From the NCBI RefSeq assembly GCF_004135385.1, contig NZ_CP035493.1, positions 3,353,440 to 3,417,439 on the forward strand: a stretch of 64,000 bases of DNA, given 5' to 3'. Positions 1 to 64,000 of the stretch are shown one piece after another. The position numbers and the translations under genes are program-made. Positions within the stretch are counted from its first letter, which is position 1, and the number at the start of each line of letters is the position of its first letter. Source of the DNA: Xylanimonas protaetiae (GTDB lineage: Bacteria > Actinomycetota > Actinomycetes > Actinomycetales > Cellulomonadaceae). The notes under the pieces are model-generated. The model was not told where the DNA came from. It saw nothing but the letters and a program-made list of their open reading frames with translations, and did no database searches.

Positions 1-210
1 GCCGTGCTCGAACGGCAGGGCGACGACCGCCCTCTCTCCCGCGCCTAGCGAGGCCGTCACCTCGTCGGCCCAGCGGCGGTCGGCGAACGTCGTGGTCGTG
101 GTGGCGACCACCAGCCCGGCGGCGACGGCGTCCGCGCCGGCGAAGGTCGCACGGTGCGCGGTGGCCGGGTCGGTCGCGAGGACGTCGCGGGGCTCGGTCA
201 CGGCGGTCAC
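1..210 (-). CDS. dhbC: Isochorismate synthase, N-terminal part (gene runs off the left edge)
   Basis: The first 70 codons are present, starting at GTG 210; the rest lies left of the window. The visible part ends with ERAVVALPFEHG, which resembles the early GALPF motif of EntC/DhbC isochorismate synthases. These enzymes convert chorismate to isochorismate, the first step to 2,3-dihydroxybenzoate. The start codon overlaps the stop of the preceding dehydrogenase as GTGA, so the two genes are probably translationally coupled. The assignment leans on that pathway neighbour, because the catalytic domain cannot be seen. A second GTG at 201 is an alternative start. Confidence 0.6.
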   Translation of the reverse strand, partial: MTAVTEPRDVLATDPATAHRATFAGADAVAAGLVVATTTTTFADRRWADEVTASLGAGERAVVALPFEHG

Positions 211-998
211 AGGGACGCACCCCCGTCGACGTAGACCTGCTGCAGGGTCACGTGGCGGGCGTCGTCCGACAGCAGGAAGCACACCAGGGCGGCGACGTCC
301 TCCGGGGCGCCGAGCCGGCCGAGCGGGATGCCGACGCGGAACCGCGCCGGGTCGCCGCCGATCGCGGCGGCGGCCCCGGTCTCGGCGTCCGGCCACAGGT
401 CGCGCTGCATCGCGGTGTCCGTGGAGCCGGGCTCGACGACGTTGCAGCGAATCCCCCGGGCGGCGAGCTCGAGCCCGGCGCAGCGGGTCAGCGCGGAGGT
501 CGCGGCCTTGGACGCGGCGTACGCGATCATCCCCGCCCGGGGCACGCGCGCCGCGTTGGAGCTGACGACGACGACGGAGCCGCCGTCGCGCATCGCGGTG
601 GTGCCGTGCCGCAGCACGTGGAGCACGCCGCTGGTGTTGACGGCGAGGTGGCGGTGCCAGGACTCGTCGGTGACCTCGGTGAGCCCGCCCGGCTCGAGGA
701 CGCCCGCCGCGGACGCGATCCCGTCGAGCGGGCCGAGCGCCGCGACCGCCGCGGTCACGGCGTCGCCGACGGCGCCGGGGTCCGCGACGTCCGCGGTGAG
801 CGCGAGCGCATGGCGCGCCCCTGCCGCCACGGCCTGCTCCGCCGTCGACGCGAGGCCCGCGACGTCCCGGTCGAGCAGCGCGAGCGCCGCTCCCGCGGCG
901 GCCAGCCGCAGGGCCGTCGCCCGCCCGATCCCCGACGCCGCCCCCGTCACCAGCACGGTCCCCGCCGTCCCGCCTGTCCTGCCACCTGCCACGTCCAT
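207..998 (-). CDS. dhbA: 2,3-dihydro-2,3-dihydroxybenzoate dehydrogenase (SDR family)
   Basis: This 263-residue short-chain dehydrogenase oxidises 2,3-dihydro-2,3-dihydroxybenzoate to 2,3-dihydroxybenzoate, the catechol unit of enterobactin- and bacillibactin-type siderophores. Visible are the nucleotide-binding TGAASGIG at residues 18-25, a catalytic serine in VVSSNAA, the YAASK tyrosine-lysine pair, and EntA/DhbA-type stretches NVVEPGSTDTAMQRDLW and GIPLGRL, ending in VDGGASL. ATG 998 is preferred to a GTG 54 bases upstream because GGGGAGAGG lies just before it. It overlaps the next gene (isochorismate synthase) by four bases. General SDR activity is certain; the DHB substrate is inferred from family motifs and neighbours. 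Confidence 0.85.
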   Translation of the reverse strand: MDVAGGRTGGTAGTVLVTGAASGIGRATALRLAAAGAALALLDRDVAGLASTAEQAVAAGARHALALTADVADPGAVGDAVTAAVAALGPLDGIASAAGVLEPGGLTEVTDESWHRHLAVNTSGVLHVLRHGTTAMRDGGSVVVVSSNAARVPRAGMIAYAASKAATSALTRCAGLELAARGIRCNVVEPGSTDTAMQRDLWPDAETGAAAAIGGDPARFRVGIPLGRLGAPEDVAALVCFLLSDDARHVTLQQVYVDGGASL

Positions 999-1082
999 CG
1001 ACCTCTCCCCGTCGTCTGCGGCGTCCGTCCCGACGCCTGTCGTCCCCTGCACGTGTCGTCCCGCGCCCGTCCGGGGCGCGGC

Positions 1083-1116
1083 AAGGGGGCGGTGCGGCGC
1101 GCCGCACCGCCCCCTT
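1083..1116. terminator. Perfect 34-base palindrome after the WxL-like gene
   Basis: The sequence from AAGGGGGCGG to its exact complement forms a 17-bp perfect stem with no mandatory loop. It lies 7 bases beyond the stop of the 869-residue secreted protein and 85 bases upstream of dhbA. There is no U tract, as is usual for high-GC terminators. It could also attenuate read-through into dhbA. Confidence 0.65.
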
Positions 1117-1122
1117 CCGGCG

Positions 1123-3732
1123 TCAGCTCAGCGTGAGCGTCAGCACTGCCGCGTAGCCGCCCGGCGTGACCGTCGTCGGTGCCCGGAGCGTGAGCCCGGC
1201 GGCGACCTTGGCCGTGCCCCGGCCCGTGCCGGCCGCGGCCGACGCGAGCGGCGACGTGACGTCCAGCCCGGTCGCCTTCGCGGCGCCGGCCGCGACCACC
1301 TGGCCGGGGCTCGCGGAGAGCACCGACGGCGTCCAGCCGAGCGCCGAGCCAGGGAACGTCGCCGCGCCGGACGTGAAGTCCGAGACCTGGCCGACGAGGT
1401 TCCAGCCGACGTCGGCCGTGCGGACGTCCGCGACCGTGACGGTCGGGAGCGTGCCGTCCGCGACGAAGGCCTCGGCCGTGGCGTCGAGCTCGGCGGTGCC
1501 GAGGTCGGCCGTGGCGCCGCCGACCGAGAGCGTCAGCCCGCCCGCGGCCGGGATCTCGACGAGCACCTCGACAGCGGAGCTGCCGCCTTCCTCCCCGGGC
1601 TGGCCCGGCTCCCCTGGGCCCGCGTCGCCGGCGCTGATCTTCCACACCTTGTTGCCCGTCGCCTTGTCGACGACGTAGGCGTTGCCGAGGCCGTCGACGC
1701 TCACGTGGTTGGCGCGCGCGATCGGCAGGTTGGCCACCTTGGTGCCGTCCGCCTCCAGCACGGTCACCGTGGTACCGCCGAAGTTGGTGACGTAGACGAG
1801 GTGGTGCACCGGGTCGAAGGCGGTGTTGAGCGCGCCCGCCCCCGTGGGGATCTCGGCGAGCGTCGCGCCCGTGGTGGCGTCGGCGATGACGACGTCGTCG
1901 CTGTTCTGGCTGGCGATCCAGAGGCGGTTCGCGGCGGCGTCGTACGCGATGCCGGACGCGCCGCGACCACCCACGTCGATGCCCTCGACCGTCAGGAACG
2001 ACGTCTGAAGCGTCGTCGTGTCGACCTTGACGACCTTGTTGCTCGACAGGCTCGGCGAGACCAGCACGCCGTCGCTCAGCGCGAGCGACATGGGGCTGTA
2101 CTCGGCGCGGGGGCCGGTCGGGATGTCGGTGATCTTCTCGTACGGGGTGCCGTCGCCGTCGTTGTCGCCGCCCTCGAACACGGCGATGGAGCCGTCGCCC
2201 GTGGTGCCCTCGCTGGCCGAGCTGACGAAGACGCGGTCGGACCTCGGGTCGTAGACGACGTCGCGCGAGTGCGTGACGGTGCCGGCGGGGTGCTGCTTGA
2301 GCAGCGTGAGGTCGGCGGCCGAGTAGACGGCGACGGCGTTGGTGCGGGTGTTGGTCACCCACACGGTGCCGTGGACGTCGTCGACGCCGATGCCGTAGGG
2401 CGCGAGGCCGGCGGCACCGCTCGGGTCGGTGACGTCCTTCGGGTGGACCGAGCCGAGGACGGCGAGCGTGTCCGGGTCGACCTTGTACAGGTAGCCGTCC
2501 TCGGCGGCGCCGGTCCCGGCGGCCGCGGTGGCGAACAGGGCGTCCTCCGCGGCGCTGTAGGCCGACTGGTAGAGGCCCTGGGCGATGCCGTCGCCGTTCG
2601 ACGTCAGCGTGAAGCGGTCCTCGCCGCCGACCGGCGACGAGTCCGGCGAGATCTTCTGGCCGGGCAGGTCGAAGGTGCCGGCCGGGTTGGCGAGCGTCAC
2701 CGCGACGGGGTGGGTGCCGAGCGCGGCGTCCGCGGCGATCGAGTACGCGACCGTCGTCGCGCCCGCGGTGTCGGCGGCGGCAGGCAGGCCCGTGAAGGCG
2801 ACGTCGGCGCCTTCGAACGCGACCGACGCGACCGTGGAGCCGGCGGGCAGGTTCTTCAGGGTCAGCGAGCCCGAGGCGCCCTGCGCGAGGGCCGAGAAGG
2901 TGGCGGCGGGGGCGGTCGTGACCGCGCGCGTGATCGTGCCCGACGTCGGCCCGGTGAGGGTCACCGTGTGGGCGCCCGCGCGCAGCGTGCCCGGGGCGAA
3001 CACGAGCGTCGAGCCGGTCAGCGCGCCCGTGGCCGAGGCGGTGCCGCCCGCGGTCCACGCCTTGTCGGCGCCGTCGACCGTCGCCGTCAGAGCCTCGCCC
3101 GCGGCGAAGGTGCCGGCCGCGGCGGCGACGCTGAGCGTGACCTGGTCGGCGGGGGCGCCGCGGCCGCCGGCCGAGGCGTTGACGGTCACGGTGTCCGCGG
3201 TGACCGTGAACGTCACGTACACGGAGCGGGGGGTGTCGCCGCCGGGCTTCATCGAGCCCGACAGCAGCTGGAGGTGGTGGGTGCTGCCGGGCGCCCACGC
3301 CGCGGCGAGCGCCGGGCTGGTGGTGGCGGGCGTCGGGAACGGGACGTCGACGCTGAAGCCGCCGTCCGCGTCGGCCTGGATGCCGGTCCAGATGGCGGCC
3401 GTCGACGAGCCCGCGCCCGGGAAGGTGTAGCGGCCCGCGGCGGGCTCGACGGTCAGGACGTCGGCCTCGACGCCGCCCGCGGCGCCGAGCTTCACGGCGA
3501 TCCACGAGCCGGCGCCGTCCGGGGCGGTCCAGCCCGAGCCCTCGAGGTGGATCGCGTCGCCCACGGTGACGTTGTCGGCGACCGACACGGTCGCCGAGCC
3601 GCCCGCACCGGTGAGCCAGGTGCCCTGGTCGGCGAACGCGGGCGCCGCGGTGGTCAGGGCCGCCAGGCCCAGGATCGCCGCGAGCGCCCCCGCACCCACG
3701 CGAGCCGTCCGTCTCTGGACGGTGGTTGTCAT
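1123..3732 (-). CDS. Secreted beta-propeller protein with WxL-like C-terminal domain
   Basis: This 869-residue exported protein starts at ATG 3732 behind AAGGGGA. It has a signal peptide (about residues 1-35, ending APAFA), then a beta-rich Ig-like domain (about 38-190) ending LLSGSMKPGGDTPRSVYVTF. A second Ig-like stretch follows. Then come YVTN-like propeller repeats (VWVTNTRTNAVAVY, RLWIASQNSDDVVI, LVYVTNFGGTTVTVL) and a C-terminal domain containing GWNLVGQVSDF, LGWTPSV and a final GYAAVLTLTLS. That last domain matches the layout of WxL-type cell-wall-binding domains: a W-x-L core and a terminal strand. There is no LPXTG or membrane anchor, so wall attachment would be non-covalent. An iron box lies 20 bases upstream. 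Exact ligand is unknown; a role in iron, siderophore or heme capture is inferred from context. Confidence 0.75.
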   Translation of the reverse strand: MTTTVQRRTARVGAGALAAILGLAALTTAAPAFADQGTWLTGAGGSATVSVADNVTVGDAIHLEGSGWTAPDGAGSWIAVKLGAAGGVEADVLTVEPAAGRYTFPGAGSSTAAIWTGIQADADGGFSVDVPFPTPATTSPALAAAWAPGSTHHLQLLSGSMKPGGDTPRSVYVTFTVTADTVTVNASAGGRGAPADQVTLSVAAAAGTFAAGEALTATVDGADKAWTAGGTASATGALTGSTLVFAPGTLRAGAHTVTLTGPTSGTITRAVTTAPAATFSALAQGASGSLTLKNLPAGSTVASVAFEGADVAFTGLPAAADTAGATTVAYSIAADAALGTHPVAVTLANPAGTFDLPGQKISPDSSPVGGEDRFTLTSNGDGIAQGLYQSAYSAAEDALFATAAAGTGAAEDGYLYKVDPDTLAVLGSVHPKDVTDPSGAAGLAPYGIGVDDVHGTVWVTNTRTNAVAVYSAADLTLLKQHPAGTVTHSRDVVYDPRSDRVFVSSASEGTTGDGSIAVFEGGDNDGDGTPYEKITDIPTGPRAEYSPMSLALSDGVLVSPSLSSNKVVKVDTTTLQTSFLTVEGIDVGGRGASGIAYDAAANRLWIASQNSDDVVIADATTGATLAEIPTGAGALNTAFDPVHHLVYVTNFGGTTVTVLEADGTKVANLPIARANHVSVDGLGNAYVVDKATGNKVWKISAGDAGPGEPGQPGEEGGSSAVEVLVEIPAAGGLTLSVGGATADLGTAELDATAEAFVADGTLPTVTVADVRTADVGWNLVGQVSDFTSGAATFPGSALGWTPSVLSASPGQVVAAGAAKATGLDVTSPLASAAAGTGRGTAKVAAGLTLRAPTTVTPGGYAAVLTLTLS

Positions 3733-3750
3733 CCGAGTCCCCTTGCTTTG

Positions 3751-3769
3751 AAAGGTTAGCCTTACCTTG
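3751..3769. promoter_or_regulatory. Iron box (DtxR/IdeR-type operator)
   Basis: The 19 bases AAAGGTTAGCCTTACCTTG form a near palindrome closely matching the actinobacterial iron-box consensus TTAGGTTAGGCTAACCTAA. It sits 19 bases upstream of the WxL-like gene start, where a DtxR, IdeR or DmdR repressor loaded with iron would block transcription. Confidence 0.85.
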
Positions 3770-3830
3770 GTCGGATGAAATGTAGGCAAGACTTGTCCGT
3801 TTGTGCAACGGTGCCGTACGTCACACCGCG

Positions 3831-4877
3831 TCAGCGCGGGCCGGAGCGTGCGCGGCCGGTCCCCAGCAGCCACGCGAGGTACACCCCGCCGACCAGCCCC
3901 GTGACCACCCCGACCGGCAGGACCACGGGCGCGAGCGCCCGCTGGGCGACGACGTCGGACGTCACGAGCAGCAGCGCCCCCAGGGCCGCCGCGGCCCCCG
4001 CTCCCGCCCCGGACCCGCGCGTCAGGCGGCGGGCGAGCTGCGGCGCCGCGAGCGCGACGAACCCCACCGGGCCGGCCGCAGCCGTGCCGGCCGCGGCCAG
4101 CGCGATCCCCACGACCACCGCGCCCAGGCGCGCCCGGGGCACGTCGACGCCGAGCGCGGCGGCCAGGTCGTCGCCGAGGTCGAGCAGCGCGAGCGTCCGC
4201 TGGGCGGCCAGCGCGACGGGCAGGAGGACGCCCACGGCGACGAGCAGCGGCACGGCGGTCTCCCAGCCCCGGGCGTCGAGGCTGCCGACCAGCCACGTCT
4301 GCGCGGCGGTGGCGTCCCCGAGCGAGGCGCGCGTCAGCAGGTAGCCGTTGGCCGAGGTGAGGACCGCCGCGGTGCCGATGCCGACGAGGACGAACCGGTG
4401 CCCCGTCGTCGTGCCCCCGGACGACGAGAGCGCGAGCACCGCCAGCGCGCACGCCAGGCCGCCCGCCAGCGCACCGCCGGCGACGGCGGCCGTGCCGCCG
4501 CCCAGCACGACGATCGCGACGAGGGCGCCGGTCGCGGAGCCCGCCGTGAAGCCGACGACGTCCGGGCTGCCGAGCGGGTTGCGGGTCAAGGACTGGAACA
4601 GCGCCCCGGAGGCGCCGAGGGCGGCCCCGACGACGGCACCGGTGACGAGGCGCGGCAGCCGCAGCCCGACGACGACGAGCTGCGTGCGCTGGTCGCCGCC
4701 GCCGAGCAGCGCGGCCAGCACCTCGGCCGGCGACGTCGGGACGTCGCCCACGACGAGGCCGAAGAGCACGACGCCCAGCAGCGCTCCGAGCACCGACGCC
4801 GTGACGACGGCGGTCCGGGCGCGTCGCCGTGCCGCGAGCCGGGCCGCCAGCCCCGCCACGGGCGGGACCGCGCTCAT
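3831..4877 (-). CDS. FecCD-family siderophore/heme ABC transporter permease (FepG-like)
   Basis: This 348-residue integral membrane permease has the FecCD signatures LRLPRLVTGAVVGAALGASGALFQ (split here by position: about residues 63-86), TRNPLGSPDVVGF and, near the end, GPVGFVALAAPQLARRL followed by LPVGVVTGLVGGVYL. It should pair with the second permease to form the membrane channel for Fe-siderophore or heme. ATG 4877 is chosen because CAGGAG precedes it and it overlaps the stop of the upstream permease as ATGA. It is the last gene of a four-gene minus-strand operon (DUF916, sortase, two permeases). No ATPase subunit is encoded in the visible part of the locus. Confidence 0.9.
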   Translation of the reverse strand: MSAVPPVAGLAARLAARRRARTAVVTASVLGALLGVVLFGLVVGDVPTSPAEVLAALLGGGDQRTQLVVVGLRLPRLVTGAVVGAALGASGALFQSLTRNPLGSPDVVGFTAGSATGALVAIVVLGGGTAAVAGGALAGGLACALAVLALSSSGGTTTGHRFVLVGIGTAAVLTSANGYLLTRASLGDATAAQTWLVGSLDARGWETAVPLLVAVGVLLPVALAAQRTLALLDLGDDLAAALGVDVPRARLGAVVVGIALAAAGTAAAGPVGFVALAAPQLARRLTRGSGAGAGAAAALGALLLVTSDVVAQRALAPVVLPVGVVTGLVGGVYLAWLLGTGRARSGPR

Positions 4878-5946
4878 GCGGGGCTCCTGCGCGGCGAGAC
4901 CTGTGCGCCCCGCGGGCGCCTCGGCCACGGTCCACGCCGTCGTCGCCCCGGCCGCCGTCGCACGAGATGGACGAACACGGGCCCGCCGACCGCGGCGACG
5001 ACGATGCCGACCTCGAGCTCGCCCGGCCGTGCGACGACGCGGCCGACGAGGTCGGCGGCGAGCACGAGCACTCCCCGCCGAGCGCGGAGAGAGCGGTGAC
5101 CCAGCGTTGGGAGGACGGCGCCCACCGGCGCACCACGTGGGGGACGGTGAGCCCGACGAACCCGATCGGTCCGGCGGCGGCGGTCGCCGCGCCGCACACG
5201 AGCATGATCGCGAGGACGCCGAGCGCGTGCACCAGCCGCAGGTGCACGCCGAGGGCCTGCGCGACGTCGTCGCCGAGCGCGAGCGAGTCGAGCGCGCGCC
5301 CGAGCCCGACGGCGAGGAGCAGCCCGACGGCGACGAACGGGGCCACGCCGCTCAGCACGGCGGACCCGCGCCCCTCGAGCGACCCGACCGCCCAGAAGCG
5401 GAACGAGTCGAAGGCGGCGGGGAACGACAGCACCAGCCCCTGGGTGGCCGCGACGAGCGCCGCGCTGATCGCGGTGCCCGCGAGCACGGTGCTCGTGGGG
5501 CTTCCCGGGTCGGACCCGCGCCGCGCCAGCGCCTGCACCAGCACGGAGGCCACCATCGCCCCGGCCATCGCCCACGCGACGGTGTCGACGACGGTGGTCG
5601 CGAGGGACAGCGCGAGGCCGACGGCGACGAAGACGGCCGCGCCCGCGTTGACGCCGAGCAGCCCGGGGTCGGCCAGCGGGTTGCGCGTGAGGGCCTGCAT
5701 GAGAGCGCCCGCGGCACCGAGCGCGAGCCCGACCACGACGGCGAGGAGCGTCCGCGGCAGCCGCAGCTCCCAGACGAGGGCGTGCTCGGCCGTCCCGCCG
5801 CGCAGCGCGTCGAGCACGTCCGCGACGGGGACGGGCCGCGAGCCGACCAGCAGGCCGAGCGCCATGAGCACCAGGAGCGCGGCGACCAGCCCGGCCGCGG
5901 CGAGGACCGCACGGCCCGTGCGACGGGCCGTCGGCACGGCGCTCAC
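4874..5946 (-). pseudogene. FecCD-family ABC permease (FepD-like), frameshifted
   Basis: From GTG 5946 the frame reads a FecCD permease: ELRLPRTLLAVVVGLALGA, TRNPLADPGLLGVNAG, then AAGPIGFVGLTVPHVVRRW. After codons for SALGG, near the run of four C on the plus strand at 5073-5076, the frame is lost. One frame over, the expected ending GVLVLAADLVGRVV and GELEVGIVVAAVGGPVF continues to a stop at 4874. Adding a single G restores one 357-residue protein of normal length. Both ends overlap neighbours by four bases (GTGA with sortase, ATGA with the next permease), which supports the repaired frame. Either a real -1 mutation or a sequence error; if real, the permease lacks its last helices. Confidence 0.85.
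5073..5076 (-). other. Frameshift site in the FepD-like gene
   Basis: On the minus strand the run reads CTCGGCGGGGAGTGCTC. Five G in place of four would join the two halves of the permease into one frame. This is the first of three similar -1 sites in the island. Confidence 0.75.
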
Positions 5947-7432
5947 CCGCCCACCGCCCGCCCTGCCGGTCCGGCCTCTGCCAGCTCCGCCTCGACCACC
6001 AGGCGGTTCGTGCTCCCGCCCAGCGAGTAGTCGCACGTGACGAGGGTGAGCTGCGACGTCGTCGGGACGGCCTGCGGCCGGTCGCGGACGGGCAGCAGCA
6101 CCGACACGGCCGCGGGCGGGACGACGCGCGTCCCCGTCACCGTGTACGTCCAGGTGCCCTGCGGGGTCTCGAAGCGGATCTCGTCGCCCGCGACGAGCTC
6201 GTGCAGGTCGACGAACGGGGCGCCGGCGCCGGAGCGCGCGTTGTGCCCGGCGACGACGACGTTGCCGACCTGCCCCGGCAGGGCGGTCCCCGGGTAGTGC
6301 CCGGGACCGCGGCGGAGCTGCTCGGGCACGACCCCTTCGACGACGGCGAGCTGCAGGCCGTCGAGCGCGGGGATCCGCAGCACCCCGACGAGGTCGCCCG
6401 TCACGGGCTCGGCAGGAGCGGCAGGGGTCTCGTCGGACGTGAGGGCCGGGGCGAACCCGGCGAGCAGCGCGGCCTGCGCCCGCTCGGCGCGGCTGTGCTC
6501 GAGCCACCGCGTCAGCCCCCAGTGCCCGGCGACGACGAGCGCGCCGACGAGCGCCGTGACGGCCACGGCGCGCAGCACCCGCCGGCGCAGCAGCAGCCAG
6601 GCCGCGAGGAACAGCACGACGGCCGCGGGGACCACCGGCCAGGACTCCACCTCGGCGACGAACACCGACCCGTGGTCGGCCGGGTCGAGCTCGCCGTGCA
6701 GCACGTACGCGCCCGCGAGCGGCGCGGGGACGCGCACGACGAGCTCGCGGGTGAGCGCGTCGCCCGGGTCGACCGCGGCGACGTCGAGCCGCCCGACCAC
6801 CTCGCCGCCCAGGGAGTCGCGCCCCGCGACGACGTCGACCGTGCGTGCCGTCGACGCGAGGTCCCCGGCGTTCTGCACCGTGACGGCGACGCGGTAGTCC
6901 GCGGGACCCCCGAGCGCCGCGACCACCGCACCGCGCCAGCCGCCCACCCGCTCCGCGGCCGCAGCGACCACGAGCCGCGAGGTCGGCACCACGGTCATCG
7001 GCCGGGGCGCGACGGCGCCGGTCGCGACGTCGGGGACCACGACGGGCAGCGTCGCGGTCACCTGCCCGGTCAGGGTCGTGGCCCGCACCACGCACGGGCA
7101 CGACGACGGCGGGGCCACGCCCAGCAGCGTCCCGGTCCCGGTCCCGTCCTCGCCGACGACGACCACCGTCGACTGCGCGGTCGCGCAGTCCGCGGACCCG
7201 GCGGCGGCCCCCGCCCCGCATAACGCCACCGAGACCACGCCGGCCGGCCAGCCGGCGAGCGTGACGTCGACCGGCTGCCCGACGCGCACCTCGGTCACGG
7301 CGACCTGCACGGTGGGGGCCGGGGTGGCCGGGGCCGGGACGGGCGGGTCGGCGGCGCTCGCGGCGCGACCCCCGCCGCGAGGCCGACGACGACGAGCACC
7401 GCGGTGAGGGCTGCGCGCCGGCGCACGGTCAT
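5943..7432 (-). CDS. Membrane sortase with N-terminal neocarzinostatin-like domain (signal peptide frameshifted)
   Basis: The C-terminal ~150 residues are a sortase: catalytic histidine in VVVAGHNAR, cysteine in LTLVTCDYSLGG and arginine in STNRLVV. Ahead of it are two hydrophobic segments (VVPAAVVLFLAAWLLL and AVAVTALVGALVVAGHW), a middle beta-rich domain, and an N-terminal Ig-like/neocarzinostatin-like domain with paired cysteines (VALCG...SADC). ATG 7432 overlaps the DUF916 stop as ATGA and encodes a good signal peptide (MTVRRRAALTAVLVVVGLAA), but in another frame. Adding one G to the run at 7369-7373 joins them into a 496-residue protein. As written, the catalytic frame has no credible start. 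Probable substrate: the LPQTG protein encoded divergently. Confidence 0.8.
7369..7373 (-). other. Frameshift site in the sortase signal-peptide region
   Basis: The minus strand carries five G in GCGGGGGTCGC. A sixth G would connect the signal peptide read from ATG 7432 to AASAADPPVPAPAT and the rest of the sortase. This is the second -1 site in the island. Confidence 0.7.
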
Positions 7433-8553
7433 GCCCGGTCACCGGAGGGCGCGTCCGCCGCCGCCGGCTCACCACCCGACGTCTCCGCCGTGTCACCACC
7501 CGACGCCGCCGCCGCGAGCCGCTCCTGCAGCTCCGCGACCTGCCGTGCCGTCGCGCGGCGCCGTCGCACCGCCCGCACCACGAGCCACCCGAGGGCGGCG
7601 AGCAGCGCGAGCGCCAGGAGCGCGACCCACGGGAACGCGTGCAGCGTCGCGGTGAACGGCACGGCCGTGACGGCGGCCACGCGGCCGGTCGCGTCGACCG
7701 GCTGGAGCGAGCCGGTGAGCGTCAGCAGCACGGCGGCCGGCACGCCGTGCAGGGTCGCGGTCTGCTCGACGGCGCTCCCGGGCAGCAGCTCGGGCAGCGC
7801 GGGCCCGGCGGCGTCCGCCGCGCCCCAGCCGAGGACGCCGTCGACGGCGACGTGCTGGGTGCCGGTCAGGCGCAGGTTCCCGGTGTTTGTCACCGTCCAC
7901 GTCACCTCGACGTCGCCGTCGAACGGGTTCCAGAAGCTGCCCGTGCGGTGTGCGCGCACGTCGCCCACCTGGAGGCGCGGCACCAGGTCGCCGGTCACGG
8001 AGAGGTAGGTGCGGGCGGCGACGCGCGCGTCGACGACCACCTGCTCCCCGGTGCCCGTGGTGCGCACGCTCGGCAGCGAGGTGACGATGCCGCCCACGTG
8101 GTCGCCCGGGGTGGCGTTCGCGGGGATCGTGATGTGGAACGGGACGTCGACGCGCGACCGGGCGGGGAGCGTCAGCGTCCCGTCGGGCGCCACGTCCGGG
8201 GAGTCGAACGTGGTCCAGGCGCCGACGTCCTGGGGTTCCTGCGCGCTGGCGAGCAGGTCGAAGTCGCCGCTCGCCGCGGTGCGGGCGTCAGTGGCGAAGA
8301 CCCGCAGGGTGATCTCCTGCGTCGAGAGGTTCGTGATGCCGACGACGTCGGAGACCACGGCCCCCGGGGCCGCCTCGAGCACGAAGTAGGGCCGCTGGCC
8401 GGGTCCTCCTTGCCCGGAGGGCGCCACCTGCCACGTCGTGGGCGCGGGTTCGGCGGCGGGGGTGTCGTCGGCGACGGCGGGTGCCGCGAGGGCCAGGAGC
8501 GCCGCGGCCACGGCGAAGGTGGGCGCGAGGGTGCGGCGGACGATCGTGCGCAA
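7429..8553 (-). CDS. DUF916 (WxL-interacting protein) family membrane-anchored protein
   Basis: This 374-residue protein matches the DUF916/WxL-interacting family. It has a signal peptide (to about residue 29, APAVADD) and a beta-sandwich region with NLSTQEITLRVFATDA, then VPFHITIPANATPGDHVGGIVTSL and VTNTGNLRLTGTQ. A C-terminal membrane helix (FPWVALLALALLAALGWLVV) is followed by a basic, coiled tail. In Firmicutes such proteins form cell-surface complexes with WxL proteins and small LPXTG proteins; here both partner types are adjacent. TTG 8553 is chosen because AGGAG lies six bases before it; a GTG at 8589 is possible. It is the first gene of the sortase-permease operon. Confidence 0.8.
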   Translation of the reverse strand: MRTIVRRTLAPTFAVAAALLALAAPAVADDTPAAEPAPTTWQVAPSGQGGPGQRPYFVLEAAPGAVVSDVVGITNLSTQEITLRVFATDARTAASGDFDLLASAQEPQDVGAWTTFDSPDVAPDGTLTLPARSRVDVPFHITIPANATPGDHVGGIVTSLPSVRTTGTGEQVVVDARVAARTYLSVTGDLVPRLQVGDVRAHRTGSFWNPFDGDVEVTWTVTNTGNLRLTGTQHVAVDGVLGWGAADAAGPALPELLPGSAVEQTATLHGVPAAVLLTLTGSLQPVDATGRVAAVTAVPFTATLHAFPWVALLALALLAALGWLVVRAVRRRRATARQVAELQERLAAAASGGDTAETSGGEPAAADAPSGDRA

Positions 8554-8633
8554 GGGGTGCTCCTGGTCGGTTCTCACGGTGGGTCTCACCGCGGGTCTCG
8601 CGGTGGCGGACGATGAGCATGGTCCGCTGAAGG

Positions 8634-8652
8634 TGAGGTTAGGCTAACCAAC
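8634..8652. promoter_or_regulatory. Iron box overlapping a -10 element of the FepB-like gene
   Basis: TGAGGTTAGGCTAACCAAC matches the iron-box consensus closely. It contains the -10-like hexamer TAGGCT (8640-8645), seven bases before GTG 8653, so the fepB-like mRNA is probably leaderless and repressed directly by iron-loaded DtxR/IdeR. The divergent DUF916 operon starts 81 bases away and may share the site. Confidence 0.85.
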
Positions 8653-9678
8653 GTGTCCAACCCTCATCGCCGCCGTCTCACCGCGGGGAGCCGCCGCGTC
8701 GCCGCCGCCCTCGTCGCCGTCGTCGCCCTCCTCACGGCCTGCTCCCCGGCACCGGGGGCGTCGTCCTCGGCGCCGACGCGGACCGTGACCGACGCCCGGG
8801 GCCGGGAGGTCGACATCCCCGTCGCCCCCGCCCGGGTGGTCACGCTGAGCGAGCCCACCACGGACGCCGCGTTCGCCATCGGCGTGGTGCCCGTCGGGGC
8901 CACGGCGGCGCGCGGGCAGGCGGCCCGGCTCGCGGGCTACCTGCCCGCGGAGGCGGCGGACGTCACGGTCGTCGGCAGCCTCGGCTCGCCGCAGCTCGAG
9001 CAGCTCGTGGCGCTCGGCCCTGACCTCATCCTCACCGACGGCACCGCCGTCAACGACGACGTCCTCCTCGGCAAGCTGCAGGCCATCGCGCCCACCCTCT
9101 GGGTCGGCGAGGCCGGCAACACCGACTGGCAGGCCGGGCTGCGCGCCGTCGGCGACGCCCTCGGCAAGGCCGACGCCGCGACGGCGTTCGTCACGAGCTA
9201 CGACGCCGAGGCCGCCCGGGTCCGCGACGGGCTCGGCGCGAACGCCGGCGCGCGGGTGTCGATCGTGCGCTGGGGACTGTCCACCGGCGCGTTCCTGCCG
9301 CAGAGCACCTTCCCCGCGAAGATCCTCGCCGACCTCGGGCTGACCCGCCCGGCCGGCCAGGACGTCGCGGGCAACGGCCACTCCGAGCAGGTCAGCGCCG
9401 AGAACGTCGGCGTGCTCGACGGCGACTGGATGTTCTTCTGCACCCTCGGCGGCGCGGCCGGACCCGAGACGGCCGCCGACGGCGGCGGGGCCACCGGCGT
9501 CGCCGCGAGCGAGGCCGCCCTGGCCACGGCCGCCGCACGGGCGGTCGGCTTCACCGACCTCACGGCCTACCGGTCCGGGCGCGTCGTGCCCGTCGACGGC
9601 AGCGCCTGGGGCAGCGCCGGCGGGCCGCTGGCCGCCTGGCAGATCCTCACCGACGTCGACGACAACCTCGTCGGCTGA
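8653..9678 (+). CDS. Iron-siderophore/heme ABC transporter substrate-binding lipoprotein (FepB/FecB-like)
   Basis: This 341-residue lipoprotein has an N-terminal signal with lipobox LLTAC, a mature start TVTDARGREVDIPVAPARVV, and the bi-lobed periplasmic-binding fold of cluster-8 binding proteins (VVGSLGSPQLEQLVALGPDLILTD in the first lobe; ARVSIVRWG opening the second). It should capture the ferric siderophore or heme outside the membrane and deliver it to the two FecCD permeases encoded divergently. GTG 8653 directly follows an iron box and has no ribosome-binding site, suggesting leaderless expression. It is 23 bases upstream of the LPQTG protein gene. The ligand cannot be read from the sequence. 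Confidence 0.9.
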   Translation: MSNPHRRRLTAGSRRVAAALVAVVALLTACSPAPGASSSAPTRTVTDARGREVDIPVAPARVVTLSEPTTDAAFAIGVVPVGATAARGQAARLAGYLPAEAADVTVVGSLGSPQLEQLVALGPDLILTDGTAVNDDVLLGKLQAIAPTLWVGEAGNTDWQAGLRAVGDALGKADAATAFVTSYDAEAARVRDGLGANAGARVSIVRWGLSTGAFLPQSTFPAKILADLGLTRPAGQDVAGNGHSEQVSAENVGVLDGDWMFFCTLGGAAGPETAADGGGATGVAASEAALATAAARAVGFTDLTAYRSGRVVPVDGSAWGSAGGPLAAWQILTDVDDNLVG

Positions 9679-9701
9679 CCACCCCACCCCTGGAGCTCTT
9701 C

Positions 9702-10402
9702 GTGAAGACCCTTCGTGCCCGTCGCGCCGTCGGCGCGCTCGCCCTCGCCGCGGCCACCGTCCTCGCCGGCGCCGTCGCCGGCCCGCAGCACGCCGCGCAG
9801 GCGGCCGAGTGCACCACGCCCCGCGCCGACAGCCCGTCCGGGGCCACGCTCACGGTGACCTCGGGCGTCGTCGCGCCCGGCGGGACCGTCGCCGTGACCG
9901 GGACCGGGTTCGAGCGCACCGACACCGACGGCCTCGGCCAGACGCTCGCGTTCAAGCTCAACGACCAGCTCCAGTGGTCCACGACGCTCAAGGCCGACGA
10001 CGACGGCGCGGTCTCCGGCACGCTCAGCCTCGCCGACCTGCCCGCCGACGACGTGGCCACGGTCGTGGACGCCGCGTGCGGCAAGGCGTGGGTCCGCGTC
10101 CTCGTGGGCTCGAGCGCCCCGGGGACATGGCGCCGAACCGCTCCGTGCACGCCATGTTCGAGATCGCGGCCGCGGCCGCGGCGGACCCGACGCCTGGCCC
10201 GACGCCGACGGCGGCGCCCACGAGCGGCGGCACGAGCGGCGGCACGACGAGCGCCGCGGCCGCGGCGGGCGGGCAGCTCCCCCAGACCGGCATCGAGGAC
10301 GCCCCGGCGGTCGCGTGGGTCGCCGGGCTGCTCGCCGTCGCCGCCCTGGCGTTCGCCGCGGACCGCGGGCTCCGCCGCCGAGCGGGCCGGGCGCGCGCCT
10401 GA
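9702..10402 (+). pseudogene. Small LPQTG wall-anchored surface protein, frameshifted
   Basis: GTG 9702 follows TGGAG. It encodes a signal peptide (to AAQAAE) and an Ig-like domain with GGTVAVTGTGFERTDTDG. At the GGGG run 10121-10124 the frame shifts. One frame over lie DMAPNRSVHAMFEI, a Gly/Pro/Thr linker, the sorting signal LPQTG, a hydrophobic span (AVAWVAGLLAVAALAFAA) and an RRRAGRARA tail, ending at 10402. One extra G restores a 233-residue protein. The rejoined stretch GSSAPGDMAPNRSV resembles GSMKPGGDTPRSV in the WxL-like protein, which supports both the repair and a shared domain. As written, the protein would be cut before its wall anchor. It is the likely substrate of the nearby sortase. 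Confidence 0.8.
10121..10124 (+). other. Frameshift site in the LPQTG protein gene
   Basis: CCCCGGGGACATGG would need five G to keep the frame from SSAPG into DMAPNRSV. This is the third -1 site in the island, again at a short G run. Confidence 0.75.
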
Positions 10403-10423
10403 CCCGGGTCGCCGGGCCCGGCG

Positions 10424-11110
10424 TCAGCGGCCGGGGCCGGCGATCTCCAGGTCGTCCGCGACGTGCTGGGCCATGAGGAGCGCCGCGCGCTCGGCGTCGC
10501 CGGCCTCGATGGCGGCGAGGATCTGGCCGTGGTCGTGGCGGCGGCTCTCCTCGCCCGAGGCGTAGATCACCACGCCCAGGCTGATGACCTTCCGCAGGGC
10601 GGCGAGCACACCCGCGTAGGCGTCGGGCAGCAGGCGCGTGCCCGTGGCCTCGAAGACGAGCGCGTGGAACTCCTGCGGCGTCCGGCCCTGCTCTCGCTCG
10701 GCGGGCGCCCCTGCGCCGAGCCGGTCGTTCGCCTCGTGCGCCGCCCGGAGCCGCGCGACGTGGTCGTCGGTGCGGTGCCGCGCGGCGAGGCGGGCCGCCT
10801 CGACCTCGAGACCCCGGCGGTAGGCGAGCACCTCGGCGAGCTCGTAGTCGTGGACGGACTCGGCGAGCACCGCAGCCACGGGCGTGCGGGCGCGCACGTA
10901 GGTGCCGCGTCCCGGCAGCGTCTCGAGCATCCCCATGCTCGCGAGCGACCGGACGGCCTCACGGACCGTCATCTTGCCGACGCCGAGGAGCTCCATGAGC
11001 TCGGTCTCGACCGGGATGCGGGAGCCGACGGGCCACTCCCCCGACGTGATGCGCCGTCGCAGGTACGCGAACGCGCGACGGGCACGGTCAGATCCGGACG
11101 AGGTGTTCAT
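10424..11110 (-). CDS. FadR-type GntR transcriptional regulator
   Basis: The 228-residue protein has an N-terminal winged helix-turn-helix (YLRRRITSGEWPVGSRIPVETELMELLGVGKMTVREAVRSLASMGMLETLPGRGTYV, about residues 16-73) and a C-terminal all-helical FCD effector domain with metal-site-type histidines (QEFHALVFEATG, DHGQILAAIEAGD, MAQHVADDL). Such regulators respond to small carboxylates or sugars. ATG 11110 was chosen; an in-frame GTG at 11128 is possible. It lies 49 bases downstream of the siderophore-interacting protein on the same strand and converges on the LPQTG gene. Target genes cannot be deduced. Confidence 0.85.
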   Translation of the reverse strand: MNTSSGSDRARRAFAYLRRRITSGEWPVGSRIPVETELMELLGVGKMTVREAVRSLASMGMLETLPGRGTYVRARTPVAAVLAESVHDYELAEVLAYRRGLEVEAARLAARHRTDDHVARLRAAHEANDRLGAGAPAEREQGRTPQEFHALVFEATGTRLLPDAYAGVLAALRKVISLGVVIYASGEESRRHDHGQILAAIEAGDAERAALLMAQHVADDLEIAGPGR

Positions 11111-11159
11111 CGCGGCCGATTCTGGCACACGCCCTCCGCGGGGCGCGGGGACACGCGCC

Positions 11160-12011
11160 TCAGTCGTCCCCGAGGTCGACGGCGTGGTGGTCGAGGCCCG
11201 CCTCGCCGCGCTTCCAGTAGCCGTCCACGTGGACCTGCGCCCTCGGCAGGCCGAGCTCGTGGCGCAGGTACTGGCGCACGGGCCGCATCGCGGTGGCCTC
11301 GCCGGCCGCGAAGGCGAACCAGTCGTCGTCCTGCGGCGGCGTCCAGGCCCGCAGCGCGCGCTCGAGCCGGTCCGCCTCCGGGTGCGCGCCGCGGTGCACC
11401 CAGACGATCTCGACGCCCTCGCGCGACGCGATCCGCTGCTCCTCGGCCGCGTCCTCGACCTCGAGGATCGCGGTGGCCCGCGCGCCGTCCGGCAGCTCCT
11501 CCAGCAGGCGGGAGATCGCGGGCAGGGCCGTGGCGTCGCCGACGGCGAGGTAGCAGGGGTAGCCGTGCGGGAAGAGCACGTTGCCGCGCGGGCCGAGCAC
11601 CCCGAGGCCGTCCCCGGGCCGCGCGGACGAGGCCCATCGGCTCGCGACGCCGTGCCCGTGGAGCACGAGGTCGAGCGTGAGCTCGCGGGCCTCGGCGTCC
11701 CAGGCCCGCACGGTGTAGTCCCGCACGGCCGGGCGGGTCCCGTCCGGGTTCCGCAGCCCGCCGGGGCCCGGCTGGGGCAGCAGGAGCTCGCCGGTCGCCG
11801 GGTCCGGGAACACGACCTTGACGTGGTCGGTCGGCGCGAGGTCCGCCCACGGGAAGCCCGCGTCGAGGTCGGCGCCGCCCAGCACGACCCGGCGGTAGCG
11901 CGGCGTCACGTCCTCGACGCGCACGACGTGCAGGACGCGGCGTCCCAGCGTGCCGACGGGACGACGCACGACGGCGCGCGCGTCACGGTCCAGGGCAGGT
12001 GTGGTGGTCAC
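11160..12011 (-). CDS. Siderophore-interacting protein (flavin-dependent ferric-siderophore reductase)
   Basis: This 283-residue protein belongs to the SIP/ViuB family, which uses NAD(P)H and FAD to reduce iron in imported ferric siderophores and so release it in the cytoplasm. Visible are the FAD-binding barrel motif VRDYTVRAWD (R-x-Y-[TS]), the DLVLHGHGVASRWA segment, the nucleotide region YLAVGDATALPAISRLLEELP, and the family C-terminus HVDGYWKRGEAGLDHH. GTG 12011 faces the divergently transcribed esterase, and an iron box lies between them. Together they form the intracellular unloading step for the siderophore system. Confidence 0.92.
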   Translation of the reverse strand: MTTTPALDRDARAVVRRPVGTLGRRVLHVVRVEDVTPRYRRVVLGGADLDAGFPWADLAPTDHVKVVFPDPATGELLLPQPGPGGLRNPDGTRPAVRDYTVRAWDAEARELTLDLVLHGHGVASRWASSARPGDGLGVLGPRGNVLFPHGYPCYLAVGDATALPAISRLLEELPDGARATAILEVEDAAEEQRIASREGVEIVWVHRGAHPEADRLERALRAWTPPQDDDWFAFAAGEATAMRPVRQYLRHELGLPRAQVHVDGYWKRGEAGLDHHAVDLGDD

Positions 12012-12044
12012 CGCGCGAGCCTAGCCCACAACACCGGATCGAAG

Positions 12045-12063
12045 TTAGGAAAGCCTTCCCTAT
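12045..12063. promoter_or_regulatory. Probable iron box between the reductase and esterase genes
   Basis: TTAGGAAAGCCTTCCCTAT is a palindromic variant of the iron-box consensus with conserved TTAGG, AG, CT and TA positions. It lies in the 64-base divergent promoter region, 13 bases before the esterase ATG, so one site could control both genes. Confidence 0.7.
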
Positions 12064-12075
12064 AGCCTGCACCGC

Positions 12076-13389
12076 ATGGTCTCCCCGTTCGCGACCCCGC
12101 CCGCCGGGGCGTCCGCCCGCGCGCTCTCGATCCCGCCGCACGTCGCACGCCCCGCCGCGGTCCCCCACGGCCGGTCCGCGCGCGTCGAGGCGCTGCGGGC
12201 CGCCCTGGCGGCCGGCGCCGGCAGGGACGCCGTCGAGGCCTTCTGGGCGGAGGTCACGGAGCGCGGCACGCCGCTCGTCGAGGGCACGGGACCCGTCCGG
12301 GACTACACGTTCGTGCACCGCGGCGCCGCGCGGCGGGTCGCCGTCGTGGTCAACAAACTCGTCGACGACACGACCTTCACCGAGGCGCTGCTCGAGCCCG
12401 TCGCGGGCACCGACGTCTGGGCCCTGACGCTGCGCCTGGGGGCCGGCTGGCGCGGCAGCTACACGCTCGCGGTCGACGACGGCGGCGCCCCGTCGGTCAC
12501 GGCGTCCGCGCAGGCCGTCCTCGAGCAGCGACGGGCACGGTCGCGCGCGGTCACGGAGCCCGAGCGGCACGCCGCCGTCGACGCGTGGTACGACCTGCTC
12601 CTCCACACCCGGCCCGACCCGCACGCACGGGAGCGCGGGCGGCAGGGTTCGGTCGCGTCCGGACCCGAGGCGCCGCGGCCGGTGCCGCTGCTGCCGGCAC
12701 CGCGCGCCGGGCGGCTCGTGCCCGTCCGCGGCGGACCGCGGCCGGCGTGGTGGCACGTGCCCGCGGTCGAGCCAGGCCCGGACGGCTGGGACGTCCTGGT
12801 GCTGCTCGACGGTGAGCAGCGGGTCGCCGGCGAGACGGCGACCCTCGACGCGTGGTCCGCCTCGGGCGTCCTGCCGCCCACGGCCACGCTGCTGCTGGGC
12901 CACGGCCCCCTGGAGGACCGCGTCGCGGACCTCACCTGCAACCCGCGCCTGGTCGCCGACGTCCTGCGGCTGGTCGACGACGCCCCCGGCACGCTCGGCG
13001 CCCCCGTGACCCGCAACCCGAGGCGCACGACCATCGCCGGGCAGTCGCTCGGCGGGCTCACGGCCCTCTACGCCCAGTGCCTCGCGCCGGACCGGTTCGG
13101 CGTCTCCGTGTGCCAGTCCGGGTCGCTGTGGTGGCCCAACCCCGCCGGGGGCGAGCCGGCCGAGTGGCTCACGCGCACGATCGCCCGCTCCGGCGTCCGG
13201 CTGGGGCGGGTCCACCTCGAGGTGGGGCGTGGCGAGTGGGTGCTGCTCGAGCCGACGCGCCGCCTGCGGGCGGTCCTGGCCGACCGGTGCGAGGCCCTCC
13301 GCTACGAGGAGTACGACGGCGGCCACGACGCGGCCTGCTGGGAGACCAGCCTGCCCCACGCGCTACGTCGTGTCACGGCGGCGCGGTGA
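12076..13389 (+). CDS. Enterobactin/catecholate siderophore esterase (Fes-like)
   Basis: The 437-residue hydrolase has an N-terminal Fes-type domain with DYTFVHRG and LLEPVAGTDVWALTLRL, then an alpha/beta-hydrolase esterase-D domain with the nucleophile elbow TTIAGQSLGGLTALY, VCQSGSLWW and the catalytic histidine in YDGGHDAACW. Fes enzymes cleave the trilactone backbone of ferric catecholate siderophores after import, which lowers affinity and allows iron reduction. This agrees with dhbA/dhbC in the same island. ATG 12076 follows the iron box. No signal peptide is seen, so it should be cytoplasmic. Confidence 0.9.
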   Translation: MVSPFATPPAGASARALSIPPHVARPAAVPHGRSARVEALRAALAAGAGRDAVEAFWAEVTERGTPLVEGTGPVRDYTFVHRGAARRVAVVVNKLVDDTTFTEALLEPVAGTDVWALTLRLGAGWRGSYTLAVDDGGAPSVTASAQAVLEQRRARSRAVTEPERHAAVDAWYDLLLHTRPDPHARERGRQGSVASGPEAPRPVPLLPAPRAGRLVPVRGGPRPAWWHVPAVEPGPDGWDVLVLLDGEQRVAGETATLDAWSASGVLPPTATLLLGHGPLEDRVADLTCNPRLVADVLRLVDDAPGTLGAPVTRNPRRTTIAGQSLGGLTALYAQCLAPDRFGVSVCQSGSLWWPNPAGGEPAEWLTRTIARSGVRLGRVHLEVGRGEWVLLEPTRRLRAVLADRCEALRYEEYDGGHDAACWETSLPHALRRVTAAR

Positions 13390-13566
13390 TCTGCCGCACC
13401 CATGGCGACAAGTAATAGGAAAGGATCGCGTGCCGTTACTCGCATTGTCGGGATTGTCAGCGCCACCCAGGTGCAGTGCGGCATTTCCTCGCTATTCTCG
13501 GTGCTATCAGCGACACGCGGTACGCCGCTGAGCCCGATCCGGAGAGAGACCCGAGGAGCGACGCTC

Positions 13567-13878
13567 ATGAGCACCCTGATGGACATGCCCACGGTCACCG
13601 AGTGCTCGGTGGACGGCTGCGGCTTCAACCACGACCACGGCTGCCACGCGGGCGCCGTCACCATCGCCGGCCACACGGGCGACGCCTCGTGCGCCACGTT
13701 CATCCCGCTCAGCACGAAGGGCGGCCTCGAGAAGGTCCTCGCCCACGTCGGCGCCTGCCAGCGGATGGAGTGCGCGTACAACGACCACCTCGAGTGCGGC
13801 GCGAGCGAGATCCGCGTGGGCGCGGGTCAGGACAGCCCCCAGCACCCGGACTGCCTCACCTTCACCGCGAAGGCCTGA
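13567..13878 (+). CDS. DUF1540 cysteine-rich protein with tandem domains
   Basis: This 103-residue protein contains two DUF1540 units. The first runs from CSVDGCGFNHDHGCHAGAV to ASCATF; the second from CQRMECAYNDHLECGASEI to DCLTF. The eight regularly spaced cysteines suggest metal binding. ATG 13567 is chosen because GAGGAG lies eight bases before it; longer in-frame starts upstream lack a site. The function of DUF1540 is not established. It sits between the siderophore genes and a truncated hemoglobin, so a link to metal or redox stress is possible but unproven. Confidence 0.85.
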   Translation: MSTLMDMPTVTECSVDGCGFNHDHGCHAGAVTIAGHTGDASCATFIPLSTKGGLEKVLAHVGACQRMECAYNDHLECGASEIRVGAGQDSPQHPDCLTFTAKA

Positions 13879-14057
13879 GGACCCGCCGCCAGGCTCCCCC
13901 GGCGCGGCCTCGTCCGTGGTGCGCACGCCGCGGACGAGTCCACGCTGCGAACCACACAGGGTGACGAAATTGGTTCACCCATGATGCAGAATGCGAGGAC
14001 GCGCTCGCCTTGCGGCAGGGTGCGACACCCGCCCGGAGCACGACAAGGACCTCTCCT

Positions 14058-14080
14058 AGAATGGGTGCCAGGCCCATTCT
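14058..14080. promoter_or_regulatory. 8-bp inverted repeat just upstream of a small membrane protein gene
   Basis: AGAATGGG and CCCATTCT are perfectly complementary across a 7-base spacer and end 4 bases before the GAGAGGAG ribosome-binding site of the gene at 14098. It could be an operator or an mRNA hairpin. The right arm sequence CCCATTCTC recurs inside the gene near 14140. Confidence 0.5.
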
Positions 14081-14097
14081 CCCGAGAGGAGCGCACG

Positions 14098-14319
14098 ATG
14101 TCCGGACCAGCACCTTTTGAGTTCGCCAGGATGCACAGCCCCATTCTCAGCGGCGGAGAGTTCGCCGTGGACAGCATCGGCTCCGGCCTGGCTCACGCGT
14201 CGATCGAGAACGCCGCCAACGAGTCAGCCACGATCGCGCGGGTCCTGCGGGTGGCCATGGCCGTCCTCGCCCTCGCGGCGGTCGCGCTGATCCTCGTCAT
14301 GCCGATGGTCGTCCGCTGA
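14098..14319 (+). CDS. Small single-pass membrane protein, unknown function
   Basis: ATG 14098 follows GAGAGGAG and opens a 73-residue protein: a soluble N-terminus (MSGPAPFEFARMHSPILSGG) and a C-terminal hydrophobic helix from about residue 48 (VLRVAMAVLALAAVALILVM) ending MVVR. I do not recognise a family. Its last 96 bases are antisense to the 3' end of the truncated hemoglobin gene, an unusually long convergent overlap. The strong ribosome-binding site and the well-formed helix support it being real. Confidence 0.6.
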   Translation: MSGPAPFEFARMHSPILSGGEFAVDSIGSGLAHASIENAANESATIARVLRVAMAVLALAAVALILVMPMVVR

Positions 14320-14790
14320 CGACGCCGCCGGGGCGCGCGGTCCCGGCGGCGGCCCGTCCCACGTCCACACCGGCATCGGGAGGTCGGCGGGGATCGACTC
14401 CACGGTCTCGTACTCGTGGTTGAGCACCTGCGTCGCCCACGTGAACCAGAGCGTGAGCGTGGCGCGGAGGGCGTCGTCGTCCGGGACCGCGGCGTCGTCG
14501 AGCGCGAGCTCGAAGCACGCGACCGCCCGGGCGTCCATCTCGTCGTGCGGGCCGTTGCCCGAGTGCACCGCCACGACCGACGCGTGCGCCCCCGTCGAGC
14601 CCGTGAACGTCGCCGGGCCGCCGAGCTGCTCGGCCCAGTACGCGGCCAGCCGCTCGTCGTGCCGCGGGTGGACCGGCCGGTGGAACGCGTGCGCCACGAC
14701 GGGGTCGGCCAGCACGCGCGCGTGCCAGGCCCGGGCGAGCGCGAGCACCACGGGCATGCCGCCCATCGCGTCGTAGACCGTCCGCGCCAT
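14224..14790 (-). CDS. Group II truncated hemoglobin
   Basis: This 188-residue protein matches actinobacterial truncated globins: YDAMGGMPVVLALARAWHARV (helix A/B), AYWAEQLGGPATFTG, the likely proximal haem histidine in VVAVHSGNGPHDEMDARAVACF, and WFTWATQVLNHEYETV, ending in the family tail PMPVWTWDGPPPG. Such globins bind oxygen and NO and take part in peroxide or NO detoxification. ATG 14790 is the start. The last ~30 residues (a polar Asp/His/Arg-rich tail) lie antisense to the small membrane protein gene and look atypical for the family, so the extension may not be important. Confidence 0.85.
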   Translation of the reverse strand: MARTVYDAMGGMPVVLALARAWHARVLADPVVAHAFHRPVHPRHDERLAAYWAEQLGGPATFTGSTGAHASVVAVHSGNGPHDEMDARAVACFELALDDAAVPDDDALRATLTLWFTWATQVLNHEYETVESIPADLPMPVWTWDGPPPGPRAPAASSADDHRHDEDQRDRREGEDGHGHPQDPRDRG

Positions 14791-14855
14791 GCGTCCAACG
14801 TCGCACGCCGTCGACGCGGCCGCAGCGTGTCGGACGGCCCGGCTAGGTTTCCCGC

Positions 14856-15212
14856 ATGTCGTCCCTGAGCCTGCGCGTCCTGCCCGACCGGTTCGTCGTC
14901 GGTCACCTGCCCGCCGCGACGTTCCCCGAGGACGACGAGTGGGTCGCGCTGGTGCGCGCGCCCGAGGGGCTGACCGTCGTCGCCCACGCCTCGCCGTTCG
15001 GGAGGGACGGGGAGCGGTGGGCCGGCGTCTACGGCGATCCGCACGGGCTCGACGTGCCCGGCATGCTCGCCGCCGTCGTCGGGCCGCTCGCCGCCGCCGG
15101 GGTTCCCGTGTTCGTGGCGTCGACCTTCCACGCCGACCTGGTGCTGGTCCCCGAGGACCGGCTCGCCACCGCCGTCGACGTGCTCGCCGACGCGGGGCAT
15201 CAGGTCGCGTGA
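14856..15212 (+). CDS. ACT-domain protein
   Basis: The 118-residue protein resembles the two-ACT-repeat family often annotated as ACT domain-containing: VLPDRFVVGHLPA at the start, WVALVRAPEGLTVVA in the middle, then GMLAAVVGPLAAAGVPVFVASTFHADLVLVPEDRLATAVDVL. ACT folds sense small ligands such as amino acids, but no catalytic domain is attached here. The ATG lies six bases after TAGGTT (14844-14849) with no ribosome-binding site, so the transcript is probably leaderless. Confidence 0.8.
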   Translation: MSSLSLRVLPDRFVVGHLPAATFPEDDEWVALVRAPEGLTVVAHASPFGRDGERWAGVYGDPHGLDVPGMLAAVVGPLAAAGVPVFVASTFHADLVLVPEDRLATAVDVLADAGHQVA

Positions 15213-15348
15213 CGCGGCGGGGCCCGCTCCGGCGCCGTCTGCCTCGTTCCCGGGCGGGTTTCGCCCCGTGGCGCCCGTTCCCAAGGGCCCTGCCAGGTTC
15301 GCTCCTTACCGTCGCCGGAACGCAAGGCAGAGACGTGAGGAGAACGAG

Positions 15349-15633
15349 ATGGGTATGACGACGTGGTGGCTGGTCGCCCCCGTCCTGTGCGGGTTCTGGC
15401 TGGTGCTCGTCGGTGCGATCGTGTGGATGTCGGTCGCGCTCGCCAAGGCGCTGCGCGCCCGCCGTGCGGCCGAGACGCCGTCCAGGGCGACCGCGGGCGA
15501 GACCCCCCTCGCCACGCTCCAGCGCCGGCTCGCGCTCGGCGAGGTCGACGTCGAGACCTACGAGCGCTCGGTCGCGGCGCTCGAGCGCACGACACCGGCA
15601 CCGGCCGCCGAGACGACGGGAGACGCCCGATGA
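15349..15633 (+). CDS. Small membrane protein with C-terminal SHOCT-like domain
   Basis: ATG 15349 is preceded by GAGGAG at six bases spacing. The 94-residue product has one N-terminal membrane helix (WWLVAPVLCGFWLVLVGAIVW) and a C-terminal short helical motif LATLQRRLALGEVDVETYERSVAAL, typical of SHOCT domains (L-x-L-x-x-G-x-I-x-x-x-E-Y/F). SHOCT proteins are thought to mediate oligomerisation. Its stop overlaps the next start as ATGA, so the two small membrane proteins are likely co-translated partners. Confidence 0.75.
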   Translation: MGMTTWWLVAPVLCGFWLVLVGAIVWMSVALAKALRARRAAETPSRATAGETPLATLQRRLALGEVDVETYERSVAALERTTPAPAAETTGDAR

Positions 15634-16013
15634 GCACGACGCGTGACCGCAAGATCCCCCTGCTGATCGGCGGGATCGTCGTCGCCGGCGGGCTGCTGCT
15701 GTCGTCCCTCGGCGTGACGGCCGTCATCGCCGGCCACGCCAAGATGGGCGTGCTCGACGACGTCCCGGCGCGCGTCGCGATGCGTCGCGACGGGGACCGC
15801 GCGACCGAGCGCGGCCAGCGCGGCGTCTGGCACCCGTTCGAGGGCCGCACCTCCGAGCGCTCGGGCACGGAGTCGGTCCACCCCGGGCACCGGTTCGGCA
15901 TCGTGGTGCCCGGCACGCCCGGCAGCGGCGCCGAGCGCGGGGCGACCGGGAGCGGCAACGCCCCGGCGACGCCCGCGCCGGCCCCCACGGACGTCCCGCC
16001 CGCGCAGGGCTGA
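15630..16013 (+). CDS. Small membrane protein of unknown function
   Basis: The 127-residue product has an N-terminal membrane helix (IPLLIGGIVVAGGLLLSSLGVTAVI) and a long polar exterior or cytoplasmic tail rich in Arg, Gly and Pro, ending PAPTDVPPAQG. No domain is recognised. It overlaps the SHOCT gene by four bases (ATGA) and is followed by a strong terminator hairpin, which defines a two-gene unit. Confidence 0.65.
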   Translation: MSTTRDRKIPLLIGGIVVAGGLLLSSLGVTAVIAGHAKMGVLDDVPARVAMRRDGDRATERGQRGVWHPFEGRTSERSGTESVHPGHRFGIVVPGTPGSGAERGATGSGNAPATPAPAPTDVPPAQG

Positions 16014-16021
16014 CCCCGGTC

Positions 16022-16068
16022 GACGACGCCCCGCCGCGAGACGCACGGTCTCGCGGCGGGGCGTCGTC
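16022..16068. terminator. 21-bp perfect hairpin terminator
   Basis: GACGACGCCCCGCCGCGAGA(C) at 16022-16042 pairs exactly with 16048-16068 around the loop GCACG. It follows the stop of the small membrane protein gene by eight bases. Confidence 0.85.
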
Positions 16069-16134
16069 GCGCTCCGGCGTCTCTCGGCGGCGGCAAACCC
16101 GCTGGCGAGGCGGACGACACAAACTTACGGTGGC

Positions 16135-16158
16135 GTAACCTACGGCACCGTAGGTTAC
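16135..16158. promoter_or_regulatory. Perfect 24-bp palindromic operator of the acyl-CoA ligase gene
   Basis: GTAACCTACGG-CA-CCGTAGGTTAC is a perfect inverted repeat ending nine bases before the GTG start at 16168. A related half site, CTTACGGTGGCGTAA, lies just upstream (about 16123-16137). TAGGTT inside the palindrome could serve as -10. The shape suits a TetR-family fatty-acid regulator, whose gene is not in the window. Confidence 0.75.
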
Positions 16159-16167
16159 CGTTGGACC

Positions 16168-17823
16168 GTGAAAGCCACCCCGCACACCGTCGCCGTCCCC
16201 GACTGGCCGCTGCCCGCCGTCCTGGACCGGGCGGCGAGGGAGCACCCCGAGCGCGTCGCGCTCGACTTCTTCGGCGCGGCGACGACCTACCGCCAGCTCG
16301 CCGACACCGTCGCCCGTGCGGCGAGCGTGCTCGCCGCACGAGGCGTGCGGGCTGGTGACCGGGTGGCCATCGCCCTGCCCAACAGCCCCAGCCACGTCGT
16401 CGCGTTCTGGGCGGTGCTCCGCCTCGGCGGCGTCGTCGTCGAGCTCAACCCGACCCTCGGCGCCGCCGAGACCGCACGCCTCGTCGCGGACTCCGGCGCG
16501 CACGTCGTCCTGGCCTGGGCGAAGACCGCGGCGAGCGTCGCCGCGGAGCTGCCCGACGCCGACGTCGTCACCGTGGACGTCAGCCGCGACCTGCCGAAGG
16601 TCAAGCAGTGGGCGCTGCGCCTCCCGGTCCGCTCCGCGCGGGCCCAGCGCGACGCCCTCGTCGGGACGCCGCCCGCGGACGGCGCGCGGTGGCATGCGCT
16701 CGTGGCCGCCGCCGCGCCCCTGCCGGGCGAGCACCCCTCCCCCGCCCCCGAGGACCTCGCCGTCCTCATCTACACCGGCGGCACGACGGGCGACCCCAAG
16801 GCCGTGATGCTCCGCCACCGCCACCTCACGGTCAACGCCGTCCAGGGCCAGGCGTGGACCGGCCACGACGCCGCCGCGGCCGAGGTGTTCTACGGGGTGC
16901 TGCCCTACTTCCACGCGTTCGGCCTGCAGCTGTGCCTCGTCTACGCCACGGTGGTGGCCGCGACCGTCGTGGTCCTGCCGAAGTTCGACGTGCGCACGTT
17001 CCTCGCAGCGCAGCGTCGCCGGCCCGGCACCTTCCTGCCCGCCGTCCCGCCCATGCTCGCCCGGCTCACGACGGCCGCGCGGGAGAAGCAGGCCGACCTC
17101 GGCAGCTTCCGCATCGCGATCTCCGGCTCGATGGCCCTGCCCGCCGAGACCGCGCAGGCGTGGGAGGCGCTCACGGGCGGCCTCGTCATCGAGGGCTACG
17201 GCATGACGGAGACGTCGCCCGTCGCGCTCGGCAGCCCGCTCGACGAGCGTCGGCGCCCCGGCGCGCTCGGCCTGCCGTTCCCCTCGACGCAGATCCGCGT
17301 CGCGAACCCCGACGACCCCGCGCTGGACGTCGCCCCCGGCGAGCGGGGCGAGCTCCTCATCGCGGGCCCGCAGGTCTTCGACGGCTACTGGAACCGGCCC
17401 GAGGACACCGCGGCCGCGCTCCTGCCCGGCGGCTGGCTGCGCACCGGCGACATCGTCACGGTCGACGACGACGGGTTCGTGACCCTCGTCGACCGGACCA
17501 AGGAGGTCATCGTCACGGGCGGGTTCAAGGTCTACCCGTCGCAGGTCGAGGACCGGCTGCGGGCCATGCCCGAGATCGAGGACGTCGCCGTCGTCGGGAT
17601 GCCCGCCGGTGACCTCGGCGAGCGGGTCGTCGCCGCGATCGTGCTCGCCAAGGGCGTGACGTCGCTCGACCTGACCACGGTGCGCGAGTGGGCCTCCGCG
17701 AACCTCGCGAGGTACGCGCTGCCGCGCGGCCTCGTCGTCGTGACGGAGCTGCCGCACTCGGCCATCGGCAAGGTCATGCGCCGCGTGGTCCGCGAGCGCC
17801 TGCTCACCTCGATGCCGGCGTAG
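16168..17823 (+). CDS. Long-chain acyl-CoA synthetase / AMP-dependent ligase
   Basis: This 551-residue ANL-superfamily enzyme activates a carboxylic acid as acyl-AMP and transfers it to CoA. Motifs: P-loop-like LIYTGGTTGDPKAVM (A3, about residue 197), EGYGMTETSP (A5), GWLRTGDIVTVDDDGFVTLVDRTKEVIVTGGFKVYPSQVED (A7-A8 with the catalytic aspartate and hinge) and the C-terminal lysine in HSAIGKVMRR. It looks like FadD rather than a dihydroxybenzoate-AMP ligase. GTG 16168 follows the operator palindrome and has no ribosome-binding site. A P-loop kinase gene follows 12 bases after its stop. Confidence 0.88.
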   Translation: MKATPHTVAVPDWPLPAVLDRAAREHPERVALDFFGAATTYRQLADTVARAASVLAARGVRAGDRVAIALPNSPSHVVAFWAVLRLGGVVVELNPTLGAAETARLVADSGAHVVLAWAKTAASVAAELPDADVVTVDVSRDLPKVKQWALRLPVRSARAQRDALVGTPPADGARWHALVAAAAPLPGEHPSPAPEDLAVLIYTGGTTGDPKAVMLRHRHLTVNAVQGQAWTGHDAAAAEVFYGVLPYFHAFGLQLCLVYATVVAATVVVLPKFDVRTFLAAQRRRPGTFLPAVPPMLARLTTAAREKQADLGSFRIAISGSMALPAETAQAWEALTGGLVIEGYGMTETSPVALGSPLDERRRPGALGLPFPSTQIRVANPDDPALDVAPGERGELLIAGPQVFDGYWNRPEDTAAALLPGGWLRTGDIVTVDDDGFVTLVDRTKEVIVTGGFKVYPSQVEDRLRAMPEIEDVAVVGMPAGDLGERVVAAIVLAKGVTSLDLTTVREWASANLARYALPRGLVVVTELPHSAIGKVMRRVVRERLLTSMPA

Positions 17824-17835
17824 GCGGCGACCGCC

Positions 17836-18309
17836 GTGGCGACCGGGCGCGTGGTGCTCATGTGCGGCCCCGCCGGCTCGGGCAAGTCGACGTACGCGCG
17901 GCGGCTCGAGCAGGCCGGGTACGTGCGGCTGTCGATCGACGAGGCCGCGTGGGCTGCGGGGCACCGCGAGCAGCCGCTGCCCGAGCCGGTGCGGCAGGCG
18001 TTCGAGCGCGAGGTCCAGGAACGCCTCGTGACGCTCGCGACGCAGGGCGCCGACGTCGTCGTCGACCTGTCGTTCTGGTCGCGGCGCATGCGCGACACGT
18101 ACCGCGGGCTGCTCGCCCCGACGGGCGTGGTCCCGGAGACGGTGTACCTGGCGACGCCGCGCGACGTCGTGCTGCGTCGCGTCGCCGCGCGGGACGGCGC
18201 GACCGCGAACGACGTGCGGCTCGACGCCGCGACGGCGGCGCTGTACGTCGACCACTTCGAGCCGCCCACGCCGGACGAGGGCCCGCTCACGGTGATCGAC
18301 GGCGGGTGA
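17836..18309 (+). CDS. P-loop kinase-like ATP-binding protein
   Basis: The 157-residue protein begins with a Walker A motif, VVLMCGPAGSGKSTYARRL (residues 6-24), followed by SIDEAAW and DVVVDLSFWSRRMRDTYRGLL, a pattern found in AAA_33 zeta-toxin-like or nucleoside/sugar kinase-like proteins. The substrate is unknown. GTG 17836 lies 12 bases downstream of the acyl-CoA ligase stop, so it probably shares that transcript. It may phosphorylate a small molecule; no toxin-antitoxin partner is seen. Confidence 0.75.
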   Translation: MATGRVVLMCGPAGSGKSTYARRLEQAGYVRLSIDEAAWAAGHREQPLPEPVRQAFEREVQERLVTLATQGADVVVDLSFWSRRMRDTYRGLLAPTGVVPETVYLATPRDVVLRRVAARDGATANDVRLDAATAALYVDHFEPPTPDEGPLTVIDGG

Positions 18310-18331
18310 GACCCCCCGCTACGGTGCTCGC

Positions 18332-18700
18332 ATGGCAGCCGTCAGGACGTTCCAGGTGACCTTCGACTGCGCCGACCCGGAGCACCTCGTCCGCTTCTGG
18401 TGCGAGGTGCTGGGGTACGAGCCGCAGGGCTCGGAGAACGCGGTGGACCCCACGGGCGTCGGGCCGCGGCTCTACTTCCAGCGCGTGCCCGAGGGCAAGG
18501 TGGTCAAGAACCGCGTCCACCTCGACGTGCGCGTGGGCTCGGGCCTGGTGGGCGCCGAGCGCCTCGCCACGCTGCAGGCCGAGCGGGCCCGGCTCGAGGC
18601 GCTCGGCGCGACGCACTTCCGCACGCTCCTCGCCGACGACGAGAACGAGTCGTGCATCGTCATGCTCGACGTCGAGGGCAACGAGTTCTGCCTCGACTGA
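18332..18700 (+). CDS. VOC-family (glyoxalase-like) protein
   Basis: The 122-residue protein fits the glyoxalase-like/VOC fold: QVTFDCADPEHLVRFWCEVLGYEP at the N-terminus, RLYFQRVPEGKVVKNRVHLDVRV in the centre and VMLDVEGNEFCLD at the end, with the usual His and Glu metal-ligand positions. The substrate is not predictable. The ATG is six bases after TACGGT (18320-18325) and lacks a ribosome-binding site, which indicates leaderless expression. Confidence 0.82.
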   Translation: MAAVRTFQVTFDCADPEHLVRFWCEVLGYEPQGSENAVDPTGVGPRLYFQRVPEGKVVKNRVHLDVRVGSGLVGAERLATLQAERARLEALGATHFRTLLADDENESCIVMLDVEGNEFCLD

Positions 18701-18713
18701 GGACCCGCCGTCA

Positions 18714-18740
18714 GGCCGCCCGCTCTCCGGTGGGGCGGCC
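18714..18740. terminator. Convergent terminator hairpin
   Basis: GGCCGCCC (18714-18721) pairs with GGGCGGCC (18733-18740) between two convergent genes, so it can serve both strands. Confidence 0.65.
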
Positions 18741-18756
18741 CGTCGTCGCGTGCCGG

Positions 18757-19362
18757 TCAGGCGTCGTCGCCGGCGAGGAACTCCTGGAGCGTCGTCGAGG
18801 TGAGCGTCTCGCCGGTCGCGTCGTCGACGAACGAGACCGTGACGTCGACGTCGTCGGCGGCGACGCCGTCGAACTGCTGGTGGAGGCCGCCCACCAGGAA
18901 CAGGCTCACGGCGTAGAACGGCTCGAAGTCGGTGAAGCGCGCGCCGTCGACACGGACGGTGAACCGGTCGAACCTGTCGCTCGCCTCGATCGCGGTGAAC
19001 GAGTTGTCGCCGCTGGTCAGCTCCGTGATCGCCTGGTCGATCGCGCCGGAGAAGCCGTCGAGCATCTCCTGGTGGCGGGCGGGCGTCATGGTGTAGACGA
19101 CGTCGCCGTCGGCGGTGACGCGCGCCGCGATCCCCTGGCTCATCGCCTCGGCGACGACGTCCTCGTCGGTCCAGGAGCCGTCGGGGTCGAGCAGGTCGCG
19201 GCTGACGGTCACGTCGACCGTCGTGCGGCCCTCCTCAGGCGTCACCGACGTCGTCGGCGTCGTCGTGCCGTCCGCGTCGGACGTGCCGCCGCCGCAGGCG
19301 GCGAGGGTGACCGTCAGCACGCCGACGACGGCGACGGCGATCGACTTGCGGAACGTGCTCAC
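18757..19362 (-). CDS. Secreted lipoprotein, unknown function
   Basis: GTG 19362 follows GAGAGGTG and opens a 201-residue lipoprotein with signal VSTFRKSIAVAVVGVLTV and lipobox TLAAC. A Thr/Ser/Asp-rich linker follows. The folded part contains SRDLLDPDGSWTDEDVVAEA, VVYTMTPARHQEMLDGF and FDRFTVRVDGARFTDFEPFYAVSL. No named family was recognised. It probably acts at the outer face of the membrane. It stands alone, converging on the VOC gene. Confidence 0.75.
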   Translation of the reverse strand: MSTFRKSIAVAVVGVLTVTLAACGGGTSDADGTTTPTTSVTPEEGRTTVDVTVSRDLLDPDGSWTDEDVVAEAMSQGIAARVTADGDVVYTMTPARHQEMLDGFSGAIDQAITELTSGDNSFTAIEASDRFDRFTVRVDGARFTDFEPFYAVSLFLVGGLHQQFDGVAADDVDVTVSFVDDATGETLTSTTLQEFLAGDDA

Positions 19363-19969
19363 GGGAACACCTCTCGGGCGCTGGGCTCGCGCCGGGCGCG
19401 GCGCTGGGGTCGGGTCCAGTAGACCGCCCGCTGCGTCGCCACTCAGGGGCCGGTGTGCGCCGTGAGCGTCGGTTCGGCACCGATTGCGCGGTGCCGGGCG
19501 TGTTCCGGGCGCACGAAGGCCCCGGCGCGCGCGAGGACGCGTCCGGGGCCTTGCGCTCGACCTCGCCGCTCCGCCGTCGCGGGCGCCCGCTCCCTCGCCG
19601 TCACGAGGGGCGGTCGCGAGACCCACCCGTTCTTCCAAGGCCGTGACCTCGGGGCCCGCGGGCGCCAGTTGTCACCGGTGCCCGTCGAACCTGGGTCGCC
19701 CACCGCCGCCGACCGGCCGAGCCGACGGTCCCCGGGCCCGGCACGTAGCCAGACGACCTCGGGAAAGCAGGTCTTCCCGCACCCCTGTCATGACCGGGGC
19801 CGGCCGGCCCGTCGGCTCTCGCCTCCGGACCGCCCTGCGGGCTCCCACCGCTCTCGCGGCGAGGAGCCCTACGATGCCCGACGCCGGCGCCGGGCCGCGA
19901 GCCCGCTGACCGCCCCGCGCGCGGTGCCGCGTCGCCGAACGGCGCCCGCACCCGTGGGACACTCGGCAC
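19363..19969. other. Intergenic region of about 600 bases without a convincing gene
   Basis: This stretch separates the lipoprotein gene from the Rrf2 regulator. It holds a terminator-like hairpin (19516-19552), an inverted repeat CGGGAA...TTCCCG near 19767-19786 that could be an operator, and a possible 11-codon frame at 19874-19909 behind GAGGAG. Longer open frames on both strands have arginine/proline-rich products with no recognisable domain. Confidence 0.6.
19516..19552. terminator. Terminator-like hairpin in the intergenic region
   Basis: AAGGCCCCGG (19516-19525) pairs with CCGGGGCCTT (19543-19552). The 17-base loop contains a further CGCG/CGCG pairing. No gene ends immediately before it. 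Confidence 0.5.
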
Positions 19970-20476
19970 GTGCGCATCACGGCCAAGATCGACTACGCAG
20001 TCCGCCTCTGCGTGGAGCTCGCCGCGCGGTACGACGGCGGCCAGTACGCCAAGTCCGACGACCTCGCGACGGCGCAGCAGATCCCCGCGAACTACGTGCT
20101 GGGGCTCCTCAACACGCTCAAGCAGACGGGCCTGGTGGAGACGCGGCGCGGGGCGGACGGCGGGGCGCGCCTCGCCGCTCCCCCGGTCGAGATCGCGGTG
20201 GCCGACGTGATCCGTGCGATCGACGGCCCGCTCGCCAGCCTGGGCGGCCGGCACGTCGAGGACGTCACCTACCCCGGCGCGTCGGCACCGGTGCGGGACG
20301 TGTGGGTGGCCCTGCGGGTCGCGATGCGGTCGGTGCTCGACGTCGTCACGCTCGCCGACGTGCTGGCCGGGACGATGCCCGCCCCCGTCGACGCGCTGCT
20401 CGCGGGCGACGACGCGTGGCGCACGCGGCCCAACGGCCGCGCCGTGGTGCGGGCGGCGGAGCGCTCCCCGCGCTGA
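19970..20476 (+). CDS. Rrf2-family transcriptional regulator
   Basis: The 168-residue protein shows the Rrf2 winged helix: MRITAKIDYAVRLCVELAARY, then LATAQQIPANYVLGLLNTLKQTGLVETRRGADGGARLAAPP with the family RG-x-x-GG wing. The C-terminal half keeps IRAIDGPLA. The three cysteines that bind Fe-S clusters in IscR and NsrR are absent; the only cysteine is in helix 1. It is therefore more like the non-cluster type (for example CymR-like). GTG 19970 is the start. It lies just upstream of the leader peptide and SsuE-like gene, so control of sulfur assimilation is plausible but inferred. Confidence 0.85.
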   Translation: MRITAKIDYAVRLCVELAARYDGGQYAKSDDLATAQQIPANYVLGLLNTLKQTGLVETRRGADGGARLAAPPVEIAVADVIRAIDGPLASLGGRHVEDVTYPGASAPVRDVWVALRVAMRSVLDVVTLADVLAGTMPAPVDALLAGDDAWRTRPNGRAVVRAAERSPR

Positions 20477-20546
20477 CCCGTCTCAGCCGGCAAGACACCT
20501 GCCCCTTCTGGAGTCCCTCGCTCCACTTCGGTCGTACGGTCCTGGC

Positions 20547-20618
20547 ATGCGCTCCTCGCGTCGACTCGTCGCCGCCCGCCGACGGCACCTCGCCCTCGGC
20601 TGTCGTCGTCGCGGCTGA
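20547..20618 (+). CDS. Candidate leader peptide with a His/Cys motif
   Basis: A 23-codon frame, MRSSRRLVAARRRHLALGCR..., begins six bases after a TACGGT -10 hexamer (20535-20540) with no ribosome-binding site. The RRRHLALGC core resembles the short leader peptides that precede sulfur-assimilation operons in Actinobacteria, where cysteine codons are thought to sense cysteine supply. The downstream SsuE-like gene fits that. It is degenerate relative to the typical form, so confidence is moderate. Confidence 0.45.
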   Translation: MRSSRRLVAARRRHLALGCRRRG

Positions 20619-20676
20619 CCCCGACCACGACCACCGCCCGACCACGCGGGCCCCCACCTCCAGGAGCTGATCGACC

Positions 20677-20751
20677 ATGCGTTCGCCTCGCCATGCCCTC
20701 CTCGTCCCCGCAGCGGCTCCGCTGCTCGCCACCGCCGGCGGTGCCCGATGA
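20677..20751 (+). pseudogene. 24-codon frame resembling a lipoprotein signal-peptide remnant
   Basis: ATG 20677 follows CAGGAG and encodes MRSPRHALLVPAAAPLLATA, then GGAR and a stop that overlaps the next ATG as ATGA. It looks like the signal peptide of a binding lipoprotein cut off near where a lipobox cysteine would be. This could be all that is left of a sulfonate-binding protein gene, or a coupling frame for the flavin reductase. Confidence 0.4.
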
Positions 20752-21275
20752 GCGCCCCGGCGACCGGCGTCGTCGTCCTCGTCGGCAACCCGCGCCCCGG
20801 CTCCCGCACCCGCGCGGCCGCGGAGGCCGTCGCAGAGCGCGTCGCCACGCGCCTGCGGATCGCGGGCGCGCCCACGACCGTCGAGCTGGCCGACCTGGCC
20901 GGCGAGGTCCTCGCACCCGCGCACCCGCGCGCCGACGAGGCGCTGCGGACGGTCGCGGCCGCCCGCCTGCTCGTCGTCGCCACCCCGGTCTACAAGGGCT
21001 CGTACACGGGGCTGCTCAAGGCGTTCCTCGACCTGTACGGACCCGACGGCCTGGCGGGCGTCCCCGCCGTCCCGCTCGTGGTGTCGGCCAGCCCGGGGCA
21101 CCAGCACGCGGGCGAGACCCACCTGCTGCCGCTGCTCGCCGAGCTCGGCGCCGACGTCCCCGACGTCGCGCTCGCCCTGCTCGAGAGCCAGCTGCCCGAC
21201 GCGGGCGTGCACGCCGACCTGTGGCTCGACGAGCTCCCGTGGGCCGACCGCACGCTCGTCGGCCCCACCGGCTGA
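20748..21275 (+). CDS. NAD(P)H-dependent FMN reductase (SsuE/MsuE-like)
   Basis: The 175-residue flavodoxin-fold enzyme has VVVLVGNPRPGSRTRAAAEAVAERV at the start (FMN-phosphate-binding G-N-P/S-R-x-x-S-R-T pattern), LLVVATPVYKGSYTGLLKAFLDLY in the middle and VVSASPGHQHAGE. SsuE supplies reduced FMN to alkanesulfonate monooxygenase for sulfur scavenging. The monooxygenase and transporter genes are not nearby, so the true partner is open. ATG 20748 overlaps the stop of the short upstream frame. Confidence 0.85.
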   Translation: MSAPATGVVVLVGNPRPGSRTRAAAEAVAERVATRLRIAGAPTTVELADLAGEVLAPAHPRADEALRTVAAARLLVVATPVYKGSYTGLLKAFLDLYGPDGLAGVPAVPLVVSASPGHQHAGETHLLPLLAELGADVPDVALALLESQLPDAGVHADLWLDELPWADRTLVGPTG

Positions 21276-21333
21276 CCCGCCGGGAGACACGAACCGACGC
21301 CACGGCCCGGGCCCAAAAGGCGCCCTCGCCACC

Positions 21334-21397
21334 ACGGCCTCCGGTGGTCCGGGAAACACTGGTCCGACCAGCGTTTCCGCCCGCCACCGGAGGCCGT
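21334..21397 (+). promoter_or_regulatory. Large nested hairpin that hides the ribosome-binding site of the MatC-like gene
   Basis: Three nested perfect stems are visible: 21334-21347 with 21384-21397 (14 bp), GGAAAC 21352-21357 with GTTTCC 21373-21378, and CTGGT 21359-21363 with ACCAG 21367-21371. The GGAGG ribosome-binding sequence lies inside the outer right arm, four bases before ATG 21402. There is no U tract after it. It could be a translational switch or a terminator for the gene before; sequence does not match a riboswitch class I know. Confidence 0.65.
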
Positions 21398-21401
21398 TCG
21401 C

Positions 21402-22655
21402 ATGTCGCCAGAAGTGATCTCGGTCCTCGTCCTCGCCGCGCTCTTCGTCGTCGCGACGGTGCGGAACGTCCACCTGGGCGCCGCGGCCCTCGCCGCCTCC
21501 TGGCTGGTCGGCACCCTGGTGTTCGGCGTCGACGTCGAGACGGTCGTCGCCGGCTTCCCGGCCGGGCTCTTCCTCACGCTCGTCGGCGTGACCTACCTGT
21601 TCGCGTTCGCGGAGAAGGCCGGGGCGATCAGCGCGATCGTCTACGCGGCCGTCCGCCTGGTCGGCGGGCGGATCAGCCTCATCCCGTGGGTCATGTTCGT
21701 CGTCACCGCGCTCATCACGTCGGTCGGCGCGCTCACGCCGGCAGCCGCGGCGATCGTCGGGCCCATCGCGATGGGGCTGGCCAAGCGGCACAAGATCCAC
21801 CCCGTGCTCATGGGCATGGCCGTCATCCAGGGCGCGTCGGCCGGGTCGTTCTCCCCCATGGGCGTCTACGGCGTCGTCATCAACACGATCGTGGCGAAGC
21901 ACGACCTGCCGTCGGACCCCGCGCTCCTGTTCGGCGTGAGCTTCGCGTTCATCCTGGCCACCGTCGCTGTCGCGTTCCTCGCCTTCGGCGGCCTCGCGCT
22001 CGTCCGCGCCGACCGCCGCACCGACGCCGGGCACGCGCCCGTGCTCGACCGGCCCACGGTCGACGCCAAGCTCGTCTGGTCGCTCGTCGCCATCGTCGCC
22101 CTGGGCGTCGAGGCGTTCGTGTTCCAGCACGACGTCGGGTTCGTCGCACTGCTCCTCGTCGTCGTCCTCTCGGCGATCTTCTCCAAGACCGCCCAGGGCG
22201 CCGTCAGCAACGTCTGCTGGCCCACCGCGCTGCTCGTGTGCGGCGTGGTCACGTACGTGAACCTGCTCCAGAGCCAGGGCGTGGTCGACTGGCTCGGCAG
22301 CTCGGTGGCCGCGATCGGGGCGCCGCTGCTCGCCGCGCTCCTGATCCTCTTCATCGCGGCGGTCGTCAGCGCGCTCGCGTCCACGACGGGCATCCTCGGC
22401 GCGCTCGTGCCGCTCGCCGTCCCGTTCCTCATGACGGGCGAGGTCTGGGCGATCGGCCTCGTCGCGGCGCTCGCCGTCTCGGCGTCCGTGGTGGACTGCT
22501 CGCCGTTCTCCACGAACGGCGCGCTCATGGTCGCGTACACCGAGGAGCGGGAGCGCGACAACGCCTACAGACAGTTCCTGCGGTGGGGCGCGGCGCTCGT
22601 GGTCGTCGCACCCGTCGCCTCCTGGGGCGTCCTGGTGGTCGTCCCGTCGCTGTGA
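21402..22655 (+). CDS. MatC-like / SLC13-type dicarboxylate transporter
   Basis: This 417-residue protein has about 11-12 membrane segments and an N-terminus (VISVLVLAALFVVATVRNVHLGAAALAA) like the MatC dicarboxylate-carrier domain. Two re-entrant-type motifs are seen: ALTPAAAAIVGPIAM in the first half and SALASTTGILGALVPLAVPFL with VDCSPFSTNGAL in the second, as in the IT superfamily. It probably imports malonate, succinate or a similar dicarboxylate with cations. Its start is overlaid by a large mRNA hairpin. It stands as a single gene. Confidence 0.8.
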   Translation: MSPEVISVLVLAALFVVATVRNVHLGAAALAASWLVGTLVFGVDVETVVAGFPAGLFLTLVGVTYLFAFAEKAGAISAIVYAAVRLVGGRISLIPWVMFVVTALITSVGALTPAAAAIVGPIAMGLAKRHKIHPVLMGMAVIQGASAGSFSPMGVYGVVINTIVAKHDLPSDPALLFGVSFAFILATVAVAFLAFGGLALVRADRRTDAGHAPVLDRPTVDAKLVWSLVAIVALGVEAFVFQHDVGFVALLLVVVLSAIFSKTAQGAVSNVCWPTALLVCGVVTYVNLLQSQGVVDWLGSSVAAIGAPLLAALLILFIAAVVSALASTTGILGALVPLAVPFLMTGEVWAIGLVAALAVSASVVDCSPFSTNGALMVAYTEERERDNAYRQFLRWGAALVVVAPVASWGVLVVVPSL

Positions 22656-22694
22656 GCCCTTTCCGCAGGTCGGGCATGCTGCGATGATGCGCGC

Positions 22695-23750
22695 ATGACC
22701 CTGCCCGGGACGGTCGAGCCCCCACCTCCGCTCGCGCTCGCCGGGCTCCCCGCCGGCGGCGGCGGGACCTCGTACGCGAGCTGGCGACGGCGTGTCGCCG
22801 GCGACCTGCTCGACGGCGCGATCCTCACGGGCGTCGGCTGGCTCGCGCTCGGCGACGCCGCGTCGCACACGGCGCTCCCGCTGGGCATGCCCTCGGCGTT
22901 CGACGCCGACGCCTCGTGGCACCGGTCGGGCTGGGTGGCCGCCGCGCTGCTGGCCGTGCTGGCGCTCCAGGCGTGGACCGGCTGGACCCCCGGCAAGCTC
23001 GTGGTGGGCATCGCCGTCGTGAGCGACCGGGACGGACGCCCGATCGGGCTCCTGCGCACCCTGCTGCGCTGGGCCGTGCACGTGCTCGACACGATCCTCT
23101 TCGTCGGGTACCTGCGGCCGCTGTGGCACCGCGAGCGCCGCACCTTCGCGGACTCGGTCATGCGCACCGTCGTCGTGCGGCGGCGGCCCGCCGGCCTGGG
23201 CCGTGGCGGCAGGCTCCTGACGGGCGGGGCCCTGGTGCTGTGCCTCCTCGGCGCAGGTCTCACGGTGCCCTGGACCACCCCGGGCTCGCCCGACGCGCGG
23301 GCCGAGGCGACGTGCTTCCCCTCGCCGGCCGCGCCCGACGACGTGGTCGGCGCCGTCGAGCCCGTGCGCCTCACGGGGCTGGAGGCGCGGATCGAGGAGC
23401 GGCGCCTGTGGTCCCGCCGCGTCGTCGACGTCTACCGCTCGTACTCCGCGACGTGGACGTGGACCACGGCGTCGGCGGGCGGCGACCTCGCGATCGAGCT
23501 GACCGCGACCGGCCCCGACGGCCAGAGCAGGACGCAGCGGTCCGGGGTCAGCGGGCACTCGACCGAGGTGGACCAGGTCGGGGTCACGACCACGGCCACC
23601 GGCGAGCTGTCCGCGACGACGGACCTCGGCACGACCTGGCCCACCGACCTCGGCCCCGTCGTGGACCTGACGACGTCGCTCCTCGTGGACCGGCAGGTCG
23701 TCGCGACCTGCACGGTCGAGGGCTTCGCGCTCACGTCCCGGCGCGCGTAG
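22695..23750 (+). CDS. RDD-family membrane protein with extracellular C-terminal domain
   Basis: The first 170 residues form an RDD domain: YASWRRRVAGDLLDGAIL (the R-x-x-x-x-x-D pattern), then WTGWTPGKLVVGIAVVSDRDGRPIGLLRTLLRW and RTFADSVMRTVVV. A further helix (LLTGGALVLCLLGAGLTV) leads to a secreted, beta-rich domain of about 150 residues with two cysteines (ATCFP and VATCTVEG). The RDD function is uncertain; some members are ion antiporters. The tail is not recognised. It overlaps the convergent XRE gene by 20 bases. Confidence 0.8.
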   Translation: MTLPGTVEPPPPLALAGLPAGGGGTSYASWRRRVAGDLLDGAILTGVGWLALGDAASHTALPLGMPSAFDADASWHRSGWVAAALLAVLALQAWTGWTPGKLVVGIAVVSDRDGRPIGLLRTLLRWAVHVLDTILFVGYLRPLWHRERRTFADSVMRTVVVRRRPAGLGRGGRLLTGGALVLCLLGAGLTVPWTTPGSPDARAEATCFPSPAAPDDVVGAVEPVRLTGLEARIEERRLWSRRVVDVYRSYSATWTWTTASAGGDLAIELTATGPDGQSRTQRSGVSGHSTEVDQVGVTTTATGELSATTDLGTTWPTDLGPVVDLTTSLLVDRQVVATCTVEGFALTSRRA

Positions 23751-23973
23751 CCCCGTCCGCGTCGTCCGGCGCGGGAACCCAGCGCAGCAGGTCTCCCGGC
23801 TGGCACTCGAGCGCGGAGCACAGGGCGTCCAGCGTCGTGAACCGGACGGCACGCGCCCGGCCGTTCTTGAGCACGGCGAGGTTCGCGGGCGTGATCCCGA
23901 CGCGCTCGGCAAGCTCGCCGACGGCCATGCGCCGCCGGGCGAGCATGACGTCGATGTCGACGACGACGGGCAT
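23731..23973 (-). CDS. XRE/Cro-type small transcriptional regulator
   Basis: The 80-residue protein is one helix-turn-helix domain: VDIDVMLARRRMAVGELAERVGITPANLAVLKNGRARAVRFTTLDALCSALECQPGDLLRW. This is the YozG-like type usually encoded beside DUF2975 membrane proteins. ATG 23973 shares its A with the stop of the DUF2975 gene (TGATG), so the two are translationally coupled. It likely autoregulates through the inverted repeat at 24557-24592. Confidence 0.88.
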   Translation of the reverse strand: MPVVVDIDVMLARRRMAVGELAERVGITPANLAVLKNGRARAVRFTTLDALCSALECQPGDLLRWVPAPDDADGATRAGT

Positions 23974-24533
23974 CAGATCACCTCGCCGAGCTCGGCGTGC
24001 AGCGCGTCGGTCTCCTCGTCGAGCGCGACGGCCCGCACGAGCAGCGCCCGCAGCACGACGACCAGCAGGGTGATGCCGGCGCCGCAGACGACGGCGGCCA
24101 TGGTGACGAGCATGAGGCCGGGCTGGAGCATCTCCGTGGCGACCTGCACCACCATCGCCGCGAGCGCGAGCACCGTGGCGACGGTCCCGGCGACGACGAT
24201 CCCGTCGACGTACCGGAGGGCGTCGCGGCTGAACGCCGTCGACTCCGCGACCACCGTCAGCAGCCGGCCGATGCACGCGATGGCGACCTGCACCATCGCC
24301 AGACCGACGATGACCATGATCAGCAGGGGCCACCGGAGGGACGTCGCCTCCGGATAGCTGGACGCGAGGTCCGCGGCGAGCATCGGGAAGACCAGCGTCT
24401 GCGCGACGACGACGCCGACGAACACGAGGACGAGCACGAGCCGCAGGGCGAGCACGGGGTGCTCTCCGGCCCACGCCTCCCGGGACAGGATGCTGTCGAC
24501 GGCCCGTAGGACGCGGGTCACGTGCTTGTTCAT
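23973..24533 (-). CDS. DUF2975 membrane protein
   Basis: ATG 24533 follows GGAGG. The 186-residue protein has four membrane helices: ALRLVLVLVFVGVVVAQTLVFP, WPLLIMVIVGLAMVQVAIACI, IVVAGTVATVLALAAMVVQV and GLMLVTMAAVVCGAGITLLVVVL. The arrangement and the adjacent XRE gene match DUF2975/HTH pairs. The role is unknown; it may sense membrane or envelope state for its regulator. Its promoter region holds a long inverted repeat. Confidence 0.8.
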   Translation of the reverse strand: MNKHVTRVLRAVDSILSREAWAGEHPVLALRLVLVLVFVGVVVAQTLVFPMLAADLASSYPEATSLRWPLLIMVIVGLAMVQVAIACIGRLLTVVAESTAFSRDALRYVDGIVVAGTVATVLALAAMVVQVATEMLQPGLMLVTMAAVVCGAGITLLVVVLRALLVRAVALDEETDALHAELGEVI

Positions 24534-24556
24534 GGCGTTCCTCCATCGGGACGACC

Positions 24557-24592
24557 TATCGACTGTCGAGAATAGTCTCTCGATAGTCGATA
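24557..24592. promoter_or_regulatory. 15-bp inverted repeat in the DUF2975/XRE promoter
   Basis: TATCGACTGTCGAGA (24557-24571) and TCTCGATAGTCGATA (24578-24592) are complementary with one mismatch. The area is notably AT-richer than its surroundings and repeats TCGATAG-like half sites. It lies 24 bases upstream of the DUF2975 ATG and is the likely operator of the XRE protein. Confidence 0.7.
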
Positions 24593-24616
24593 GCCACCTC
24601 GGGTGGCACGCTCCGG

Positions 24617-24961
24617 TCACCGCTCCGCGAGCCGGGCCGCCTGCCGGAGCAGGTGGGTCCGCTCGGCGGAGCTCACGGCGTCACCGGCGGCGACGTAGAG
24701 CCGCGCGGCCTCGGCGTGGTTCCCGGCTCGCTCCTGCAGGAACGCGGCCACCGCAGCCCGCCGCGCGTCGAGGAACCTGCGCCACGCGACCGTGACGAGC
24801 CACGCCCTGGGGTCGTCGGGGGCGCCGCCCGGCCAGCGGCGGACGGCGTCGAGCAGGGCGTCCTGCACGGCGTCCTCGGCCGCCGCGAAGTCGGCCCCGC
24901 GGCGGACGAGGACGCCTAGGACCTGCGGGGCCAGCACCCGCAGCAGCTCGGCCCCGAGCAC
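24617..24961 (-). pseudogene. ECF-type sigma factor with a large internal deletion
   Basis: Residues 1-69 are the N-terminus of a SigJ/DUF6596-type ECF sigma factor: region 2 includes AEDAVQDALLDAVRRWPGGAPDDPRAWLVTVAWRRFLD. From about residue 70 the frame runs straight into the C-terminus of the same family (FLQERAGNHAEAARLYVAAGDAVSSAERTHLLRQAARL). The remainder of region 2, region 4 and most of the C-terminal domain are missing: 114 residues against about 400. It begins three bases after the YCII stop, the usual partner arrangement. Probably non-functional, unless it keeps a core-binding fragment. Confidence 0.75.
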
Positions 24962-24964
24962 GGC

Positions 24965-25372
24965 TCAGCCGAGGTCGGGCGTGTCGGCCTCGCTGAGGAA
25001 CGGCCGCACCTCGATCCACTCGTACAGCGGCCTGCCGCCGTACCCGGGCGCCGACGACAGGTAGGCCGCCTTCGCGTACGCCTCCTCCTCGGACTCGACG
25101 TCGACGGCCATCCAGCCGGCGATGAGGTCCTTGGTCTCCGCGAACGGCCCGTCCGTCACGGGCGGCTTGCCCTCCCCGCCGTACCGGACGAACGTCCCCC
25201 GGGGCGACAGCGCCTCCGCGCCGACGAACTGCCCGTTGGCCTTGAGGTCCTCGATCATCGCGTCCATGAACGCCATGTGGTCGGAGATCTCCTGCGGGGT
25301 CCACCGGTCCGCCGCGTTCGGGTGCGGCGTCTGACCGGTGCGGTAGTGCTTGAGGAACAGGTACCTGGGCAT
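24965..25372 (-). CDS. YCII/DGPF-domain protein
   Basis: The 135-residue protein has the YCII hallmarks: MPRYLFLKHYR, HMAFMDAMIEDLKANGQFVGAEALSP and the namesake VTDGPFAETKDLIAGW, then PLYEWIEVRPF. Such proteins are regularly encoded beside ECF sigma factors of the DUF6596 type, as here. ATG 25372 is chosen over ATG 25381 because the GAGG signal is better spaced from it. With the partner sigma gene broken, its role may be lost or altered. Confidence 0.85.
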   Translation of the reverse strand: MPRYLFLKHYRTGQTPHPNAADRWTPQEISDHMAFMDAMIEDLKANGQFVGAEALSPRGTFVRYGGEGKPPVTDGPFAETKDLIAGWMAVDVESEEEAYAKAAYLSSAPGYGGRPLYEWIEVRPFLSEADTPDLG

Positions 25373-25474
25373 GTCAGCCATCCTCGGGTGCGGGGCGGTG
25401 CTTGTCACCGCCGACACCCCTGGGACGGAGCCGCCGCCCGGTCCTCGACATCCGGTCACCCGACGTCCGGCGGC

Positions 25475-26080
25475 TCAGTCGGCGATCGGCCGCCCGTACG
25501 TCACGGCATCGACGACGACGGCGGGCGTCGTGGTGCGCAGGGCCGCGTCGGGCCGCGCCCCGAGGGAGTCGTTGACGGTGGCGAACGCCAGCCGCAGCGC
25601 CACGAAGCACGTGATCGCGAGGATCTGCGCGTCGTCGTACCCCGCGAACCGCAGCTCGTCCAGGTCGGCCGCCTGGATGCCGTTCGGGTCGGAGACGACC
25701 GCGCGCGCCCACGTCGCGAGCGCCCGCTCGCGGGGGTCGAGCAGGTCGTCGCGGCCGGTCAGCAGGGCTGCGCTCACGTCGGGCGAAGCCCAGCCCGCCA
25801 GCCGCCCGCCCCACACGAGCGAGCAGTAGGCGTCGCCCATGGTGGACGTCGTCGCGAGCACGAGGACGCCGCGCTCGCGCGGCGTCAGCCCCGCGCCGGC
25901 CGCGACGGTGCGGGACAGGCCGAGCAGCGTCTCGAGCGTGTCGGCGTCGTGCGCCCAGGCGCGCGACAGGTTCATCACGTACCCGACGTCGTCGACGTCC
26001 TCCGCGTACAGGGCCCGCGCGGACTCGGTGAGCTCGGCGGGCTCGTCCAGGAACCCGGTTGCCCGCTCGTCGTCGCTCAT
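25475..26080 (-). CDS. Carboxymuconolactone decarboxylase/AhpD-like protein
   Basis: The 201-residue all-helical protein fits the AhpD-like fold: SRAWAHDADTLETLLGLSRTVAAGAGLTPRERGVLVLATTSTMGDAYCSLVWGGRLAGW, then LATWARAVVSDPNGI and FAGYDDAQILAITCFVALRLAFATVNDSLG. The active-site CxxC is reduced to one cysteine (YCSLVWGG) and the following histidine is replaced by tryptophan, so peroxidase activity is doubtful. It has no close operon partner. Confidence 0.75.
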   Translation of the reverse strand: MSDDERATGFLDEPAELTESARALYAEDVDDVGYVMNLSRAWAHDADTLETLLGLSRTVAAGAGLTPRERGVLVLATTSTMGDAYCSLVWGGRLAGWASPDVSAALLTGRDDLLDPRERALATWARAVVSDPNGIQAADLDELRFAGYDDAQILAITCFVALRLAFATVNDSLGARPDAALRTTTPAVVVDAVTYGRPIAD

Positions 26081-26224
26081 GCGTCCACGGTCTCCCGGGG
26101 TGCCGCGCGGAGCAAGGATGGATGTCGAACGTCACCCGATCGACACGCGCCGCCCCGCAGACCGTGCCGAGCCGCGACCACGACCGTGCGCCGCGCCGCC
26201 GACGACCGTCCGCCGTGCCGCGGC

Positions 26225-26818
26225 TCAGCGCGCGGCGACGACCCCGCCCGCGAGCGCGTGCGCACGCTCGGCGCGCTCCACGAGCGCGACGACGCCGGCC
26301 GCGAGCGGCACGAGCGCGAGGTTCGCCAGCAGCTGCGGGCGCACGAAGGGCACGCCGGCCGCGTACGAGGCCAGGAGCCCGTCCCAGGTGCGCGGGAACC
26401 ACGCCCCGTCGCCGAGCGCCCACACGCCGAAGTTGGTCCACAGGAAGAACAGGGCGGTGCCGCCGACGCCGAAGCCGAGCGCGGCGACGTACCGGCGCCA
26501 GCCCCGCGCGTGGCGCGTGAGCAGGGAGCCGAGGCCGATGACGGCCCACGCCGACCACGTGAAGGCGAGGATGTTCGTGTTGCCGATCGCCAGGTCGCTG
26601 ACGGCGACGACGGCGAGCGGCGCGACCGCGGCGAACCGGTTCCGCAGCAGGCCCGCGGCGAGGAACGCCGTCGCGGTGAGCAGCTCGACGTTCGGCCACA
26701 GGCCCAGGTCGTCCTTGTACCGGCGGAACGCGACGGCCCCGACGACGGCGAGGACGACGATCGTGGGCCGCCACCAGCGGCGGGCCAGGTCGCGCAGGGA
26801 CAGGTCGCGCTTCTCCAT
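26225..26818 (-). CDS. DUF6580-type multi-pass membrane protein (possible ECF S component)
   Basis: The 197-residue protein has about five membrane segments (TIVVLAVVGAVAF, VELLTATAFLAAGLL, FAAVAPLAVVAVSDLAIG, TWSAWAVIGLGSLL, LANLALVPLAAGVVALV) and the NxxLLTATAFLAAG and DLAIGNTNI stretches of DUF6580. The ATG shares one base with the stop of the DUF4430 lipoprotein (TGATG). Transcobalamin-like DUF4430 proteins and S-component-like membrane proteins often occur together, so vitamin (cobalamin) or metal uptake is suggested, not shown. No ECF ATPase is nearby. Confidence 0.7.
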   Translation of the reverse strand: MEKRDLSLRDLARRWWRPTIVVLAVVGAVAFRRYKDDLGLWPNVELLTATAFLAAGLLRNRFAAVAPLAVVAVSDLAIGNTNILAFTWSAWAVIGLGSLLTRHARGWRRYVAALGFGVGGTALFFLWTNFGVWALGDGAWFPRTWDGLLASYAAGVPFVRPQLLANLALVPLAAGVVALVERAERAHALAGGVVAAR

Positions 26819-27252
26819 CAGAACGTCTCCAGCTTCCACGTGATCTTGTCGCCATCCTGCATCTCGTACGTGCCCGCGCCCACCTGGGCCTGCTCGCCGT
26901 TGACGTAGAAGGCCCAGAACTCGTTCTTGGTCGGGTCGGCCGCGCGACCGCCGATCGCGGTGACGAAGGCGTTGGCGCCCTCGCCCGTCGCCGTCGCTGT
27001 CGGGTCGAGGCGCAGCAGCAGCTCGAGAGCCGTCAGGCCGGCCACGCCGTCGTACGACACCTCGGTGCCGTCCGCGCTCACGGTCAGCCCGGACGACGTC
27101 GCGTCCGCCGACGGCGAGGCCGTCGCGGACTGGGCCGCGGGCGCGTCGTCGACCGCCCCGCCGTCGTCGGAACACCCGGCGAGCAGGCCGAGCGCGAGCA
27201 CGGAGGCGGCCGGAAGCGCGAGAACGCGGGCAAGGCGGGTACGAGACGTCAC
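26818..27252 (-). CDS. DUF4430 (transcobalamin-like) lipoprotein
   Basis: GTG 27252 opens a 144-residue lipoprotein with signal VLALPAASVLALGLLAGC (lipobox LLAGC), an Ala/Ser/Thr linker and a C-terminal DUF4430 domain: GLTALELLLRLDPTATA, AIGGRAADPTKNEFWAFYVNGEQAQVGAGTYEMQDGDKITWKLETF. The W-x-F/Y-YVNG and GD-I-W signatures are those of the beta domain of transcobalamin. It is co-translated with the DUF6580 membrane protein and could capture its ligand at the outer face of the membrane. Confidence 0.82.
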   Translation of the reverse strand: MTSRTRLARVLALPAASVLALGLLAGCSDDGGAVDDAPAAQSATASPSADATSSGLTVSADGTEVSYDGVAGLTALELLLRLDPTATATGEGANAFVTAIGGRAADPTKNEFWAFYVNGEQAQVGAGTYEMQDGDKITWKLETF

Positions 27253-27378
27253 GGGCCGTGAGTCTACGTGGGACGCCCCGACCGTCCAGGCGGCGTCTCA
27301 GGACGCCCGCTCCGGCACCGCCGATGCACCGCCGATGCAGCGCCGCTCGCCTGCGCTGGTCGAGCGGCGCGGGCGCGC

Positions 27379-29511
<2,133 letters not shown>

Positions 29512-29703
29512 GCCTTGCAGGGTAGACGACGCCCCCGACACGCTGACCGACGACGCTCCGCCACCGTGACCGCCGCTGCGCGGTCGTGACGGTTGTCGTG
29601 GCATCGTCACGATCTCGGCATGAAAACGGCGCCTCGCTACGCCGACGGCGAACCCGGCCCCCGTCCGGGGAATGCCACGCCGCGCGGCTGGTTGGATAGT
29701 CAC

Positions 29704-29910
29704 GTGACCACTCTGACGACCGAACCGCTCACCGCGCTGGACCGTTGCGACCGCTGCGGCGCCCAGGCGTACGTTCGCGTGGTCCTGCCCGTGGGGGAGC
29801 TCCTCTTCTGCGGCCACCACGCCCGTGAGCACGCCCCCGCCTACGCCGACGTCGCCACGTTCGTCCAGGACGAGCGCGACCGCCTCCTGGAGGAGCACGG
29901 CACCCGCTGA
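29704..29910 (+). CDS. Small zinc-ribbon protein (DUF7455-like)
   Basis: This 68-residue protein has two metal-ligand pairs, LDRCDRCGAQAYVRV and LLFCGHHAREH, forming a short zinc ribbon, and an acidic tail ending LLEEHGTR. Homologues are commonly encoded between parE and the principal sigma gene in Actinobacteria; the function is not known. GTG 29704 lies four bases after TGGATAG with no ribosome-binding site, so it may be leaderless. A strong terminator follows. Confidence 0.8.
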   Translation: MTTLTTEPLTALDRCDRCGAQAYVRVVLPVGELLFCGHHAREHAPAYADVATFVQDERDRLLEEHGTR

Positions 29911-29929
29911 CCCCGGCGCTCGACGCCGA

Positions 29930-29963
29930 GAAGGCCCGCATCTGTCCGCAGATGCGGGCCTTC
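29930..29963. terminator. 15-bp hairpin terminator
   Basis: GAAGGCCCGCATCTG (29930-29944) pairs with CAGATGCGGGCCTTC (29949-29963) around TCCG, followed by a T-rich GTCCTGTCC stretch. It ends the zinc-ribbon gene and rules out starts of the next gene before 29964. Confidence 0.85.
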
Positions 29964-30047
29964 GTCCTGTCCGGCAGGTGTCACGAACGCGCCACCCTCT
30001 TCTCTCTGCAGAGGGAGTCCGTCAAGATGCGGCCGGAGGTCATGTGC

Positions 30048-31334
30048 ATGTCAGTCCGCCCGTCGCTCGTGGGTGACGGCGCCGAACACGGCGTCGGACG
30101 CGCTGCTGCGCCCACCCGCGAGACCGTCCAGAGCACCGGCGCGCGCGTCCGCGCCCGCACCCCCGCGGACGTCGCCCGCGTGCTGGGCGAGGCCGCGGCG
30201 TCGGGCCACCGTGTGACGACGACGGCACCCGCCGGCCCGGGGACGGTGCTGCTCGACCTGTCGGCCTTCGACACGCTGTCCGTCGCCCCCGTCGAGCGGA
30301 CCGTGCGCGTCGGCGCCGGGGTGACGTGGGCGCGGCTCGTCGCGCAGACCGCGCCGCACGGGCTGGCGGTGCTCCCCGGCGACGACCCGGGCCGCACCGC
30401 GCCCGGCCATGCGCTGTCCGGCGCGATCGGCGCGGTGGCCCGCACGTTCGGCCTCGCGGCCGATCACGTGCTCTCCGCGGACCTGGTCACCCCCGACGGC
30501 GCCCTGCGCACCGTCACCGCCGACGCCGACGCCGACCTGTTCCGCGCCCTGCGCGGCGGAGCGGCCGGCCTCGGCGTGGTCACGACCCTCACGTTCGGGA
30601 TGCCCGCCCTCACCGACCTGCGGGCGGGCACCTGGTGGTTCGACGCCGCCCCGGCGCCGGAGGCCGCAGCGCTGCTGCACCGCTGGCGCGCCTGGCTGGC
30701 CGACCTTCCCGAGTCCATGTCGACGCGCGCCACCCTGACCGCCACCGGCGACGGCAAGGTCGCGGTCGCGCTGCGGTTCGCGCACGTCGGCGAGCCTGCG
30801 GAGGGCGCGGCGCTCCTGGCGGAGCTGGCCGACGAGGTGCCCGCACCGGCCCGCGACACCGTCGCCCACCTGCGGGTCGGCCGGGACTCCGGACACCTGC
30901 GCGAGGCGGAGGGCGGCGTCCCCGCGGCAGCACGCGGGGCGCTTCTGCCCGGACTGCCCGCCCAGGCCCTCGACGCCGTCGTCGCTGCCGCCGCGAGCGC
31001 GCCACCCGGGAGCACGGCGCTGCTCAAGCTGCGCGGCGGGGCGATCGCCCGCTCCGGGCCGTTCCCCGGGTCCGTGCCCGGGCGCGACGCGGCCTTCGCG
31101 CTGCGTGCCACCGCCGCCGCGCAGGCCGACGCGGACGCCGTCGTCGACGCGGTCGCCTCGTGGGCGACACGCGGCACGACGCTGGACCTGGGCGACCCCC
31201 GGGACGCGCGGACCGCGGAGGCGCTGCGGGTCGCGTGGGGCGAGGAGTCCTACGGGCGCATCACGCGGCTGCGTGCCGCGCTGGACCCGCAGGGCGTGCT
31301 GGTGGCGCCGTGGGAGGCGGACGCCGAGGGCTGA
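30048..31334 (+). CDS. FAD-linked oxidoreductase (FAD_binding_4/PCMH type)
   Basis: The 428-residue protein has a PCMH-type FAD-binding domain: GTVLLDLSAFDTLSVAPVERTVRVGAGVTWARL, then GGAIGAVARTFGLAADHVLSADLVTPDG (the family reads G-x-I-G-x-x-x-R-x-x-G) and LFRALRGGAAGLGVVTTLTF. It ends with the berberine-bridge-like YGRITRLRAALDPQGVL. The histidine that binds FAD covalently is not evident. Substrate unknown. ATG 30048 was chosen because CGGAGG lies nine bases upstream; ATGs at 30027 and 30042 are alternatives. Confidence 0.78.
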   Translation: MSVRPSLVGDGAEHGVGRAAAPTRETVQSTGARVRARTPADVARVLGEAAASGHRVTTTAPAGPGTVLLDLSAFDTLSVAPVERTVRVGAGVTWARLVAQTAPHGLAVLPGDDPGRTAPGHALSGAIGAVARTFGLAADHVLSADLVTPDGALRTVTADADADLFRALRGGAAGLGVVTTLTFGMPALTDLRAGTWWFDAAPAPEAAALLHRWRAWLADLPESMSTRATLTATGDGKVAVALRFAHVGEPAEGAALLAELADEVPAPARDTVAHLRVGRDSGHLREAEGGVPAAARGALLPGLPAQALDAVVAAAASAPPGSTALLKLRGGAIARSGPFPGSVPGRDAAFALRATAAAQADADAVVDAVASWATRGTTLDLGDPRDARTAEALRVAWGEESYGRITRLRAALDPQGVLVAPWEADAEG

Positions 31335-31341
31335 GAACGCG

Positions 31342-31376
31342 CGAGAGGCCCGCACCCCAGGGGTGCGGGCCTCTCG
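31342..31376. terminator. 17-bp convergent terminator hairpin
   Basis: CGAGAGGCCCGCACCCC (31342-31358) is complementary to 31360-31376. It lies between the convergent oxidoreductase and principal sigma genes and can stop transcription from both sides. Confidence 0.85.
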
Positions 31377-31385
31377 TGAGACGTC

Positions 31386-33008
<1,623 letters not shown>

Positions 33009-33106
33009 AAACCGACCTTTCGGCATTCGAGGGGGCGGTGTCCCGCCGGGGATAGGTGCGGCCCTGAGGCCGTGCGCGGACCGTCGAGGCTCCGGCGGAC
33101 TTGGAT

Positions 33107-33112
33107 ATTGTA
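33107..33112 (-). promoter_or_regulatory. Likely -10 element of the principal sigma gene
   Basis: TACAAT on the minus strand is a near-consensus -10 hexamer about 99 bases upstream of the GTG. No clear -35 hexamer is visible at 16-18 bp. The AT-rich ATATTGTA patch stands out in a very GC-rich region. Confidence 0.55.
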
Positions 33113-33368
33113 CCGTCGCGACCTGCACAACCCGACCCGGACGGGCATGTCGTGCGGCACTCGTGCCCACGTTCACCCGCCCGACGGGCGTGCTGCCGGT
33201 CATGGTGACAACGGGCCAGCGGCCCCGTTGATTCCCTGCGCGCACGGACCGGGCGCGGGACGACGACTTATCGCGCACGACGCGCCGCGCAGCGCCGCAC
33301 CACACCGTCGCACCACAACCGCGTCACGCCGGCGCCCTCGAGGCCACGGTCAGGCCGCCCCCAGAGCC

Positions 33369-33425
33369 GACCGGGACCGCGAGCCGACCCGGACCGCGAG
33401 CCGACCCGGACCGCGAGCCGACCGG
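33369..33425. repeat. 17-bp tandem repeat, three copies plus a part
   Basis: The unit GACC(C/G)GGACCGCGAGCC repeats at 33369, 33386 and 33403, with a partial fourth copy. The second and third copies are identical; the first differs at one base. It lies just beyond the 3' end of the universal stress gene. Confidence 0.85.
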
Positions 33426-33434
33426 TGCTCGCGG

Positions 33435-33803
33435 TCAGGACTTGACCGCGAGCACCGGGCACGGGGCCTCGAGCAGGATGCGCTGTGCCCCCGCCCCGAG
33501 GATGAGCTTGCCCACGGGGCTGCGCCGACGCAGCCCGATGACGATGAGCTCCGCGTCGGTCCGTGCGGCGGTCAGCACGAGGCCCTCGGCGAGGTCGCCG
33601 GCGACCTCCGTGATCTCGTGCTCGACGCCCACCTGCTCGAGCCGCGCGTCGAGCTCGTCGAGCGCCGCGTCCCGCCCGGCGCCTGCCTTGGGCGCCGGGG
33701 CGACGACGACGAGGCGCGTGCCGCGCGACCGTGCCTCCGCGATGGCCGTGGCCAGCGCGTGCTGGCCCTCCGGGTTGCTCAGGTGGGAGACCACGACCGT
33801 CAT
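33435..33803 (-). CDS. Universal stress protein (UspA family)
   Basis: The 122-residue single-domain protein begins MTVVVSHLSNPEGQHALATAIAEA and ends with the ATP-binding signature GLRRRSPVGKLILGAGAQRILLEAPCPVLAVK (G-x2-3-R-x-P-V-G-K...G-x-x-x-x-I). It likely binds ATP and acts in stress adaptation. ATG 33803 is preferred to GTG 33812. It lies between the DUF4192 gene and the sigma gene, on the same strand as both. Confidence 0.9.
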   Translation of the reverse strand: MTVVVSHLSNPEGQHALATAIAEARSRGTRLVVVAPAPKAGAGRDAALDELDARLEQVGVEHEITEVAGDLAEGLVLTAARTDAELIVIGLRRRSPVGKLILGAGAQRILLEAPCPVLAVKS

Positions 33804-33813
33804 GTGCCGCACG

Positions 33814-35022
33814 CTACCCGAGGTCGCCCCCGCTGCCTCGCCCGAGCCCCGCGACGCTCCGTGCGCGGACCCATCCGGGCGGCAGCGCGGCGTCCAGCGC
33901 GGCGGCGAGCAGCTGCGCGAGGCGATGGCCGGGATCGACGGCGAGCGCCTCGTCGCACCGGAAGCCCGCCCGCGCTCCCTCCCCCGACCACCACGCCAGG
34001 AACGCGAGCAGGGTCAGCGGCGCCGCGGTCCGCCGGCGGGCCGCGTGCGCGACCACCGCCTCCAGCACGGCGACGCCCGCGCTCGTGCGCGCCGCGTCGG
34101 GCCGCCGCGCCGCGGCCGGGTCGACGACGGCCGCCATGGCGTCGCCGACCGCGGCGTCCGTCGCACCGTCCGCGTCCTCTCCCGTCGCGACCGCCGCGGC
34201 GTGCGCCTCGGCGCCGGGGACGAGGGACAGCAGGACGCCGTCGCGCACCGACCGGTCCTCCAGCGCGCACGCCAGCCGGCCGAGCACGGCGGGCGAGGGT
34301 GTGCCGCCGCGGGCGGCGACGGCCACCGCCTCGCGCCATGTCTGGAAGGACCGCGAGCGCCACCCCCGCAGCCCCGCGTCACCCGCCGCTGCATCGCCCG
34401 CCGCTGCGTCACCCGCCACCGCGTCACCCGCCGCCGTACGCGCCCGGGCCCACCGGCCCGCAGCCCGGCCCGCAAGGTCGCGCTGCGCCTGGTCCGCACG
34501 CGGCACGCGGTACAGCTCCTCGCGCGAGGCGAGCGGCGCCCGGCCGGCGAGCACGAGCTCGGCGCCCGGAGCGGTCGACTCGAGCTCGTCGACGCCATAC
34601 CCGTCGGGCGGGCAGCAGTCGGGGTCGGTGCAGTCGAGGGAGCGGTAGCGCGCCGGGCCCACCACCCAGGACTCGCACTCGGGCACCACGGCGTCGAGCG
34701 CGGCGGCGAACGCGTCGACGGCGGCGCGGGCGGTCGACCCGGGGCCGACGTCCGCGGTGTACACGACCACCCAGGCGGCCGTGGTGCCGTCCTCGGCGGC
34801 GCGGGCGGCGACCAGCCCGGCGACCTCGTCGCGAGCGGCGGGGCGGCGCAGGTCGGCCAGGTCGGTGCGGGCGACGAGGCCAAGGCCGCCCCCGTGCCGC
34901 ACGCACACGACGAGAAGGCACTCGGCGGGCCGGTAGCCGAGCGCGTACGGGACGACGGACAGCAGGTCGCGCGTGTCGCGCACCCGCACGATGGGGACGG
35001 CCGGTGCCGTGGTGGATGTCAT
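33814..35022 (-). CDS. DUF4192 family protein
   Basis: The 402-residue protein opens with the family signature VRDTRDLLSVVPYALGYRPAECLLVVCVRHG, continues with LVARTDLADL and WVVVYTADVGPG, and has a cysteine-bearing SLDCTDPDCCPPDGY motif. Near residue 200 a repeated GDAAA pentapeptide is encoded by degenerate 15-base repeats. The C-terminal half contains the tetratrico-like LLAFLAWWSGEGARAGFRCDEALAVDPGHRLAQLL. The function of DUF4192 is unknown. ATG 35022 starts the frame; the UspA gene follows 10 bases after its stop. Confidence 0.85.
   Translation of the reverse strand: MTSTTAPAVPIVRVRDTRDLLSVVPYALGYRPAECLLVVCVRHGGGLGLVARTDLADLRRPAARDEVAGLVAARAAEDGTTAAWVVVYTADVGPGSTARAAVDAFAAALDAVVPECESWVVGPARYRSLDCTDPDCCPPDGYGVDELESTAPGAELVLAGRAPLASREELYRVPRADQAQRDLAGRAAGRWARARTAAGDAVAGDAAAGDAAAGDAGLRGWRSRSFQTWREAVAVAARGGTPSPAVLGRLACALEDRSVRDGVLLSLVPGAEAHAAAVATGEDADGATDAAVGDAMAAVVDPAAARRPDAARTSAGVAVLEAVVAHAARRRTAAPLTLLAFLAWWSGEGARAGFRCDEALAVDPGHRLAQLLAAALDAALPPGWVRARSVAGLGRGSGGDLG
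34376..34437. repeat. 15-base tandem repeats inside the DUF4192 gene
   Basis: Four degenerate copies of a GCGTCACCCGCCGCT-like unit encode a run of Gly-Asp-Ala-(Val/Ala)-Ala pentapeptides, probably a flexible linker of variable length. Confidence 0.75.
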
Positions 35023-35209
35023 GCGGCCGATCCCAGCGCAGCCCGCGCCCGGGGAGCGGTCCCACCGCAGCCCCTGTCCACGACTCGCGGACCGCGGGCC
35101 CTGTGGACACGTCCGGACGCCGGAACCCCCACGCGGCGACCGTCCAGCCACACCGCGCGCGGCAGCCTGCGCACCGAGACCGTGCAGGAGCGCCCGCTAC
35201 GGTGTGCGG

Positions 35210-35746
35210 ATGACCCGCCGCCCTCGCGTCCCCGCCGCCGTCACGGCGCTGGTGGCGGCCGGCCTGGTCGCGGGCTGCACTGTCGCACCGTCGGGCCGTC
35301 TCGACACGGCCCCGCAGGACGGCCCGACCGTCCAGCCCACGCCGCGCGCGGCCGTGACGCCCCTGCCGACGTTCGACGCGTCCACCGCCGTCGGCGACTA
35401 CGCCGCCGGTTTCCCGTCCGACCTCGTCCGGGCCCCCGACGACGCGGAGATCATCGCGAGCTCCGCCGAGCCGGTCGACGGCGGCCTGGTCCGGCTCTCC
35501 CTCAACCTCGCCACGCCGCGCACCGCGGACGAGATCCTCGCGGACCTCGGGGCCCCGCTCGCCGCCGCGGGCTTCGCACAGTCCGCGCCCGCCGCGGCGT
35601 CGGGGCTGACGGCGCAGACCGCGTGGACGCGCCGCACGGACCGCCCCGAGGGGACGCTCGTCGAGACGCTGCTCGTCGGGGTGCTGGACGACGGCACGCG
35701 CCGGCTCGTGTCCGTCAGCGGCACCGTGCAGGCCCCGCACGGCTGA
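35210..35746 (+). CDS. Lipoprotein of unknown function
   Basis: The 178-residue protein has a signal with lipobox LVAGC (MTRRPRVPAAVTALVAAGL...), a Pro/Thr linker and a compact domain with YAAGFPSDLVRAPDDAEIIASSAEPVDGGLVRLSLNLAT and ILADLGAPLAAAGF. No family name is recognised. The ATG is six bases after TACGGT, so leaderless expression is likely. It sits just before the polyprenyl synthase gene. Confidence 0.75.
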   Translation: MTRRPRVPAAVTALVAAGLVAGCTVAPSGRLDTAPQDGPTVQPTPRAAVTPLPTFDASTAVGDYAAGFPSDLVRAPDDAEIIASSAEPVDGGLVRLSLNLATPRTADEILADLGAPLAAAGFAQSAPAAASGLTAQTAWTRRTDRPEGTLVETLLVGVLDDGTRRLVSVSGTVQAPHG

Positions 35747-35781
35747 GCCCTCCGCCCGAGGCGCTGACATAGGCTGCCCGC

Positions 35782-36879
35782 ATGCCTGCCGTCGTCGACC
35801 TCGAGAACCTCCGCACCGACGTCGACGCCGCCGTCGTCCGCCACCTGGACGGCCTCGCCGTGCAGGTCGCCGCGCTCGGCTCCCCCGCGACGGCGCTCAC
35901 CGCGCAGGCGGCCGCGCTGCTCACGGGCGGCAAGCGGCTGCGGGCCGCGTTCGCCTACTGGTCGTTCCGCGCTCACGGCGGCGCCGACGCCGGCCCCGAG
36001 CGCGAGGCCGCGGTGCGCACGGGCGCGGCGCTCGAGCTCTTCCAGGCCGCCGCGCTGCTGCACGACGACGTCATGGACGCCTCCGACACCCGCCGCGGCC
36101 TGCCGACCGCCCACCGGGCGTTCGAGGCCCGCCACGCCGAGGCCGGCTGGGCCGGCGAGCCCGGCCGCTTCGGGGAGTCCGCGGCGATCCTGCTGGGCGA
36201 CCTGTGCCTCATCGCGGCGCAGCGCGAGATCGCGGAGGCGCTCGCCCCGCTGCCCCGCGAGCGCGCCGACGCGGTCCGCGCCGCGTTCGACACCATGCAG
36301 ACCGAGGTCATCGTCGGGCAGTACCTCGACGTGCTCGTCCAGGCGGAGCCGTGGGGCGTCGACCCTGCCGCCGACGAGGACCGCGCGCGCGCCGTGATCC
36401 GCGCCAAGTCGGCCTCCTACTCCGTGCGCCAGCCGCTCGTCGTCGGCGCGCTGCTCGCGGGCGCCGACGCGGCGCAGGTCGCCGCGATCGACGCCGTCGG
36501 GCTCCCGCTCGGCGAGGCGTTCCAGCTGCGCGACGACCTGCTCGGCGTCTTCGGCGACCCCGAGGTCACGGGCAAGCCCGCCGGCGACGACCTGCGCGAG
36601 GGCAAGCGCACGGTGCTCGCCGCGCGCACCATGGCGCGCGGCGACGCCGCCCAGCGCACGCTCCTCACGGAGCGCCTCGGCGACCCGCACCTGTCCGACG
36701 GCGAGGTGGCCGCGCTGCGCGAGGCCGTCGTCGCCTCGGGCGCCGTGGACGGCGTCGAGACGCTCATCGACGAGCTGGCCAAGGACGCGACCGTCCGCCT
36801 GGCCGCCGCCGACCTGGTCGCGCCGGGCAAGGACGTGCTCCTCGACCTGGCCCACGCGGCCGTCGACCGCGCGTACTGA
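35782..36879 (+). CDS. Polyprenyl diphosphate synthase (IdsA/geranylgeranyl type)
   Basis: The 365-residue trans-prenyltransferase condenses isopentenyl diphosphate with allylic diphosphates. Visible are TGGKRLRAAF, the first aspartate-rich motif LLHDDVMDASDTRRG, the conserved GDLCLIAAQ, and the second motif FQLRDDLLGVFGDPEVTGKPAGDDLREGKRT. Product length cannot be read with confidence; the residue before the first motif region is small, compatible with C20 or longer. The place next to the Rv2175c/pknL pair corresponds to idsA2 (Rv2173) in M. tuberculosis. TAGGCT lies six bases before the ATG, again suggesting a leaderless mRNA. Confidence 0.9.
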   Translation: MPAVVDLENLRTDVDAAVVRHLDGLAVQVAALGSPATALTAQAAALLTGGKRLRAAFAYWSFRAHGGADAGPEREAAVRTGAALELFQAAALLHDDVMDASDTRRGLPTAHRAFEARHAEAGWAGEPGRFGESAAILLGDLCLIAAQREIAEALAPLPRERADAVRAAFDTMQTEVIVGQYLDVLVQAEPWGVDPAADEDRARAVIRAKSASYSVRQPLVVGALLAGADAAQVAAIDAVGLPLGEAFQLRDDLLGVFGDPEVTGKPAGDDLREGKRTVLAARTMARGDAAQRTLLTERLGDPHLSDGEVAALREAVVASGAVDGVETLIDELAKDATVRLAAADLVAPGKDVLLDLAHAAVDRAY

Positions 36880-36888
36880 GCCGCGCGG

Positions 36889-37260
36889 TCAGTACGGGAG
36901 CGCCTGCGCGATCCGTCGCACCTCGGCACGGCGGCCCGCGCGCAGCGCCTCGACGGGCGCGACGCCGAGCGCGTCCTCGGGCGTGAAGAGCCACACGAGG
37001 ATCTCCTCGTCCGTCAGGCCCTGGTCGCCCAGCACCACCACGGTGCCGCGCAGCGTCGGCAGCACCTGCTCGCCGCCGTCCTCGTCGGGCACGAGGAACG
37101 CCTCGGGCACCTGGAACGTCGTCCGCTCGCCGCGCTTGACCCCGACGACGACTCGGTCGCGCACGAGGCCGCGCACGCGCGAGATGTCCGCGTCGAGCCT
37201 CTCGGCGAGGTCGGGCAGGGTCAGCCAGGCGGGGACGAGGACGTCGAGATCGGTGCTCAC
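36889..37260 (-). CDS. Rv2175c-like DNA-binding protein
   Basis: The 123-residue protein has an N-terminal winged helix-turn-helix (WLTLPDLAERLDADISRVRGLVRDRVVVGVKRG) and a C-terminal helical part (LTDEEILVWLFTPEDALGVAPVEALRAGRRAEVRRIAQALPY), as in Rv2175c of M. tuberculosis, a DNA-binding substrate of the kinase PknL. The gene is divergent from a pknL-like kinase, the same arrangement as in mycobacteria. Phosphorylation by that kinase is therefore probable. Its 3' end converges on the polyprenyl synthase. Confidence 0.88.
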   Translation of the reverse strand: MSTDLDVLVPAWLTLPDLAERLDADISRVRGLVRDRVVVGVKRGERTTFQVPEAFLVPDEDGGEQVLPTLRGTVVVLGDQGLTDEEILVWLFTPEDALGVAPVEALRAGRRAEVRRIAQALPY

Positions 37261-37368
37261 GCCGGAAAGCCTACGGTGCGACACGGGCCGCGGCGGGGCG
37301 CGCCTGGCGAAGGCGCGCCGCCACGCACCCTCCCGGGCGCGGGCGCCCGCCCTTCGTAGAATCGGGAG

Positions 37369-39450
37369 GTGGCCCAGGTGACGACCGACCCTCTGCTCGG
37401 CCGCCTCGTCGACGGGCGGTACGAGATCACGTCGCGTATCGCGCGCGGCGGCATGGCGACCGTGTACCTCGCCGTCGACCGGCGGCTCGACCGCGAGGTC
37501 GCGCTCAAGGTCATGCACCCGCACCTGGCCGAGGGCGTCGACGGCGCCGCGTTCGTCTCCCGCTTCCGCCGCGAAGCACGGGCCGCCGCCCGGCTCGCGC
37601 ACCCCGGCGTCGTCGCCGTCTACGACCAGGGCCTCGACGGCGACACCAGCTATCTCACGATGGAGTACGTGCCCGGCAGCAACCTGCGCCGCGAGCTGCG
37701 CGCCGAGGGCACCCTGACGGTGGGCCGGACCCTCGACGTGCTCGGCGAGGTGCTCGGAGCCCTCGCCGCCGCGCACCGCAAGGGCCTGGTGCACCGCGAC
37801 GTGAAGCCGGAGAACGTGCTCGTCACGACCGAGGGCCGGCACGTCAAGGTGGCCGACTTCGGCCTCGCCCGCGCGGTCACGGAGGTCACCAGCACGACGA
37901 CGGGCACCGTCCTCGGGACCGTCGCCTACCTGGCCCCCGAGGTCATCGCGACGGGTGCGTGCGACGCCCGCACCGACGTCTACGCCGTCGGCGTCCTCGC
38001 GTACGAGATGCTCACCGGCACGCTGCCGCACGACGGCGCCACGCCGATCCAGGTCGCGTTCCAGCACGTGCACGACGACATCCCCTCGCCCGCCGAGCGC
38101 GAGCCGTGGCTGCCCGCGCAGCTCGCGGACCTGGTGACCCGGTTCGCGGCCCGCGAACCGGGCCGGCGTCCCGCCGACGGCGGCGCCGCGCTCGACGCGC
38201 TGCGCGCCGTGCGGGCGTCGCTCGCGCCCGAGGTGCTCGCACGTCGCGCGGAGCCCCCGGCCGGGTTCGTGCCGCCCGCGCCCGTGCCCGACGGCGCGGC
38301 GGCCTCCGACAGCGCCGACGCCCTCGACGCCGACGAGCTCGACGCGATCCCGGTCGCCGCGGCGGTCGGGCCGCTCGCGGAGCCCGTCCCGGTGACGACG
38401 CCGCCTGACGGCATCTCCGCGTGGTTCCCGGCCGAGGACGCCGACCACGCCACCGAGCCCCTCGTCGACCAGCCGACGACGCGGGTGACCACGCCCGCCA
38501 CCGCGAGCACTGCCGCCGCGAGCCCCGCCGGGACGGCCCCGCCGCGCCACCGCCGGCGCTGGCCGCGTGTCCTCGCCTGGGTGCTCGGCCTCGTCGTGCT
38601 CCTGGGCGGCGCCGGCTACGGCGCCTGGTGGTACTTCGAGGACGGCCCCGGCGCCTGGACCACGGTGCCCGCCGGCATCGAGGACGTGACGCTCGACGAG
38701 GCGACCGCGATCCTGACGACGCACGGCCTGACGTCCAGCAGCACGGAGGCGTACGACGACACGGTGCCCGCGGGCTCGGTGGTGTCCGCGGACCCGGGCG
38801 AGGGCGCCGAGGTCCGCAGGGACGGCAGCGTCGCGCTCGTCGTGTCGCTCGGCGTCCGCATGGTCACGGTGCCCGACGGGCTCGTCGGGTCCCAGCAGTC
38901 CGACGCGGAGGCCGCGCTCGCCGCGGCCGATCTCGAGGCCGGCCCCGCGCACCAGGAGTGGTCCGACACCGTGCCCGTCGGCGAGGTCATGGACGTCTCG
39001 CACGCGGCGAACGCCTCCGTGCCGCACTCGACGGTGGTGACGCTGACGGTCTCGGGCGGCCCGGCGCCCGCGACGGTCACGCAGCAGGTGGGCCGCGACC
39101 GCGCAGACGCCCAGGCGGCGCTGGAGGACCTCGGCTTCGCCGTCGCGTTCACGGCCGACGAGGCGTCCGAGACGGTCCCTGCGGGCCGCGTCATCCGCCA
39201 GACGCCGACGAGCGGCACGCAGGCGCACCGGCTGGACACGGTGACGCTCACCGTCTCGTCGGGGCCGCCGATCATCGACGTGCCCAACGTCGTGGGCATG
39301 CGCACCGGCGCCGCGACGGACACGCTGACGCGGGCCGGGTTCGAGGTCGACACCGTGAAGTACCTGGGCGGGATCCTCGACACCGTCCGGTTCCAGGACC
39401 CCGAGGGGACGGCCCCGAAGGGTTCGACCGTCAAGATCACCGTGTGGTGA
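37369..39450 (+). CDS. pknL: Serine/threonine protein kinase with PASTA domains (PknL-like)
   Basis: The 693-residue kinase has a Gly-rich loop (IARGGMATVYLA), catalytic lysine in EVALKVM, catalytic loop LVHRDVKPENVLV, DFGLAR and an activation segment rich in Thr. A proline/alanine-rich juxtamembrane region leads to one helix (VLAWVLGLVVLLGGAGYGAW) and an outer part with four PASTA repeats, which bind muropeptides. GTG 37369 stands six bases after TAGAAT (leaderless); GTG 37378 with GGGAGG is the alternative. Divergent from its likely substrate gene. Role: linking cell-wall state to regulation. Confidence 0.93.
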   Translation: MAQVTTDPLLGRLVDGRYEITSRIARGGMATVYLAVDRRLDREVALKVMHPHLAEGVDGAAFVSRFRREARAAARLAHPGVVAVYDQGLDGDTSYLTMEYVPGSNLRRELRAEGTLTVGRTLDVLGEVLGALAAAHRKGLVHRDVKPENVLVTTEGRHVKVADFGLARAVTEVTSTTTGTVLGTVAYLAPEVIATGACDARTDVYAVGVLAYEMLTGTLPHDGATPIQVAFQHVHDDIPSPAEREPWLPAQLADLVTRFAAREPGRRPADGGAALDALRAVRASLAPEVLARRAEPPAGFVPPAPVPDGAAASDSADALDADELDAIPVAAAVGPLAEPVPVTTPPDGISAWFPAEDADHATEPLVDQPTTRVTTPATASTAAASPAGTAPPRHRRRWPRVLAWVLGLVVLLGGAGYGAWWYFEDGPGAWTTVPAGIEDVTLDEATAILTTHGLTSSSTEAYDDTVPAGSVVSADPGEGAEVRRDGSVALVVSLGVRMVTVPDGLVGSQQSDAEAALAAADLEAGPAHQEWSDTVPVGEVMDVSHAANASVPHSTVVTLTVSGGPAPATVTQQVGRDRADAQAALEDLGFAVAFTADEASETVPAGRVIRQTPTSGTQAHRLDTVTLTVSSGPPIIDVPNVVGMRTGAATDTLTRAGFEVDTVKYLGGILDTVRFQDPEGTAPKGSTVKITVW

Positions 39451-39499
39451 CCAGGTTTGCCGCAACCAGGCTCGCCCCAGCCATGCCCGGCCGCACCGG

Positions 39500-40861
39500 T
39501 CAGCGCGCCTGCAGCATCTCCGCGACGAGGAACGCCGTCTCCAGCGACTGCTGGTGGTTCAGGCGCGGGTCCACGAGCGTCTCGTAGCGGCGAGCCAGGC
39601 CCGCCTCGTCGATCGCCTCCGAGCCGCCGAGCACCTCGGTGACGTCGTCGCCCGTGAGCTCCATGTGCAGGCCGCCCGGCACCGTGCCGAGCGCCCGGTG
39701 CACCTCGAAGAAGCCCTGGACCTCGTCGAGCACGTCGGCGAACCGGCGCGTCTTGTAGCCCGTCCCGGAGGTGATCGTGTTGCCGTGCATGGGGTCGGTC
39801 ATCCACGTCACCGCGACGCCGGCGGCGGTCACCTTCTCGACCAGGCCGGGCAGCACGTCGCGCACCTTGCCCGTGCCCATGCGGGCCACGAACGTCAGGC
39901 GCCCCGGGGCGTTCTCGGGGTTGAGCCTCGCGGCGAGCGCCAGGGCGTCGTCGGGCGACGTCGTCGGGCCGAGCTTGACGCCGACGGGGTTGGCGACGCG
40001 GCTCAGGAACTCGACGTGCGCGCCGCCGAGCTGGCGGGTGCGCTCGCCGATCCACAGGAAGTGCGCGCTCGTGTCGTACGCCTGGCCCGTGCGGGCGTCG
40101 ACGCGGGTGAGGGCACGCTCGTAGTCGAGGACGAGCGCCTCGTGGGACAGGTACAGGTCGACGCTGCGCAGCGCCTCGAAGTCGGCGCCGCAGGCCTCCA
40201 TGAAGCGGATGGCGCGGTCGATCTCGGCGGCGGTGCGCTCGTAGCGCGCGTAGGTGGGGTTGCGCATGAAGCCGCGGTTCCACTCGTGGACCTGCCGCAG
40301 GTCGGCATACCCGCCCTGCGTGAACGCGCGGACCACGTTCGCGGTGGCGGCCGAGATCCGGTACGCCTGCTCCAGGCGGGCCGGGTCGGGCGTGCGAGCC
40401 TCGGGGGTGAACTCGAAGCCGTTGATCATGTCGCCGCGGTAGGCGGGCAGGGTCACGCCGTCGCGCGTCTCGTCGTCGGACGAGCGGGGCTTGGCGTACT
40501 GGCCGGCCATGCGGCCGATCTTCACCACGGGCGTCGACGCGCCGTGCGTGAGGACGACGGCCATCTGGAGGATGGTGCGGATCTTGTTGCGGATCCGGGT
40601 GGCGTTGGCCTCCGCGAAGATCTCCGCGCAGTCGCCGCCCTGGAGCACGAACGCCTCGCCGCGGCTCGCGGCGGCGAGCTTGGCGCGCAGGCCGTCGGCC
40701 TCGGCGGGCAGCACGAGCGGGGCGGCGTGCCCGAGGCGTGCGGTCGCGGCCGCGAGCGCCGCGGCGTCGGGCCAGGTGGGCTGCTGCAGCGCAGGGAGCG
40801 TGCGGAAGCTGTCCAGGTCCTGTGCCAAGGCGGCGGACGGTGCGTCGACGGCGGTGCTCAT
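39500..40861 (-). CDS. aroG: 3-deoxy-7-phosphoheptulonate synthase, class II
   Basis: The 453-residue class II (plant-type) DAHP synthase condenses phosphoenolpyruvate and erythrose 4-phosphate, entering the shikimate pathway. Family landmarks: FVLQGGDCAEIF, KIGRMAGQYAKPRSS, YRGDMINGF, HFLWIGERTR, NPVGVKLGPT, GRLTFVARMGTGKV, WMTDPMHGNTI, GGLHMELTGDDVTEVLGG and YETLVDPRLNHQQSLE. ATG 40861 follows GGAGGAA. Its position after pknL matches aroG (Rv2178c) in M. tuberculosis. It also feeds chorismate to the siderophore and tryptophan routes encoded in this window. Confidence 0.95.
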   Translation of the reverse strand: MSTAVDAPSAALAQDLDSFRTLPALQQPTWPDAAALAAATARLGHAAPLVLPAEADGLRAKLAAASRGEAFVLQGGDCAEIFAEANATRIRNKIRTILQMAVVLTHGASTPVVKIGRMAGQYAKPRSSDDETRDGVTLPAYRGDMINGFEFTPEARTPDPARLEQAYRISAATANVVRAFTQGGYADLRQVHEWNRGFMRNPTYARYERTAAEIDRAIRFMEACGADFEALRSVDLYLSHEALVLDYERALTRVDARTGQAYDTSAHFLWIGERTRQLGGAHVEFLSRVANPVGVKLGPTTSPDDALALAARLNPENAPGRLTFVARMGTGKVRDVLPGLVEKVTAAGVAVTWMTDPMHGNTITSGTGYKTRRFADVLDEVQGFFEVHRALGTVPGGLHMELTGDDVTEVLGGSEAIDEAGLARRYETLVDPRLNHQQSLETAFLVAEMLQAR

Positions 40862-40932
40862 GCTGGAAGTTCCTCCGGTGGTCGAGCCTGTCGGAAACCC
40901 TACGGGACGGGCTCGACCACCGACGGGGCGTG

Positions 40933-42159
40933 TCAGTGCGCGGCGGGGGCGGCCGGCTTGAACGGCTGGCCGATCTCGCCGAGCAGGGCGGTGAACCACT
41001 CCTGGTTCACGTCGAACGCCTTGGCGCCGGCGATGCGCGGGAACGGGATGGCCTTGAGCTTGTCGCCGTCCTCCTCGTCGTGGCCGATGACGCCGGGCTC
41101 GCCGCGCAGGGCGCACTCGACGGCGTAGTCGGTCATCGACTTGATGAGGCGCAGGTCCTCGGCGTTCGCGGCCGCGGCACGCGAGAAGTAGCCCGACTTC
41201 TGGACCATGACCTTCTCGGCGCCGAGCTTCTCGGCGAACTGCTTGGCGAACCACTGGCCGGGGTTGATCTCGTCGAGGCGGACGTGGCCGAACGGGTCAC
41301 GGGCCGGCGGGGTGCCGGCGGCCTCGAGCTGCTCGACGATCTCGTGCATGCCGGCGCCCTCGGACAGCCAGATGTTGACGTTGCCCTGCTCGTCCATGAC
41401 GGCCTTGAGGCGCGCGGCCTCGGCGTCGATGTCGATCGCGAGCTCCGGCAGGAACACGGCGTGGATGTCCCAGCGCTCCTTCGTGAGGCCGAGCGCGGGG
41501 GCGAACCGCTTGGTGGCGAGACGCTCGCGGTACTTGGCGGCCGAGGCGGCGGTCAGCCAGCCGCAGTGACGGCCCATGACCTCGTGCACGATGAGCATGC
41601 GCGGGCCCGAGCGGTGCTCGCCGATGATGTTCTCGCCGAAGAGGGCGGTCTGCTCGGCCGAGGTCCACGCGCCGAGCGACTGACGGATCGGCACGATGTC
41701 GTTGTCGATCGTCTTCGGCAGGCCCACGACGGTGAGCTCGTAGCCGTTGTCGTGCAGGTAGGCGGCCAGGTCGGCGGCGGTCGTGTTGGTGTCGTCGCCA
41801 CCGATGGTGTGCAGGACGTCGACGCCGTCGGCCTTGAGCTGCTCGGCGGCGACCGTCAGCGGGTTCTCGCCCTCCTTGACGAGGCCGCGCTTGACGGCGT
41901 CGGCCACGTTGGTGAGCTTGACGCGCGAGTTGCCGATCGGCGAGCCGCCGAACTGGTGGAGGATGCCGGCCTGCTTGCGGCCCTCCTCGTCGATGACGAT
42001 CTTGTTGCCGGTCAGCAGGCCGTGGTAGCCGTGCATGTAGGCGATGATCTCGATCGACGGGTCGAGCTCGTTGTACCGCTCGATGAGCCCGCCGACGGCG
42101 GACGAGAGGCACGGGGCGAAGCCGCCGGCCGTCAGGAGGGCCACGCGACGAACAGCCAT
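40933..42159 (-). CDS. pfp: Pyrophosphate-dependent 6-phosphofructokinase
   Basis: The 408-residue enzyme has the phosphofructokinase signatures LLTAGGFAPCLSSAV, HTIGGDDTNTTA, VGLPKTIDNDIVPIRQSLG, EVMGRHCGWLTAASA and WLSEGAG. The Asp after GGD and the PKTIDND lysine are the usual markers of the PPi-dependent type. It phosphorylates fructose 6-phosphate reversibly with pyrophosphate. ATG 42159 follows AAAGGTG. It lies between DAHP synthase and an acyltransferase, with no obvious operon partner. Confidence 0.92.
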   Translation of the reverse strand: MAVRRVALLTAGGFAPCLSSAVGGLIERYNELDPSIEIIAYMHGYHGLLTGNKIVIDEEGRKQAGILHQFGGSPIGNSRVKLTNVADAVKRGLVKEGENPLTVAAEQLKADGVDVLHTIGGDDTNTTAADLAAYLHDNGYELTVVGLPKTIDNDIVPIRQSLGAWTSAEQTALFGENIIGEHRSGPRMLIVHEVMGRHCGWLTAASAAKYRERLATKRFAPALGLTKERWDIHAVFLPELAIDIDAEAARLKAVMDEQGNVNIWLSEGAGMHEIVEQLEAAGTPPARDPFGHVRLDEINPGQWFAKQFAEKLGAEKVMVQKSGYFSRAAAANAEDLRLIKSMTDYAVECALRGEPGVIGHDEEDGDKLKAIPFPRIAGAKAFDVNQEWFTALLGEIGQPFKPAAPAAH

Positions 42160-42249
42160 GTCAGGCACCTTTCGGTGTGGGGGGTGGGGCTGTTCTCGAT
42201 CCTAGAGCCCCGGCGCGGACCCGGCCGCCGGGCGGCGCACCGTGAGACC

Positions 42250-43008
42250 TCAGGCGTGGGGCTGCGCGTCGTCGGGCGTCCGTGCCGCGGCGTCGGCGTC
42301 GTCGGCGGCGCGCCTCTCGGCAGCCTTCTCGGCGGCGATGCGGGCCTTGGCCGTGGCCGCGTAGACGTCGACGTACTCCTGCTCGGACAGGCGCAGGATC
42401 GAGTAGACGATCTCGTCGGTGACGGCGCGCAGCACGAACCGGTCGTTCTCCATGCCTTTGTAGCGGGAGAAGTCGAGCGGCTCGCCGATGACGACGCCGA
42501 TGGGCATCGGCTTGGGGATCACCTGCCCCACCTGCTGCGCCTTGTTCGTGTCGATCATCGCGACGGGCACCACGGGGGCACCGGACTCGAGGGCCAGGCG
42601 GGCCACGCCCGTCTTGCCCCGGTAGAGGCGGCCGTCGGGGCTGCGGGTGCCCTCCGGGTAGATGCCGAACAGCCCGCCCTGCTGGAGCACGCGCAGGCCG
42701 GTGCTGAGCGCGGCCTCGCTGGCCTTGCCACCCGCCCTGTCGACGGGGATCGTGCCGACGCCGCGCATGAAGCCCGCGACGAGCCGGCCCTTGACGCCGC
42801 TGCCCGTGAAGTAGTCCGACTTGCCGAGGAACTGCACCTGGCGCTCGAGCACGAGCGGGAGCACGAAGGAGTCGATGACCGCGAGGTGGTTGGACGCGAG
42901 GATCGCCCCGCCCTCGGCGGGGACGTGCTCGACGCCCTTCGTCCAGGGGCGGAAGTACGCCTTCAGCAGGGGCCCGGCCAGGACGTGCCTCATGAGCCAG
43001 TAGAACAA
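42250..43008 (-). CDS. 1-acyl-glycerol-3-phosphate acyltransferase (PlsC family)
   Basis: The 252-residue membrane-associated acyltransferase has the block I motif SNHLAVIDSFVLP (H-x4-D), block II FLGKSDYFTG, block III GIYPEGTRSPDG and block IV VVPVAMI. It likely acylates lysophosphatidate in phospholipid synthesis. TTG 43008 is preceded by GAGGAGGA. The C-terminus is Ala/Asp/Arg-rich. Its place in the conserved block corresponds to Rv2182c. Confidence 0.9.
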   Translation of the reverse strand: MFYWLMRHVLAGPLLKAYFRPWTKGVEHVPAEGGAILASNHLAVIDSFVLPLVLERQVQFLGKSDYFTGSGVKGRLVAGFMRGVGTIPVDRAGGKASEAALSTGLRVLQQGGLFGIYPEGTRSPDGRLYRGKTGVARLALESGAPVVPVAMIDTNKAQQVGQVIPKPMPIGVVIGEPLDFSRYKGMENDRFVLRAVTDEIVYSILRLSEQEYVDVYAATAKARIAAEKAAERRAADDADAAARTPDDAQPHA

Positions 43009-43076
43009 GCGTCCTCCTCGGACCGAAAGCGCGCAGGGGGCAGCGCACGGCGTCGCAAGAACTCTAAGGTGTTGTC

Positions 43077-43655
43077 ATGGCCGGGACGAGCACGGGTGGC
43101 GGCGTCGGTCGCGACGACGATGCCCAGAGCGACAATGCCCAGAGCGACGACGCCCGGGACGCCCGGGACGACGCCGGCGCGCGGCACGACGGCGAGGGCG
43201 ACCAGCTCGGCGACGCCGACGTCGAGGCGCGGTGGGCCGACATCGTCGCGCAGCTCGGCGAGCTCGACGGCGCCGCCCCGGCCGACACGCCCGACAAGGC
43301 CGGTCCCCCGGCGCCCACGGGCCACGTCGTGGCCCGGGCTCCCGGCCCCCGGGACTGGCCCGCGACCCCGGACGTGGAGGCGCTCGAGGACGCCGAGAGC
43401 CACTTCACGCCCCCGGACCCCGGCCCGGTGGTGACGGGCCGGGACCCGCTCAGCACGCTCGCCTGGGCCTGCGCCGTCGGCATCCCGCTGCTCGCGGTGG
43501 TGGCGCTGGTCGTCCGCTCGTTCGTCCCCGTGCACGCCCCGGGGTGGGTCGGTCCCGCCGCGGTGGTCGTCTTCCTCGCGTCGGTCGGCGTGCTCGTCTG
43601 GCGCATGCCGCAGCGCCGCGACCCGGACGACCACGGCAACGGCGCCGTCGTCTGA
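43077..43655 (+). CDS. Two-pass membrane protein with acidic N-terminus, unknown function
   Basis: The 192-residue protein has an Asp/Gly-rich soluble region, an amphipathic motif DVEARWADIVAQLGELDG, and two membrane helices (STLAWACAVGIPLLAVVALVV and WVGPAAVVVFLASVGVLVW). It is divergent from the acyltransferase gene. ATG lies six bases after TAAGGT, so the mRNA is probably leaderless. No domain is recognised with confidence. Confidence 0.75.
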   Translation: MAGTSTGGGVGRDDDAQSDNAQSDDARDARDDAGARHDGEGDQLGDADVEARWADIVAQLGELDGAAPADTPDKAGPPAPTGHVVARAPGPRDWPATPDVEALEDAESHFTPPDPGPVVTGRDPLSTLAWACAVGIPLLAVVALVVRSFVPVHAPGWVGPAAVVVFLASVGVLVWRMPQRRDPDDHGNGAVV

Positions 43656-43660
43656 CACGG

Positions 43661-43698
43661 CGCCGGGCGCGGGCCGGTCTCCCGGCCCGCGCCCGGCG
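43661..43698. terminator. 17-bp convergent terminator hairpin
   Basis: CGCCGGGCGCGGGCCGG (43661-43677) pairs with 43682-43698 around TCTC, between the two-pass membrane protein and the convergent glucokinase. Confidence 0.85.
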
Positions 43699-43721
43699 AT
43701 CCGCCGTGGTCCGCGGTGGTG

Positions 43722-43753
43722 CTCAGCGGCGCGCGGGCACTCAGCGGCGCGCG
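43722..43753. repeat. Tandem duplication of the glucokinase 3' end
   Basis: CTCAGCGGCGCGCG occurs at 43722-43735 and 43740-43753, an 18-base period. On the minus strand each copy reads through the terminal codons and TGA stop of the glucokinase, giving a second stop 18 bases after the first. Confidence 0.8.
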
Positions 43754-44685
43754 AGGTCCGCCGCGCCGACGATGCCCGCCTCGTTGCCCTGCTCGGCCAG
43801 CTCGATGCGCGCGACGGGGCGGTGCCCGAGCGCCGAGAGCTGCGACACGAAGCCCTCGCGCGCGGGCTCCAGCAGCAGGTCGCCCGCCGCGGCCACGCCG
43901 CCGCCGACGACGATGAGCTCCGGGTCGAGCAGCGCGGCCACGGAGGCCGCGCCCTCGCCGATCCAGCGGCCCAGCTTGGCGACCAGCTCGACGGCGAGCT
44001 CGTCGCCCTCCTGGGCGGCCTGCGTGACGTGCGGCCCCTTGAGCCGGCGGCGGTCGCCCCCGGCGAGCTCGAGCAGGCGCCCGGCCTTGTGCGGGAGGGC
44101 GACGACGGCCGCCTTCGCGTCGCGCACCAGCGCGCTGCCCGAGGCGTACTGCTCCCAGCAGCCCTCGTGCCCGCAGCCGCAGTAGTGCCCGCCGGGCACC
44201 ACGCGCATGTGGCCGACCTCGGCCGCGACGCCCCAGCGCCCGCGCACCAGGTTCCCGTCGACGACGACGGCGCCGCCCAGGCCCGTCCCGATCGTCAGCA
44301 TGAGCATGTCGCTCACGTCGCGCCCGACGCCGAACCGGAACTCGGCCCACCCGGCGGCGTTGGCGTCGTTCTCGACGACGACGGGCACGTCCAGGTCGAC
44401 GAGCCCTGCGATCTTGGTGCCGAGCGGGTAGTCGCGCCAGTCGATGTTCGGTGCGAAGGCCATGGTGGTGCGGTCGGAGCTCACGAAGCCCGCCGCCGCC
44501 ACGCCGATCGCGCCGACGGCGTGCTCCTTGGCCAGCTCGTTGCAGGCGTCGGCGATGGCGCGGTCGATGCTCGCCGCGTCGTCGGGGTTCGTCTCGACCC
44601 GGACCTGGGCGAGGATCCGCCCCTCCTCGTCCACGACGCCGATGGCGATCTTCGTGCCACCGATGTCGACGCCGATCGCGTGCAT
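43741..44685 (-). CDS. glk: ROK-family glucokinase
   Basis: The 314-residue sugar kinase has the ATP-phosphate motif AIGVDIGGTKIAIGVVD, the substrate motif VVVENDANAAGWAE, TIGTGLGGAVV and the ROK zinc site GHYCGCGHEGCWEQYASG (C-x-C-G-x2-G-C-x-E). It phosphorylates glucose with ATP; in related actinomycetes it also takes part in carbon-catabolite regulation. ATG 44685 follows GAGG. In Streptomyces glkA occupies a similar place in this conserved block. The phosphofructokinase gene upstream makes a small glycolytic pair. Confidence 0.93.
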   Translation of the reverse strand: MHAIGVDIGGTKIAIGVVDEEGRILAQVRVETNPDDAASIDRAIADACNELAKEHAVGAIGVAAAGFVSSDRTTMAFAPNIDWRDYPLGTKIAGLVDLDVPVVVENDANAAGWAEFRFGVGRDVSDMLMLTIGTGLGGAVVVDGNLVRGRWGVAAEVGHMRVVPGGHYCGCGHEGCWEQYASGSALVRDAKAAVVALPHKAGRLLELAGGDRRRLKGPHVTQAAQEGDELAVELVAKLGRWIGEGAASVAALLDPELIVVGGGVAAAGDLLLEPAREGFVSQLSALGHRPVARIELAEQGNEAGIVGAADLARR

Positions 44686-44913
44686 GGGCTGGGTCCTCAC
44701 GTTCGTTCTCACGGCTCGTCGCGCCGTTGCGGAAGGGTGGTCGGTGCGCGCCCTCGACGGCGGGCTCGGCACAGCCTAGCCAGCCACATCCAGGGCGGTG
44801 GCGCAACGCCCCGACGTCCCGACCTCGTCTCAGTTCGGTGACGGTGGTCACACGACGCCGTGAGACGGAGTACCGTGTCGCCGCACGACCGCCCGACTGT
44901 CACTGGAGCCAGC

Positions 44914-46734
44914 ATGGACGAGACCCGGAGCCCGCTGCGGCTCGAGCTTCCCCTCGCGTCGAACCTCAACGACGTCGTCTCCGACCGCCTGCGACGCGGC
45001 CCGGACGACGTGCTCGCGGAGGTCCGGCGCGACGGCGCCTGGCAGCCGGTGACGGTGCGGGAGTTCGACGCGCAGGTCGTCGCCGTCGCCAAGGGCCTCG
45101 TCGCCAAGGGCGTCCAGCCCGGGGACAGCGTGGGCATCATGTCGCGCACGCGCTACGAGTGGACGCTGCTCGACTTCGCCGCCTGGTCGGCCGGCGCCGT
45201 CCCCGTGCCGATCTACGAGACCTCCAGCGCCGAGCAGGTGCAGTGGATCCTGTCCGACGCGGCCGTGACGGTCGCGGTGGTCGAGTCGGCTCAGAACGCC
45301 GCCACCGTGGCCGAGGTCCGCGACCAGGCGCCCGCGTGCCGCGAGGTGCTCGTGATCGACGACGACGCCGTCGGCGCGCTGACCAGGGCCGGGGCGACGG
45401 TGCCGGACGAGGAGATCGCCCGCCGGCGCGCGCTCGCGACGCTCGACGACGTGGCGACGATCATCTACACCTCGGGCACCACGGGCCGCCCGAAGGGGGC
45501 CGAGCTCACGCACCGCAACTTCGCGTCCCTCACGGCGAACACCGTGGTCGAGGTGCCGGAGGTGTTCGGCGCCGCGGGCGGGCGCACCCTGCTGTTCCTG
45601 CCGCTGGCGCACGTCTTCGCGCGCTTCATCGAGGTCCTCGCGATCACGAGCGGCACCGTGCTGGGCCACTCCCCCGACATCAGGTCGCTCGTCGAGGACC
45701 TCGGGGGGTTCCGGCCGACGTACATCCTCGCCGTGCCTCGCGTGTTCGAGAAGGTCTACAACGGCGCCGAGCAGAAGGCCGCGGCGGGCGGCAAGCTCAA
45801 GATCTTCCGGTGGGCCGCCGCGACGGCCATCGCCTGGTCGCAGGCGCTGGACGCCGCCGGGGGCCCGTCGACGTGGCTCGGCTTCCAGCACGCGGTCGCC
45901 GACAGGCTCGTCTACGCCAAGCTCCGCGCGACGCTGGGCGGCCAGGCGCGATACGCAGTCTCAGGCGGCGGTCCGCTGGGCGAGCGCCTCGGCCACTTCT
46001 ACCGCGGCATCGGGCTGACGATCCTCGAGGGCTACGGCCTGACCGAGTCGACCGCTCCCACGTGCGTCAACCGCCCCAGCGCGATCCGCATCGGGTCCGT
46101 CGGGCTCCAGCTGCCCGGGTGCGCCGCCCGCATCGCCGACGACGGCGAGATCCTCCTCCAGGGCCACCACGTCTTCCGCGGCTACCACAACAACCCGCAG
46201 GCCACGGCGGAGGCGTTCGACGGCGGCTGGTTCCGCACGGGCGACCTCGGCACGCTCGACGACCAGGGGTTCCTGCGCATCACGGGCCGCAAGAAGGAGA
46301 TCATCGTCACCGCCGCCGGCAAGAACGTCGCTCCCGCCGTCCTCGAGGACCGGCTGCGGGCGCACGCCCTGGTGAGCCAGTGCGTCGTCGTCGGCGACAA
46401 CCGGCCGTTCATCGGCGCGCTCGTCACGCTCGACCCGGAGGGCCTGCCCGGCTGGCTGTCGATGCACGGCAAGCCCGCGATGTCGGTGGACGAGGCCCGG
46501 ACCGACCCCGACGTGCTCGCCGCGCTCGACGAGGCCGTCACGCGGGCCAACAAGGCCGTCTCCAAGGCGGAGTCGATCCGCAAGTTCACCGTGCTCGACA
46601 CGGACTTCACCGTCGAGAACGGCTACCTGACCCCGTCGCTGAAGTTCAAGCGGGCCCAGGTGCTGCGCGACTTCGCCGCCCAGATCGAGACGATCTACGC
46701 CCCGTCGGCGGACCGGGAGACGCTGCACGTCTGA
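44914..46734 (+). CDS. Long-chain fatty-acid-CoA ligase (FadD15-like)
   Basis: The 606-residue enzyme has ANL motifs TIIYTSGTTGRPKGAELTHRN, AVSGGGPLGERLGHFYRGIGLTILEGYGLTES, GWFRTGDLGTLDDQGFLRITGRKKEIIVTAAGKNVAP, and a long C-terminus KAVSKAESIRKFTVL with the final LTPSLKFKRAQVL of the bacterial/eukaryotic long-chain type. It activates long-chain fatty acids to CoA esters. ATG 44914 follows TGGAG. Its position matches fadD15 (Rv2187) in the conserved block. A second, shorter acyl-CoA ligase is at 16168. Confidence 0.92.
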   Translation: MDETRSPLRLELPLASNLNDVVSDRLRRGPDDVLAEVRRDGAWQPVTVREFDAQVVAVAKGLVAKGVQPGDSVGIMSRTRYEWTLLDFAAWSAGAVPVPIYETSSAEQVQWILSDAAVTVAVVESAQNAATVAEVRDQAPACREVLVIDDDAVGALTRAGATVPDEEIARRRALATLDDVATIIYTSGTTGRPKGAELTHRNFASLTANTVVEVPEVFGAAGGRTLLFLPLAHVFARFIEVLAITSGTVLGHSPDIRSLVEDLGGFRPTYILAVPRVFEKVYNGAEQKAAAGGKLKIFRWAAATAIAWSQALDAAGGPSTWLGFQHAVADRLVYAKLRATLGGQARYAVSGGGPLGERLGHFYRGIGLTILEGYGLTESTAPTCVNRPSAIRIGSVGLQLPGCAARIADDGEILLQGHHVFRGYHNNPQATAEAFDGGWFRTGDLGTLDDQGFLRITGRKKEIIVTAAGKNVAPAVLEDRLRAHALVSQCVVVGDNRPFIGALVTLDPEGLPGWLSMHGKPAMSVDEARTDPDVLAALDEAVTRANKAVSKAESIRKFTVLDTDFTVENGYLTPSLKFKRAQVLRDFAAQIETIYAPSADRETLHV

Positions 46735-46790
46735 CCGTCCGGCCCTGCGGGCCCAGGTCCTTGTCGGAGGCTCGCCCTAGCGTGCGGGCC

Positions 46791-48539
46791 ATGACGACCC
46801 TCGCGACCCCACCGCCCCCGGGTGGCGCCGTGCAGCCCTCCTTCGAGGACCTGGGCACCCCGCTGCGGGACGTGACGTTCGTCGTCGTCGACCTCGAGAC
46901 CACCGGCACGCGCGCCGGCGACTGCGGCATCACCGAGATCGGCGCGGTCAAGGTGCGCGGCGGCGAGGTGCTGGGCGAGTTCCAGTCGCTCGTGAACCCC
47001 GGACGCGAGGTGCCGGCGTTCGTCGCCCGCCTCACGGGGATCACGACGGCCATGGTGTCCACCGCGCCGGCGATCGACCTGGTGCTGCCGAGCTTCCTGG
47101 AGTGGGCGCACGGCTGCGTGCTCGTCGCGCACAACGCGCCCTTCGACGTCGGGTTCCTCAAGGCCGCCGCGAAGGAGCTCGGCTACCCGTGGCCGGGCTT
47201 CCCGGTCGTCGACACCGTGCCGCTCGCACGGCGCGTCGTCACGCGGGACGAGGCACCCAACCACAAGCTCTCGACGCTCGCGAACCTCTTCCACGCCCAG
47301 GTCACGCCCGACCACCGCGCGCTGGCCGACGCGCGCGCCACGGTCGACGTGCTCCACGCCCTGTTCGACCGCCTGGGCACGATGGGTGTCCAGCATCTGG
47401 AGGACCTCGCGACGGCGGCGGACCCGGTGCCGCCGGACGTGCGCAGGAAGCGGCACCTCGCGGACGGCCTGCCCGAGGCTCCCGGCGTCTACCTGTTCAA
47501 GGGTCCCGGCGACGAGGTGCTCTACGTCGGCACGTCCACCAACATCCGCAAGCGCGTGCGCTCGTACTTCACGGCCGCCGAGAAGCGCCGGCGCATCACG
47601 GAGATGGTGCGCATCGCGGACAAGGTCACGCCCGTCGTGTGCGCGACGCCGCTCGAGGCCGCCGTGCGCGAGCTGCGGCTCATCACCGAGCACGAGCCGC
47701 GCTACAACCGGCGGTCCAAGCACCCTGAGCGGCACACGTGGGTGCGCCTCACCGACGAGCCGTACCCCCGCCTGTCCGTGGTGCGCGAGGTCCGCGCGGG
47801 CGCCCCGCACATCGGCCCGTTCGGCTCGCGGCGCGTCGCGCAGGACGCCGTCGACGCGCTGCACGACGCCCTCCCCCTGCGGCAGTGCTCGCTGCGCCTC
47901 GCGGTCGTCTCACGCACGCCGGGCAGCCCGTGCGCGCTCGCCGGCATGGGCCGCTGCTCGGCCCCGTGCGTCGCCGTCGCCGCCCCCGACGGCGCGTACG
48001 CGGCGGTCGCCGCGGCCGCCGCCGGGGTTCTCCAGGGCGACCCGTCCCCCGTGGTCGAGGCGCTGGCCGCCCGTATCGGCCGCCTCGCCGCCGAGGAGCG
48101 GTTCGAGGAGGCCGGGCAGGTCACCGGCCGGCTGCGGGCCTACGTCCAGGGCGCTGGACGCGCCCAGCGCCTCGCCCCGCTGGCCGCGTGCGCCGAGCTC
48201 GTGGCCGCCCGTCCGACGGCCGCAGGCGGGTGGGAGCTCGTCGTGGTGCGCCACGCCCGGCTCGCCGGGACGGCCGTGACCCGGCCGGACGATGACCCGC
48301 TGCCCGTCGTCGCCGCTCTGCGGGCGACCGCCGAGACGGTCGACCCGCCGGTGCCGCCCGCGCCCGCGTGCCACCCCGAGGAGGCCGCGCTGGTCATCGA
48401 CTGGCTGGAGTCTCCCGGCGTCCGGCTGGTGCACACCAGCGAGCCGTGGGCGGTCCCCGTGCGGTCCGCGCTCTCGCACGCCGACCTCGCGGGTGTCTCG
48501 GGCGAGGTCAGGGCGCAGATCACGACGGCGCTCGACTAA
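46791..48539 (+). CDS. DEDDh exonuclease fused to a GIY-YIG nuclease (UvrC/Cho-like)
   Basis: The 582-residue protein joins two nucleases. Residues 25-200 form a DnaQ-like 3'-5' exonuclease with VVVDLETTG (ExoI), VAHNAPFDVGFL (ExoII) and HRALADARATVDVLHAL (ExoIII). Residues 220-350 form a UvrC-type GIY-YIG domain: EAPGVYLFKGPGDEVLYVGTSTNIRKRVRSYF, then ELRLITEHEPRYNRR. A cysteine pair region GRCSAPC and a UvrB-binding-like stretch follow. Such fusions (Rv2191) are standard in Actinobacteria and are thought to act in excision repair. TAGCGT lies seven bases before the ATG. Confidence 0.9.
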   Translation: MTTLATPPPPGGAVQPSFEDLGTPLRDVTFVVVDLETTGTRAGDCGITEIGAVKVRGGEVLGEFQSLVNPGREVPAFVARLTGITTAMVSTAPAIDLVLPSFLEWAHGCVLVAHNAPFDVGFLKAAAKELGYPWPGFPVVDTVPLARRVVTRDEAPNHKLSTLANLFHAQVTPDHRALADARATVDVLHALFDRLGTMGVQHLEDLATAADPVPPDVRRKRHLADGLPEAPGVYLFKGPGDEVLYVGTSTNIRKRVRSYFTAAEKRRRITEMVRIADKVTPVVCATPLEAAVRELRLITEHEPRYNRRSKHPERHTWVRLTDEPYPRLSVVREVRAGAPHIGPFGSRRVAQDAVDALHDALPLRQCSLRLAVVSRTPGSPCALAGMGRCSAPCVAVAAPDGAYAAVAAAAAGVLQGDPSPVVEALAARIGRLAAEERFEEAGQVTGRLRAYVQGAGRAQRLAPLAACAELVAARPTAAGGWELVVVRHARLAGTAVTRPDDDPLPVVAALRATAETVDPPVPPAPACHPEEAALVIDWLESPGVRLVHTSEPWAVPVRSALSHADLAGVSGEVRAQITTALD

Positions 48540-48552
48540 CTACAGTGGACCC

Positions 48553-48831
48553 ATGCTGACTGCCATCGTCCTGATCGACACCGAACCGAACAAGATCCCC
48601 GAGGTCGCCGACAAGGTCGTCAACCTCAAGGGCGTCAGCGAGGTGTACTCGGTGACCGGCAAGGCCGACCTCGTCGCGATGGTGCGCGTGCGCAGCCACG
48701 AGGAGCTCGCCGACGTCATCGCCGACGGCATCAGCAAGGTCGCCGGCGTGGTGCGCACCGAGACGCTCATCGCCTTCCGCGCGTACTCGAGCGTCGACCT
48801 CGACCAGGCGTTCGCGCTCGGCCTGGAGTAG
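48553..48831 (+). CDS. Stand-alone Lrp/AsnC ligand-binding (RAM) domain protein
   Basis: The 92-residue protein is only the effector domain of Lrp/AsnC regulators: TAIVLIDTEPNKIPEVADKVVNLKGVSEVYSVTGKADLVAMVRVRSHEELADVIADGISKVAGVVRTETLIAFRAYS. There is no helix-turn-helix. It should form ring-like oligomers that bind amino acids. The ATG follows TACAGT (48541-48546) by six bases with no ribosome-binding site: a clear leaderless start. It converges on trpD 13 bases away. Confidence 0.9.
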   Translation: MLTAIVLIDTEPNKIPEVADKVVNLKGVSEVYSVTGKADLVAMVRVRSHEELADVIADGISKVAGVVRTETLIAFRAYSSVDLDQAFALGLE

Positions 48832-48844
48832 CCGCCCTCCGGCG

Positions 48845-49927
48845 TCAGGCCGAGGCCGCGCGCCAGCGCTCGAGCGCCGCGAACGCGCGGCCCTCGTCGA
48901 CGCTGCGCGCGGCCAGCGCGATGCCCGCGGCGAGCCGCTCGGTGAGCGTGCCCTCGCCGGTCCCGGGCAGGCTCCCGTCCGCGACGATCGCGGCGGCCGC
49001 GTTGAGCAGCACCGTCTCGCGCACCGGACCGCGGTCGGTGCCGTCGAGCACGCCCAGGGCCACGCGGGCGTTGTGCGCGGCGTCCGCGCCCTTGAGGTCG
49101 GCGACCGCGATGCGCTGCAGCCCGAGATCCTCCGCGGCGTCGAGACGCGCCGGGACGACCCGGCCGTCGCGGACCTCCCACACGGCGGTGCCGGCCGTGG
49201 CGGCGAGCTCGTCGAGCCCGTCCTCCCCGCGGAACACCAGCGCCGACGTGCCGCGCTCGGCGAACACGCCGGCCATGAGCCCCGCCATCCGGAGGTCGGC
49301 GCAGCCGACGGCGGTGGCACCCGGCAGCGCCGGGTTGGTCAGCGGGCCCAGGAAGTTGAACGCCGTCGGGACGGCGAGCTCCTTGCGGGCCACGCCGGCG
49401 TGCCGCATCGACGGGTGGAACACCGTCGCGAAGCAGAAGGTGATCCCGGCCTCGGCGGCGATCTCGGCGACGCGCGCCGGTGTGTGGTCGAGGCGGATGC
49501 CGAGCGCCTCGAGCACGTCGGCCGAGCCGGACGCCGACGTCGCGGCGCGGTTGCCGTGCTTGACCACGCGCAGCCCGGCGCCCGCGACGGCGATCGCGGC
49601 CATGGTCGAGATGTTCACGGTGTGGGCGCGGTCGCCGCCCGTGCCCACGAGGTCGACCGTGCGGCCGGGCACCTCGATGCGCGTGGCGTGGTCGAGCATG
49701 GCCGTGGCGAGCCCGGCGAGCTCGTCGACCGTCTCGCCCTTGGAGCGCAGGCCCATGAGGAACCCGGCCAGGCGCGGCGGGGAGACCTCGCCCGACATGA
49801 CCTGGTCCATCGCCCAGGCGGTCTGCGCCGCCGTGAGGTCCTGGCGAGCCACCAGCTGGTTGAGGACGAACGGCCACGCCAGCGTGGGGTCGGTCGCGGG
49901 TGCGGGGTCGACGGCAGGCTGGGTCAA
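48845..49927 (-). CDS. trpD: Anthranilate phosphoribosyltransferase
   Basis: The 360-residue enzyme transfers phosphoribose to anthranilate in tryptophan synthesis. Family motifs: [19 protein letters not shown] (PRPP binding), [46 protein letters not shown] and [12 protein letters not shown] 49927 follows AAGGA. It is not with other trp genes but lies near ctaE, as in other Actinobacteria (Rv2192c). Confidence 0.95.
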
Positions 49928-50050
49928 CGCGTGTCCTTCGCTCGTGTCGGGCAGAGACCCGCACGCAGCGCGTGCGCTCGCGCGGGCATGGCGAACGCTA
50001 CCGGGTCGTGCGGCAGCGCCGCCGTCGGTGTCCAGGTCAGCGCCCCCCGG

Positions 50051-50461
50051 TCAGGCGCGGGCTCCCGCGAGCAGCCCGGCGACGGTGCCCTGCACGCTCA
50101 CGGCGTCGAGCGGGCGCGGCACGACGGCGTCGGCGAGGGACCAGGACGCGAGCCACGCGTCCTCGGCGCGTCCCGTGAGCACGAGCACGGGCGGGCACTC
50201 GTAGATCTCGTTCTTGAGCTGGCGGGCCAGGCCCATGCCGCCGGCCTTGTCCGCCTCACCGTCGAGCACCACGAGGTCCCAGCGCTCGGTGTCGGCGGCC
50301 TTGACGACGGCCGCGGCGGTCGCCACCTCCTGCCAGTCGATCGCCGGGGCGTGCGCGCGCAGGCGCGGTCCGACCGCGAGCCGCACCTGCTCGCGCACGG
50401 TGCGGTCGTCGCTGTACAGAAGGATCCGAGGCCCGGTGGGCTGCGGCTCAGCACCCGTCAT
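50051..50461 (-). CDS. Receiver-like (CheY-fold) protein
   Basis: ATG 50461 follows AGGA. The 136-residue protein has a single response-regulator-like domain: RILLYSDDRTVREQVRLAVG, then WDLVVLDGEADKAGGMGLARQLK with the putative phospho-aspartate in LVVLDG, VLVLTGRAEDAWLA and the conserved terminal DAVVPRPLDAVSV where the lysine of true receivers is replaced by arginine. No output domain. It may be an atypical receiver that is not phosphorylated. It is divergent from ctaE. Confidence 0.8.
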   Translation of the reverse strand: MTGAEPQPTGPRILLYSDDRTVREQVRLAVGPRLRAHAPAIDWQEVATAAAVVKAADTERWDLVVLDGEADKAGGMGLARQLKNEIYECPPVLVLTGRAEDAWLASWSLADAVVPRPLDAVSVQGTVAGLLAGARA

Positions 50462-50720
50462 TGCGTCCTGCCTCCAAGTCGGGGCCACCACGTGCGACGA
50501 AGCGCGCCCGGCGGCCGTTCTTCCCCCCGTTTTGCTGGCATCGTGGCACAGCAGCGTCACGACGAGAACCAGCGAAACGTGGTCTTTTCGTGGCACTCTC
50601 CCATCGATCGTCAGCAAGCGCGAGCACTTCGGCGAAAAACCGCGGATTTCCGCGGACTTCAGCCGCTGAGGTGCCGTTTGGCGTGGCCAGAAGTGTGTCC
50701 GGGTCGGCAATAATGACACC

Positions 50721-51368
50721 GTGTCCACGACCGCAACGGCTGCTGCCCCGACTGCTCACCAGCACGTGAGCGTCAACCGACCGAACCCCGTGTCGGTCGG
50801 GACCATCGTCTGGCTCGCCTCCGAGCTGATGTTCTTCGCCGGTCTCTTCGCGATGTACTTCACGGTCCGCTCCGTGATGGACCCCGCCGAGTGGGCCGCG
50901 CAGACCGAGCGCCTGAACGTCCCCTTCGCGCTCCTCAACACCACCGTCCTGGTGCTGTCCTCCGCCACCTGCCAGATGGGCGTGCTCGCCGCCGAGCGCT
51001 TCCGCCCGGTCCGCTCGGGCTCGCTGTGGCAGTTCACCAAGTGGGGCATGCACGAGTGGATGACGCTGACGTACCTCATGGGCGCCTTCTTCATCGGCGG
51101 CCAGATCTTCGAGTACGCCTCTCTCGTCCAGGAGGGGCTGACGATCTCGTCGAGCCCGTACGGCTCCGTGTTCTACCTGACGACCGGCTTCCACGGCCTG
51201 CACGTCGTCGGCGGCCTCATCGCCTTCCTCTTCCTGCTCGGCCGCTCCTTCGCGGCCCGGCGCTTCGGCCACCACGAGGCCACCACCGCGATCGTGACGT
51301 CGTACTACTGGCACTTCGTCGACGTCGTCTGGATCGCGCTCTTCGGTGTCATCTACCTGCTCCAGTGA
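50721..51368 (+). CDS. ctaE: Cytochrome c oxidase subunit III
   Basis: The 215-residue integral membrane subunit has five helices. Signature stretches: [63 protein letters not shown] and [16 protein letters not shown], with the conserved Glu and His of subunit III. It belongs to the aa3 oxidase whose subunits I, II and IV are encoded at 56-59 kb. GTG 50721 is preceded by AATAAT at six bases, so the mRNA may be leaderless. First gene of ctaE-qcrCAB. Confidence 0.95.
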
Positions 51369-51426
51369 CGCACCAGGACACCACCCCCAGACCACCCCAC
51401 CCGAGCCACGAGACGAGGTCACTTTC

Positions 51427-52206
51427 GTGAAGGCACTCGCCGCCCGCCGGCACCACCGGGCCGCCCCGGTCGTGCTGCTGCTGCTGGCGCTGCTGGTGAC
51501 GGGCGGCGTGTACGCCGCCTTCGCGCCCAGTCCGGCGGAAGCCGCGACTGCCAGCACCGCGGACATCGAGACCGGCCAGAAGCTGTTCCAGGCGAACTGC
51601 GCCACCTGCCACGGCCCCAGCGCCGAGGGCACCGAGGTGGCGCCGTCGCTCGTCGGCGTCGGCGCCGCAGCCGTGGACTTCCAGGTGTCCACCGGCCGCA
51701 TGCCGATGCAGATGGACGGCCCGCAGGCCATCGCCAAGCCCCGCCAGATGGACGAGGAGCAGACGGCCGCGCTCGCCGCCTACGTCGCGTCGCTCGGCGC
51801 CGGCCCCGCGATCCCGACGGACCAGCAGGTCGACGCCACGAAGGGCGACCCCGCGAACGGCATGGCCCTGTTCCGCACGAACTGCGCGATGTGCCACAAC
51901 GCCGTCGGCGCGGGCGGTGCCCTCTCCCAGGGCAAGTTCGCCCCGTCGCTGCTGGCGACGTCGGACCGGAACATCTACCAGGCCATGCTGACGGGCCCGC
52001 AGTCGATGCCGGTGTTCAACGACGCCACCATCACCCCCGACGGCAAGCGCGACATCATCGCCTTCCTCGCCGAGCAGGACAAGGGCACCGCCGGCGGCAA
52101 CCCGCTCGGCGGTCTCGGCCCGGTGGCCGAGGGCCTCTGGGCGTGGGTGCTGGGCCTGGCCGTCATGATCGGCGGCGCCGTCTGGATCGGAGCGAAGTCC
52201 TCGTGA
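51427..52206 (+). CDS. qcrC: Diheme cytochrome c subunit of the bc1 complex
   Basis: The 259-residue protein has an N-terminal membrane anchor (APVVLLLLALLVTGGVYAAF), two cytochrome c domains with haem sites ANCATCHGPSAEGTEVAPSL and TNCAMCHNAVGAGG, each with downstream methionine ligands (GRMPMQ; GPQSMPVF), and a C-terminal membrane helix. In Actinobacteria the diheme QcrC replaces soluble cytochrome c and passes electrons directly to the aa3 oxidase. GTG 51427 follows GAGGT. Its stop overlaps qcrA as GTGA. Confidence 0.95.
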   Translation: MKALAARRHHRAAPVVLLLLALLVTGGVYAAFAPSPAEAATASTADIETGQKLFQANCATCHGPSAEGTEVAPSLVGVGAAAVDFQVSTGRMPMQMDGPQAIAKPRQMDEEQTAALAAYVASLGAGPAIPTDQQVDATKGDPANGMALFRTNCAMCHNAVGAGGALSQGKFAPSLLATSDRNIYQAMLTGPQSMPVFNDATITPDGKRDIIAFLAEQDKGTAGGNPLGGLGPVAEGLWAWVLGLAVMIGGAVWIGAKSS

Positions 52207-53249
52207 GCGAGAGCAAGAACCACCCCACGTCGACCGAGGTCGGCGCGCACACCGCCGGCGAGCTGGTCCACGCCGACCGCTTCCCGGACCCCGGCGTCCC
52301 GGAGCACAAGCCGCGCCTGACGGACACCGACCCGAAGGCCGCCAAGCGCAGCGAGCGGATCATCACGATCCTCTTCGTGCTCTCCGCGCTCGGCACCCTC
52401 GGCACCCTCGTCGCGTACTTCGCGGTCCGTCCGGACGGCACCACCGAGGGCGTGCGCCTGTCCACGGTGCTCCTCGGCGTCGCCATGGCCGTCTCGCTCC
52501 TGGGCATCGGGGTCGCGGCGATCCACTGGGCCAAGACCCTCATGTCGAACCACGAGTACATCGACGAGCGTCACCCCACCCCCTCGTCCCCCGAGGTTCG
52601 CGAGGTCGCCGTCGTCGCCCTCCAGCAGGGCGTCGAGGACGCGGGCCTCGCCCGCCGCGGCGTGCTCAAGGGTGCCGCGGTCGGCGCGCTCGCGCTCTTC
52701 CCGCTGACGGTGGCCGTGCCGCTGATCAGCTCGGTGGGCAACGACTGGAACGTCGGCAAGTTCCGCCACACGCTGTGGAAGAAGGGCGTGCGTCTCGCGA
52801 CGGACCCCGACGGGCGTCCGCTCAAGGCCTCCGACCTCACCGTCGGCTCGATCGCGCACATCATCCCGGACGTCCCGGCCGAGGAGCGCGAGACCGAGGA
52901 GTGGATCACCGAGAAGGCCAAGGCGATCGTCCTGCTCGTCCGCCTCAACCCGGAGGACATCCGCTCCGAGCAGCGCGAGGGCGCCTCCTACGAGGGCATC
53001 GTGGCGTACTCGAAGGTCTGCACCCACGTCGGCTGCCCCGTCGCGCTGTACGAGCAGCAGACGCACCACCTGCTGTGCCCGTGCCACCAGTCGACGTTCG
53101 ACATCGCCGACGGCGCCAAGGTGGTCTTCGGCCCGGCCAGGCGTCCGCTCCCGCAGCTGCCCATCACCGTCGACGACGAGGGGTACCTTGTCGCTGAGGA
53201 CGACTTTTCCGAGCCGATCGGCCCGAGCTTCTGGGAGCGCCTGAAGTGA
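52203..53249 (+). CDS. qcrA: Rieske iron-sulfur subunit of the bc1 complex
   Basis: The 348-residue protein has the actinobacterial layout: three membrane helices (ITILFVLSALGTLGTLVAYFAV, LLGVAMAVSLLGIGVAAI, and one after the twin-arginine-like ARRGVLKGAA) then the Rieske domain with cluster ligands CTHVGCPV and CPCHQSTFD. It accepts electrons from menaquinol through QcrB and passes them to QcrC. GTG 52203 and the stop both overlap neighbours by four bases, so the three qcr genes are translationally coupled. Confidence 0.96.
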   Translation: MSESKNHPTSTEVGAHTAGELVHADRFPDPGVPEHKPRLTDTDPKAAKRSERIITILFVLSALGTLGTLVAYFAVRPDGTTEGVRLSTVLLGVAMAVSLLGIGVAAIHWAKTLMSNHEYIDERHPTPSSPEVREVAVVALQQGVEDAGLARRGVLKGAAVGALALFPLTVAVPLISSVGNDWNVGKFRHTLWKKGVRLATDPDGRPLKASDLTVGSIAHIIPDVPAEERETEEWITEKAKAIVLLVRLNPEDIRSEQREGASYEGIVAYSKVCTHVGCPVALYEQQTHHLLCPCHQSTFDIADGAKVVFGPARRPLPQLPITVDDEGYLVAEDDFSEPIGPSFWERLK

Positions 53250-54964
53250 GCACCGCGACCACGACCCCGAAGACCCTGAAGAAGCCCACGCAACCGACCA
53301 CGCCGGCGGGCAAGGCGGCCGACTACCTTGATCAGCGCACCAAGATCGGTGTGCTGGTCAAGGAGCTCGCGCGCAAGATCTTTCCGGAGCACTGGTCGTT
53401 CATGCTCGGCGAGATCGCGCTGTTCTCGTTCGTGGTCCTGCTGATCACGGGCGTCTTCCTCGCGCTGTTCTTCCAGCCGTCGATGGCCCTGGTCCGCTGG
53501 GACGGCGACCTGCCCCAGCTGCACGGCCAGCTCATGTCGGCCGCGTTCGCCTCCACCCTCGACCTCTCGTTCGAGGTGCGCGGCGGCCTGCTGATGCGCC
53601 AGATCCACCACTGGGCCGCGCTGATCTTCATGGCGTCGATCGTCGTGCACATGCTGCGCGTGTTCTTCACCGGCGCCTTCCGCAAGCCGCGCGAGCTCAA
53701 CTGGCTCGTCGGCGCGACGCTGATGATCCTCGGCCTCGCGGCCGGTTTCTCCGGCTACTCGCTCCCCGACGACGTGCTCTCCGGCAACGGCCTGCGCATC
53801 ACCGACGGTGTCGTCAAGTCGATCCCGATCATCGGGTCGTACATGTCGTACTTCATCTTCGGCGGCGAGTTCCCGGGCGAGCACATCATCGCCCGCCTGT
53901 TCACGGTGCACATCCTGCTCGTGCCGGGCCTGATCCTCGCCCTCATCGGCCTGCACCTGTTCCTCATGGTGCTGCACAAGCACACGCAGTACCCGGGCGG
54001 CGGCCGCACCGACAGCAACGTCGTCGGCGTCCCGGCCCTCCCCGTGTTCGCGGCGAAGATGGGCGGCAACTTCTTCTTCATCTTCGGCGTGCTGGCCCTC
54101 ATGGGCGCGACCCTGTCGATCAACTCGGTGTGGAACTACGGCCCGTTCGACCCGTCGCCCGTGTCTGCCGGCGCCCAGCCGGACTGGTACATGCTGTTCC
54201 TCGAGGGCTCGCTGCGACTCATGCCGGGTCAGGCCGAGATCGTCACGTGGGGCAACTTCACGCTCTCGCTCAACGTGCTCATCCCTGCCGTGGTCATCCC
54301 GGGCATCTTGTTCACCTTCCTCCTCACCTACCCGTTCCTCGAGGCGAAGGTCACCGGTGACCACCGCGAGCACCACGTGCTCGACCGCCCCCGCAACGTC
54401 CCGGTGCGCACCGCGCTGGGCGTCGCCTTCCTGACGGCGTTCATCATCCTGGCCCTGGCCGGCTCGAACGACCTCATCGCGACGCACTTCCACCTGTCGA
54501 TCAACTCGATCACGTGGGTGTTCCGCGTGCTGCTGTTCCTCGGCCCGTGGTTCGCATTCTGGGTGACCAAACGCATCTGCCTCGGTCTGCAGCGCAAGGA
54601 TCGCGAGCTGGTGCTCCACGGCCACGAGTCGGGCCGCATCGTGCGGTTCGCCTCGGGCGAGTACATCGAGGTGCACACGCCGCTGGACGAGCAGGAGCGC
54701 TGGCTGCGCGTCAGCTACGAGACCCGCAAGCCCCTCGAGCTGGCCCCGGCGGCCGACGCCCGCGGCGTCAAGCGCAAGGGCTACGCCTCCGAGAAGATCT
54801 GGCACAAGGTCTCGAGGTTCTTCTACGAGGACCGCGTCGAGCCCGTCACGCCCGCCGAGCTGGCGGCCGCGCACGCGCACGGCGAGCACGACGCGATCGA
54901 GGCGAGCCACGACGAGCACGCCGCTCTCCCGGCCGGCGCCACCCGCACCGAGCAGGAGCGCTGA
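53246..54964 (+). CDS. qcrB: Cytochrome b subunit of the bc1 complex
   Basis: The 572-residue subunit has the haem-binding helices with histidine pairs (MRQIHHWAALIFMASIVVHMLRVF and the later HILLVPGLILALIGLHLFLMVLHKH), the quinol-site PEWY-equivalent region AQPDWYMLFLEGSLRLMPG, and the C-terminal extension typical of Actinobacteria (ending HEHAALPAGATRTEQER). It oxidises menaquinol and drives proton translocation. GTG 53246 overlaps the qcrA stop. Confidence 0.96.
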   Translation: MSTATTTPKTLKKPTQPTTPAGKAADYLDQRTKIGVLVKELARKIFPEHWSFMLGEIALFSFVVLLITGVFLALFFQPSMALVRWDGDLPQLHGQLMSAAFASTLDLSFEVRGGLLMRQIHHWAALIFMASIVVHMLRVFFTGAFRKPRELNWLVGATLMILGLAAGFSGYSLPDDVLSGNGLRITDGVVKSIPIIGSYMSYFIFGGEFPGEHIIARLFTVHILLVPGLILALIGLHLFLMVLHKHTQYPGGGRTDSNVVGVPALPVFAAKMGGNFFFIFGVLALMGATLSINSVWNYGPFDPSPVSAGAQPDWYMLFLEGSLRLMPGQAEIVTWGNFTLSLNVLIPAVVIPGILFTFLLTYPFLEAKVTGDHREHHVLDRPRNVPVRTALGVAFLTAFIILALAGSNDLIATHFHLSINSITWVFRVLLFLGPWFAFWVTKRICLGLQRKDRELVLHGHESGRIVRFASGEYIEVHTPLDEQERWLRVSYETRKPLELAPAADARGVKRKGYASEKIWHKVSRFFYEDRVEPVTPAELAAAHAHGEHDAIEASHDEHAALPAGATRTEQER

Positions 54965-55082
54965 GCTCTGACCTGACGGACGACGACGGCCCGTGCAGCC
55001 CTCCACCCGGAGGACCGCACGGGTCGTCGTCTATCCCCACCGGCCGCCGTCCGACGGCCGGACCTGCAACAGGAGGATGTTG

Positions 55083-55712
55083 ATGGCTGTCTACACGCTC
55101 CCTGACCTGAGCTACGACTACGCGGCCCTCGAGCCCCACATCTCGGGGCGGATCATGGAGCTGCACCACTCCAAGCACCACGCCGCCTACGTGACCGGCG
55201 CCAACACGGCTCTCGAGAAGCTCGCCGAGGCCCGCGACAAGGGCGACCTGGCCGCCGTGAACCTGCACGAGAAGAACCTCGCGTTCAACCTCGGCGGGCA
55301 CGTCAACCACTCGGCGTTCTGGACCAACCTCTCCCCCGAGGGCGGCGGCGAGCCGACCGGTGACATCGCCGCGGCGATCGACGCGGACTTCGGCTCGTTC
55401 GAGAAGTTCAAGGCGCACTTCGCGGCCGTCGCCGCGGGCGTGCAGGGCTCCGGCTGGGCCATCCTCGCCTGGGACTCGATCGGCCAGAAGCTCATCATCG
55501 TGCAGCTGTACGACCAGCAGGGCAACATCGCGCTCGGCCTCGTGCCGATCGTGCTGCTCGACTGCTGGGAGCACGCGTACTACCTCGACTACCAGAACGT
55601 GCGTGCCGACTACGTCTCCGCGTGGTGGAACGTCGTGAACTGGGCCGACGCGGACGCCCGCCTCGCCCGCGCGAAGTCGCAGACGGCTGGGCTCATCGTC
55701 CCGTCGCTCTGA
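55083..55712 (+). CDS. sodA: Superoxide dismutase (Fe/Mn family)
   Basis: The 209-residue enzyme has the metal ligands of the Fe/Mn family: His in [17 protein letters not shown], His in [11 protein letters not shown], and Asp/His in [24 protein letters not shown] is the conserved core. It removes superoxide in the cytosol. ATG 55083 follows AGGAGG. It lies between qcrB and the convergent cta genes, so it sits inside the respiratory cluster, close to a major superoxide source. A strong terminator follows. Confidence 0.95.
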
Positions 55713-55718
55713 CCCCGA

Positions 55719-55767
55719 ACGCACGAACGCCCCTGGCGCCTGCCCGGCACCAGGGGCGTTCGTGCGT
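55719..55767. terminator. 18-bp hairpin terminator after sodA
   Basis: ACGCACGAACGCCCCTGG (55719-55736) is exactly complementary to 55750-55767. Confidence 0.9.
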
Positions 55768-56122
55768 CTCTGCCCAGGTTTCACAGCCAACCAGGTTCAC
55801 CGTCGTCGGCCCCACGGTGGGGAAGGCCGCCGCAGGGGGCCTGTGCGCTGCCCGTGGCGGCCGCTCGGCGGCCGTGGCGGGGGCCCCGGCGGGGCCGGTC
55901 AGGCCCACTCGCCCGAGCGCCAGGAACGGGCCGCACCCGGCGAGGACAGCAACGCCAAGGCTGGGTGGACGGGCGCGGTGCGGTGCGATGCGGCGGACCC
56001 GGTCGCGCCTGAGAGAGCAAAGCATGAAGGCCCGCTCCCTGAGGGAGCGGGCCTTCATGTCGGCTCGTGGCGCCGGGCCGCGGCGTCGCCTCGTGGCGGG
56101 CGCCGGCCGCGGAGTCGTGCGG
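55768..56122. other. Convergent intergenic region between sodA and ctaF
   Basis: About 355 bases with no convincing gene. A second terminator hairpin serving ctaF occupies 56023-56059. The rest is GC-rich without clear repeats. Confidence 0.6.
56023..56059. terminator. 17-bp hairpin terminator for the ctaCDF operon
   Basis: CATGAAGGCCCGCTCCC (56023-56039) pairs exactly with 56043-56059 around TGA, downstream of the ctaF stop on the minus strand. Confidence 0.88.
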
Positions 56123-56524
56123 TCAGTGCGCGTGCTGGCCGCGGCTGAACTCGAACACCCAGCCGACCAGGCCGATGACGCCGAGCACGAAGCCGAAGTA
56201 CAGCACCCACCAGCCCACGGCGAGGCCGAGGAAGGCCAGTGCGGCAGCGGCACCGATGACCAGCGGCCACCACGACCAGGGGGCAAACACGCCCTGGTCG
56301 CCGGCGCCGTCGGCGATCTCGCCGTGCTCGTCGTCCTCCGGACGCGGGTCGATGCGGCGCGCGGTCAGCGCGAGGTACGCGCCCACCATGGCCACCAGGC
56401 CGCCGAGCAGCGGCATCCCGAGGAAGCCGACCGGCTCCTGCCAGTGCGTCATGAAGCCGTAGACGACCCCGACGATGACGAAGAAGGGTGCCAGGTACAG
56501 GAAGAGCTTGGTCTCGATCTTCAC
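56123..56524 (-). CDS. ctaF: Cytochrome c oxidase subunit IV (actinobacterial type)
   Basis: The 133-residue protein has four hydrophobic helices ([71 protein letters not shown]) and the family ends KIETKLF and RGQHAH. It is a small structural subunit of the aa3 oxidase. GTG 56524 overlaps the ctaD stop as GTGA, so it is coupled to subunit I. Confidence 0.92.
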
Positions 56525-58242
56525 TTCCCGGACTCCTCGATCGTCGTGGTGGCGGCACCCGCGTACTGCGGGTACAGCTCGGGGTGCTCCATCGCGGCGA
56601 CCTCCGGGTGGTGCAGGTCGAACGCCGGCGACTCGGAGCGGATGCGCGGCAGCGAGGTGAAGTTGTGGCGCGGCGGCGGGCACGAGGTGGCCCACTCGAG
56701 CGAGCGGCCGTAGCCCCACGGGTCGTCGACGGTCACGAGCGGGGCGCGACGCCACGTCGTGTACACGTTCCAGAAGAACGGCAGCAGGGAGGCACCGAGG
56801 ATGAACGATCCGACGGTCGACACCTGGTTCATCCAGGTGAAGCCCTCTTCCGGCATGTAGTCCGCGTAGCGACGCGGCATGCCGATGACGCCCAGCCAGT
56901 GCTGGATGAGGAACGTCGTGTGGAAGCCGATGAACAGCAGCCAGAAGTGCCACTTGCCCAGGCGCTCGTCGAGCATGCGGCCCGTGAACTTGGGCCACCA
57001 GAAGTAGAAGCCGGCGAACATCGCGAACACGACCGTGCCGAACACCACGTAGTGGAAGTGGGCGACGACGAAGTAGGTGTCGGAGACCTGGAAGTCCAGC
57101 GCGGGGCTCGACAGGATGACGCCCGTCAGACCGCCGAAGAGGAAGGTCACGAGGAAGCCGATCGACCACAGCATGGGCGTCTCGAACGTGAGCTTCCCGC
57201 GCCACATCGTGCCGATCCAGTTGAAGAACTTCACACCGGTCGGGACCGCGATGAGCATCGTCATGAACGAGAAGAACGGCAACGTGATCGCACCGGTCAC
57301 GTACATGTGGTGGGCCCACACGGTGACCGACAGGGCGGCGATCGAGATCGTCGCGTAGATCAGGCCCTTGTAGCCGAAGATCGGCTTGCGGCTGAACACC
57401 GGCAGGATCTCCGACACGATGCCGAAGAACGGCAGCGCGATGATGTACACCTCGGGGTGGCCGAAGAACCAGAACAGGTGCTGCCACAGGATGGCGCCGC
57501 CGTTGTCCGGGTTGAACACCTGCGCGCCGAGGCGGCGGTCCGCGCCGAGCGCGAAGAGCGCGGCGGCCAGCGGCGGGAAGGCCATCAGCACCAGGAGGCT
57601 CGTGATGAGCGTGTTCCAGGTGAAGATCGGCATGCGGAACATCGTCATGCCGGGCGCGCGCATCGTGATGATCGTGGTGATGAAGTTGACGGCACCGAGG
57701 ATGGTGCCGAAGCCACCGAGCGCGAGGCCGAAGACCCACAGGTCACCGCCGAGGCCCGGGCTGAACGTCGTGTTCGACAGCGGCGCGTAGGCGAACCAGC
57801 CGAACGAGGCAGCGCCCTGCGGCGTGAAGAACCCGGCGCCGGCGATCGCGCCACCGAAGAAGAACAGCCAGAACGCGAACATGTTCAGCCGCGGGAACGC
57901 GACGTCGGGGGCGCCGATCTGCAGCGGCATGATGATGTTCGCGAAGCCCGCGAACAGCGGCGTCGCGAAGAGCAGCAGCATGATCGTGCCGTGCATCGTG
58001 AAGAGCTGGTTGTACTGCTCCTTGCTCTGCACGATCTGGATGCCGGGCTCGAAGAGCTCGGCACGGATGAGCAGGGCGAGCACGCCGCCGATGCAGAACC
58101 AGATCACCGACGTGATCAGGTACATGTACCCGATCGTCTTGTGGTCGGTCGAGGTGATCCACTTGATCACCGTGCGGCCGAGGTTCTGGCGCCGGGGCGC
58201 GAGGCCCGGGACCAGCTCGGCGCCGTGGGTGGTCGCGGTCAT
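56521..58242 (-). CDS. ctaD: Cytochrome c oxidase subunit I
   Basis: The 573-residue catalytic subunit has 12 helices and the haem-copper ligands: the haem a histidine in [11 protein letters not shown], CuB and cross-linked Tyr in [23 protein letters not shown], and the haem a3/a histidines in VVAHFHYVV. It reduces oxygen to water and pumps protons. ATG 58242 shares its A with the ctaC stop (TGATG), and GAGGAGG lies 11 bases upstream. Confidence 0.97.
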
Positions 58243-59156
58243 CAGTGCGCGCCCTCCTCGGTCTCGGCGGAGGCCGGGGCCTCCTGGTGGCGGTTGAGGT
58301 CGAGGCCGAGCTCGCCGGTCTGGCCGGCGTCGCGCAGGGCGTCCATGTGGGCGTCGTACTCGTCGCGGGAGACGACCTTGACGTTGAAGAGCATCCCGGA
58401 GTGGAACTCGCCGCAGAGCTCGGCGCACTTGCCCGCGTAGGTGCCCTCACGCTCGGGCGTGACCTCGAACGTGTTGGTGCGGCCCGGGATCATGTCCTCC
58501 TTGTAGAGGAACGCCGGGATCCAGAACGAGTGGATGACGTCGCGCGAGTCGAGCGTGAACTCGACGCTCTCCCCCACCGGCAGGTAGAGGGTGGGCAGCG
58601 CCTTCGACGTGCCGGGCGCGCCGTCGACCTCGTCCGCGGCCGTCTGGCCGCCGACGTCGTTCAGGTGCTGGCCCGTGTCGTAGACGTCGTCGTCCAGGTA
58701 GTTGAAGTCCCAGCTCCACTGCTTGCCGATCACCTGGACGTGCACGTCGGCGTCGCCCGAGACCGCGGTGACGTCCGTCATCACGCGGTCGGTGTGGTGG
58801 AAGAGCACGAGGACCATCGCCAGGGGCACGATCACGTACATGAGCTCGAGCGGCACGTGGTAGCGCGTCTGCACCGGGAGCTGGTGGTCGTCACGACGCT
58901 TGCGGTACGCGGCGACGCACCACAGCATCAGACCCCAGGTGATGACGCCGACGGCGAGGGCGGCGACCCAGGAGCCCACCCAGAGGCTGGCGATGCCTTC
59001 GGTGTGGTTGGTCACCTCCCCGTCGGCATATCCGGGCAGGTATCCGCGCTTGACGGTGTCGCTCGCGCAGCCAGAGGCCAGCACAGCGACCGCGCCGGCA
59101 ACGGCCGTCGCGCGCAGGATGGCCCGCGTGGCGCGGGTAGGGGGCTTCGACTGCAA
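58242..59156 (-). CDS. ctaC: Cytochrome c oxidase subunit II
   Basis: The 304-residue subunit has a lipoprotein-type signal (VLASGCASD), two membrane helices ([22 protein letters not shown] and [17 protein letters not shown]) and a CuA domain with [17 protein letters not shown] and the ligand cluster [12 protein letters not shown]. It receives electrons from QcrC. TTG 59156 follows AAAGG. First gene of ctaC-ctaD-ctaF. Confidence 0.95.
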
Positions 59157-59480
59157 GGGAGGCCTTTCACGTCACGACCCGCGTCCTGCCCCGGTCACCG
59201 CGCGTCAGCAAAACGACGCAGCGCGCGACAGAACAGTTGCGGGTCCTTCTCGTCCTCGATATGGGGCAGCCTAGCGCGCCCACCGCTCCCGCACCGCTCC
59301 TCGAGCACGCCCGAGGGGTGACGTTCGCGCTGGTCACGACACCGCCAGCGAGAGTGTCAGATCGTCGGTCGCCGTTCGTCGTCGTCGGGCCGCGTGCTGA
59401 CGGACGCGCTCCGCGCGTCCGCACGCCTGTGACCAACTCCACGCGAGCGCGGGAACCCGCGCAAAGGCCCCGGGACGACG
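59157..59480. other. Upstream region of ctaC
   Basis: About 320 bases that should hold the ctaCDF promoter. I see no clear -10/-35 pair or operator and no convincing gene. Confidence 0.5.
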
Positions 59481-59512
59481 ACGGCCCGGCCACCGTGAGG
59501 TGGCCGGGCCGT
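59481..59512. terminator. 14-bp hairpin terminator after erpA
   Basis: ACGGCCCGGCCACC (59481-59494) and GGTGGCCGGGCCGT (59499-59512) form a perfect stem with a GTGA loop, separating erpA from ctaC. Confidence 0.88.
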
Positions 59513-59532
59513 GAGGTCCGCTGCGGGGGATG

Positions 59533-59883
59533 TCAGGCGAACGAACCGCCGCACGCGCAGGACGAGCCGGCGTTCGGGTTGTCGATCGTGAAGCCCTGCT
59601 TCTCGATGGTGTCGGCGAAGTCGACGGTGGCGCCCTCGAGGTAGGGGACGCTCATCTTGTCGACCACGACGCCGACGCCGTCGAAGTCCACGACGGCGTC
59701 GCCGTCGAGCAGACGCTCGTCGAAGTACAGCTGGTAGATCAGGCCCGAGCAGCCGCCGGGCTGCACGGCGACGCGCAGGCGAAGGTCGTCGCGGCCCTCC
59801 TGCTCCAGGAGGCTGCGGACCTTGTCGGCGGCGACGTCGGTCAGGACCACGCCGTGCGTGGCGGTCTCGAGAGTGTCGGTCAT
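59533..59883 (-). CDS. erpA: Iron-sulfur cluster insertion protein (HesB/IscA/ErpA family)
   Basis: The 116-residue A-type carrier has the three cluster cysteines in QPGGCSGLIYQLYFDE and the terminal SSCACGGSF. It accepts and delivers Fe-S clusters to apo-proteins such as the Rieske subunit. ATG 59883. Its place between the cta genes and the glycerate-kinase-like gene matches Rv2204c. Confidence 0.93.
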   Translation of the reverse strand: MTDTLETATHGVVLTDVAADKVRSLLEQEGRDDLRLRVAVQPGGCSGLIYQLYFDERLLDGDAVVDFDGVGVVVDKMSVPYLEGATVDFADTIEKQGFTIDNPNAGSSCACGGSFA

Positions 59884-59956
59884 GCTTCCTCCAACGACGG
59901 GATGGTTCTCGCTCTTCCCGATGTTACGCACGAAAATGCCCTCGGTGGGGCCGCGA

Positions 59957-60433
59957 TCACGTCCGCGGCCAGGAGGGCGCCCAGGTTCGGCCCGCGCGGG
60001 CCACTGCCGTCGCCCGGTCACCGGGCTCCTCCCCGACCTCGTGGACGCCGCTGACGCCGGCCGCAGACCACTCCCGACGGCTTGCCTCGGCCCGCCCCGC
60101 CAGCACGACGACGGGCAGCGCCCGCTCCCCCGCGACCCGCGCGACGAGCGGCAGCGGGCCCTCGTGCAACGCCGGCGCGTCCAGCACGTCCACGTGCACG
60201 ACGACGACGTCCGCGTCCGCCACGAGCGCGCGCAGCCGCTCCTCCTCCGATGCGGCGGACGGGCGCCTGGACAGGCCGAGGGCGGAGACGGGCACGAAGA
60301 CGCCGGACGGGGCCGGCGCGGCCGACCGCGCCGGCAGGACCGCGGGGCCGACCGACCCGGCCGCCGCGGTCGCCCAGGCGGCGGCCAGGTCACCGGCCAG
60401 CCGCGCGTCGGCGGCGAGCAGCAGCACATGCAC
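59957..60433 (-). CDS. Degenerate glycerate-kinase-like protein
   Basis: The 158-residue protein has no complete family domain, but its second half, LVADADVVVVHVDVLDAPALHEGPLPLVARVAGERALPVVVLAGRAEASRREWSAAGVSGVHEVGE, follows the C-terminal pattern of glycerate kinases. The catalytic T-G-E-G is replaced by V-H-V-D, and length is under half of normal. In M. tuberculosis the gene after erpA (Rv2205c) is a glycerate-kinase-type gene, so this looks like its remnant. Enzyme activity is unlikely. GTG 60433 is the start. Confidence 0.5.
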   Translation of the reverse strand: MHVLLLAADARLAGDLAAAWATAAAGSVGPAVLPARSAAPAPSGVFVPVSALGLSRRPSAASEEERLRALVADADVVVVHVDVLDAPALHEGPLPLVARVAGERALPVVVLAGRAEASRREWSAAGVSGVHEVGEEPGDRATAVARAGRTWAPSWPRT

Positions 60434-60462
60434 GAGGCCGATCGTGGCACGACGATGGCTCA

Positions 60463-61074
60463 GTGACCACGAGCGCCGGCCCCCACGTCGGGATCGTCGT
60501 GTTCGACGGCGCCGACGAGCTCGACGTCGTCGGACCGTTCAGCGTGCTCTCGGCGTGGGCGGCGCACTCCGCGCTCCAGCCGACCGTGAGCACGTTCTCC
60601 CACGACGGCGGCGGGGTGCGCCTCGCGCACGGGCTGCGGCTCGTGCCCAGCGGCGCGCGCGACGACGTCGGCCCGCTGCACCTGCTGGTGCACCCGGGTG
60701 GCGTCGGCACCTCGGCGCTCGTCGCCGACCCCGCGTACCTGGCGTGGCTGCGCACGGCACGGACCACCACGCCGCTCCTGGCGAGCGTGTGCACGGGCGC
60801 CCTGGTGCTCGCGGCCGCGGGGCTGCTCGCGGGGCGGCCCGTGACGACGCACCACGAGCACTACGACGAGCTCGTGGCCATCGACCCGTCCGTCGTCGTC
60901 GACACGGAGGCGCGGTTCGTCGACGACGGCGACGTCGTCACCTCGGCGGGCGTGACCGCCGGGATCGACATGGCCCTGCACCTGGTCGCGCGCCTCGAGT
61001 CGCCGCAGGTCGCGCAGGCGGTGCGGCGGCTGCTCGCGCACGAGTCGACGACGGACGTCGACGACGGTCTCTGA
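60463..61074 (+). CDS. DJ-1/PfpI family protein
   Basis: The 203-residue class-I amidotransferase-like protein has GIVVFDGADELDVVGPFSVLS at the start, LLVHPGGVGTSAL, and the nucleophile elbow LLASVCTGALVLAAAGLLAGRPVTTHHEHYDEL with cysteine in SVCTG, then DVVTSAGVTAGIDMALHLV. This matches DJ-1/PfpI proteins related to the AraC-linked subfamily and to isonitrile hydratases, without the DNA-binding domain. Substrate unknown. GTG 60463 is the likely start, without an obvious ribosome-binding site. Confidence 0.85.
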   Translation: MTTSAGPHVGIVVFDGADELDVVGPFSVLSAWAAHSALQPTVSTFSHDGGGVRLAHGLRLVPSGARDDVGPLHLLVHPGGVGTSALVADPAYLAWLRTARTTTPLLASVCTGALVLAAAGLLAGRPVTTHHEHYDELVAIDPSVVVDTEARFVDDGDVVTSAGVTAGIDMALHLVARLESPQVAQAVRRLLAHESTTDVDDGL

Positions 61075-61118
61075 GACCGATACCTAGTACCGCGCGTCGC
61101 AGGTCTAGCGTGCGGCGG

Positions 61119-61649
61119 ATGACTCGTGTGCTGCAGCTCGCCTGGAAGACGTTCCGCCCGCGCAGGCCCGTGCCGGGGCGGGGCGTGCTCGACCCGTCCG
61201 TGACCGACATGCGCGTCAACGTCGGCGACCTGGACATCCTCTGGCACGTCAACAACGGCACGTACCTGCAGATGGCCGACGTCGCGCGGTGGAACTACAT
61301 CGCCGACCTCGGCGGGATGCACCGGCTGAACGCGAAGCGCTGGTACCCCGTCGTCGCGGCGTCGACCGTGAAGTACCGGCGCTCGCTCCAGCTCGGCGAG
61401 CGCTTCCGCATCACCTCGCGCGTGCTCGGGTGGGACGAGCGCGTCGTCTACCTCGAGCAGGTGTTCCACCGCGGCGCGGACCTGTGCGCCACCGCGTGGA
61501 TCGCCGGGCGGTTCCTGTCGCGCGACGGGGCCCGCATCGCGCCGCACGACGTCGTCGCGCTGCTCGGCGACGACGCCCCCGCCGCCTCGCCCGCGCTGCC
61601 CGCGGAGGTCGCGGCGTGGGCGCGGGCCGTGGACGTGGCCCCTCGCTGA
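61119..61649 (+). CDS. Hotdog-fold thioesterase family protein
   Basis: The 176-residue protein fits the acyl-CoA thioesterase-like hotdog group (4HBT_2): MRVNVGDLDILWHVNNGTYLQMADVARW, with the family H-x-N-N-x-x-Y, then YPVVAASTVKYRRSLQLGERFRITSRVLGWDERVVYLEQVF. Substrate unknown. The ATG lies seven bases after TAGCGT with no ribosome-binding site (leaderless). Confidence 0.82.
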   Translation: MTRVLQLAWKTFRPRRPVPGRGVLDPSVTDMRVNVGDLDILWHVNNGTYLQMADVARWNYIADLGGMHRLNAKRWYPVVAASTVKYRRSLQLGERFRITSRVLGWDERVVYLEQVFHRGADLCATAWIAGRFLSRDGARIAPHDVVALLGDDAPAASPALPAEVAAWARAVDVAPR

Positions 61650-61695
61650 CGGCTCCGGGTGGCCGGGCCTGGTGGGCCCGGCCACCGCGCGGTGC

Positions 61696-63099
61696 TCAGA
61701 GCGTCGCGGCCACCTGCGTGAGCAGCAGCGCCTCGGCGACGACGACCTTCTTCAGCTCGCCGAGGTGCACGGACTCGTTGGCGCCGTGCGCGCGCGAGTC
61801 CGGGTCCTCGACGCCCGTCACGAGGATCGCGGCCTGCGGGAACACCTCGAGCAGGTCGGCGATGAACGGGATCGAGCCGCCGATGCCGGTGTCGACGGCG
61901 TCGGTGCCCCACGACGCGGCGAAGGCCGCGCGGGCCGCGCGCATGGCCGGAGAGTCCGCCGGGGCCAGGAACGGCTTGCCCTGCTCCTTGGTGGTCCACG
62001 TGACCTTCGTGCCGAAGGGCGCGTTCGCCAGCAGGTGCGCCTCGAGCGCGGCCGCGGCGGCGGCCGGGTCCTGGCCCGGGGCCAGGCGCAGCGAGAGCTT
62101 GGCCCGCGCGCTCGGCGTGATGGTGTTGGACGCGTGCGCGACCGGCGTCGCGTCGATGCCGATGACCGACAGCGCGGGCTTGGTCCACATGCGCGCGGCG
62201 AGGGAGCCGGTGCCCGCGAGCGCGACGCCGTCGAGCACCGAGGACTCCTCGCGGAAGGCGGCCTCGTCGTACTCGACGCCCGGCTCGGGCGCGTGCACGA
62301 GACCCGCGACGGCGACGTCACCGGCGTCGTCGTGCAGCGTGGCGACCAGGCGGGAGAGGAGCGTCAGGGCGTCGAGCACCGGGCCGCCGAACATGCCCGA
62401 GTGCACGGCGTGGTCGAGCACCTGGACCTCGACGAACCCGTCGACGAGGCCGCGCAGCGACGTCGTGAGGGCCGGGACGCCGACCTTCCAGTTGGAGGAG
62501 TCGGCGACGACGATGACGTCGGCGGCGAGGAGCTCGCGGTGCTCCTCGAGGAACGCGCGGAACGAGGGCGAGCCGTCCTCCTCCTCGCCCTCGACGAAGA
62601 CGGTGACGCCGACCTCGGGCAGGAGGCCCGAGGCGGTCAGCGCGCGCAGCGCGCCGAGGTGCGCGACGACGCCCGCCTTGTCGTCGGCAGCCCCGCGGCC
62701 GAACAGCCGCTCGCCCACCTGGACGGGCTCGAACGGGTCGGTCTCCCAGCCCTCGCCCACGGGCTGCACGTCGTGGTGCGCGTAGAGCAGCACGGTCGGC
62801 GCACCCTCGGGGGCGGGGCGGCGTGCGACGACGGCGGGGGCGCCAGGCTCGCCGTCGGGGCGCGGCGAGCGCAGGACCTGCACCTCGGGCAGGCCCGCGC
62901 CGCGCAGCAGGTCGGCCACCGCCTGGGCGGACGCCTCGACGTGCGCCTGATCGAACGCGGCCATCGCGATGCTCGGGATGCGCACGAGCGAGACGAGGTC
63001 CGCCTGGAGGGCGGGGAACTGCTCGTCGACGACGGCGCGGAGGGTCTCGACGACGGTGTCGTCCGGGGCGGAGGCGGGGGTGGTGTTCTCGGCGGTCAC
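61696..63099 (-). CDS. M20-family metallo-dipeptidase
   Basis: The 467-residue dipeptidase has the two-zinc ligands of M20: LLYAHHDVQPVGE, LFGRGAADDKAGV, FVEGEEEDGSPS with the catalytic Glu, VVADSSNW and a C-terminal His in SRAHGANESVHLGEL. The lid domain contains DHAVHSGMFGGPVLDAL. It likely cleaves dipeptides in the cytosol. GTG 63099 is the start. It converges on the thioesterase and diverges from the DUF3043 gene. Confidence 0.92.
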   Translation of the reverse strand: MTAENTTPASAPDDTVVETLRAVVDEQFPALQADLVSLVRIPSIAMAAFDQAHVEASAQAVADLLRGAGLPEVQVLRSPRPDGEPGAPAVVARRPAPEGAPTVLLYAHHDVQPVGEGWETDPFEPVQVGERLFGRGAADDKAGVVAHLGALRALTASGLLPEVGVTVFVEGEEEDGSPSFRAFLEEHRELLAADVIVVADSSNWKVGVPALTTSLRGLVDGFVEVQVLDHAVHSGMFGGPVLDALTLLSRLVATLHDDAGDVAVAGLVHAPEPGVEYDEAAFREESSVLDGVALAGTGSLAARMWTKPALSVIGIDATPVAHASNTITPSARAKLSLRLAPGQDPAAAAAALEAHLLANAPFGTKVTWTTKEQGKPFLAPADSPAMRAARAAFAASWGTDAVDTGIGGSIPFIADLLEVFPQAAILVTGVEDPDSRAHGANESVHLGELKKVVVAEALLLTQVAATL

Positions 63100-63160
63100 G
63101 CGGCCACGCTACCCGGACCCGGCGGGCCAGACCTGGGCGATGGCCGACTAGACTTCTCGG

Positions 63161-63763
63161 GTGTTCTCCCGCAACAAGCCCGCGCCCCCCGCCTCGACCG
63201 ACCCTGTCGCCCAGGCTGCCGAGATCGAGCAGGCCGGCGCCGCCGGCAAGGGCCGGCCGACGCCGAAGCGCTCCGTGTCCGAGGCCGCCAACAAGCGACC
63301 CCTGGTGCCCGCCGACCGCCGCGCCGCCCAGCGCGACGCCCGCTCGCGCCAGAAGGAGAGCCGGGCCCGGTCCTACGAGGGCATGCAGCGCGGCGAGGAG
63401 CGCTACCTGCCGGCGCGCGACAAGGGTGCGCAGCGTCGCTACGTGCGCGACTGGGTCGACGCGCGGTGGAACCTCGGCGAGTTCTTCCTCCCCGTGGCGT
63501 TCGCGTTCATCGTGCTCAACTTCGTCGTGATCCAGTTCGGCGAGGCGGCCGCGTTCCTCGTGCTCGTCGCGCTGTACGTCGTGGTGCTGGTCGCCGTGGC
63601 GGACGGCGTCGTGCTCTGGTTCCGGCTCAAGCGCAAGCTCAAGGCCAAGTTCGGGACGGTCGAGAAGGGTACGGCGATGTACGCCGTCATGCGTGCCTTC
63701 CAGATCCGCCGCTCGCGCATCCCGCGCCCGACGTACAAGAAGCACGGCGTCTGGCCCGAGTGA
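63161..63763 (+). CDS. DUF3043 membrane protein
   Basis: The 200-residue protein matches DUF3043 (Rv2206-like): a basic N-terminus, RGEERYLPARDKGAQRRYVRDWVDARWNLGEFFLPV, two membrane helices (FIVLNFVVIQFGEAAAFLVLVALYVVVLVAVADGVVL) and a terminal RLKRKLKAKFGTVEKGTAMYAVMRAFQIRRSRIPRP. Function unknown. GTG 63161 stands six bases after TAGACT (63149-63154), again a leaderless start. It ends the block collinear with M. tuberculosis. Confidence 0.9.
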   Translation: MFSRNKPAPPASTDPVAQAAEIEQAGAAGKGRPTPKRSVSEAANKRPLVPADRRAAQRDARSRQKESRARSYEGMQRGEERYLPARDKGAQRRYVRDWVDARWNLGEFFLPVAFAFIVLNFVVIQFGEAAAFLVLVALYVVVLVAVADGVVLWFRLKRKLKAKFGTVEKGTAMYAVMRAFQIRRSRIPRPTYKKHGVWPE

Positions 63764-63821
63764 GCGCCTCGCGGGTCGCTTCGGGTCGAAGCGATTCGAG
63801 CCGTGCCGTTAGGGTGATCGC

Positions 63822-64000
63822 ATGGTCAACTACCGGTACCTCGGCAACAGTGGTCTGAAGATCACGGAGATCACCTACGGCAACTGGCTCACGCACGGCT
63901 CTCAGGTCGAGAACGACGTCGCCACGGCGTGCGTCCACGCCGCTCTCGACGCCGGGATCACCTCGTTCGACACCGCGGACGTCTACGCGAACGGGGCTGC
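63822..64000 (+). CDS. Aldo/keto reductase, N-terminal part (gene runs off the right edge)
   Basis: The first 59 codons read MVNYRYLGNSGLKITEITYGNW..., then ALDAGITSFDTADVYANGA, the standard N-terminus of the aldo/keto reductase fold including the catalytic Asp in FDTADVYA. Its Tyr (VY) is also visible. The rest is outside the window. TAGGGT lies six bases before the ATG, so it is probably leaderless. Confidence 0.88.
   Translation, partial: MVNYRYLGNSGLKITEITYGNWLTHGSQVENDVATACVHAALDAGITSFDTADVYANGA

Follow-up and report, generated by a model that had tools for sequence, protein, structure and literature searches.

A YncE-type propeller with a WxL-like C-terminus and a DUF916 protein in a putative catecholate siderophore uptake locus of Xylanimonas protaetiae

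A single actinobacterial locus, in Xylanimonas protaetiae, appears to bring together a siderophore-type importer and a WxL/DUF916 surface kit, a combination found in no other locus examined, while each half recurs elsewhere. We propose, with our confidence evenly balanced, that it takes up a 2,3-dihydroxybenzoate (2,3-DHB; catecholate) siderophore under iron repression, with a propeller protein docked in the wall by WxL and DUF916. The siderophore would probably be the strain's own product. As knowledge of these protein families suggests, the secreted YncE-type propeller would be docked by its WxL-like C-terminus together with the DUF916 (WxLIP) membrane protein, and we infer that it may then hold the ferric siderophore and hand it over to a FepB-like lipoprotein and on to two FecCD permeases, as a wall-spanning relay of capture and hand-off, with an ATPase supplied from a gene elsewhere in the genome. 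The sortase would anchor the LPQTG protein as an additional surface part, and a siderophore-interacting protein (SIP) and a Fes-like esterase would free iron inside the cell.

The window, by which we mean the whole stretch of DNA analysed, comprises 64,000 nt of the forward strand of contig NZ_CP035493.1 (assembly GCF_004135385.1, positions 3,353,440-3,417,439). Gene content, boxes, neighbouring siderophore genes and the recurrence of each half are all read from sequence, and the features of the locus are the following.

207..1052, minus strand: EntA-like 2,3-dihydro-2,3-dihydroxybenzoate dehydrogenase (TIGR04316, 275.2 bits, cut-off 300)
1123..3732, minus strand: secreted YncE-type propeller protein with a WxL-like C-terminus at about amino acids 720-869 (profiles)
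3751..3769, unstranded: iron-box-like site 5' of the propeller gene (5 mismatches from a 19-bp iron-box consensus)
3831..4928, minus strand: FecCD permease (PF01032, 2.2e-72, 244.2 bits)
About 4874..5930, minus strand: second FecCD permease, in two frames (C-terminal piece PF01032, 1.1e-7, 31.6 bits)
5943..about 7430, minus strand: ectodomain, two hydrophobic stretches and class E-type sortase (PF04203, 3.7e-29)
7429..8553, minus strand: DUF916/WxLIP membrane protein (PF06030, 5.9e-12)
8634..8652, unstranded: iron-box-like site flanked by the DUF916 and FepB-like genes (3 mismatches)
8653..9678, plus strand: predicted FepB-like siderophore-binding lipoprotein (PF01497, 2.3e-15, 57.1 bits)
9702..10402, plus strand: small LPQTG surface protein, in two frames (LPXTG anchor models below cut-off)
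10424..11128, minus strand: GntR/FCD regulator (PF07729 and PF00392)
11160..12011, minus strand: SIP (PF04954, 9.3e-38)
12045..12063, unstranded: iron-box-like site separating the SIP gene from the esterase gene (5 mismatches)
12076..13389, plus strand: enterochelin-esterase-like protein, Fes (PF11806, 1.3e-18; NF007758, 161 bits, cut-off 222)

Profiles and open reading frames thus bear out all the gene parts named in an earlier sequence-only reading, namely the propeller with its WxL-like end, DUF916, sortase, two FecCD permeases, FepB-like protein and LPQTG protein. The DUF916 assignment lies above the PF06030 cut-off (46.1 bits against 27.3), and the frames of the DUF916, sortase and permease genes overlap or lie end to end, in agreement with the single overlapping operon that had been claimed. 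The DUF3324 (HBD) domain of WxLIP yielded no match in the locus proteins (E up to 1), and among the proteins scanned only the propeller matched WxL, with no second WxL protein near the WxLIP. The sortase is closest to class E among NCBIfam classes (NF033747, 9.6e-39), at 133.4 bits against a cut-off of 160; the genome carries six sortase profile matches, so the local enzyme need not be the sole one. Its ectodomain found a match in its own genome only, among 221 family genomes, and the predicted structure of the fusion was of unusable quality (pLDDT 42.4). Kin of the GntR/FCD regulator are present in the loci L037 and L042 of relatives. A second DUF916 gene in this genome lies next to one for a purple-acid-phosphatase-type protein, and no iron genes were seen there.

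Three genes show apparent frame breaks, at about 5.07-5.13, 7.37 and 10.11 kb. In the second permease, codon usage changes frame near 5.07-5.13 kb and the N-terminal piece matches relatives; the signal-peptide-like start of the sortase gene lies in a different frame near 7.37 kb; and codon usage in the LPQTG gene changes frame near 10.11 kb without a stop. Such a concentration in one locus would fit genuine decay, with an importer or sortase that no longer works, but we consider this unlikely, since the region is among the window's richest in G+C (0.78-0.79), which makes sequencing errors likely, and since, apart from these breaks, frames and codon usage are preserved.

The propeller protein consists of a signal peptide, an N-terminal module, the YncE-type propeller and the WxL-like C-terminus. 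NF052280 matches amino acids 382-668 (2.1e-18), at 66.2 bits against an equivalog cut-off of 400, and structural comparison placed the fold closer to YncE-type than to other propellers, with no sign of a different fold. The WxL similarity that had been claimed was found, although it did not reach the Pfam cut-off of 25 bits: PF13731 gave E 0.0015 and 19 bits with the whole protein and 1.9e-4 and 21.9 bits with the C-terminal stretch alone. Among 27 aligned C-termini, eight matched PF13731 at E of 0.01 or below, and D-x-R and G-W-x-P were invariant throughout. The window's C-terminus carries a single WNL preceded by D-x-R, the second Trp-x-Leu motif being missing. Matches of the WxL profile to solved structures were at chance level only.

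Homologues of this C-terminal domain occurred in 53 of 60 DUF916 loci, a result that supports WxL and DUF916 as a partner pair. The window's sortase was matched in five of the same loci, while neither its propeller nor its FepB-like protein was found in any of the 60 (all at E 1e-6). In eight, WxL and DUF916 lie within heme-type operons; the sequence-only reading described csc clusters of Firmicutes as usually not joined to iron transport, but in this family such a neighbourhood is not unusual. With no propeller in the 60 DUF916 loci and no WxL or DUF916 in the four propeller loci tested, the full set was found only in the window, while each half recurs in relatives. No description of WxL combined with HtaA or siderophores, or of WxL with siderophore and sortase in Actinobacteria, was found in the open-licence literature.

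The survey also bears on the possibility that WxL, DUF916 and sortase form an unrelated adhesion or sugar-binding surface module placed by chance in a siderophore locus, the propeller having no transport role. A lack of any FecCD match near 52 of the 60 DUF916 loci, a lectin domain in the WxL protein of one of them (L076) and the absence of DUF916 from the four other propeller loci tested are consistent with this, and the last result implies that the pairing is dispensable for the importer. Against it, propeller and WxL domain belong to one fusion protein, an iron box lies 5' of the propeller gene, and propellers elsewhere accompany FecCD or siderophore genes; an unrelated module seems to us a minority prospect, about as unlikely as decay.

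Relatives of the propeller point towards iron. FecCD genes lie nearby in three of five fetched actinobacterial propeller loci (L037, L042 and L040), and on plasmids siderophore-type genes adjoin the propeller homologue in 13 of the 17 annotated neighbourhoods opened and are absent from four; these are raw counts, uncorrected by a matched control family, from 20 of 31 matching records. Searched without its C-terminus, the propeller occurs in at least two of 221 family genomes (1e-10), at least three of 396 genomes of the order (1e-25) and at least one of 396 of the phylum (1e-35), its own genome included each time; these are lower bounds because only the top two to five candidates per genome were scored. 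One scan of genome contigs gave two loci. Propeller folds include lactonases, and some plasmid homologues are annotated as beta-propeller fold lactonase family, so that the protein could be an enzyme opening the siderophore and not a carrier; this is improbable, as separate esterase genes lie beside many plasmid propellers, and in the window locus, and make a second hydrolase less needed. In E. coli the yncE gene is linked with YncD/PqqU. Together with a weak match of the propeller to TIGR03866 (PQQ-linked propeller) and the occurrence of YncE and TonB genes in XoxF clusters (PMC10875860), this would suit a propeller serving PQQ or a metal-cofactor complex, with its siderophore neighbourhood reflecting shared iron control or TonB receptors. 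We rate that no higher than the enzyme, given that DHB biosynthesis and FepA-type receptor genes lie directly beside the propeller in several plasmid loci, and DHB genes here also.

Iron boxes were scored by mismatches to a 19-bp consensus, and the sites do precede the propeller and FepB-like genes, as the sequence-only reading had it. The best, 8634-8652, was equalled in none of 100 shuffles. Boxes with up to five mismatches numbered eight in 117.9 kb (window, L037, L042 and L043). The eight heme-type DUF916 loci, 159.2 kb in total, had 16, with boxes in every locus, whereas the 52 remaining DUF916 loci (934.8 kb) had none, and none arose in six simulations. These counts leave out the loci L040, with no box up to six mismatches, and L041, with one box of six. 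Iron repression of the locus through such repressor-like boxes forms part of the proposed system, at the even confidence given to the whole.

The cargo is likely to be a ferric catecholate, because 2,3-DHB siderophore genes adjoin the locus to the left of the window: EntC (TIGR00543, 247.6 bits, cut-off 224.75), EntE (TIGR02275, 609.3 bits, cut-off 723.55) and an EntF-type NRPS (C-A-PCP-TE), which with EntA make up a 2,3-DHB siderophore locus; the Fes-like and SIP genes lie to the right of the LPQTG protein. Short of a profile search, no EntB (isochorismatase) gene was identified in the left flank, where the NRPS and EntE genes leave a stretch between them (about 11.5-12.3 kb of L039). FepB-like protein and permeases form a FepBCDG-type set, and the best match of the window permease is the enterobactin permease model NF007759. 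The FepC of a relative had no match in the window's first 14 kb, and its best genome match (C1:3598970-3599743), in another FecBCD operon, is a candidate ATPase. A heme relay, in which propeller and DUF916 complex feed a FecCD importer as in the eight WxL-bearing heme operons, is the least probable alternative, given the DHB, Fes and SIP genes, a heme-locus permease (L110) closest instead to BtuC, and the absence of HtaA (PF04213) matches in the genome and in the window proteins, with a positive control in Corynebacterium glutamicum. Heme was rejected as first-choice cargo on the HtaA and DHB results. Of the relay for Fe-siderophore or heme suggested earlier, the iron link is well upheld by boxes, DHB genes and the propeller/FecCD loci of relatives, with a siderophore as the likelier cargo and heme as an unlikely one.

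In csc clusters of Firmicutes, CscA is described as a DUF916 WxLIP, CscB and CscC as WxL proteins and CscD as a small LPxTG protein (PMC1534035; PMC10599100), and at least two WxL proteins near a WxLIP define such a cluster (PMC10599100). As in those clusters, a single locus of the window encodes a DUF916 membrane protein, an LPxTG protein and a large secreted protein that ends in a WxL-like domain. It differs from them in having one WxL-like protein only, no DUF3324 match and an altered second WxL motif, and its unit is joined to a siderophore importer and sortase. The Bacteroides surface propeller XusB is reported to bind ferric enterobactin (PMC13142918) and is likewise a surface-held seven-bladed propeller in catecholate uptake, ligand binding in the window being predicted only; XusB belongs to the DUF4374 lipoproteins and serves a TonB transporter, whereas the window propeller is YncE-type, predicted to be wall-docked and beside an ABC importer. 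DUF4374 had no match in the locus proteins (Pfam, E up to 1), and no XusB entry stood among the best 50 structural matches listed. E. coli YncE, raised in a fur mutant, present in supernatant and vesicles and associated with single-stranded DNA binding (PMC5120174), differs as a lone propeller, the window protein lying under the equivalog cut-off. That DNA association, the XoxF/TonB clusters and the putative nature of any siderophore ligand of YncE-type propellers weigh against the proposed uptake system, and so do the four plasmid neighbourhoods lacking siderophore genes, the box results for L040 and L041, the propeller loci devoid of WxL and DUF916, the sub-threshold WxL score with its missing second motif, the three apparent frame breaks and the want of an ATPase gene in the locus and of an identified EntB. 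The Znu wall proteins of Corynebacterium diphtheriae also combine wall-held metal-binding proteins with an ABC importer, but for zinc, and are not reported to involve a propeller or WxL (PMC12445094). Actinobacterial HtaA/HmuTUV heme uptake has a FecCD-class importer and surface capture proteins, with WxL/DUF916 in the eight loci above, but HtaA-type domains and heme where the window has a propeller and siderophore genes. FepBCDG is matched in FepB-like protein, two FecCD permeases, Fes and SIP, but not in an ATPase gene within the locus.

Compared with heme relays such as NEAT and HtaA, the route by which ferric siderophores cross a thick wall to reach their lipoprotein receptor has received far less description. 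Taken together, the window locus and the eight heme loci that carry WxL hint at a shared docking platform for capturing iron. WxL/DUF916, so far known chiefly as machinery with which Firmicutes bind their hosts, would thereby gain a role in nutrient transport. Tentatively, and at somewhat less than even confidence, we suggest that WxL/DUF916 may be a reusable actinobacterial wall-docking module for iron, assembled separately with HtaA-type (heme) and YncE-type (catecholate) proteins, and that YncE-type propellers generally may be extracytoplasmic ferric-catecholate carriers. If true, this would explain E. coli YncE as well, and the neighbourhood data make YncE function directly testable.

The window occupies C1:3353440-3417439 on the single contig of the 3.86 Mb genome of Xylanimonas protaetiae; by gene content, the locus described here is one for a 2,3-dihydroxybenzoate siderophore. 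Left of the window, and on the same strand, are genes for EntC/DhbC (TIGR00543, 2e-73, above cut-off), EntE (TIGR02275, 4.5e-183, under cut-off) and a C-A-PCP-TE NRPS, and the first complete gene in the window is EntA-like. A GntR/FCD regulator gene, followed by those for a siderophore-interacting protein (SIP) and an enterochelin-esterase-like (Fes-like) protein, is located to the right of the uptake genes, which are as follows:

1123-3732, minus strand: propeller protein (profile matches to NF052280 and PF13731)
3831-4928, minus strand: FecCD permease (PF01032)
about 4874-5930, minus strand: second FecCD permease, with an apparent frame break (PF01032)
5943 to about 7430, minus strand: class E-type sortase with ectodomain (PF04203, 3.7e-29)
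7429-8553, minus strand: DUF916/WxLIP membrane protein (PF06030, 5.9e-12)
8653-9678, plus strand: FepB-like lipoprotein (PF01497, 2.3e-15)
9702-10402, plus strand: small LPQTG protein (frame reading)

The minus-strand genes thus read, from right to left, DUF916/WxLIP, sortase, two FecCD permeases and propeller protein. The DUF916 assignment of the sequence-only reading was borne out by profile search. The sortase ectodomain (6585-7358) matched only its own genome among 221 family genomes. The propeller protein carries a signal peptide and a module that no Pfam profile matches, followed by a propeller of YncE type (NF052280, 2.1e-18) and, last, a WxL-like C-terminus. The latter, also claimed earlier, does match PF13731 (E values of 0.0015 with the full-length protein as query and 1.9e-4 with the C-terminus alone), but weakly and under cut-off. 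Asp-x-Arg and Gly-Trp-x-Pro are invariant across 27 aligned homologous C-termini, and the second Trp-x-Leu of Firmicutes WxL domains is absent from the window protein.

Three apparent frame breaks, which escaped the sequence-only reading, occur in the second permease (about 5.07-5.13 kb), at the sortase start (7.37 kb) and in the LPQTG gene (10.11 kb). The first and last are visible when codon usage is scanned across all 64 kb, where the four remaining direct same-strand switches fall at stop codons; the sortase break is based on a reading of the frames, where a signal-peptide-like stretch sits in a different frame. Sequencing error is a plausible cause because G+C contents of 0.79 and 0.78 put this stretch near the top of the range in the window (34-36 kb likewise reaches 0.79); it is also possible that the breaks are real and reflect decay of the locus. 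Elsewhere, at 48292-48831, a frame looks non-coding by eye at its start and resembles an Lrp/AsnC-type regulator at its end, possibly another frame break.

Iron boxes were sought with a 19-bp consensus which we take to be that of DtxR/IdeR. The site at 8634 shows three mismatches, a level reached in none of 100 shuffles, and those at 3751 and 12045 show five each; the sites at 8634 and 3751 confirm the earlier claim of iron boxes in the uptake locus. A fourth, at 16125, has no known link. With at most five mismatches, eight boxes occur in 117.9 kb of propeller loci (four in the window, two in L037 and one each in L042 and L043; L040 and L041 excluded) and two in 63.0 kb taken from elsewhere in the X. 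protaetiae genome, whereas simulating the window six times with a first-order model gave none. L041 has one box with six mismatches and L040 none even at that level.

These L-numbered loci come from the five propeller-carrying relatives retrieved. Three of them, L037 (from a different genus of the family), L042 (Microbacterium fluvii) and L040 (from outside the family), have two FecCD permeases close to the propeller, together with a FepC-type ATPase and more surface proteins, and L037 and L042 additionally have a FepB-like gene. No importer genes were seen in the stretch of L041 examined, nor in the 10 kb ahead of the L043 propeller, which is directly followed by a contig edge. Of the neighbourhood whose conservation was in question, the pairing of propeller and FecCD recurs; WxL or DUF916 was matched in none of the four propeller loci tested (L037, L042, L040 and L041). 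We infer that the wider unit is an importer with a surface propeller, and that WxL, DUF916 and sortase would be this strain's means of fixing it to the wall.

DUF916 relatives are present in 74 of 150 family genomes, that of X. protaetiae included. Sixty of these sites, for the most part the highest-listed ones, were refetched with up to about 10 kb per side, some to contig edges; a homologue of the window C-terminal domain was found in 53, a FecCD permease in eight and a propeller in none. The eight (L083, L092, L094, L104, L107, L110, L130 and L135), from five genera of the family, all encode a substrate-binding protein (SBP), permease, ATPase, surface protein, HtaA-like protein, WxL protein and DUF916, and we read them as heme operons docked by WxL/DUF916. 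The L110 ATPase scores 307.9 bits against a cut-off of 261 for the heme model PRK13548, and a heme oxygenase gene is nearby in L107, L110 and L135. HtaA lies within the WxL protein above the Pfam cut-off in L083 (2.1e-19) and L110 (2.9e-16), and under it in L104 (0.0012); tblastn with L083 and L110 queries also detected it in L094, L130 and L135, while L092 and L107 show similarity to L104 proteins only, one of which lacks a Pfam match. Counted per locus rather than placed gene by gene, 16 boxes with at most five mismatches occur in the 159.2 kb of these loci, at least one in each, and none in 934.8 kb of the remaining 52. The WxL anchor bears varied modules in this family, as in a ricin-type lectin protein adjoining DUF916 (L076:10665-13397); the other DUF916 gene of X. 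protaetiae (L048:6588-9598) adjoins a purple-acid-phosphatase-type protein.

The propeller domain also matches 31 plasmid-collection records (tblastn). Twenty neighbourhoods were opened, usually with 6 kb per side, 17 annotated and three unannotated, and 13 of the 17 carry siderophore-type genes, a raw count in which Paracoccus yeei and P. alcaliphilus figure twice. Such genes comprise TonB-dependent (partly FepA-type) receptors, iron ABC importers, DHB-AMP ligase, Fes, or AMP ligase-carrier-NRPS sets, the last with an unnamed product in two cases. The clearest is Roseomonas marmotae, where isochorismate synthase, DHB-AMP ligase (TIGR02275, above cut-off), isochorismatase, carrier and NRPS genes follow the propeller. 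The four without them are Pararoseomonas, one Klebsiella pneumoniae plasmid, Streptomyces angustmyceticus and Roseomonas haemaphysalidis, the last a partial match. In L051, L059-L063, L065-L067, L069-L071 and L074, from Proteobacteria and Streptomyces, the propeller lies near the middle and adjoins siderophore receptors, importers or NRPS genes. These neighbourhoods suggest a function for the YncE family. When 15 siderophore-linked propellers are aligned, R463, H488 and Q609 (window protein numbering) are kept in 13, 14 and 15 of them, respectively, and E. coli YncE has other residues there.

In the mechanism we propose, iron limitation would take the repressor off the boxes and the secreted propeller would be retained in the wall through WxL-DUF916. 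For Firmicutes, one study reports WxL domains as peptidoglycan binders and an AlphaFold2 prediction of a DUF916 strand inserted into WxL (PMC10599100). The wall-held propeller would bind ferric catecholate and hand it over to FepB-FecCD, modelled on XusB of Bacteroides, reported to be a ferric catecholate binder (PMC13142918). The ATPase is probably supplied by a FecCD-FecCD-ATPase-SBP operon elsewhere in the genome (L047:4662-8970, or C1:3596661-3600969; iron box at L047:7851), whose FepC-type ATPase (L047:6830-7762) is 56% identical to that of L037, and Fes and SIP would release the iron inside the cell.

Every component family is already known. In the literature searched, we found no description of HtaA with WxL, or of WxL with siderophore, Actinobacteria and sortase, nor any of iron import coupled to WxL/DUF916 anchoring, whether in the siderophore or the heme form. 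Tentatively, and with rather less than even confidence, we propose that WxL/DUF916 may provide a general iron-capture docking platform in these Actinobacteria, with YncE-type propellers as ferric-catecholate carriers.
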